Source of the DNA: a virus
Length of the DNA stretch: 24,266 bases
IMG/VR virus record: IMGVR_UViG_3300033148_000061
Location: 1 to 24,266 of that record
Strand: one strand, 5' to 3'
A program made the position numbers and the translations under genes. Within the stretch, counting starts at the first letter, position 1, and each line of letters begins with the position of its first letter. Below are positions 1 to 24,266 of the stretch, in pieces. The notes beneath the pieces were generated by a model. The model had not been told where the DNA came from and searched no databases. It saw only the letters and a list, made by a program, of their open reading frames with translations.

Positions 1-417
1 TTTAGCCCTGTTTTTAATCTTAAGAGCCTGATATGAATTCAACACTCCGATCATAGAGTCATATGCATTTATAATGCCTTTTAATTTTCTTTTGTTAAAG
101 TGACTGTATGCTTCTACTAATTGCTCGTCTGAGCCCTCGATAACTTCTTTAAATTCTTTTTGTTCTTTTGTATAACTATCTACTAGTTGAGGGATATGAT
201 TAGGTAAAGGATTATATGTGTTTAGTACTCGCATGATTGCTGTATTAAATTTAGCATCTGCTTTGATCTCGTCTTCAAAGAATTGATCCATGATGCCATC
301 AATCTCTCCACCTGCTTCCATTAACTTGCCAAGCATGATTTCTTGTATAGAAGGACGATTGGGTTTGTCTTTTGCTTTTTCTTCTTTTACTTGAGCAATC
401 TGTTTACCTTTCTCTGA
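1..417 (-). CDS. Continuation of the frameshifted conserved phage protein (5' fused by -1 shift, 3' beyond window)
   Basis: This reading frame is open from the TAA at 418-420 to the left edge (139 codons). It has no ATG for the first 30 or so codons and no ribosome binding site of its own. It begins near GKQIAQVKEEKAKDKP and continues with a motif NRPSIQEIM. It then carries a charged helical region and ends inside the window at a Lys-rich stretch. The RPSIQEIM-type motif is what I recall in the second half of the same marine T4-like phage family. One base inserted in the AAA run at 409-411, or a -1 slip there, joins the two frames as ..NQRKGKQIAQ... Function unknown. It could instead be a separate gene starting at the internal ATG before LGKLMEAGG, but the conserved stretch upstream of that ATG argues against this. 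Confidence 0.6.
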
Positions 418-719
418 TTAATATGACCTTCTGGCATATACCCAACTCTGTTTAGAAAATATACAGATGTACCAGTAGAGTTAAAGTTCCAGTCTGGATT
501 TCTAAGAATAATTTCGATTTCTTCTGTGGTGTAACCAGATTCTTTTTTGATCCAAGTTTTAAATTCTGTCAGTCTTTTCTTGTCACTGATTTCTGTACGA
601 ATAAAATACTGGCAGTCTTGGTATGCCTTTGCCCGTGCTTCTTGGTCTTCAATATCTTTGTACTTTTCCCAGTCAGGTTCAGGTGTCAAATAAACTGTCT
701 TTTGTTTACGTCTTGCCAT
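387..719 (-). CDS. Conserved T4-like phage protein, N-terminal part (frameshifted gene)
   Basis: 110 aa, starting at an ATG with a good Shine-Dalgarno (AGGGAC, 4-5 nt upstream). The N-terminus is basic (MARRKQK), followed by a charged helical region rich in W and D/E (PDWEKY, NPDWNF). I recall similar marine T4-like phage proteins in which this N-terminal part is continuous with a C-terminal part. Here the frame closes at 387, while the -1 frame stays open from 417 to the left edge and carries what looks like the rest of the protein. The last few residues after about GHINQ are therefore probably out of frame, unless ribosomes shift at the AAAG at 408-411. A sigma70-like promoter lies upstream at 764-792. 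Function unknown. Confidence 0.7.
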   Translation of the reverse strand: MARRKQKTVYLTPEPDWEKYKDIEDQEARAKAYQDCQYFIRTEISDKKRLTEFKTWIKKESGYTTEEIEIILRNPDWNFNSTGTSVYFLNRVGYMPEGHINQRKVNRLLK

Positions 720-763
720 TATGTCCCTTAAAGTTGATTTGAATGTTCATACTTAGTGTTCGC

Positions 764-792
764 ATTTTACATCAAATATTTTTTTATATCAA
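764..792 (-). promoter_or_regulatory. Sigma70-like promoter for the 719 gene
   Basis: On the minus strand: -35 box TTGATA (787-792), a 17-bp spacer and -10 box TAAAAT (764-769), each one base from consensus. The predicted start near 757 leaves a leader of about 38 nt that holds the Shine-Dalgarno of the gene at 719. The region is very AT-rich, so a chance match is possible. Confidence 0.5.
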
Positions 793-829
793 CCTTTATT
801 TACCCAAATTCTCCCGTAACGTAAGGTTA

Positions 830-837
830 GATAAATA
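830..837 (+). promoter_or_regulatory. T4-late-type promoter box GATAAATA
   Basis: One base from the T4 late consensus TATAAATA. It ends 5 nt before the ATG at 843, so by T4 spacing (box at about -13 to -6) transcription would start on the A of the ATG. No Shine-Dalgarno is present within the usual distance; the nearest purine run (GTAAGG, 821-826) is 16 nt away. Confidence 0.6.
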
Positions 838-842
838 TATAT

Positions 843-2600
843 ATGCCAAGACTAAGTTTATACCGGGAAGAAAAACAAAACGACTACCGTTTTTTAGACA
901 GAAATATATCTGAACAATTGACTGTGGGCGGTACTGATTTGTACATTCACAAGTATGCTGGTCCAATGGATCAAGGTCCTTCTGCTGATTTTACACAACC
1001 TCAGTACAGTTCTATGGACCCTACAAATATACAAGATTTGCTGTTTTTAGAGAACAGAGATAGAAAATATGAAAAGGATATTTATCGATTACGTGGTCAT
1101 TACTCTGTACAAAACTTAGACTTTGATCTGAGTCAGTTCGGCTTATTCTTAAGTAATGACACTATTTTTGTTACTGTTCATTACAATGACATGATTGATA
1201 TCTTAGGAAGAAAGATGATGGTAGGAGATGTTATCGAACTACCTCACTTATTAGATTACAATCCGTTAAATGATGATGCTACAGAATTTCCAACAGCATT
1301 AAAAAGATTCTATCAAGTTACAGACGCCAACTATGCAAGTGAAGGATTTGCTATTGATTGGTATCCTCATCTTTGGCGTATTAAATGTGAGAAGTTAGTA
1401 GACAGCCAAGAGTTTCAGGACATCTTACGTGATCCAGTTGACAAAGACAATTACTTAGGTGACTGGGATAAAAATAAAGAGTACCCAGCCGGGTATGTAA
1501 TGACATTTGGAGATAAAAACTATATTGCATTACAAGATGTGCCTGCTGGAACTAAGCCTGGTGCGACTGATCCTGATCCTTTCTGGGAACTAGACACTGG
1601 TAAAACATTAAAAGATGTCTTAGGTCGTTACAATGAAAATATTAGAATCAATGATGCTAACTTAAAAGAAGCCGCACGTATTGTACCTAAAGCAGGTTAT
1701 GACACATCAAACTTATATGTCGTTCCTGGTTATGGTATATTTGAAGAAAACGGTGTACCATCAAATAAAGAAAATCAACCTGCACCTCCCGTTGATGTTC
1801 GTTCATGGATGCCGGGTAACAGTGCATTAAGTGCTACTGGACAAGTCATCACAATGAAAAGTGAAAAGTTTAAATATGATTCTACTGGTATCAGAATACC
1901 AAAAGAAGTCGTAGATGTGATGCAAGATAAATTTAAAGAATTCGATTGGGACTTAGAAACAATGATTGAAAAGTTTGTACAAGCAAACTTAGCCATTGCA
2001 GTTGAGTCTCCAGAAATGTCATCTACTGGTTCAGGTCAGTTAGAAGGCACAAAAGTATTAACAGTTAATATATCAGGACCTGTTACAGGTCCATACGGTA
2101 CTGCTGATAACACTTACGCAACAGCAGACCAAGACCCAACAGCGGCAGGGTTCACAGGTACAGAACCATATGGTCCTAACACAATGGACTATCGTGCAGA
2201 TTGTGATCCTCGTTTTCAATATATTGCAAGATATACCCCACGTGACTTTGGTTATACAACAGGTTACTTATCAGGAGATGGTACTCCACCTAATGGACTA
2301 CCAGCAGGGGCAGGTATATCGTTCCCAACATCACCTCAAGTAGGAGATTATTTCTTAAGAATAGATTATACACCAAATGTATTGTATCGATGGTCAGGTA
2401 CTCTTTGGTTAAGAGTCAGTGAAGATGTAAGAACTACAACTGGCTTTACTGATACTGATGATTCGCAACTTTCAGGCTTTATAAATAACGATGCGAATAT
2501 ATACAATAACAATGATGGGGCAAATATATCGTCTGCTCAACCGTTAAGTTCTATATTAGACTTGACCCCAGACAATAATCCACCAAGTGATGGAACATAA
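843..2600 (+). CDS. Neck protein, gp14-like (virion structural)
   Basis: 585 aa, much longer than T4 gp14 (256 aa). Residues about 95-200 carry the gp14-like core, SQFGLFLSNDTIFVTV then GDVIELP, followed by a Y/H/W-rich strand ending in LVDSQEF. In T4 the neck proteins gp13 and gp14 complete the head and connect it to the tail. Residues about 204-252 look like an inserted carbohydrate-binding module of the CBM5/12 type (GDWDKNKEYPAGYVM, NYIAL, FWEL). A second small module lies near residues 500-530 (GDYFLRIDYTPN, then LYRWSGTLW). The C-terminus is Asp/Asn-rich. The gene overlaps the next by 1 nt (TAATG). The start MPRLSLYREEK matches what I recall for marine homologues. The structural role is fairly sure; the exact gp14 equivalence is moderate, since a separate shorter gp14 may exist elsewhere in the genome. 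Confidence 0.7.
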   Translation: MPRLSLYREEKQNDYRFLDRNISEQLTVGGTDLYIHKYAGPMDQGPSADFTQPQYSSMDPTNIQDLLFLENRDRKYEKDIYRLRGHYSVQNLDFDLSQFGLFLSNDTIFVTVHYNDMIDILGRKMMVGDVIELPHLLDYNPLNDDATEFPTALKRFYQVTDANYASEGFAIDWYPHLWRIKCEKLVDSQEFQDILRDPVDKDNYLGDWDKNKEYPAGYVMTFGDKNYIALQDVPAGTKPGATDPDPFWELDTGKTLKDVLGRYNENIRINDANLKEAARIVPKAGYDTSNLYVVPGYGIFEENGVPSNKENQPAPPVDVRSWMPGNSALSATGQVITMKSEKFKYDSTGIRIPKEVVDVMQDKFKEFDWDLETMIEKFVQANLAIAVESPEMSSTGSGQLEGTKVLTVNISGPVTGPYGTADNTYATADQDPTAAGFTGTEPYGPNTMDYRADCDPRFQYIARYTPRDFGYTTGYLSGDGTPPNGLPAGAGISFPTSPQVGDYFLRIDYTPNVLYRWSGTLWLRVSEDVRTTTGFTDTDDSQLSGFINNDANIYNNNDGANISSAQPLSSILDLTPDNNPPSDGT

Positions 2601-4165
2601 TGGCACAATATTTTTACGACAATCAAATAAGAAGATTTTTATTACAGTTTGCTAAAATTTTTAGTAACTGGTATGTAACTCAAGGGAACGATCCTAATGG
2701 CAACCCTATTCTTGTTAGAGTACCTATTCAATATGGAGATGCAAGTAGACAAGCATCAACAATTATTGCAAACAACTCAGCAAGTAATTTGCCTTCAGCA
2801 CCATTAATAACTTATTTTATTAATGGACTTGAATATGATCAAAGACGCACACAAGAACCTTACTTTGTAGAAAAACAAAATGTACGTCAAAGAGAATTTA
2901 ACCAAGAAACAGCACAATACGGAGAGACACAGGGTCAAGCATTTACTGTTGAAAAGTTGATGCCAGTACCATATACACTTAGACTACAAGTAGACTTTTG
3001 GACAACTAACTATCAACAAAAATTAGAATTAATTGAGCAGTTAGGTACACTATTCAATCCATCATTAGAAATTCAAAACACTGATGTATATCAGGATGGA
3101 CTGACGTTCTCATCTCGTACTATACCACAAGGAACAGGTAATCCTATTGATGTTATGTCATGGAAATTTTACTTACCTATGTGGTTGACAACATCTTCTA
3201 AACTTAAAAAGTATGGTGTTATTAATAAGATTATTACTTCTATCTTTGATGGTAAAACACAAGAAGATATGAAAGATGATGACTTGTTATTAGGTACAAG
3301 ACAAAAGATATCGCCGTATGGTTATCAAGTATTATTTGTTGGTAACTCATTACAACTGTTGCCCCAGAATGAAGTAGATAATCCATCAAACTTCTCATTA
3401 GACAAACCAATTAATCCGGATACTGATATCTATTGGACATCAATTTTAAATATGTACGGTGCATATCGTGCAGGTATCTCACAAGTATGGTTAGATAATC
3501 CATACATGGACACAGAAATTGTAGGTACAATTGTAGTCGATCCTCTTGATGATCGTTATCTAATCTTTAACGTTGATGAAGATACATTACCCCAAAATAC
3601 ATTAGACCCTGTTACATCTGTTATTAATCCTCAAGTATCAGGACCAAATAACGGACTACCGGGACCTATTCCTAATGTCAGATATCTACTAACACAAGAC
3701 ATCGGATCTCATACTGAATCATGGGGAACAATATTAGGAAGTCAAACAGGTAAATCAGTGTTGCCAGAAACTCAAAGTGCAACTACAATGACCCCTGGTA
3801 CATTATATCAAATTGCTAGTATAGGTACAACTGACTTTAGATTCTATGGTGCTCCAGATAACAATGTAGGTACAAAATTTACAATGAACAATGTTCAACC
3901 TGAAGGAACAGGAACAGTTTATACTGTTGTAGAAGCAAAAGCAAATGACATTGTACAGTTTAATGCAGACTTAATGCAATGGTTTGTTGCATTTGATTCA
4001 AATGTTAATGCAACAGGTCTTGAGTATGTAACTAACTTGACTACAGAAATTCAATATCGTTGGGCAGAGACTCCCGCTGATTCAGTTCAGCCTGGTTTGC
4101 CTGCACAATGGATGAAGTCTTATGAAGGTTATTATAATGAAGGTGATTATAGTATAGTTATTTAA
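2600..4165 (+). CDS. Tail sheath stabiliser and completion protein, gp15-like
   Basis: 521 aa, about twice T4 gp15 (272 aa). The N-terminus matches gp15 in pattern: YFYDNQIRR, then F.N, then VRVPIQYGDASRQAS, a later PVPYTLRLQVDFWT strand and EQLGTLFNPSLEIQ. In T4 gp15 caps the tail tube and sheath and joins the tail to the neck. Beyond the core, residues about 399-441 form an inserted domain of the kind common in marine phage virion proteins (GTLYQIASIGTTDFRFYG, VGTKFT, GTGTV). The start overlaps the stop of the gp14-like gene, which fits joint expression and assembly of neighbouring neck parts. No terminator follows; a late-type promoter box for the next gene begins 19 nt after the stop. Confidence 0.8.
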   Translation: MAQYFYDNQIRRFLLQFAKIFSNWYVTQGNDPNGNPILVRVPIQYGDASRQASTIIANNSASNLPSAPLITYFINGLEYDQRRTQEPYFVEKQNVRQREFNQETAQYGETQGQAFTVEKLMPVPYTLRLQVDFWTTNYQQKLELIEQLGTLFNPSLEIQNTDVYQDGLTFSSRTIPQGTGNPIDVMSWKFYLPMWLTTSSKLKKYGVINKIITSIFDGKTQEDMKDDDLLLGTRQKISPYGYQVLFVGNSLQLLPQNEVDNPSNFSLDKPINPDTDIYWTSILNMYGAYRAGISQVWLDNPYMDTEIVGTIVVDPLDDRYLIFNVDEDTLPQNTLDPVTSVINPQVSGPNNGLPGPIPNVRYLLTQDIGSHTESWGTILGSQTGKSVLPETQSATTMTPGTLYQIASIGTTDFRFYGAPDNNVGTKFTMNNVQPEGTGTVYTVVEAKANDIVQFNADLMQWFVAFDSNVNATGLEYVTNLTTEIQYRWAETPADSVQPGLPAQWMKSYEGYYNEGDYSIVI

Positions 4166-4183
4166 GGGAGACCCTGTCACTCA

Positions 4184-4190
4184 CTAAATA
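4184..4190 (+). promoter_or_regulatory. Late-type promoter box CTAAATA
   Basis: It lies in the 30-nt gap between the gp15-like and Nudix genes and ends exactly 5 nt before the Nudix ATG at 4196. No Shine-Dalgarno precedes that ATG. The spacing is the same as at 843, 10927, 13109 and 13617. Confidence 0.55.
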
Positions 4191-4195
4191 ACTGT

Positions 4196-4612
4196 ATGGC
4201 AATCATTATAAATCAATCTGCTGGTATATTCTTTTACAGCAAATCTACTAGACGATCACTTTATCTTCTACGCAACGAAGGTAAAAATCCAACATGGTCT
4301 ATACCAGGTGGAAAGATTGAAAAAAATGAAACCTTACTTGCTGGATTAAAACGAGAGTGCATGGAAGAAATTGCATATTGGGAAGATGATTTTAAATTAG
4401 TTCCTATTCAAAAATTTGTCAACAATACTTTTGCATATCACACATTCTTTTGTGAAGTAGATGAAGAATTTCCCCCAATTCTTAATGACGAGCATTGTGG
4501 GTATGCTTGGGTAGGTGAAGACAGATATCCTAAACCGTTACATCCTGGGTTATTTTCTACAATTAACATTGATAATGTTGTAGAGAAGTTAGCAAGTCTT
4601 AAGAATCTCTAA
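4196..4612 (+). CDS. Nudix hydrolase
   Basis: 138 aa with a clear Nudix box at residues 39-61: G39, x5, E45, x7, R53-E54-x2-E57-E58. The usual late Gly is replaced by Ala60. The family hydrolyses nucleoside diphosphates linked to another moiety, with Mg2+ bound by the REXXEE glutamates. The substrate cannot be read from the sequence; phage Nudix enzymes may act on nucleotides, ADP-ribose, NAD(H) or RNA caps. The core is preceded by strands (GIFFYSK, LYLLRN) and followed by a C-terminal WVGEDRYPKPLHPG segment. It is a complete single-domain enzyme, downstream of two virion genes but with its own late-type box. It ends facing the minus-strand block that starts at 4768. Confidence 0.88.
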   Translation: MAIIINQSAGIFFYSKSTRRSLYLLRNEGKNPTWSIPGGKIEKNETLLAGLKRECMEEIAYWEDDFKLVPIQKFVNNTFAYHTFFCEVDEEFPPILNDEHCGYAWVGEDRYPKPLHPGLFSTINIDNVVEKLASLKNL

Positions 4613-4619
4613 TTTAACC

Positions 4620-4716
4620 CCCTCAGAGACGATTTCAGACACCTTATACAGATCATTCGTATGTAGAGTCACTTTTCAAGAGGGTTCATTACAGGGCGAT
4701 TTACGAGGTCTGAGGG
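4620..4716. other. Convergent intergenic region with an 8-bp inverted repeat
   Basis: The 155-bp gap between the Nudix gene and the convergent 4768 gene has no ORF. CCCTCAGA at 4620-4627 is the exact reverse complement of TCTGAGGG at 4709-4716. A smaller GGGT/ACCC hairpin lies at 4714-4725, next to the terminator at 4726-4752. The repeat could fold the 3' end of the Nudix transcript or belong to a small RNA; neither is shown. I found no tRNA-like arms. Confidence 0.35.
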
Positions 4717-4725
4717 TGTATACCC

Positions 4726-4752
4726 AAAAAGAAAGGGTGACTAGCACCCCTT
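4726..4752 (-). terminator. Rho-independent terminator after the 4768 gene
   Basis: Read on the minus strand, an 8-bp stem AAGGGGTG/CACCCTTT (one G-U pair) has a 5-nt loop. It merges into a T-rich run, TTTCTTTTT at 4734-4726. It lies 15 nt past the stop of the coiled-coil/membrane protein gene and would end the minus-strand structural operon. The hairpin also folds on the plus strand but has no strong T-run there. Confidence 0.75.
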
Positions 4753-4767
4753 CTTAAAAAGTTAGAT

Positions 4768-5097
4768 TTAGTGAGACATCCAGAACTCAATGACTGAGTA
4801 TCCTAATGTTCCTGCTACCATACCTGCACCAATAAGCATCCATCTCCAACGTTCCAATGCTGTAATCTTAGTCGCCATCATATCATGTGACTCCTGATTA
4901 GACTTTTGAAAGTCAATCAACATTTTATGTGTAGATGCATTGCCCTCTTTAATTAAGTCAGTATTAGTTTTAATATCTGCCTTAACATCTTTCAATGCAG
5001 TATCGAACTTTTCATCTAAGTTTTTAAATTCCACTTTGAGAACAGCAATATCAGTATCATACTGTTGTAATTGCTTTTGTGCGTTACTCTGTGCCAT
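4768..5097 (-). CDS. Coiled-coil protein with C-terminal membrane segment (XhlA/holin-like)
   Basis: 109 aa. Residues about 8-80 are a heptad-rich charged helix (VLKVEFKNLDEKFDTALKDV). The C-terminus, after ERWRW, is one hydrophobic segment (MLIGAGMVAGTLGYSVIEFW, about 86-106). This is the layout of haemolysin XhlA-type phage proteins, which anchor a coiled coil in the inner membrane and work with holin or endolysin genes. No catalytic motif is visible. Shine-Dalgarno CGGAG lies upstream of the ATG. It sits 13 nt after the 402-aa structural gene and is followed by a terminator, so it is the last gene of a late operon. A lysis role is inferred only from architecture; a virion tail-tip or scaffold role is possible. 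Confidence 0.65.
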   Translation of the reverse strand: MAQSNAQKQLQQYDTDIAVLKVEFKNLDEKFDTALKDVKADIKTNTDLIKEGNASTHKMLIDFQKSNQESHDMMATKITALERWRWMLIGAGMVAGTLGYSVIEFWMSH

Positions 5098-5110
5098 TTA
5101 AGTTCTCCGA

Positions 5111-6319
5111 TTACGCCTTGTTAACTGTAACTACTGCGTAAGGAACACCGTTTGACGGGTCAGCCGCTTCTGCTGATCCGAATGTAGTGAATACTGGAGT
5201 ACCGTTTGCTAATGTAGAATCTGAACCGAACTCTGTACCAGTGTGATCACTGAATGACAATAGTTCTTCTGTTGCCGCTGTGTTATCTGTTGATAGTAAA
5301 CTAAATGTGTTTGCTGTCAAAGCCGCATTTGCTAGATTACTTGTAGTACAAATTGCTTGATTACCTGATGCATCTGAACATAGGTACTTGAATTTACCTT
5401 TTTGTCTTACAATGAATCCTGCACCGTCAGTTGCTTGAATGAATGCTTCATCCTGAACTGTAGCACTTGAGATTGCCGCATCTAAAACAGCAACTTCTTG
5501 TGTAGATGTAACTGCTGATGTTTCACTTGATAAGTCAACTTCAGGACCTGCTGTACCGTCAACTAATTGACTTGCTGATACTGTATAAGCAGATGCGTTA
5601 GCAATGTTCTTAACAAAATATGTTTGTCCTGCAACTAATCCACCAATGTTTGCTGAGAAGTGAATAGGCTTATCTGCAACTAAATTAGTAGCAGTACCTG
5701 ATGCGCCGACGATGTTACCTGTTGCTTGTGTGTTAGCAACTGCAACGTCTACGACAGCAATACTTGCTACAAAACCAAGTTGAACTTGAGAGATAGTTCT
5801 ATCACCTTGATCAGTTGGTGCGTTAACTGCGATTGAATCACCTACGTTTAATAAGTTATCAAAGTCACCAGTTGCACCACCGTACATTTGATCTGAACCT
5901 GTGTCTACCCAAATATTTCCAGTACCTGCTGATCCAATTGCTACTGCAACTAAACACTGATCGCCATAGATCGCAGTGTCTCCACCTACGATACCATAAC
6001 CTGCAGGGTTAGGATAACCTGTGTTAACTGTGTTAACAGATAGAATTACACTACCGCCTGTTGTTGTTGTTAATGTTGGAGAGACTTGAGGTTGTACTGA
6101 AGGGTCAGATACTAATGCAGTAAATGTAGTACCATCAAGCACTTCATTTACGAAATAAGTTGTTCCGCCAGTTAAACCGCCTACTGTTGTAGCAGGGATA
6201 AATCTGTCACCTTGTGTCAATCCAGTAGTAGAATCTACTGTGATGACGTTTGTGGTCGCAGTCGTGTCTGATAAGACAGGTTTGGCTGCTACCTTTGCTA
6301 TTTTTAATCTATTCGCCAT
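5111..6319 (-). CDS. Virion structural protein with repeated beta-modules
   Basis: 402 aa, rich in T, V, A, G and S and poor in K and R, as expected of an exposed beta-structured virion protein. Two related modules are seen: residues about 15-95 (VGGLTGGTTYFVNEV) and about 195-275 (IGGLVAGQTYFVKNIA). A third element near residue 333 (LTANTFSLLS) also occurs in the fibre encoded just upstream. The start is supported by a strong Shine-Dalgarno (AGGAGA) 7 nt before the ATG. Transcription probably begins at the exact T4-late consensus at 6427-6434, giving a leader of about 100 nt with a 5'-terminal hairpin. Whether it is a head decoration, tail or short-fibre protein cannot be decided from the sequence. 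Confidence 0.75.
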   Translation of the reverse strand: MANRLKIAKVAAKPVLSDTTATTNVITVDSTTGLTQGDRFIPATTVGGLTGGTTYFVNEVLDGTTFTALVSDPSVQPQVSPTLTTTTGGSVILSVNTVNTGYPNPAGYGIVGGDTAIYGDQCLVAVAIGSAGTGNIWVDTGSDQMYGGATGDFDNLLNVGDSIAVNAPTDQGDRTISQVQLGFVASIAVVDVAVANTQATGNIVGASGTATNLVADKPIHFSANIGGLVAGQTYFVKNIANASAYTVSASQLVDGTAGPEVDLSSETSAVTSTQEVAVLDAAISSATVQDEAFIQATDGAGFIVRQKGKFKYLCSDASGNQAICTTSNLANAALTANTFSLLSTDNTAATEELLSFSDHTGTEFGSDSTLANGTPVFTTFGSAEAADPSNGVPYAVVTVNKA

Positions 6320-6387
6320 TTTATTTTCTCCTATAATATAGTTTGACGTTCTAGGTCACACGTTCGGTGGGAATAAGCACCGCATGA

Positions 6388-6421
6388 GATTGTTTATCGA
6401 ACTCGACAAACGAGAACAATC
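6388..6421 (-). promoter_or_regulatory. 5'-terminal mRNA hairpin of the 402-aa gene
   Basis: On the minus strand GATTGTT (6421-6415) pairs with AACAATC (6394-6388). An inner stem CTCG/CGAG (6414-6411 with 6405-6402) has a 5-nt loop, and there is a one-sided 7-nt bulge. If the late box at 6434-6427 has T4 spacing, +1 falls on 6421, the first base of the stem, so the 5' end of the mRNA would be fully paired. A second small hairpin, CGGTG/CACCG (6365-6369, 6378-6382), follows in the leader. Confidence 0.5.
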
Positions 6422-6426
6422 ATATG

Positions 6427-6434
6427 TATTTATA
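6427..6434 (-). promoter_or_regulatory. T4-late promoter, exact TATAAATA
   Basis: Perfect T4 late consensus on the minus strand, in the 136-bp gap between the fibre gene and the 402-aa structural gene. It would start a leader of about 100 nt for the latter. Confidence 0.7.
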
Positions 6435-6455
6435 GTTTTTGCGTAAAATCGTGGG

Positions 6456-8987
6456 TTACAGACGACCGACTGCTACCTCAAGAATAGACAATTCATTATT
6501 AGTTTTGTCTTCGATAGCCTTACCTAAAGTCATGCCAGGATGCATTATTGTAGCAACATGATACCAAGCAGTTGCACCACCTTGACCATCACTTACCATA
6601 ACATCACCTTTCTGACATGAGCCTGTTACTTTACATGGTACTCTACCTTGTAATGCGACAGCAACTGGAATGCCTGGACACTCTGAATTCATTACATATG
6701 CTGGATTAGTTGATACTATACCTGCTACTCGTCTACTACCTTTTTCATCAGAAACATGAACTTCTTTACTACCACCAAAACATACAACAGTACCTGGTTC
6801 ATATACTTCTTCACCGTTATAATACTCAGCCAAGTCAGCATATGTTGCTTCTAATTTAGATCCTGCAGTCAATGACCAGTTACCTGTTATTGAACCTGCT
6901 GTAGTGTTTGCACCTGATGTAAGTGCTGTTGCTGTAATCGTTGTTGTGTCTACTGAACTTGCACTTATGCCAAATCCACTTATGGAGCCGGTTCCGGCAA
7001 TATTTGCAATACCAGTAAGATTAACACTTCCATTACCTGCAATGTTACCTCCAGATGGCATTGAAAGACCACCAGTTCCTGTAACAACTTCCGTACCTTC
7101 TATTGTTGGAGCAAATACTTTTCCTGTTGCATTAACATTTCCTGCACTAACATTTGCAGAAACAGTTAATGATGATAGTGTACCAACAGATGTAATGTTG
7201 GCTTGTGCGGCGCCTGAAACTGTACCGGCTACTGATGCTAATGCTACAGTACCTGATACATTTGCGCCAGCAACTGCATTAGCAGTCGCGGCAAAGTTAA
7301 CTTGACCTGCAACGTTTGCCCCTTGAACATTAGAAACATTGCCTGCATCTCCTTGAAGTATACCAACAACGTTACCGATAAATTGATCTGCGGCTACTCT
7401 GTTAGTAAATGTTGTGTGAGTTGCATTTGATGTAATTTCTTGGAAGCCTAATGTGATAGACGATCCTGATAGATATAAATCTTTAAATCTATTTGTGTTG
7501 TTTCCTAAGTCATAAGAAACGTTTGCATCTGGAGTAATGTCTCCTGATACTTCTAAACTTGTAAGTGTACCAACACTAGTGACATTTGGTTGTGCGGCTG
7601 TTGTTAATGGACCCGTAAGAGTCGATCCTGACACATCATAAGTTGCTTCAACATTGCCTGATACGAATTTTGCATTCGCAGTATCAAATGTATAACTACC
7701 ACTGACGTTGAGTGGTTTATTACCTGTTGCAGAAGTAGATACTAATGCTGGGAAATAATTTCCTGTAGTAAGATTACCTACTACACTGTTGTCTGCTACG
7801 TTAGCATAATCAACATTTAAATTTGCTACACGTGTTGTAGAGTCTACGACAATAGGTGTCGTACCCGTTGCTACGTTTGAAAATAGTCTGGATGATGTGA
7901 CTGATCCAGTTGCATTTAAATTTCCTACATTTGCATTACCATTAACAGTTAAAGTTTTACCTGCACTAAAGTCCCAAGTAAAATCTCCATCACCATCAAT
8001 AACACCTGAGTTATTATATTGTACACTTGTGTTACTACCTTGGGCCGCTGATCCACCTGTTCCGCCACCTACTGATGCTACTGCTCTACCACCTACACCA
8101 TATACATATGATGCTGAAAAGGTTGCAGTTGTTAATGCTTTGATTGGTCCTGCTACGCCGTTTGCATATACAGAATCTGAAACTGTAATCGTTGTACCGC
8201 CTGGCTTACTGTTAACGTAATATGTATTTGCTATATTTAATTCACTACCGTCTACATTTCCTGTAAATCTGACAGGAATATTTAATGCAAATACAGAAGA
8301 ATCACCAACAGTGATTTGGTTAGTTGCTATAGTTGATGAGTCTGCGTTAGTGTAAGAGTAAGCATTAAATCCTGTCCCGTTAACTGGTGTTGTTAATGAA
8401 GTATCAGAGTATAATGAAAATGTATTTGCTGTTAAAACATTAGCATAATATGTACCACCATTCAAATCAGTCATGCCAACTGCGCCAGTGATTGTAACTT
8501 CTTGTCCTGATGTTAAAAAGTTTTCTGCTGTTGATGTGATTTCTACAGGGTTTGCTTGAGTTGCATTTTCGATGTATGCTGTAATTGTTCCTTTAGGTGT
8601 CCAAGATAAATTACCTAAACCATCTGTTTCTATTGTATAACCAATTGAACCACCGTCTATTTGAACATTGCTAATCTCACCTAAGTCAACTAATCCTCCG
8701 GCGTCTCCACCTCTGTTGACCCAGTTAGTACCGTCAAATGCTAAAACTTGTCCGTTTGCGACTGTACTATTTGATATGTTTAAGTTGCCGACTGATCCGT
8801 CGATTTGACTGAATGTAATATCAGAGTATGAAGTTAAAACTTCTATATTTTCTAATCCACTAGTTGTTTTACCAATGAAGACTCTTTTTGCATCACTGGC
8901 AAAACCGATTTCTGCTTCGTCTAATTGTGGTAAATCAACTAGGTTACCAGCCCTTTGTTGAATTTTAGAGATTTGTATAATGCTCAT
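6456..8987 (-). CDS. Tail fibre / long structural fibre protein with peptidase_G2-like C-terminus
   Basis: 843 aa. The N-terminus (ISKIQQRAGNLVDLPQLDEA, then EIGFASDAKRVFIG) matches the short baseplate-attachment domain seen at the start of many marine myovirus fibres. The middle is low-charge and T/S/G/N-rich, with beta repeats such as AAQPNVTSVGTLTSLEVSG and AAQANITSVGTLSSLTVSA. Residues about 135-285 hold modules shared with the neighbouring structural protein. The last 140 or so residues (ATYADLAEYY, AGIVSTNPAYVMN, VALQGRVPCKVTG, KGDVMVSDG) match the conserved C-terminal domain of marine phage fibres related to peptidase_G2. In that family the domain is an intramolecular chaperone that can cleave itself. 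It probably binds the host surface. It has its own late-type promoter and Shine-Dalgarno (AAAGGAAAA). No S74 chaperone motif is seen. Confidence 0.8.
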   Translation of the reverse strand: MSIIQISKIQQRAGNLVDLPQLDEAEIGFASDAKRVFIGKTTSGLENIEVLTSYSDITFSQIDGSVGNLNISNSTVANGQVLAFDGTNWVNRGGDAGGLVDLGEISNVQIDGGSIGYTIETDGLGNLSWTPKGTITAYIENATQANPVEITSTAENFLTSGQEVTITGAVGMTDLNGGTYYANVLTANTFSLYSDTSLTTPVNGTGFNAYSYTNADSSTIATNQITVGDSSVFALNIPVRFTGNVDGSELNIANTYYVNSKPGGTTITVSDSVYANGVAGPIKALTTATFSASYVYGVGGRAVASVGGGTGGSAAQGSNTSVQYNNSGVIDGDGDFTWDFSAGKTLTVNGNANVGNLNATGSVTSSRLFSNVATGTTPIVVDSTTRVANLNVDYANVADNSVVGNLTTGNYFPALVSTSATGNKPLNVSGSYTFDTANAKFVSGNVEATYDVSGSTLTGPLTTAAQPNVTSVGTLTSLEVSGDITPDANVSYDLGNNTNRFKDLYLSGSSITLGFQEITSNATHTTFTNRVAADQFIGNVVGILQGDAGNVSNVQGANVAGQVNFAATANAVAGANVSGTVALASVAGTVSGAAQANITSVGTLSSLTVSANVSAGNVNATGKVFAPTIEGTEVVTGTGGLSMPSGGNIAGNGSVNLTGIANIAGTGSISGFGISASSVDTTTITATALTSGANTTAGSITGNWSLTAGSKLEATYADLAEYYNGEEVYEPGTVVCFGGSKEVHVSDEKGSRRVAGIVSTNPAYVMNSECPGIPVAVALQGRVPCKVTGSCQKGDVMVSDGQGGATAWYHVATIMHPGMTLGKAIEDKTNNELSILEVAVGRL

Positions 8988-9015
8988 AAGTCTAATCTTT
9001 TCCTTTGATTATACT

Positions 9016-9023
9016 TATTTATC
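9016..9023 (-). promoter_or_regulatory. Late-type promoter box GATAAATA for the fibre gene
   Basis: With T4 spacing +1 is at 9010, giving a 23-nt leader with Shine-Dalgarno AAAGGAAAA. This contrasts with the leaderless-type boxes elsewhere in the window. Confidence 0.6.
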
Positions 9024-9041
9024 ATTGATTTTAAATCAATG
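9023..9041 (-). other. Palindrome abutting the fibre promoter
   Basis: CATTGAT (9023-9029) and ATCAATG (9035-9041) form a 7-bp inverted repeat around a 5-nt centre, with further A/T pairing inside. It touches the GATAAATA box and lies just after the stop of the nuclease gene (9052). It could be a weak terminator hairpin, although no T-run follows, or an operator. Confidence 0.35.
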
Positions 9042-9051
9042 TGGCATTTTA

Positions 9052-9741
9052 TCAGATGTACTTAGTATAGTATTCTTCTAACTTCTTTAACCATTGTTGA
9101 TGATACTTGTCGAACTCATTGCCTTCTACAATAAACTCTTGGTATTCATAGTCTTTACTACACATAAACACGACACCTTTCTTAATATTTGTGCCGTATA
9201 GTTCATTATGTGCATCTGCGTAAGCCGCTAATTGAATAAAGTAATCGTCAATCCACTCACGTTTTTTAGGTCTGTTAGTTTGTTTGTGATCCATGATTGC
9301 TTCATCACCTTTATGCAACCCAACTAAATCAGTTGTACCTGCATAAATTTGAGGGAAGTATAATGTTACTTCAGTTCCCCAAAATTCTTCACAGTTGACT
9401 AGACCTTTATCAACAATTTCTTGTGCCATAATGTGACTTTGTTTACTATACGGATTAGATCCGTATTGCCCCATGTCTCCAGTATCACTTAACACATAGT
9501 TTTCTAACCATTTATGCATACGTGTTCCGCGACCTGCGGCTTCTGTAGTGATCTCTTGTGCTTTAGCATAGCCAACTCTTTTGCGCCATTCTTGCAATCC
9601 TTTTTTCTTTTCTTCTGATTGCGTTGCAGATAAGATAGTCGTTACACTAGGAAGTTTACCGCCGTCTGGTGTAAGATATTTGCGTGAACCATCAAAGTTT
9701 TTCTTTTTTAATTCTTGGTATGGATATTTTTGTGTGATCAT
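9052..9741 (-). CDS. PD-(D/E)XK superfamily exonuclease (RecB/Cas4-like)
   Basis: 229 aa. Motifs in order: GTRMHKWLE (about 72-80, helix with the RecB-type His), GTEVTLY (E124), GTTDLVG (D138), IMDHKQT (D151, K153) and QLAAYADA (Q170). These are the acidic residues, the lysine and the Q-x3-Y helix of the RecB-like PD-(D/E)XK nucleases, which cut DNA ends with Mg2+. Such genes occur in many marine T4-like phages and are thought to act in recombination or degradation of DNA; the exact role is unknown. The start overlaps the stop of the SGNH-like gene by 1 nt (TAATG), with Shine-Dalgarno GAGG, so the two are probably translationally coupled. Confidence 0.85.
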   Translation of the reverse strand: MITQKYPYQELKKKNFDGSRKYLTPDGGKLPSVTTILSATQSEEKKKGLQEWRKRVGYAKAQEITTEAAGRGTRMHKWLENYVLSDTGDMGQYGSNPYSKQSHIMAQEIVDKGLVNCEEFWGTEVTLYFPQIYAGTTDLVGLHKGDEAIMDHKQTNRPKKREWIDDYFIQLAAYADAHNELYGTNIKKGVVFMCSKDYEYQEFIVEGNEFDKYHQQWLKKLEEYYTKYI

Positions 9742-10613
9742 TAGGGCCTCATTGATTCTTCGTTTTCTGGTTTACCGTCCCAGTTTTTAGTTAAGTAGTC
9801 TAATCCTAGTTCGTGGAAGTAATAAATGTTCCTACAAAATTCTCTTGGATAATAATTAATAGGATCATTGTGACTTTTATCTAGTTCCTCTTGATTGTAT
9901 GGAGGAATGATTAATATGTCATGTAATGTTGCACAATCTTTTTCAACAACTTCATATGTATAACGTTTATTAAATTCTTTCCAAATATATTCGGCTAAGT
10001 GTTTATGCCCTGCTTCAGTTTCATGTTGACAGATTGTTTTTTCAAATTCTTGTGTAACCATATTAAAATTTTCTAACTTACCATTGTGTAGATAAAGTTC
10101 ATTTTTAAGTATTGTTTCATTATCTTCTATCCATTGCTCTGTTTTACCATTACAACAAGGCATGTAATCAGTCATTAGATGTGGAACATGATGTGTATCT
10201 AACAAATGATTAATACTAGCCCAAATATGTAATTTTTCTTGTTCTGCTAAACAATAATAAAAGTCATCCGATTCTCTGATTATTTCTTTTTCTACTTGAG
10301 CCATATGACCTTCTCCACCTACGATAACATATCGATTTTCAGAAGATATATAGGCTTCTCTGCGTGATGCTTGGGAGTATGCATGTATATAAAAAGGATT
10401 ATTGTCGTTAAACAAATCTTTATAAAAGTAACGATTAGTTCTGCGAAAAATTGCTTGATTGCCTTGTCCAGGAACTGCAAGATTTACTAAAGGGACACCC
10501 AATCGTTTCGCAATGATCGATGCCCACCCATCTTTAATTGGGTCTGAGATACCATGTCCATATGTGTAACTACAGCCGTTAACAACTAAGTGTGATATTT
10601 GTATGTGCTTCAA
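9741..10613 (-). CDS. SGNH/GDSL-hydrolase-like protein (TTG start)
   Basis: 290 aa from a TTG start. Block I is VVNGCSYTYGHG, with Ser15 where the nucleophile of GDSL/SGNH hydrolases lies. Block II-like NLAVPGQGNQ supplies the Gly and Asn. A distal AGHKHLAEYIW segment has a His suited to block V, although the usual DxxH Asp is not clear. The family cleaves esters, including acyl groups on glycans or lipids; the substrate here is unknown and activity is not certain. An open frame runs up to an ATG at 10640, but that would overlap the IscA-like gene by 31 nt without reason. The TTG at 10613 overlaps the IscA-like stop as TTGA (4 nt) and has GGAGAG upstream. It resembles conserved phage proteins that begin with the GCS(Y/F)T motif near the N-terminus. 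Confidence 0.7.
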   Translation of the reverse strand: MKHIQISHLVVNGCSYTYGHGISDPIKDGWASIIAKRLGVPLVNLAVPGQGNQAIFRRTNRYFYKDLFNDNNPFYIHAYSQASRREAYISSENRYVIVGGEGHMAQVEKEIIRESDDFYYCLAEQEKLHIWASINHLLDTHHVPHLMTDYMPCCNGKTEQWIEDNETILKNELYLHNGKLENFNMVTQEFEKTICQHETEAGHKHLAEYIWKEFNKRYTYEVVEKDCATLHDILIIPPYNQEELDKSHNDPINYYPREFCRNIYYFHELGLDYLTKNWDGKPENEESMRP

Positions 10614-10927
10614 ATTGTAAAACTCTCTCCGCAACCACAACGTGCTTTCTCTAAAGGATTGATGAATTCAAAACCTTCATTCAAACCTTGCTTTTGATAG
10701 TCTACTGTGATTCCTTCAAGTATGCTGTTAGCCTTAGGATCTATTAATATAGAAAATCCGTCGTACTCATTAATGATGTCTTCGTCATTAATAGCATCTG
10801 CGAATTCAAGTTTATAAGCATATCCACTACAGCCAGTAGTTTCAATACCTATACGAATTCCGATACCTTTACCACGGTTTTCTAAATGGTCTTTAATTTT
10901 TGTTTTTGCTATATCTGTGACTTCCAT
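10610..10927 (-). CDS. A-type iron-sulfur carrier (IscA/SufA/ErpA family)
   Basis: 105 aa, the usual family length. Cys33 in TTGCSGYAYKLEF and the C-terminal pair Cys97/Cys99 in RCGCGESF are the three conserved ligands for a [2Fe-2S] or [4Fe-4S] cluster or iron. The family passes Fe-S clusters from scaffold proteins to apo-enzymes in the cytoplasm. Marine phages carry such genes as auxiliary metabolic genes, presumably to keep host or phage Fe-S enzymes active during infection. The stop overlaps the TTG of the SGNH-like gene. Two promoter-like elements precede it: a sigma70-like one (10954-10982) and a late-type box TTAAATA ending 5 nt before the ATG. No Shine-Dalgarno lies at the normal distance. 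Confidence 0.9.
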   Translation of the reverse strand: MEVTDIAKTKIKDHLENRGKGIGIRIGIETTGCSGYAYKLEFADAINDEDIINEYDGFSILIDPKANSILEGITVDYQKQGLNEGFEFINPLEKARCGCGESFTI

Positions 10928-10932
10928 ACTTG

Positions 10933-10939
10933 TATTTAA
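10933..10939 (-). promoter_or_regulatory. Late-type box TTAAATA, 5 nt before the IscA-like ATG
   Basis: One base from CTAAATA, on the minus strand, then CAAGT, then ATG at 10927. The spacing puts +1 on the A of the ATG. Confidence 0.45.
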
Positions 10940-10953
10940 TACCTTAATAAGTT

Positions 10954-10982
10954 ATTATAAAGTAATTTATATTGCGAGTAAA
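10954..10982 (-). promoter_or_regulatory. Sigma70-like promoter upstream of the IscA-like gene
   Basis: Perfect -10 TATAAT (10954-10959), 17-bp spacer and -35 TTTACT (10977-10982, 4 of 6 matches) on the minus strand. Predicted +1 is near 10947. Together with the late-type box this would allow expression both early and late. Confidence 0.45.
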
Positions 10983-10993
10983 GTGTATTGGGT

Positions 10994-11365
10994 TTATATT
11001 TTGAAGGCGCCGCGATCTTTTTTCATTGCTGATTTAGCCATTTTATCAACAGTTTTTTCACCATCAGATTGCTTGTCTTGTCCCGGTTGGATACTAACGG
11101 GTTCATGACCTTTAAAGATTACTTTATCACCTTGAATATTTGCGATGACACTTTTAAGAAGTGGCTTTTCTAACATTGTGTACAAGTCTTGTACGTCAAG
11201 TATAATATCATTGTCTTGGAATGTGTCGAGTAATTGATCTACTGTATAGTTATCAGCATCGATGGATCCGTCTTCAACATGTTGTTTTAGTTGATTGGAA
11301 ACAGCCACGATGCTGGCTGCCATCGCATTACTGTCCTGAGCATCGACAAACTCGTAAAGCCTCAT
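10994..11365 (-). CDS. Conserved hypothetical phage protein
   Basis: 123 aa, ATG with Shine-Dalgarno AAAGG. Not recognised beyond a general likeness to small acidic proteins of marine T4-like phages. It is mostly helical with an acidic middle (DNDIILDVQDL). A short predicted strand (GDKVIFKGHEP) comes next, then a Lys/Asp-rich C-terminus ending KKDRGAFKI. No membrane segment, cysteine or catalytic motif is seen. It starts 5 nt after the stop of the 245-aa gene, so they are probably one transcript from the late box at 13115. The gap to the IscA-like gene holds that gene's own promoters. Confidence 0.65.
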   Translation of the reverse strand: MRLYEFVDAQDSNAMAASIVAVSNQLKQHVEDGSIDADNYTVDQLLDTFQDNDIILDVQDLYTMLEKPLLKSVIANIQGDKVIFKGHEPVSIQPGQDKQSDGEKTVDKMAKSAMKKDRGAFKI

Positions 11366-11370
11366 GTGCT

Positions 11371-12108
11371 TTACCTTTTTGCTCTACCGACTGGTCCTGT
11401 TGATACGTCTACGTTTACGTCTTCGACATCGCCGACAACTTCTGGTGCATTGACATCTACTACGTCAGTTCCCATATCGCCTGTTACGTCAAGTGCTGGT
11501 GCTGAAACATCCATGCTGTCAACTCCAACTTCTCCGTCACCCATGCTTGAGTCTACGTCACCGTCGAATGCATCTACAACTTGTCCACCAGTAATACCTG
11601 CTAATGCTTGATCAAGTTGACCTTTAACAGATACTAAACACTGATTTAATTCTGCTAATGCTTGACCAGTTGTTTGATCAAATGCTTGTGCTTCGTTAAC
11701 GCCAATTTCTGTTTGAACAGAGTCAACTAATGCAGGCATTTCTTTGACTAACATATCTGAAACTTCTTCTAACATTTTCTGTACAGAGTCAACCATATCT
11801 TGTGCGGCAAGAATAACTTGTGATCTGTTAACTTCTTCGTTTTCAGTAATCACTTTAGTTCTTGGTGCTTCAGGAGCAACTTTATAATGCTCTCTTAGGG
11901 CTTGTTCCATAAATACTAATTTCATATATGATGGATACTCTGCTCCGAAGTTAGAAGATTGTTTTGCTTCTGCAATCAAACCTTTAACTTTGTTATGCAT
12001 AGTTTGAGTTTGTATTTTGTTTAAGCCTTTGATGTTTAGATCAACTTCAAAATTTTCTTTTAAAGCAGTGACCGCTACTTCTTGCTTGTTTAAATCATTA
12101 AGTTTCAT
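11371..12108 (-). CDS. Conserved phage protein with acidic V/D-rich tail (probable virion or assembly protein)
   Basis: 245 aa. Residues 1-180 or so are helical and coiled-coil-like (ILAAQDMVDSVQKMLEEVSD, then MPALVDSVQTEIG, then ALAELNQCLVSVKGQLDQAL). The last 60 or so residues are low-complexity alternating Val/Asp/Gly (VDSMDVSAPALDVTGDMG), strongly acidic, closing with basic GRAKR. I recall similar AAQDMVDxVQKMLE proteins in marine T4-like phages of unassigned, possibly structural, function. Shine-Dalgarno TAGGAA precedes the ATG. It lies 9 nt after the 186-aa gene. The helix-plus-acidic-tail layout would suit a scaffold or internal head protein, but this is inference. Confidence 0.7.
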   Translation of the reverse strand: MKLNDLNKQEVAVTALKENFEVDLNIKGLNKIQTQTMHNKVKGLIAEAKQSSNFGAEYPSYMKLVFMEQALREHYKVAPEAPRTKVITENEEVNRSQVILAAQDMVDSVQKMLEEVSDMLVKEMPALVDSVQTEIGVNEAQAFDQTTGQALAELNQCLVSVKGQLDQALAGITGGQVVDAFDGDVDSSMGDGEVGVDSMDVSAPALDVTGDMGTDVVDVNAPEVVGDVEDVNVDVSTGPVGRAKR

Positions 12109-12117
12109 ATTAAATTC

Positions 12118-12678
12118 CTAGTAATCTGTCGTAGATATATTGTATTTATCTTGTTCCGCAGAATTTCTGGACTTTTTATACCGATTCTTTTTATGTAATT
12201 CAAAGATTCTACGTTGTTGTTCTTTAGATGTATTTATTAGAGTTTCTAAACTTTGTACAATTTGTTTTTTTCTACTTAAATCATGCTGTAATTTAGTCAG
12301 TTGAATTAGTCTGTAATCCAAATCTTGCTTAGGATTTTTATATCCACGTGTATGAACAGCAATATCTAAATTAATAGCCGCTAACTTACCATCTAGTTGA
12401 TATACTTCTGTTGCCCTTTCACTTTGACGATTATGACAGAAGACACAATAAGCCATAGCATGTTTGGCATTGATAAATTCATAAGATTCGTCCCAGTTCT
12501 TTTCAGTAACATCATATAATCCTGTTGATTTTGAGTTACGTATTTTATATTTACCGAAGGCTTTAATACCATAGTTATCATTGCTGATGTAAAGATTTTT
12601 TAATTCTTTAATCATTTCTGCTCTAAACATCTGCTTGATTTTGTTACGAGCATCCGCTACATTCGTCTTCTTTTTCAT
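12118..12678 (-). CDS. Hypothetical basic helical protein
   Basis: 186 aa, not recognised. The N-terminus is Lys-rich (MKKKTNVADARNKIKQM). The middle has KYKIRNSKSTGLYDV followed by a helix with CVFCHN (CxxC, no partner pair visible). The second half is a long charged helix (LIQLTKLQHDLSRKKQIVQ), probably a coiled coil, ending in a very basic stretch (HKKNRYKKSRN). The ATG overlaps the stop of the upstream gene by 4 nt (ATGA) and has Shine-Dalgarno GGAG, so translation is probably coupled. Nucleic-acid binding or head-internal packing is possible from the charge, but nothing specific supports it. Confidence 0.65.
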   Translation of the reverse strand: MKKKTNVADARNKIKQMFRAEMIKELKNLYISNDNYGIKAFGKYKIRNSKSTGLYDVTEKNWDESYEFINAKHAMAYCVFCHNRQSERATEVYQLDGKLAAINLDIAVHTRGYKNPKQDLDYRLIQLTKLQHDLSRKKQIVQSLETLINTSKEQQRRIFELHKKNRYKKSRNSAEQDKYNISTTDY

Positions 12679-13109
12679 ACATTCTCCATAAAGTATATAT
12701 TATTTAATTCAGGTGTAGTGTCTAAAAAGTTCGGTAAGTCTACACTTTCTGTTCCACATCTAATCATAGGTATCTCATGGCAATCTTTTACAAGATAACC
12801 TAAAGCATCTATGTTGTCATCAAAAACTGAATTGTTCTGTACTTTAAAATCAAACTTCCAATAATGAAAGTCATCTGAATCTATTAAGAATCCAAACGGG
12901 GAGTCTTCTGTGTCTGCCTCTATACGATGAGGGTAATGTAATATGTCTGGGTTGCCTCGCAAACTTATGCATTGTAATATAGTATCAAAGTTTGCTTGTG
13001 AATTTCTTTGAACTTGCCATAACTGGTGATTGTCTCCAACAGGCTTTGACCTGTTAAGAACATTAGTATGAGTAATGTCAAACAATGTGAAGCAAGTTAT
13101 AGTTTTCAT
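12675..13109 (-). CDS. Conserved hypothetical protein of marine T4-like phages
   Basis: 144 aa, starting MKTITCFTLFDITHTNVLNR, an N-terminus I recall as conserved in marine T4-like phages. Further on it has RNSQANFDTILQ, FGFLIDSDDFHYWKFDF and a C-terminal acidic region. It looks like a compact alpha/beta protein without a known catalytic motif. Function unknown. A CTAAATA box ends 5 nt before the ATG and no Shine-Dalgarno is present. It is the first gene of a four-gene run down to 10994, and its stop overlaps the next start (ATGA). Confidence 0.7.
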   Translation of the reverse strand: MKTITCFTLFDITHTNVLNRSKPVGDNHQLWQVQRNSQANFDTILQCISLRGNPDILHYPHRIEADTEDSPFGFLIDSDDFHYWKFDFKVQNNSVFDDNIDALGYLVKDCHEIPMIRCGTESVDLPNFLDTTPELNNIYFMENV

Positions 13110-13114
13110 GTTAG

Positions 13115-13121
13115 TATTTAG
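13115..13121 (-). promoter_or_regulatory. Late-type promoter box CTAAATA
   Basis: On the minus strand: CTAAATA, CTAAC, then ATG at 13109. Predicted +1 is the A of the ATG. It directly follows the terminator of the gene above, so it is a clean transcription boundary. Confidence 0.6.
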
Positions 13122-13129
13122 TAGCCAAA

Positions 13130-13157
13130 AAAAAGCCTCTAATAAAAGAGGCTTTTT
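13130..13157 (-). terminator. Rho-independent terminator after the 123-aa structural gene
   Basis: An 11-bp stem AAAAAGCCTCT/AGAGGCTTTTT (13130-13140, 13147-13157) with a 6-nt loop and a run of eight T on the minus strand, 18 nt past the stop at 13176. The plus strand also has T at its end, so it may work both ways. Confidence 0.88.
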
Positions 13158-13175
13158 AATTCGTTAACTAAAAAC

Positions 13176-13547
13176 TTAGTTAGTGAAAGTTGCTGATGCT
13201 ACAACAGTTGATGTTCCACCACAAGCCGCATCGATTGCAGATGCTAAAGTAGTTGCGTCCCAAGCGCCAGTAGGATATACTGCGATTGAAAGGTCATCAG
13301 TTGCGTCATTAGTAAACTCGTAGATGTAAACAATTGCTTTTTGCTGAATTGTTAACATTGCGATGTTTGCTTTAGTTGTGTTAGCCGCGATATCTGCTAA
13401 CTCAATGTTAAAGAAGTCTAACTTAGGTCCTTGAGGCTGAACTGTAGCCGCACTCTCGACCGCGTTAACTCCTGGGTTGCTGTATCCAGTTGCATCTAAA
13501 CGCAATACTGGGTAAAAGTCACCATTTGCTCTTGTAAATTGTGCCAT
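13176..13547 (-). CDS. Small virion structural protein (probable)
   Basis: 123 aa, rich in A, T, V and D and poor in Lys, with predicted beta strands (AIVYIYEFTN, LSIAVYPTGAW, TVVASATFTN). The N-terminus is MAQFTRANGDFYPVLRLDAT. The composition is like small head-decoration or tail proteins of marine phages; no named family is recognised. It stands as its own transcription unit: late-type box at 13623-13629, a 70-nt leader with a 21-codon ORF and a perfect hairpin, Shine-Dalgarno AAAAAAGGAA before the ATG, and a strong terminator after the stop. Such a private promoter, leader and terminator suggest high, separately controlled late output. Confidence 0.7.
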   Translation of the reverse strand: MAQFTRANGDFYPVLRLDATGYSNPGVNAVESAATVQPQGPKLDFFNIELADIAANTTKANIAMLTIQQKAIVYIYEFTNDATDDLSIAVYPTGAWDATTLASAIDAACGGTSTVVASATFTN

Positions 13548-13551
13548 TTTT

Positions 13552-13617
13552 CTATTCCTTTTTTGTAAGACTCGTTCCGAGTCTGTAAGTTTTGTTGTCC
13601 CTCACCATGAGGTTCAT
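13552..13617 (-). CDS. Putative 21-codon leader ORF
   Basis: ATG at 13617 lies 5 nt after a CTAAATA box, the same spacing as four annotated genes nearby. It encodes MNLMVRDNKTYRLGTSLTKK plus Glu and ends TAG 4 nt before the ATG of the 123-aa structural gene, whose Shine-Dalgarno lies in its last codons. The hairpin at 13568-13584 is inside it. It may be a translated leader coupling to the structural gene, or just 5' untranslated sequence. Confidence 0.35.
   Translation of the reverse strand: MNLMVRDNKTYRLGTSLTKKE
13568..13584 (-). promoter_or_regulatory. Leader hairpin AGACTCG/CGAGTCT
   Basis: A perfect 7-bp stem with a 3-nt loop in the leader of the 123-aa structural gene, about 15-20 nt before its Shine-Dalgarno. 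No T-run follows, so it is not a terminator; it may stabilise the mRNA or affect translation. Confidence 0.5.
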
Positions 13618-13622
13618 ACTAA

Positions 13623-13629
13623 TATTTAG
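13623..13629 (-). promoter_or_regulatory. Late-type promoter box CTAAATA
   Basis: Minus strand, followed by TTAGT and the ATG of the leader ORF at 13617. It drives the 123-aa structural gene. It lies in the short gap after the 13658 gene. Confidence 0.55.
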
Positions 13630-13657
13630 TCCTTTATCAAAAAAATACGGTGATATA

Positions 13658-14806
13658 TTACTTTGCGGCGAGATTTTGAGCAGAAAAGCCCATTCTGTTG
13701 ACAAACTTGAGTCCGTTAGCAACGAAACCTTCATGTGTTTCACTACCATCGTCTAAATATCCTTTCACAGGACTAGACTCTGCGGCTTTGTCTAATTGAT
13801 CTACAATGTTTTGTTTTAAGTTATATAATGCAATCCAAATCTTAAATGCACCCATCACACCTTCTTTGTGTGAATTAAAATGATTTGTAATCTTTTGTCT
13901 CATAGAGTCAGTCATTGGACGTTGCTCAATGAATTGAAGGAAATCATTATATAAGTTAGATAAGTCTTTGGCGACAATCTTTTTATTAATGAATACAGTA
14001 AACAAAGAGTTGAATGCATTACGTGCCTGTGGTGCAGAGTTCATTAATATTCTTACATTGTCTCCGTGCTGTGCAATTTCTGCTTCTGCTTGTGACTTTA
14101 GTTTACTAGGCATTTTTATCTTTGGTGTGATCGGCATCTTACTAGGAACAATTGCAACATCACTATTGTTATGTAAGTTCCCTATCGTGCCGTCAAGTGA
14201 TGAGGACTCATCTGTAGTTTCTGCATTTGCTGGAATAAATGTGTGTACACCTACTCCTGCTGTTTTACCTTTCAACATGTGTCCAACTTCACTATCTGCT
14301 TTAACTTTGTATGCAATACCATTTGGATTCATTTTAAATGAATAATAACCATCTTGGTCTTCTAATGGTTTAGCAAAGAGTAAGTCTCCCCAATAGTAAC
14401 CTAATGATCCTCGGTCTGCTTTTTCTAGTCCAGGCCAAATACTATCGATAAGAGCATACAAATCTCCTCGATCAACACCTCTGTTTTTATCATACTGTCT
14501 AAATTCTTGTGGGGAAAAGACTTGTCTACCTGTACCGTCTTTCTTATTGAACATATGTTTGTCCATGATAGAAAATCTACCTTTTTGATCACGTCCAAAG
14601 ATTAGAGCAGGATAACCGTCCCACTTAATTGTGATTGTACCAGGTGATGCAATAGTTTTTTCCATTGCACTTATTGCTTGTTTTGCACCCTCAACGTCGC
14701 CTAAGAACACTAAATCTTCTGGATGATCTAAGTGTCCTTTTGCTTCGACTAAATTGATTTTTTCTAATGTACGTAGAGTATTAGATAATGATTCACTGAG
14801 GTTCAT
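13658..14806 (-). CDS. Conserved T4-like phage protein with ligase-like KWDG motif (DUF6267-type)
   Basis: 382 aa. Residues 58-72 read ITIKWDGYPALIFGRD, in which K61-x-D-G64 looks like motif I (KxDG) of the covalent nucleotidyltransferases: DNA and RNA ligases and capping enzymes. Later come YYWGDLLFAKP (137-147, at the place of motif III) and GIAYKVKAD (163-171, a possible motif IV or V). I recall this as a widespread marine T4-like phage family labelled as a domain of unknown function. If the fold is right, Lys61 could be adenylylated; this is unproven. The C-terminal half (about 205-382) is helical. The start region is duplicated: the true ATG at 14806 has no Shine-Dalgarno and overlaps the stop of an upstream minigene as ATGA. 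Confidence 0.7.
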   Translation of the reverse strand: MNLSESLSNTLRTLEKINLVEAKGHLDHPEDLVFLGDVEGAKQAISAMEKTIASPGTITIKWDGYPALIFGRDQKGRFSIMDKHMFNKKDGTGRQVFSPQEFRQYDKNRGVDRGDLYALIDSIWPGLEKADRGSLGYYWGDLLFAKPLEDQDGYYSFKMNPNGIAYKVKADSEVGHMLKGKTAGVGVHTFIPANAETTDESSSLDGTIGNLHNNSDVAIVPSKMPITPKIKMPSKLKSQAEAEIAQHGDNVRILMNSAPQARNAFNSLFTVFINKKIVAKDLSNLYNDFLQFIEQRPMTDSMRQKITNHFNSHKEGVMGAFKIWIALYNLKQNIVDQLDKAAESSPVKGYLDDGSETHEGFVANGLKFVNRMGFSAQNLAAK

Positions 14807-14847
14807 AATGTACGTAGAGTATTAGATAATGATTCACTGAGGTTCAT
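14766..14847. repeat. Exact 41-bp tandem duplication over a gene start
   Basis: 14766-14806 and 14807-14847 are identical. Each ends (on the minus strand, begins) with the ATG and first 13 codons of the 13658-14806 gene. Because 41 is not a multiple of 3, the upstream copy is out of frame with the gene. Confidence 0.97.
14803..14847 (-). CDS. 14-codon minigene made by the duplication
   Basis: ATG at 14847, 2 nt after the TAA of the 524-aa gene, with Shine-Dalgarno GAGG 5 nt upstream. It encodes MNLSESLSNTLRTL, the same first 14 residues as the following gene, and stops at a TGA that overlaps that gene's ATG (ATGA). It has the only good ribosome binding site at this junction, so it may be translated and lead ribosomes to restart on the gene. 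Confidence 0.5.
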   Translation of the reverse strand: MNLSESLSNTLRTL

Positions 14848-14849
14848 TT

Positions 14850-16424
14850 TTACCTCGTTTTCAATGATGCTATTTTTTCTGCTCTTAATGATGAGTATGT
14901 TAGAGATTCTGCAACTTGATCTTTTTGACTATAATCTGTACCACCTACGTCACCTTTTGCTAACTGGTCCAGTGCATATTGATTGAGTTTTTGTGCCATG
15001 TCTCTAGTTGCTATACGACCTGTTTCTTTACTTGTCCATCTAGCGCCATGCCATGTATATGTTTGACCACCTGACTGTAGTTGAGCGCCTCGGGGATAAT
15101 TTGACATACTAAAACTTTGCTCGTCATTTTTGGCTTCCGGTTCCCGATATTCACCGCCCTTAACTCTACTTCCACCTGACTTAGGCTCTGCTGGCTCAGA
15201 GTTCCGGTCGCCGCCACCGCCACCTTGAACTTTACCTGTTGCTGTATCAATAGTAGGATTAGATGATTGATTATCTCCTCCTAATGGTAATTCTTGTTGA
15301 TCCACTGTTGGTCGACCAACAGACATGTCTTCTTGGTATTCAGGATTCTCTTTAACATATTTGTTAAGAGCATTGACATAAACTGTCTGTGCAGGTTGTT
15401 GAGTTTCTACATCAATCCATTGTCTGTTAGGGCCATTGACCATAAATACAAATTGTCTACCACCGACTTCTAATTTGACACCCTCTTTTACTCTAAAATC
15501 AACACTGTCATCATGACCATTTGTTTTTTTCTGAGGAGCAGTATCACCGGCAATCGCATCCTCTAAATCTTTTTGTTGCTTAGGATTTGCTCCTGCATCT
15601 TTTGCGCCAGCAGTCATAACACCAGCAGATTTTGATGCACCCCATGCGGCTTGTGCTAATTTGTTTATCAATTGTCTATTGATGTCTGGCTTCATAGGGT
15701 TTTTTGATTTTTGGTACTGATCTTGTATCTGTTTAATGATAGAATTAGATACCCCTTTAGTTTTAGAAAGATCGACACCAGCCATCCATTGTCCATACCA
15801 ATCAGTTAAGAATGTATACAAGTCTCTCTGATCTGCAATTTGCTCATCGATAATACTTTCTAATATAGTATCCAGTTGAACGTATTGATAATCAAGGCTT
15901 TCCATAATGTTTTCATCTAATGCACCATTCCAACCTGGATATGCTCTTTTGATTTCCTGATCTGTCATTCCCTTAGGATTAGCGGGATAACCACCTTGCT
16001 TTAATTGCTTGATCGTATACTGTTGCCAAATTTTGTCGGTTGAACCAGTCAAGTTATTATATGCTGTAGGATTACCTTTAGATGGTTCATAGTAACCATA
16101 TTTTTCATGTCCCGTCATTTTAGGATTGAACATTCTTCTCATTTTTTCTTGGAATCCAGGAATTAAACGACCATCATCTGTTTTACCATCAACATCGATA
16201 TTAGAGTCTGGTCCGTCTGCACCACCTGCAGGCGCAATTAATCCAGATTGTAATCCTGCTTGAATTGAACTCAAACAATCACTTACAAAGTTGGTTGTAA
16301 AAATTTTGTGTGCTAGTTGGTCTCTGTATGTTAAGTCTCCACCAGAAATTGAAGGCATTTGATCGGCTTTTGGTTTGCGGTTGAATATACCTTCTTCTAT
16401 TTTAATGACATCATCAAATTTCAT
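14850..16424 (-). CDS. Conserved phage protein with two C-terminal repeat modules (probable virion protein)
   Basis: 524 aa, not matched to a T4 gene. The N-terminal two thirds are mixed, with many W/Y/Q (KIWQQYTIKQLKQGGYP, FLTDWYGQWMAGVDL). The C-terminal third has two related modules of about 40 residues. Residues 317-358 read KLEVGGRQFVFM.. with W336 and a closing VNALNKYV. Residues 448-488 read QLQSGGQTYTWHG.. with W463 and a closing AQKLNQYAL. A Gly/Ser/Pro/Glu-rich linker (about 380-435) separates them. This looks like a small duplicated beta-strand plus helix domain on a flexible tether. No enzyme motif is seen. Upstream is the 80-aa gene (8-nt gap). Downstream, 2 nt after the stop, is the duplicated start region. 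Confidence 0.65.
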   Translation of the reverse strand: MKFDDVIKIEEGIFNRKPKADQMPSISGGDLTYRDQLAHKIFTTNFVSDCLSSIQAGLQSGLIAPAGGADGPDSNIDVDGKTDDGRLIPGFQEKMRRMFNPKMTGHEKYGYYEPSKGNPTAYNNLTGSTDKIWQQYTIKQLKQGGYPANPKGMTDQEIKRAYPGWNGALDENIMESLDYQYVQLDTILESIIDEQIADQRDLYTFLTDWYGQWMAGVDLSKTKGVSNSIIKQIQDQYQKSKNPMKPDINRQLINKLAQAAWGASKSAGVMTAGAKDAGANPKQQKDLEDAIAGDTAPQKKTNGHDDSVDFRVKEGVKLEVGGRQFVFMVNGPNRQWIDVETQQPAQTVYVNALNKYVKENPEYQEDMSVGRPTVDQQELPLGGDNQSSNPTIDTATGKVQGGGGGDRNSEPAEPKSGGSRVKGGEYREPEAKNDEQSFSMSNYPRGAQLQSGGQTYTWHGARWTSKETGRIATRDMAQKLNQYALDQLAKGDVGGTDYSQKDQVAESLTYSSLRAEKIASLKTR

Positions 16425-16432
16425 TTGACTGC

Positions 16433-16675
16433 TTACCCTTGATATTTTTTAATCGTTTTTGAAAAACGTGTCTTGTCTCTTCCTCGGATAGCACTTAGCA
16501 GTTTCTTTTCTAATTGTTCAGCCTGAACGTCATCATAGTTGCGTTGAATAAATTCAATTAAATTTACAGCACTGGTAATGATATTGTTGCCGCGTGATTC
16601 AACAATATGTGGTATATCTCGGTTACTACCAAAATTTTCCAGTTCTTCTAAAAGGCTTTTTGTTTTCTTCTGCAT
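16433..16675 (-). CDS. Small conserved phage protein
   Basis: 80 aa: MQKKTKSLLEELENFGSNRD, then HIVESRGNNIITSAVNLIEF and a basic C-terminus (RGRDKTRFSKTIKKYQG). The pattern KKTKSLLEEL..VE.RG.NII.SA.NL is one I recall in small marine T4-like phage proteins of unknown function. It is helical and has no membrane segment. The start has Shine-Dalgarno AAGGAA, 9-10 nt before the ATG. A CTAAATA box upstream would start the mRNA right at that Shine-Dalgarno. Confidence 0.7.
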   Translation of the reverse strand: MQKKTKSLLEELENFGSNRDIPHIVESRGNNIITSAVNLIEFIQRNYDDVQAEQLEKKLLSAIRGRDKTRFSKTIKKYQG

Positions 16676-16695
16676 AAGTTTAATTTCCTTACTAC

Positions 16696-16702
16696 TATTT
16701 AG
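16696..16702 (-). promoter_or_regulatory. Late-type promoter box CTAAATA
   Basis: Minus strand. T4 spacing puts +1 at 16690, giving a 15-nt leader that starts with AAGGAA and precedes the ATG at 16675. It separates the replication genes from the virion/conserved block downstream. Confidence 0.55.
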
Positions 16703-16724
16703 TCAACCATGACCATTTTGGATA

Positions 16725-18140
16725 TTATTTGTCTTTCAAAGTATTAAGTAATGATTTTAATTTTGTACTTTGTACATCACCATTGACTCTTTTTTCTTCA
16801 GGCTCTACTTGATTTTCGACTATTTCATTAGTCTGCCCTACTTGTGATGTAGTTTTAAACTTATCCATAATTGCTTGTGCAGATGGTTGTGATGTATTAT
16901 GTGTTGGTGCGTTAGTTCCTGGGTCTGTAATACGCAATGTCTCAATATCAAATGCTAATTCGACTTTTTGTCCTACCCCTGAACTTGATCTTGTCTTCAT
17001 TAACTGAATTTGATACTGACCGCGTTCTCTCATGCTACGTGACGTAAAGATACCGAATACGTTGTCTGCTGTATTGATTTTTGATATACCACCTGAGATA
17101 TGACTGTGATCAAATTCAATTTCATCAACTGAACTTCTGTTTAACTGTGATGCAGTTACGAATACTAAATCAAACTCTTTTGCCAAGTTACGTAATTCTT
17201 CTGATACATACTTGTCTTTAACAAACAAGTCACTAGGACTTACTTTAGCACTTACTGGCATTAACAAATCCAAATAGTCAACACACATAAAGTCTAATTT
17301 CATGCCTGTTTGTATCTGTAATTCTTTAACATATGCTCTCAAATCATTTACTGTAGACTGAGCCGGCATATATTTAATTCTAAAGTTACCTGCGGCTTTT
17401 TGTTTCATCTTAACTTTCATTTCAACATTGTCTAAGTCTTTAAATACTTCCTTAGACTTGGTATCAGTCAACATAGAATCAATACGCATTGCTGATAGTT
17501 CTTCACTCAATTCTAGTGTGATGTACACCCCTGATAAGCCTTGCTCTACCCAATTGACTGATAGATTTTGCATAAACAATGACTTACCTGAACCCGAACC
17601 CCCAGCAAAGATTTGCAGTTCGCCCTTATTAAAACCCCCATAGAGTTTTTGATCTAAGCAGGGCCAACCACATGATACTTGACCATTACTAGATTTAAGA
17701 TGCATAAGACGAGCCCTAGGATCTTCAAAGTAATCGATACCTAAGTCTCTTTGTAATGATATTTGTACTGCATCTTTGATTAACTTTTCAACAGGATCAT
17801 AGTCACCTTTCTCTAGCAAGTCTGCTGATGACATGATTGCTCTTTCTAATTCTTGTCTACGAGTAAACGATTCAAATTCAGTCATAAACCAGTCGTAATG
17901 ACCTTCATCCATACCCTCGACCATGTCGATTGTTTCGCCTGTTGTTGCTTTGATTTGTGTAGAGTCCGGCAATATTTTATATTGCTCTGAATGTTCTCTC
18001 ATAAATTCTGCAACAGGTCTTAATCTTCTATCAAAGTTTTCTGCGTTAAAGATATTATTGACCCTAACAAACAACTCTGCGTTTGTTATCATCATTCTTA
18101 AGAACAATTCTTGTACTTCTACGTTAAATTCTTTTAGCAA
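16725..18140 (-). CDS. 41: Replicative DNA helicase, T4 gp41-like (DnaB family)
   Basis: 471 aa, close to T4 gp41 (475 aa). An N-terminal helical domain (1-150) is followed by a RecA-like core: Walker A GGSGSGKS (180-187), then ITLELSEE, Walker B FMCVDYLD (284-291), TASQLNRSS (329-337, the Gln-bearing motif H3) and a loop HISGGISK. The enzyme is the hexameric 5'-3' helicase that unwinds the replication fork and works with the primase. The C-terminal 60 or so residues are polar and probably flexible. The start is a TTG at 18140, inside the last codons of the primase gene (17-nt overlap), with Shine-Dalgarno GAGGA 6-7 nt upstream. Primase and helicase are thus one coupled unit. Confidence 0.93.
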   Translation of the reverse strand: MLKEFNVEVQELFLRMMITNAELFVRVNNIFNAENFDRRLRPVAEFMREHSEQYKILPDSTQIKATTGETIDMVEGMDEGHYDWFMTEFESFTRRQELERAIMSSADLLEKGDYDPVEKLIKDAVQISLQRDLGIDYFEDPRARLMHLKSSNGQVSCGWPCLDQKLYGGFNKGELQIFAGGSGSGKSLFMQNLSVNWVEQGLSGVYITLELSEELSAMRIDSMLTDTKSKEVFKDLDNVEMKVKMKQKAAGNFRIKYMPAQSTVNDLRAYVKELQIQTGMKLDFMCVDYLDLLMPVSAKVSPSDLFVKDKYVSEELRNLAKEFDLVFVTASQLNRSSVDEIEFDHSHISGGISKINTADNVFGIFTSRSMRERGQYQIQLMKTRSSSGVGQKVELAFDIETLRITDPGTNAPTHNTSQPSAQAIMDKFKTTSQVGQTNEIVENQVEPEEKRVNGDVQSTKLKSLLNTLKDK

Positions 18141-19098
18141 TTTTATTCCTCATAACTTCTACTTTTATTTTACTGTTTGTAGCAGAGTCTAATATACTTA
18201 GTAATGTATTCAGACGACCATATTTAATTACAGCATCATTTGCATCTTTAATATCTTCTGACCAGTTGGGTAAAGACACATCATAACCTAGTTCTAATGC
18301 TCTTTCACAGATGCCTAAACCTGTTTGATCCTGATCAGGAACAACAATAACACGTTTACCCAATTTGTTAATTACAGCAACTTGATTGTCATTAATTGTA
18401 TCATGTGTCAATGCTAATCCATTCATTGAAATCGCATCAAAGATACCTTCAAATACTAATACAACTTGCCATTCTTCTTTTTGTAAATCAACACCAAACA
18501 CATATCCTTGTTGCTGATCATTTATGAACTTAGGATTTCTGTCGTCCATAAATCTAATTGTACTACCAACAACTTTGTTTTCATATGTATAAGGGATAAT
18601 TATACCTTCCGCTTGTCTACCTTGTGCTGTAGGGTTAACCATAAAAGGATAATCATTATGTTGTAATCCTCTTTTGTTCAAGTAATCAATATACACTTGA
18701 TGATCTTTGTTTGCAGTATAAATCAACTCACCTTCTGGCATTGGTTGTTCTTTAAACTTCGGCAACTTAATTTGTTTCTTTTTACGTAAAATAGAATCTA
18801 ACAAATCTTTGTGCTGAATAGAATGCAAAGACCATTTATTAATATCTTGGTCTGGCATATGACACCACGTTAAGAAGTTACGTGTACGTTTGCTAATTGC
18901 TCTACCTAATTTAAAGCCACACTTAAAGCCACAATTAAAACAATGATATTGCCAATCATCTCCGTCTGCTTTAATACCCCCTCGCATTCTTTTATCAGGG
19001 TTATGCCCATTGTGCTGACAACAAGGCGCATTGAATGAAGTCCATCCACTCTGCGTCTGTTTCTTTTTGCCAGGGACAATCGTAAGTATATCAAACAT
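18124..19098 (-). CDS. 61: DNA primase, T4 gp61-like
   Basis: 324 aa, close to T4 gp61 (342 aa). The N-terminal zinc-binding region has APCCQHNGH (C26, C27) and YHCFNCGFK (C53, C56). The middle has RGLQHNDYPFMVNPTAQGR and a central EGIIIPYTY strand. The TOPRIM core shows LVFEGIFDAIS (catalytic Glu) and VIVVPDQDQTG (DxD). It makes the short RNA primers for lagging-strand synthesis as part of the gp41-gp61 primosome. The start MFDILTIVPGKKK fits marine homologues. There is no Shine-Dalgarno; a TATAAT box ends 7 nt before the ATG, so the transcript may be leaderless or nearly so. The C-terminus overlaps the helicase start. Confidence 0.92.
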   Translation of the reverse strand: MFDILTIVPGKKKQTQSGWTSFNAPCCQHNGHNPDKRMRGGIKADGDDWQYHCFNCGFKCGFKLGRAISKRTRNFLTWCHMPDQDINKWSLHSIQHKDLLDSILRKKKQIKLPKFKEQPMPEGELIYTANKDHQVYIDYLNKRGLQHNDYPFMVNPTAQGRQAEGIIIPYTYENKVVGSTIRFMDDRNPKFINDQQQGYVFGVDLQKEEWQVVLVFEGIFDAISMNGLALTHDTINDNQVAVINKLGKRVIVVPDQDQTGLGICERALELGYDVSLPNWSEDIKDANDAVIKYGRLNTLLSILDSATNSKIKVEVMRNKIAKRI

Positions 19099-19105
19099 AC
19101 TTGTT

Positions 19106-19134
19106 ATTATACGATAAATTTAGAGTGAAAACAA
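19106..19134 (-). promoter_or_regulatory. Sigma70-like promoter of the primase-helicase unit
   Basis: Perfect -10 TATAAT (19106-19111), 17-bp spacer and -35 TTGTTT (19129-19134) on the minus strand. Such a host-type promoter suits early expression of replication genes. The predicted +1 falls at or within a base or two of the ATG at 19098. Confidence 0.65.
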
Positions 19135-19148
19135 GAAGATTGGATAAC

Positions 19149-19868
19149 TTATCTTGCCAAAATAGTTACAATGTTACCCACATTTGCTTCAAATTTAACT
19201 TTGATAAACGGATGATAACCGCTGATAGTATACCCTATAGTTCCAGACTCACTAGCACCATTTGCGGCATTGCCATATCGATACGAATTGATATCATAGA
19301 ATCCAGAATCAACGAGAGTAGAACCTTGTAGTGTTACGTTACCAACATAATCTTTGTAGTCAATTGATGTAGTAAGTACAGGATTGTCTTGTGTATTAAT
19401 AATACTTGAGTAAAATGTTACTGCTTCAGAGTTTGCATTTGCATTTGCATTTGGTAAAGTTTCATCACTGGGTATTGTAACTAGTTGTGAAGGAACATAT
19501 GAAGGGAGAATAGAGTCAACTATGTTTAAGTCTCCTCTTGCTCCTGCTTTAGAATCTACAAATACAGGTAAATTAAGATTACCACTTGGCCATTCTAATG
19601 AATAATAACATTGTTGTGATTCAATGTTTTCAATTTCTGCGGCAGTCGTATTCAATTGAAAAATACCATTGACATCGAACACTGGAGTCAATGCTTTTCT
19701 TAAAAGGATTTCGGTACCATCTGAATTAATTGCTCTAAAAGATATTTGTTGATTTGCTGTAGCAATTGATGATAGATCCACAGGCTTCTGTTCCTGATTC
19801 AGAAACTGAAACTGTAATTGATTGTCAACGCCTTTATTTAACGTTAATGGTTTTGAATAAACTGGCAT
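19149..19868 (-). CDS. Virion structural protein (probable)
   Basis: 239 aa from the ATG at 19868, which has Shine-Dalgarno GAGGAAA. The start MPVYSKPLTLNKGVDNQLQF with FLNQEQKPVDLSSI resembles the first strands of BppU-like baseplate/tail N-terminal domains and of marine phage structural proteins. The rest is beta-rich and low in charge (ISFRAINSDGTEILLRKAL, GYTISGYHPFIKVKF). The frame is open upstream, and a GTG at 19949 with AGGAGA 9 nt before it could add 27 residues (VYTYTVRQVVVVL). I prefer the ATG because of its own strong Shine-Dalgarno and the familiar N-terminus. It has a late-type box at 19973 and a leader of about 99 nt. Confidence 0.65.
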   Translation of the reverse strand: MPVYSKPLTLNKGVDNQLQFQFLNQEQKPVDLSSIATANQQISFRAINSDGTEILLRKALTPVFDVNGIFQLNTTAAEIENIESQQCYYSLEWPSGNLNLPVFVDSKAGARGDLNIVDSILPSYVPSQLVTIPSDETLPNANANANSEAVTFYSSIINTQDNPVLTTSIDYKDYVGNVTLQGSTLVDSGFYDINSYRYGNAANGASESGTIGYTISGYHPFIKVKFEANVGNIVTILAR

Positions 19869-19972
19869 ATATTTCCTCGGGCTTGTGCCTGACAGAACCA
19901 CAACGACTTGTCTGACTGTATATGTATATACTGATGTAGTGTAAGACACAAATTTTAATCTCCTATAGAATA

Positions 19973-19980
19973 TATTTATC
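19973..19980 (-). promoter_or_regulatory. Late-type promoter box GATAAATA
   Basis: Minus strand, +1 predicted at 19967. The leader of about 99 nt contains GTATA/TATAC and TTGTG/CACAA small hairpins before the Shine-Dalgarno of the structural gene at 19868. Confidence 0.5.
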
Positions 19981-20024
19981 TCTACGTGTGTCAACCAAGA
20001 AATTTGACCATTTTTTTCAACGTA

Positions 20025-20031
20025 CTAAATA
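20025..20031 (+). promoter_or_regulatory. Late-type promoter box CTAAATA
   Basis: Plus strand, 10 nt before the ATG at 20042, so +1 would leave a leader of only 5 nt. No Shine-Dalgarno is present. Confidence 0.45.
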
Positions 20032-20041
20032 CTTTACAGAT

Positions 20042-20434
20042 ATGACAGATTCAAAGAAACCAATCGACTTTTTTCAAAAATTAACAGAGTCACACCCCTT
20101 CATTTCAGTATTACAATATGCAGGACAAGACTTTGTGGGTATTGTTCAGAACCGTGATGATCTTGTTACAACTATCTATGATTATGGTGCAATAATCGAT
20201 GCAGATAAACGACTTAAGTTTTTAGAGTTAGGTGATATCTGGTGGTGGGAATCTAATCGTCAAATACCTATTCACTTATTTTTAAAAGCAGAGTGGGCAA
20301 TGTTCAAGCCCTTCTTACGAACATTCAACAATAAGTCATTGACATTATTACATGGACCTATTGTCAGTATGACTGACTTTCAAAAGAAAAGAGTTAAACG
20401 AAAGTCTATTACTTTAGTGAAGCGGTCTTACTAA
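20042..20434 (+). CDS. Conserved hypothetical protein of marine T4-like phages
   Basis: 130 aa from ATG 20042 (MTDSKKPIDFFQKLTESHPF). A GTG at 19988 in the same frame would add 18 residues but has no support. The order of strands (FISVLQYAGQDFVGIVQNRD, then TTIYDYGAI), the segment FLELGDIWWWESNRQIPI and the basic C-terminus KKRVKRKSITLVKR match a family I recall in marine T4-like phages. Its function is not known. It is the only plus-strand gene in the right half of the window. It converges on the peptide deformylase gene, and their 3' ends overlap by 26 nt, so the two mRNAs would be complementary there. Confidence 0.7.
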   Translation: MTDSKKPIDFFQKLTESHPFISVLQYAGQDFVGIVQNRDDLVTTIYDYGAIIDADKRLKFLELGDIWWWESNRQIPIHLFLKAEWAMFKPFLRTFNNKSLTLLHGPIVSMTDFQKKRVKRKSITLVKRSY

Positions 20435-20966
20435 GTCTCTTAATCATCTTAGCCTTTTGACGTATCTTTTTTGCTCTACGTTTCTTAGCCAATTCTAAAC
20501 TCATTTTACTTTGCACACGTTCTTCAAACGTTACGCCCAATAGATGATCAAACTCATGTAAGAATACACGGGCCTGCATACCAGTAAGATGTTTGTCTGA
20601 TACAACTTCCCCGTCAATTTGTTGATAAGATACTACGCATTCAGAGTGTCTTGGAACATGTAACCATAGATCAGGAAAACTTAAACACCCTTCTAGGAAT
20701 AATTCTTTTTCACCTTTTAGTTCATCGACTTGAGGATTGATAAAAGCCATTAACTTTTCATCTGTACCCATGATGAATATATTTTTCATTACACCGCACT
20801 GAGGTGCCGCTAAACCAATACCAGGATGATTAGGATTAAACATAACCTTAGTCATTGCTTTAATTAATTCAGTTGGATCACCGTCAAGTTTAAAGTCCCA
20901 TGGTTCACAAGGTTCCTTTAATCTAGGATCTCTTTCTGGTATTAGTTCAAGTGTAAATTCTTCCAT
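20409..20966 (-). CDS. def: Peptide deformylase
   Basis: 185 aa with all three family motifs: GIGLAAPQ (49-56), EGCLSFP (92-98, metal ligand C94) and HEFDH (137-141, two His ligands and catalytic Glu138). It removes the formyl group from new proteins, using Fe2+ or Zn2+. Phages of marine bacteria often carry it, probably to keep up with synthesis of phage or photosystem-type proteins. The C-terminus (about 158-185) is an unusual run of Lys/Arg (KKRRAKKIRQKAKMIKRLSK), unlike the short ends of many phage deformylases. The start overlaps the stop of the 90-aa gene by 1 nt. It is the last gene of the overlapping chain that runs from the right edge. Confidence 0.93.
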   Translation of the reverse strand: MEEFTLELIPERDPRLKEPCEPWDFKLDGDPTELIKAMTKVMFNPNHPGIGLAAPQCGVMKNIFIMGTDEKLMAFINPQVDELKGEKELFLEGCLSFPDLWLHVPRHSECVVSYQQIDGEVVSDKHLTGMQARVFLHEFDHLLGVTFEERVQSKMSLELAKKRRAKKIRQKAKMIKRLSKTASLK

Positions 20967-21238
20967 TATCCCCTACTTAAATATTTGTCTCTTAATGCAT
21001 CACCTCTCAGTGGTGTGCCAATTATTTCTGTCTTGCCTGATACAATATATTGTCGATGAACCGTACTATCATTATATTCTACATCTAACACACGTAAATC
21101 ATCACCTGTTCTATCTGGATTTGTTTCATACCACAGTGACGTAAATGAATGTGCATGAACGGCCTTAACGCCTTTAGCCCATTCTTCGGCCTCTAATAGT
21201 TCTCTTTGTCGTTGTACGACTTCATCATATTGTCCCAT
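20966..21238 (-). CDS. Hypothetical protein
   Basis: 90 aa, not recognised. A helical N-terminus (YDEVVQRQRELLEAEEW) is followed by a short beta-rich part with a regular look (LRVLDVEYNDSTVHRQYIVS, then GTPLRGDALRDKYL). The start overlaps the end of the DNA polymerase III-like gene by 14 nt, and its stop overlaps the deformylase start by 1 nt, so it is made together with them. No metal-binding, membrane or catalytic motif is seen. Confidence 0.65.
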   Translation of the reverse strand: MGQYDEVVQRQRELLEAEEWAKGVKAVHAHSFTSLWYETNPDRTGDDLRVLDVEYNDSTVHRQYIVSGKTEIIGTPLRGDALRDKYLSRG

Positions 21239-21806
21239 CCTTCTCCTCTAATAAGTTCATATGCACTACAACAAGATGTGCATATGCGACAGCATGTGAT
21301 TTTTTAAACACATACCCCGTATTGTTATCAATCCATACACTATTACTTATGTCTTTATATGTATGACCAATAAGATTTCTCTTTGCTGGACGAATCACAG
21401 CAAGAAACATTGCCAATCTAGGAATACTATTAATGGGCTCAGGCATCTTTTGCATAACATCATATTGTTTGTTAAGATGTATTAGTTTTTCTACAAAGTC
21501 CCGCTCTTTCAATCGTTCCCAGTTTGGTTCTGCCATTAGACTTATCAAATGCAACTCGTCTTGTACATGTTGATAGACGTTTACATTCAATAAGTCTAAC
21601 TTGAAGTACCCTCTTTGATCTGCTTCTTTATAATCTAAAGAACACATATCATTTACAGGATCGTAGGGTACATCTGTTATGTATACGCCAGTTGGATGTT
21701 TTTTCATAGGCTGTACATCACGCATTGCCGCAGGAACATGCTTAATCAATTTCAATAATTGAGTTCTGTCCCCAAAGTCTATGTCAATGTCTGACTGTAT
21801 ACTCAT
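21225..21806 (-). CDS. Miniature DNA polymerase III alpha (DnaE/PolC, C-family)-like protein
   Basis: 193 aa. The order of motifs matches the palm and fingers of C-family polymerases, with the intervening parts removed. SDIDIDFGDR (5-14) matches PDFDVDF, with D6 and D8 at the places of E. coli DnaE D401 and D403. HPTGVYI (37-43) matches HAGGVVI. SLDYKEADQRGYFKLDLLNV (56-75) matches the FDKSDVEYAGLVKFDFLGL segment, with D71 at the place of D555. LAMFLAVIRPAK (131-142) matches the LVALFRPGP region. GYVFKKSHAVAYAHL (164-178) matches GYGFNKSHSAAYAL. The full enzyme is over 1000 aa, so the PHP, beta-binding, OB and tau-binding parts are missing. Polymerase activity is doubtful; regulatory, decoy or relic roles are possible. 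The start overlaps the exonuclease stop by 4 nt (ATGA). Confidence 0.7.
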   Translation of the reverse strand: MSIQSDIDIDFGDRTQLLKLIKHVPAAMRDVQPMKKHPTGVYITDVPYDPVNDMCSLDYKEADQRGYFKLDLLNVNVYQHVQDELHLISLMAEPNWERLKERDFVEKLIHLNKQYDVMQKMPEPINSIPRLAMFLAVIRPAKRNLIGHTYKDISNSVWIDNNTGYVFKKSHAVAYAHLVVVHMNLLEEKDGTI

Positions 21807-22345
21807 TTAAGTCCTGCTTGTTTAAGTTTCTGATATGCACGTTGCACAACGACTGCTTGATGTTCTGCATCTTCTACAGCCTTGTGAGACGTTACTGCTT
21901 GACCATCTTTAAGAGACACATTACAAAGATCATAAATTGTTCTTGTATCTCTAATAGTATAGAAGGGCCAAGGTATCGACATTTCTAATTGCCTAAAGGC
22001 GTTTTCAGCCACAACAACATCAAAACCAGCACCATTACTCCAAACTGCTCTACGGTTCCAACAGAATTTATAGAGTTTATCCATAGCATCTTTAAACGAG
22101 ATTCTATCGTTGTCGCCCATTGCTTCATTGATTGCTTCTTCACTTTGTTCTCCCCACCACCTTAGTGTATCTGGATTTATGTGTCTATTAAAATCTTCAG
22201 TTTGTGAATCTATTTCAGGACGTAGTTCTAGTTTTTCTGCGACTCCATTACCCATAGGATCAAAACGAACAGCACCGATTGTTAGAATAACACAATCAGG
22301 ATCTGTACTCAGAGTCTCCATATCTATCATTACGTCATTTGCCAT
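21803..22345 (-). CDS. DEDDh 3'-5' exonuclease (DnaQ fold, DexA/Rv2179c-like)
   Basis: 180 aa, one domain. VMIDMETLS supplies D8 and E10, WSNGAGFDVVV supplies D109, and HKAVEDAEHQA supplies H154 and D159. This is the complete two-metal DEDDh site. The W-rich middle (INPDTLRWWGEQSEEA) is typical of the Rv2179c-like/T4 DexA-type branch. It removes nucleotides from 3' ends of DNA or RNA. T4 DexA is a known relative with a non-essential role. Here the gene is coupled through ATGA to the miniature PolIII alpha-like gene, recalling the epsilon-alpha pair of bacterial PolIII, but no clamp-binding motif is obvious. The start overlaps the end of the oxygenase gene by 11 nt. Confidence 0.88.
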   Translation of the reverse strand: MANDVMIDMETLSTDPDCVILTIGAVRFDPMGNGVAEKLELRPEIDSQTEDFNRHINPDTLRWWGEQSEEAINEAMGDNDRISFKDAMDKLYKFCWNRRAVWSNGAGFDVVVAENAFRQLEMSIPWPFYTIRDTRTIYDLCNVSLKDGQAVTSHKAVEDAEHQAVVVQRAYQKLKQAGLK

Positions 22346-23129
22346 TACTACTCCATACGTTATCTTCGTTTCTTATTTCTACTATTATATCACTTCTGAG
22401 GTAATTAATCAATAGAATGGAACGTTTTTTGGGTAAATGCAATGGCATAGTAGAATGCATCAAACGAGTATTATAAAACAAGATACTACCTTTTGGCATA
22501 TCATACTGTTCTGCATTTTCTAAAAAGTATTCATCATGCAAACCTTCATAGCAATCTTGTATATCCCAATCTTTCTGATGACTGTAAGGGATAAGTCCAG
22601 TTGCTCCTGTGTCTTTGTCTAAGTCATCAAGTGGAATGATAACTTGTATGCCACAGACATCATTGTTTTCTCTTTTATTATATTTTTTAAATCGATGCGG
22701 TGTATCAATGTGAGGTCCTACCCATCTGCTTGGACCATTGATTGTTACGATATCACTTGCATAGAATACTGCATCATCTAAATGTTTGCTAATTTCAGGA
22801 TAGATAAGTTCATGTATCTCTTTTACTTCGTCCCAATCATCTGTAAGTTGACTCCACCATACAGCAATGCCAAACAGTTTTTTACATGCCTCTGCTTCTG
22901 CATACTGCTTCTTATGTGTGGATGCTCGTACAGGGTAGAGTTCATCTTTTCTATCGTTTATACGTTGAATAAGGTCGTCTGATATGACATTCTTTTTGAT
23001 GTCAAAGCCACGACCTTCATGTGAAAGTTTAGATACTTGACCAAAGATACGATCATAGTTAGCGGCATAGGCTTTTTGATTCTCACCCTTTCTAGGTGCG
23101 GAACCTTTTCCACCGTGCCATTGACTCAT
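22335..23129 (-). CDS. 2-oxoglutarate/Fe(II) oxygenase, PhyH-like, with N-terminal HGGKGS phage motif
   Basis: 264 aa from the ATG at 23129, chosen because it overlaps the upstream stop as ATGA and has GAGGTG 4-5 nt upstream; the ATG at 23150 is not needed. The double-stranded beta-helix site is present: VGPHIDTPHR (H140, D142), LDKDTGATGLIPYSHQ, and FYNTRLMHSTMPL (H225) followed by KKRSILLINYLR (R236, 2-oxoglutarate contact). Such enzymes hydroxylate small molecules, lipids, proteins or nucleobases; the substrate is unknown. Residues 1-30 (MSQWHGGKGSAPRK, then YAANYDRIFG) look like a separate short phage protein type joined to the enzyme. It overlaps the DEDDh gene by 11 nt. Confidence 0.87.
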   Translation of the reverse strand: MSQWHGGKGSAPRKGENQKAYAANYDRIFGQVSKLSHEGRGFDIKKNVISDDLIQRINDRKDELYPVRASTHKKQYAEAEACKKLFGIAVWWSQLTDDWDEVKEIHELIYPEISKHLDDAVFYASDIVTINGPSRWVGPHIDTPHRFKKYNKRENNDVCGIQVIIPLDDLDKDTGATGLIPYSHQKDWDIQDCYEGLHDEYFLENAEQYDMPKGSILFYNTRLMHSTMPLHLPKKRSILLINYLRSDIIVEIRNEDNVWSSNGK

Positions 23130-23455
23130 TGCCACCTCGTTTCTAGCCACACACGTTCTTCATCACCTGCTAGATATATTCTACGTTGCTTATGATCTTC
23201 TTCATTAGACCAACACCAGTTTTCATTTAGTGTATCGTATGTACTGTCATTGTATTGTGCAAGGCTCATAAAGTTTGACAGTTCATGCACCCTGTCATAA
23301 TCTTTCATATCACAACTAGGTCCCCATGTATCCCAACACCAATCTCGTACTTTATTAAAATTTATGATAGAAGACAAATCAGAATGTGCTAGACTTAGGA
23401 GGAGTTTTAGTAACACAACACCACTTAAACATGTCATGTCCTTTCCATCGACCAT
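23126..23455 (-). CDS. Small Trp-rich conserved protein, start uncertain (possible 5' frameshift)
   Basis: The part from about FNKVRDWCWDTWGPSC to the end (NENWCWSNEEDHKQRRIYLA, then ERVWLETRWQ) looks like a real conserved small protein with many Trp. The first 30 or so codons (LLKLLLSLAHS) look like out-of-frame translation. In another frame an ATG at 23432 has a good Shine-Dalgarno (GGAAAGG, 7 nt) and encodes MFKWCCVTKTPPKSSTF before a stop. Either the gene starts further in or a frame change lies near 23385-23400. The stop overlaps the oxygenase start (ATGA). Function unknown. Confidence 0.5.
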   Translation of the reverse strand: MVDGKDMTCLSGVVLLKLLLSLAHSDLSSIINFNKVRDWCWDTWGPSCDMKDYDRVHELSNFMSLAQYNDSTYDTLNENWCWSNEEDHKQRRIYLAGDEERVWLETRWQ

Positions 23456-23491
23456 CCAATTGATAAAATTGTAAGTGTACTTCTACTGTGT

Positions 23492-24202
23492 TCAATATCC
23501 GGCTTGCCTCAATAACTCTTTTACTTCATTGACGGCATCTTCATCACGTTTAAATTTAATTGCCCACTTTTCAGGATCAATGTATTCTAATACCATCTTT
23601 TGTTGTACTTCATCTAACTTACTTAAAAACTCTAAACCAGACTCACTATGATACAAAGACCAAGGCGATACTCTTCCTGTTGTGACTTCATAACAGATTC
23701 TGTTTGGAGCACCATATCTAAATGCATCTTTACTTTCTATCTGATCATCTTTACAAATTTCGATAAGAGTCTCCATGCTACGAGCAATTGCATCTAAAGC
23801 ATTTTCTTGTCTCAGATATTCAATAATAAACTTAGTGTAGTTTTTATCACTATTCCAACTATCAATTCTAATTTGATTTCTAAGCAACCAATCTGCATAA
23901 CGATTGACATTAATACATCTTGTGTTAACACAGTAATGACCGAATTTGACAAAGGCTAGATAATAAGAACTTTTAGTAAAGTCTATATAAGTCTTTTGCT
24001 TTTTGCTAGAAGTGTTTTGTGCATAGAAGTTTAACCATGCGTTGAAACCTATACGATTACCCTTAAGGTTCTTATCGCCATATCTGCGTTTCTGTTCGCA
24101 AAGATGTTTATCAATAGTACTTTCTTTTGCAAAACTTCTGCCGCAAAATTCACAACCAAACTTTTTAGTTGCCAAGTTCTTTTTCGTATTCTTCGATTTC
24201 AT
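23492..24202 (-). CDS. C2HC zinc-finger conserved phage protein
   Basis: 236 aa from ATG 24202. A single zinc finger is near the N-terminus: CEFCGRSF, then H33 and C35 in DKHLCEQKRR (C-x2-C-x12-H-x-C). After it come a basic linker and a helical region (FNAWLNFYAQNT, then SSYYLAFVKFGHYCVN), and a C-terminal acidic helix. I recall this family in marine T4-like phages, of unknown function; DNA or RNA binding is inferred from the finger. The start is unsure: ATG 24202 and GTG 24220 lack a good Shine-Dalgarno. A TTG at 24175 (LATKKFGCEFCG) would overlap the upstream stop by 11 nt and fits the recalled N-terminus, as with the TTG starts at 10613 and 18140. Confidence 0.75.
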   Translation of the reverse strand: MKSKNTKKNLATKKFGCEFCGRSFAKESTIDKHLCEQKRRYGDKNLKGNRIGFNAWLNFYAQNTSSKKQKTYIDFTKSSYYLAFVKFGHYCVNTRCINVNRYADWLLRNQIRIDSWNSDKNYTKFIIEYLRQENALDAIARSMETLIEICKDDQIESKDAFRYGAPNRICYEVTTGRVSPWSLYHSESGLEFLSKLDEVQQKMVLEYIDPEKWAIKFKRDEDAVNEVKELLRQAGY

Positions 24203-24266
24203 TATCTGTAACGAGTTCACTAAGTAATTCTACCTCATCAAATTTTAGTTCTGGAAACTTTTCTGC
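24165..24266 (-). CDS. C-terminus of an unidentified protein (cut by window edge)
   Basis: The last 33 codons of a gene entering from the right edge, ending TAA at 24165. The residues are strongly acidic (FPELKFDEVELLSEL, then IEEYEKELGN). It overlaps the start region of the zinc-finger gene, which fits the overlapping style of this block. Too short to identify. Confidence 0.6.
   Translation of the reverse strand, partial: AEKFPELKFDEVELLSELVTDNEIEEYEKELGN

What the first reader, a model, noticed from the sequence alone, without database searches (positions are those of the whole stretch)
14766..14847. 41-bp tandem duplication creates a minigene that controls a downstream gene
Two exact copies lie over the start of the 382-aa gene. 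The upstream copy keeps the Shine-Dalgarno and ATG but, being shifted in frame, encodes only 14 residues. It ends with TGA inside an ATGA overlap with the second ATG, which has no Shine-Dalgarno of its own. The gene may now depend on ribosomes restarting after the minigene. Exact identity suggests a recent event, or an assembly error.
Basis: seen in the sequence. Interest (0 to 1): 0.65.

Follow-up and report, generated by a model that had tools for sequence, protein, structure and literature searches.

The report
Private 41-bp duplication at phage gene start
In one marine phage sequence record a 41-base stretch over the start of a gene is present twice, which makes a 14-codon mini-gene in front of it, but every comparable relative has one copy, so this looks like a recent one-off mutation (or an artefact of the record) rather than an evolved control switch.

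Summary
Two perfect 41-bp copies (14766-14806, 14807-14847) lie over the start of a DUF6267 gene on the minus strand. They create a 14-codon ORF that ends in an ATGA overlap with the second ATG, which has no Shine-Dalgarno (SD). All 78 relatives read at this place have one copy, and the junction is in no other searchable viral or prokaryotic contig. The nearest record (3300033144_000504) differs by 10 transitions in 15.4 kb plus three private frame-breaking indels: this +41, a 23-bp deletion in the window, and a 17-bp tandem duplication of its own. Other near-identical contig pairs show almost no indels, nearly all multiples of 3. So the duplication is private to one record: a recent mutation or an artefact; reads would decide. 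The conserved feature is older. In single-copy relatives the start lies 2 nt after the upstream gene's stop, and its SD (GAGGT) pairs with codons 2-4, an SD-sequestering hairpin of the kind known in T4. Codon choice supports the hairpin; covariation is not significant. If real, the duplication moves the long ORF to an SD-less restart and most likely lowers its output.

The parts
14807..14847 (-). copy 1 of the 41-bp duplication (upstream in gene direction; follows the SD and keeps hairpin and original ATG)
14766..14806 (-). copy 2 of the 41-bp duplication (start of the intact 382-aa ORF, no SD)
14803..14847 (-). 14-codon ORF MNLSESLSNTLRTL, stop TGA in ATGA overlap with next ATG
   Evidence: read directly
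14839..14856 (-). start-codon hairpin: GAGGT (SD, 14856-14852) pairs with ACCTC (codons 2-4, 14843-14839), ATG in the loop
   Evidence: fold; synonymous-codon randomisation across relatives; pairing kept in 94% of cells but covariation not significant
13658..14806 (-). 382-aa gene, DUF6267 (PF19782), protein 100% identical to nearest relative
14850..16424 (-). upstream 524-aa gene; its TAA (14852-14850) ends 2 nt before the first ATG
23392..23393 (-). site of a second private frame-breaking lesion in this record: 23-bp deletion inside a 130-aa gene that is intact in relatives
   Evidence: junction absent from other viral contigs

Best explanation
A recent, private, non-adaptive tandem duplication in one member of a marine phage population. 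Shown: the ancestral state has one copy, with the DUF6267 start 2 nt after the upstream gene's stop and its SD able to pair with codons 2-4. Inferred: in that state the start is opened mainly by ribosomes finishing the upstream gene. Inferred: in this record those ribosomes now start the 14-codon ORF, stop at TGA in the ATGA overlap, and only a fraction restart at the second ATG without an SD. DUF6267 is then made at reduced level, with no change to its sequence. The duplication is a tolerated or deleterious lesion, not a selected regulator.
For: One copy in every relative read. Duplication junction in no other viral or prokaryotic contig, while the single-copy form is in 18 contigs. Nearest contig differs by 10 SNPs, all transitions, of which 6 of the 8 in the listed minus-strand ORFs are synonymous, so bases outside the indels look like real, selected sequence. 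The duplication leaves both full-length ORFs readable; only about 11% of placements of a 41-bp duplication in the window do that. The 17-bp duplication of the sister record also covers a gene start. Restart without an SD is possible but usually weak: in E. coli SD removal cut reinitiation by 60-90% in three pairs, abolished it in one, and had no effect in the fifth, which was not coupled (PMC6728339).
Against: No reads, no second record. The same two records together carry three frame-breaking indels in about 15 kb, a pattern not seen in other near-identical contig pairs and one that fits a sequencing or assembly problem. Microhomology at the breakpoint is only 1 nt, unusual for replication slippage. 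The 23-bp deletion sits inside a conserved gene. The 17-bp duplication of the sister record alters the end of the gene before it.
Confidence: 0.52

Rival explanations
1. Artefact of the record: the 41-bp repeat was introduced by library chimerism or by a contig join or gap-closing step that failed to merge a 41-bp overlap; the phage has one copy.
For: Unique to this record. Excess of private frame-breaking indels in this record and its sister (+41, -23, +17) against nearly none in the other near-identical contig pairs. In 1.41 Mb of related loci all other exact tandem duplications over 10 bp are multiples of 3. Little breakpoint homology. 41 is a k-mer size used by some assemblers (own knowledge; assembler of this record unknown).
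Against: The 17-bp and 23-bp events do not fit one k-mer size. A de Bruijn assembly with k above 42 needs reads with the junction. Both tandem duplications fall on gene starts (about 4% and 2% of placements), which random artefacts would not prefer, though this is two events judged after the fact.
Confidence: 0.4
2. Selected regulatory minigene: the duplication was kept because translation of the 14-codon ORF and restart at ATGA sets the level of DUF6267 protein.
For: Geometry is the classical 4-nt overlap for termination-reinitiation; such overlaps couple translation in bacteria (PMC6728339; PMC10666635). The sister record shows an independent duplication that gives a 5-codon ORF with a TAATG overlap.
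Against: No relative has it. No divergence between copies, so no record of selection. The short frame is a mechanical result of duplicating a gene start that reads ATGA by a length of 3n+2. No SD for the restart.
Confidence: 0.06

Closest known systems
Translational coupling by termination-reinitiation at ATGA overlaps (PMC6728339, PMC10666635)
   Same: 4-nt stop/start overlap in the same operon, restart at the second ATG expected
   Different: Upstream frame is a 14-codon fragment made by duplication, the second ATG has no SD, and the arrangement is in one record only
SD-sequestering start hairpins of T4 genes such as soc, e, 25, 26 and homing endonucleases (PMC2988022)
   Same: Hairpin that sequesters the SD next to the ATG, in a phage gene
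   Different: No NATAAATA late-promoter-like site at this start in the window, so opening by upstream ribosomes is more likely than by a late transcript; the 3' arm is the coding sequence itself
Spontaneous short tandem duplication mutations
   Same: Exact, adjacent, private, frame-changing
   Different: Only 1 nt of flanking homology, and it falls on a gene start so both large ORFs stay open

Membership tests
Termination-reinitiation coupled gene pair | stop and start codons overlap by 1 or 4 nt | tested here: met
   ATGA 14806-14803
Termination-reinitiation coupled gene pair | downstream translation depends on upstream translation | not testable with these tools
   needs reporter fusions
Termination-reinitiation coupled gene pair | arrangement conserved in relatives | tested here: not met
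   0 of 78 relatives has the two-copy form; junction not found elsewhere
SD-sequestering start hairpin (T4 type) | SD paired in the predicted fold | tested here: met
   SD unpaired probability 0-0.06 in one-copy and two-copy RNA
SD-sequestering start hairpin (T4 type) | pairing kept by selection | tested here: inconclusive
   More stable than synonymous-codon randomisations, p about 0-0.08 in most SD-bearing relatives; not in L019, L028, L049, L056. Codon 3 is usually CTC, 8 of 318 Leu codons in the window genes counted. Pairing 94% in register, 59% or less when slid, but covariation within shuffles
SD-sequestering start hairpin (T4 type) | late promoter inside or just before the stem | tested here: not met
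   no NATAAATA site near this start; other promoter types not tested
DUF6267 (PF19782) | profile match above curated cut-off over full length | tested here: met
   126.8 bits against 27, residues 25-380

The most novel reading that the evidence does not exclude
This phage population repeatedly duplicates gene starts at abutting or overlapping junctions (41 bp here, 17 bp in the sister record), making short leader ORFs or fusions that retune coupled expression: a fast, reversible way of changing protein ratios.
Probability: 0.04. Interest if true: 0.65.

Novelty: new member of a known kind. Interest (0 to 1): 0.2.

Why it matters
If real it is a natural one-step change from an SD-led, hairpin-gated start to an SD-less restart, and so a test of how much output survives. 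More useful is the negative result: single-record features of this kind in metagenomic virus contigs need reads before a mechanism is proposed. The start hairpin shared by most SD-bearing relatives is a modest new example of hairpin-gated translation in marine phages.

Tried and rejected
Recurrence of the junction in viral and prokaryotic contig collections: none. An evolved leader peptide: rejected because relatives have one copy and the peptide is just the gene's own N-terminus. In-frame extension of the long ORF upstream of the second ATG: blocked by TAA 18 nt upstream. Long-range RNA structure of the duplicated region: not beyond shuffles (z -0.32). A T4-type late promoter at the start: none found. 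A solved relative of DUF6267: none by sequence; fold search gave only weak matches, some to RNA/DNA ligase adenylation domains (E 0.1-0.9, TM about 0.2 or less), so the KWDG ligase-like motif stays a lead. Papers on duplication artefacts in metagenome assembly: searches gave nothing usable.

Full report
What is there. On the minus strand, 14847-14807 and 14806-14766 are two identical 41-bp copies; no other exact tandem repeat with a period of 10-300 bp is in the window. The second copy starts the 382-aa ORF 13658-14806, a full-length member of Pfam DUF6267 (phrog_455, unknown function). The first copy keeps ATG 14847 and the SD GAGGT (14856-14852) before it, reads MNLSESLSNTLRTL and stops at TGA in ATGA (14806-14803). 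Before the second ATG there is no SD, and an in-frame TAA lies 18 nt upstream.

Where it comes from. The window is a whole 24,266-bp uncultivated virus record. Named relatives of DUF6267 are mostly Kyanoviridae cyanophages, with some Methylophilales phages, at about 26% identity or less. The nearby helicase is about 50% identical to those of large Pseudomonas phages, so the phage has no close named relative.

Relatives. In all 78 viral contigs whose start region was read there is one copy. The junction 23-mer is in no other viral contig and no prokaryotic genome contig, while the one-copy sequence is in 18 viral contigs. The tools warn that near-identical records may be left out, so 'private' means private among what could be searched. 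Metagenome contigs could not be scanned.

The nearest record. IMGVR_UViG_3300033144_000504 (L001) matches window 8878-24266 with 10 substitutions, all transitions; of the 8 that fall in the listed minus-strand ORFs, 6 are synonymous. Against this low divergence stand three indels: the 41-bp duplication (window only), a 23-bp deletion at 23393 (window only; breaks a 130-aa gene that is intact in L001 and L104), and a 17-bp tandem duplication (L001 only; covers the overlap of two genes, gives a 5-codon ORF with a TAATG overlap and fuses the two genes into a 425-aa ORF). None of the three junctions was found in another viral contig.

Control. Among the other contig pairs with under 2% substitutions, indels of 4 bp or more are rare and are 6, 9, 12 or 21 bp, with a single 8-bp exception (many pairs are the same contig or related ones, so they are not independent). 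In 1.41 Mb of related loci (redundant), every exact tandem duplication over 10 bp, apart from these 41- and 17-bp cases, is a multiple of 3. The two sister records are therefore unusual. That points to unselected lesions: either true young mutations not yet purged, or errors of the records. For real: substitutions look natural, and both duplications lie on gene starts, where such an event spares the downstream ORF (about 11% of placements for 41 bp; post hoc, and the 17-bp event does alter the gene before it). For artefact: three such events in two records, 1 nt or less of homology at the tandem breakpoints. I put real but unselected at 0.52, a selected minigene at 0.06, and artefact at 0.40.

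What the start does in relatives. The upstream 524-aa ORF ends with TAA 2 nt before the ATG, and the SD overlaps that stop. GAGGT can pair with ACCTC of codons 2-4 so that the ATG sits in the loop; the SD is unpaired with probability 0-0.06 while the ATG is open. Variants keep the pairing: GAGAT/ATCTC (L047), GAGAGATT/AATCTCTC (L034), AGAGAGGTT/AACCTTTCT (L031). The region is more stable than with synonymous codons drawn at the window's usage, p 0-0.08 in most SD-bearing relatives, and not in L019, L028, L049, L056 or in the relatives without this SD. Codon 3 is usually CTC, which is 8 of 318 Leu codons in the window genes counted. The formal covariation test is not significant (72-77 of 500 shuffles as high), although sliding the register drops pairing from 94% to 59% or less. 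The hairpin is likely but not proven.

Mechanism. SD-sequestering hairpins at start codons are known in T4 (PMC2988022), and short stop-start distances couple translation (PMC10666635). I infer that one-copy DUF6267 is opened by ribosomes leaving the upstream gene. With two copies, these ribosomes would translate 14 codons, terminate, and restart at an SD-less ATG. In E. coli, SD removal lowered reinitiation by 60-90% in three pairs, abolished it in one, and had no effect in the fifth, which was not coupled (PMC6728339). The expected effect is less DUF6267 protein. None of this was measured.

Verdict. Observation confirmed; regulatory minigene as an evolved feature not supported; ordinary private duplication or artefact. 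Interest low.

Noticed in passing
window 23393 and L101 5923-5956 (window 24189-24205): Two further private frame-breaking indels between the window and its 99.9% identical sister: a 23-bp deletion in the window inside a conserved 130-aa gene, and a 17-bp tandem duplication in the sister that fuses two overlapping genes into a 425-aa ORF.
   Followed up: yes
window 14839-14856 and the same place in relatives such as L031, L034, L047: Start-codon hairpin with SD paired to codons 2-4, stems up to 9-10 bp in L031 and L032; codon 3 is the rare Leu codon CTC in most.
   Followed up: partly
window 11354-11374 (start of ORF 10994-11365, minus strand): A second strong start hairpin: GTAAAGC before ATG pairs with GCTTTAC after it (-7.8 kcal/mol in 36 nt).
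   Followed up: no
window 13658-14806, residues 61-91 of the protein: DUF6267 has an invariant KWDGYPALIFG...MDKHMFNK.DG stretch like motif I of DNA/RNA ligases; the model (pLDDT 80) gave only weak PDB matches, some to ligase adenylation domains.
   Followed up: partly
window 13658-14806, residues 1-24 of the protein: The N-terminus MNLSESLSNTLRTLEKINLVE|AKG resembles a capsid-targeting peptide with a T4-type prohead protease site (hydrophobic-x-E); E21 and G24 are invariant in relatives. Recalled resemblance, not tested.
   Followed up: no
window 20308-21020: Seven of the ten substitutions against the sister record fall in 0.7 kb, all transitions, possibly a recombined stretch.
   Followed up: no
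window 10610-10927, 20409-20966, 22335-23150: Host-like genes: Fe-S cluster biosynthesis protein, peptide deformylase, PhyH dioxygenase.
   Followed up: no

Follow-up and report, generated by a model that had tools for sequence, protein, structure and literature searches.

Analysis of the window, a stretch of 24,266 nucleotides from a metagenomic viral fragment (IMG/VR record IMGVR_UViG_3300033148_000061), led to an ORF of 193 aa on the minus strand, running from an ATG start at 21,806 to 21,225. An ORF check of the region found the plus strand at 21,225–21,806 to be rich in stops, with no open frame. The gene was annotated as the C-terminal half (C half) of a split minimal DNA polymerase III alpha, based on PHROG_11778, on an hhalign comparison with DnaE and on AlphaFold2 and Foldseek. 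It contains the second half of a Pol-beta-type palm and reduced fingers. The protein begins five residues ahead of DIDIDF (residues 6–11, at 21,774–21,791), which was identified by sequence and conservation and bears the metal-binding D6 and D8 (D401 and D403 in Escherichia coli) as well as D10 (D405). The other four motifs, all on the same strand, were placed by alignment and conservation. These are HPTGVYI (residues 37–43, at 21,678–21,698) in the region of E. coli H511, K69-L-D71 (21,594–21,602) with the third metal-binding aspartate (E. coli K553 and D555), RPAK (residues 139–142, at 21,381–21,392; E. coli R639-P640) and FKKSHAVAYA (residues 167–176, at 21,279–21,308), which corresponds to FNKSHSAAYA at 756–765 of E. 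coli. An earlier note on this DNA had recognized five C-family motifs in the correct order, and this was borne out both by the sequence and by the family and profile matches described below.

Directly upstream lies a DexA-type 3'-5' exonuclease (21,803–22,345, minus strand; PHROG_255, 8.3e-43; PF16473, 2.9e-35), the stop of which overlaps the C-half start by 4 bases (ATGA). A translation-coupled DexA–polymerase pair was considered as a core unit and rejected, because DexA is near the C half in just 36 of the 55 relatives with at least 6 kb of upstream sequence. Downstream, the first genes are a 90 aa ORF and a peptide deformylase; next come a 148 aa ORF encoded on the other strand, a conserved protein, and the genes for a Toprim primase and a DnaB/gp41-type helicase, in this order. 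Among the 57 C-half loci that extend 6 kb or more downstream, the gp61-like DnaG/Toprim-type primase (18,124–19,098, minus strand; PHROG_47, 4e-28; PF13155) and the gp41-like DnaB-type replicative helicase (16,725–18,140, minus strand; PHROG_19, 4e-68; PF03796) are each present in 54. The conserved protein next to the primase (19,149–19,994, minus strand; weak match to PHROG_1084) has no assigned function and occurs in 48 of these loci; its listed TTG start probably makes it too long. The opposite-strand gene (19,988–20,434, plus strand; PHROG_11637, 3.5e-29) encodes a conserved protein of about 120–148 aa, again with no assigned function, and is found in 56 of the 57. It lies on the strand opposite the replication block and the C half in all 88 relatives where both were mapped, and in many of them it overlaps the C-half 3' end by some 5–56 bases. 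On the upstream side, genes for UvsX, UvsY and UvsW are located 3–6 kb from the C half in the reference phages, and a UvsW homologue is present in 48 of the 55 loci. Additionally, a protein with a zinc-finger-like CxxC...HxxxxC start (23,492–24,220, minus strand; PHROG_11058) occurs in 53 of the 55. Two further minus-strand genes of the window were characterized by eye. A 105 aa protein at 10,610–10,927 with a C...CGCGESF pattern resembles IscA/HesB-type iron-sulphur carriers (PHROG_17776, annotated as unknown), and a protein with an HxD pattern at 22,335–23,150, for which PHROG gave no match, has the look of a phytanoyl-CoA dioxygenase-type oxygenase.

Concerning the homology of the 193 aa protein, PHROG_11778, a family of 197 positions labelled 'DNA polymerase', matched it with an E-value of 1.5e-53. 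A direct Pfam search and a single-sequence PDB search gave no matches, and the weak NCBIfam matches are attributable to chance, except possibly DnaE at 0.043. In an HMM-HMM comparison, a kind of test proposed in the earlier note, a C-half profile of 61 sequences aligned by hhalign to a five-sequence DnaE alignment with a score of 55.7 (E-value 1.8e-6), compared with at most 29.7 for 60 column-shuffled profiles and 18.9 for the reversed profile. Together with the PHROG_11778 match, this places the motif match to DnaE beyond chance. The alignment pairs H37, K69, D71 and R139 with E. coli H511, K553, D555 and R639. Structure prediction, likewise proposed earlier, pointed the same way: the AlphaFold2 model (pLDDT 91.8, pTM 0.84) had Taq Pol III alpha (2hpi) as its top Foldseek match in the PDB (probability 1.00), and the ten best PDB matches were all Pol III alpha, with E-values of about 0.01–0.5 and TMq of 0.28–0.51. 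These data support homology of the 193 aa protein to the palm and fingers of Pol III alpha.

The C half was found by tblastn in 90 phage records, nearly all of jumbo phages, including 121Q/PBECO4, GAP32, CBB, RaK2, Paride/PA5oct, Atu_ph07, Phosso and SCTP-2, while a scan of viral contigs gave at least 596 matched stretches encoding a relative. Cellular matches were restricted to 13 MAG contigs among 84,980 species genomes, mostly short and from unrelated taxa, which are most simply read as misbinned phage. Twelve residues (D6, D8, D10, H37, G40, K69, D71, R139, P140, K142, F167 and H171) are the same in all 88 homologues compared, and the catalytic residues, including the three aspartates, are also kept in the wider and more divergent set of 61 sequences. 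The C-half dN/dS is 0.04–0.12 among close relatives; dS exceeds 1, near saturation, for pairs that include the window copy, and pairs between relatives with dS of 0.2–0.85 agree with this range. Purifying selection without decay is thus supported, and the earlier argument from the retention of D6, D8 and D71 holds among homologues; the invariance of D10 had not been mentioned there.

Comparison with DnaE also revealed what the 193 aa protein is missing. The GRGS nucleotide-binding motif, the absence of which had likewise passed unmentioned, is not in the chain, since the protein starts at the DxD strand and GRGS precedes DxD in DnaE. The spacing from DxDxD to the conserved histidine is 26–38 residues in 95 C-half homologues versus 106 in E. 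coli, which leaves no room for a thumb, and that from RP to F[KR]xxH is 17–35 residues versus about 115. The finger domain PF17657 had no matches in the 193 aa protein or in eight reference phages, and the finger motif RRxxxKK (E. coli R709/R710) is missing from 93 of 96 C-half copies. The three exceptions (L222–L224) are divergent C halves that carry RRILYAK, a motif not present in other copies, and differ in the residues following DVDIDT; they possibly form a second subfamily. The PHP and C-terminal domains of DnaE are missing as well. The 193 aa chain alone is therefore not a catalytically complete DnaE or PolC, as it is without GRGS, thumb and the PF17657/RRxxxKK fingers. With the thumb-length segment and the finger arginine pair gone, binding of dNTP and DNA must differ from that of DnaE; if the enzyme is active, it would have its own mode of gripping both, with the invariant K142 after RP as a candidate substitute.

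The GRGS segment was located in a separate protein of about 170 aa (N half), encoded elsewhere in the genomes of the same phages and ending where the C half begins. The N half scores above the Pfam cut-off of PF07733 (model positions 20–95), the family to which the earlier note had looked for a match, and its profile aligns to Taq 385–454 and E. coli 322–392, stopping a few residues short of DxD. G136-R-G-S139 and S143 (numbering of locus L108) are invariant in 104 copies, and the model (pLDDT 87.8) has DnaE as all of its nine best PDB matches, with weak E-values. The 'miniature C-family palm' of the earlier note is accordingly upheld in so far as the 193 aa protein is homologous to palm and fingers of Pol III alpha, but this protein holds just the metal-binding second half of that palm, the GRGS half being in a separate protein. 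A truncated Pol III alpha has been reported for phages CBB (CBB_328) and Atu_ph07 (gp316) (PMC5259590, PMC6102473). Those proteins come from the same phages as the C half, but they hold the GRGS half and are its N-terminal partner (PHROG_11127, while PHROG_11778 is the C half); the C half of CBB is annotated as 'putative membrane protein' or 'DNA polymerase'. With respect to neighbours, 72 of 80 N-half loci (L115–L194) include a clamp loader and 79 a GroES-like gene. The two halves thus keep different company, the clamp loader for the N half and the primosome for the C half.

Both halves, as well as a family-B polymerase (PF00136), are encoded in 8/8 reference jumbo phages, and both halves were found in 10/10 Rak2/121Q-type IMG/VR records of 345–378 kb, some of which represent the same phages with different names. 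Of 14 long records chosen by their N half, 11 contain the C half, which was not found in the remaining three (G038 of 359 kb, G043 and G045), and some C-half contigs have no N half. Fragments or divergence may account for either half appearing without the other. Neither the N half nor a family-B polymerase is present in the 24 kb fragment of the window. Its nearest long relative (G001, 89 kb), the C half of which is 87% identical, encodes both halves. A search of the window and 194 loci (195 sequences in all) for fused halves, or for halves adjacent within 10 kb, found none.

A further C-family arrangement was encountered in the viral sequences. About 100 matched viral stretches encode a one-piece DnaE of about 560 aa that is PHP-less and, in L114, keeps the thumb-length linker and RRAFAKK. 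Examples are located at 1,504–3,180 of L114 (G008) and 5,994–7,715 of L057, with further loci at L246–L325; in L057 it lies about 1.3 kb upstream of the C half. Three jumbo-phage records (G008, G023 and G024) encode it together with both split halves and PolB, and the PF17657 search did not detect it in the eight reference phages.

The best explanation, which we consider fairly probable, is that jumbo phages of the T4 supergroup encode a split minimal C-family DNA polymerase, with a two-chain active site and short synthesis, and that the 193 aa protein forms its C-terminal subunit. To judge from the sequences, the enzyme is likely to be a heterodimer of the two halves. The C half would give the metal-binding D6, D8 and D71, K69 and the FKKSH finger element, while the nucleotide-binding GRGS turn, with the helices preceding it, would come from the N half. 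Since the break sits in the loop right before the first catalytic strand, the two halves would associate and rebuild one Pol-beta-type nucleotidyltransferase site. As the dimer is without thumb, PHP, and clamp- and tau-binding regions, it would next act as a distributive enzyme producing short DNA tracts. It may then extend primers or fill gaps at the primase-helicase before the family-B polymerase takes over, a role that is the weakest step of the scheme and is offered tentatively, as possible rather than probable. Primer-extending or gap-filling work beside a replicase is performed by eukaryotic Pol alpha and by DnaE of Bacillus subtilis. The retention of the split pair even alongside a one-piece C-family enzyme argues for a distinct task of the pair. 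The fuller proposal, in which a polymerase with a two-protein site would extend primers or fill gaps beside the family-B replicase and some jumbo phages would run PolB, a split mini-DnaE and a one-piece PHP-less DnaE, is rather doubtful as a whole.

Alternatively, the halves may assemble into a catalytic enzyme whose task is not primer extension at the fork, but repair, recombination-dependent replication or template-independent transfer of nucleotides. The loss of the thumb-length linker and of RRxxxKK favours short or untemplated synthesis, and the UvsX, UvsY and UvsW genes upstream are compatible with such a function; nevertheless, the closest and most constant neighbours of the C half are the primase and the replicative helicase, and that of the N half is the clamp loader, and we regard this alternative as unlikely. 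Far less probable is a catalytically dead adaptor, or the decoy for the host replisome suggested in the earlier note, binding host or phage replisome parts. The small size of the retained regions and the lost thumb and finger arginine pair could mean lost catalysis, but the aspartate triad, K69 and H171 are invariant over deep divergence, as is GRGS in the partner, and a decoy would have no need of both catalytic halves. Moreover, the C-terminal DnaE regions carry the contacts to host clamp and tau, and these, like PHP, are missing here; nothing positive was found in favour of the decoy. Finally, the reading of the gene as the remnant of a decaying dnaE from host or phage, to which the short length relative to 1160 aa might point, was rejected as having practically no chance given the low dN/dS and invariant motifs, the number of stretches with relatives, the constant gene position and break point, and the intact partner.

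If the split pair is active, it would be about the smallest known C-family polymerase (about 360 aa in total), thumbless and with a catalytic site to which two proteins contribute. It would test the requirements of a Pol-beta-type palm for copying DNA, bear on the origin of bacterial replicases and explain why a bacterial-type polymerase core is kept beside PolB in large T4-like phages.

With bacterial DnaE1/Pol III alpha (E. coli DnaE and Taq 2hpi), which supplied the top Foldseek matches, the C half shares the palm DxD...KxD, RP and FxKSH in the same order. DnaE1 is, however, a single chain of about 1160 aa that also includes PHP, clamp-binding and C-terminal domains, a thumb and complete fingers; the C half keeps just the second half of its palm and a portion of its fingers. 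The one-piece phage DnaE, found in some of the same jumbo phages, likewise has the C-family palm and fingers but in a single chain, and it accompanies the split pair without replacing it. No experimental work on a split mini-polymerase was found in the literature. A genome comparison by Iyer et al. (2021; Viruses 13:63, PMC7824862) describes group 2.2 jumbo phages in which a minimal, split Pol III alpha occurs together with a family-B polymerase, so that a miniature C-family palm is less unexpected than the earlier note had assumed. That system and the 193 aa protein share a C-terminal half binding Mg2+ and template, a distant partner gene and a family-B polymerase in the genome. Specifically, the 193 aa protein starts at the break before DxD and the third aspartate and contains these Mg2+-binding residues, a separate and distant N half is encoded in 8/8 reference phages and in G001, and the family-B polymerase is present in the same 8/8. 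The main text of that paper lists no accession for its C-terminal protein; by description and by phage group, the 193 aa protein belongs to this split minimal Pol III alpha. To that description, the present analysis adds the losses of linker and finger motif, the extra one-piece enzyme and the statistics on neighbouring genes.
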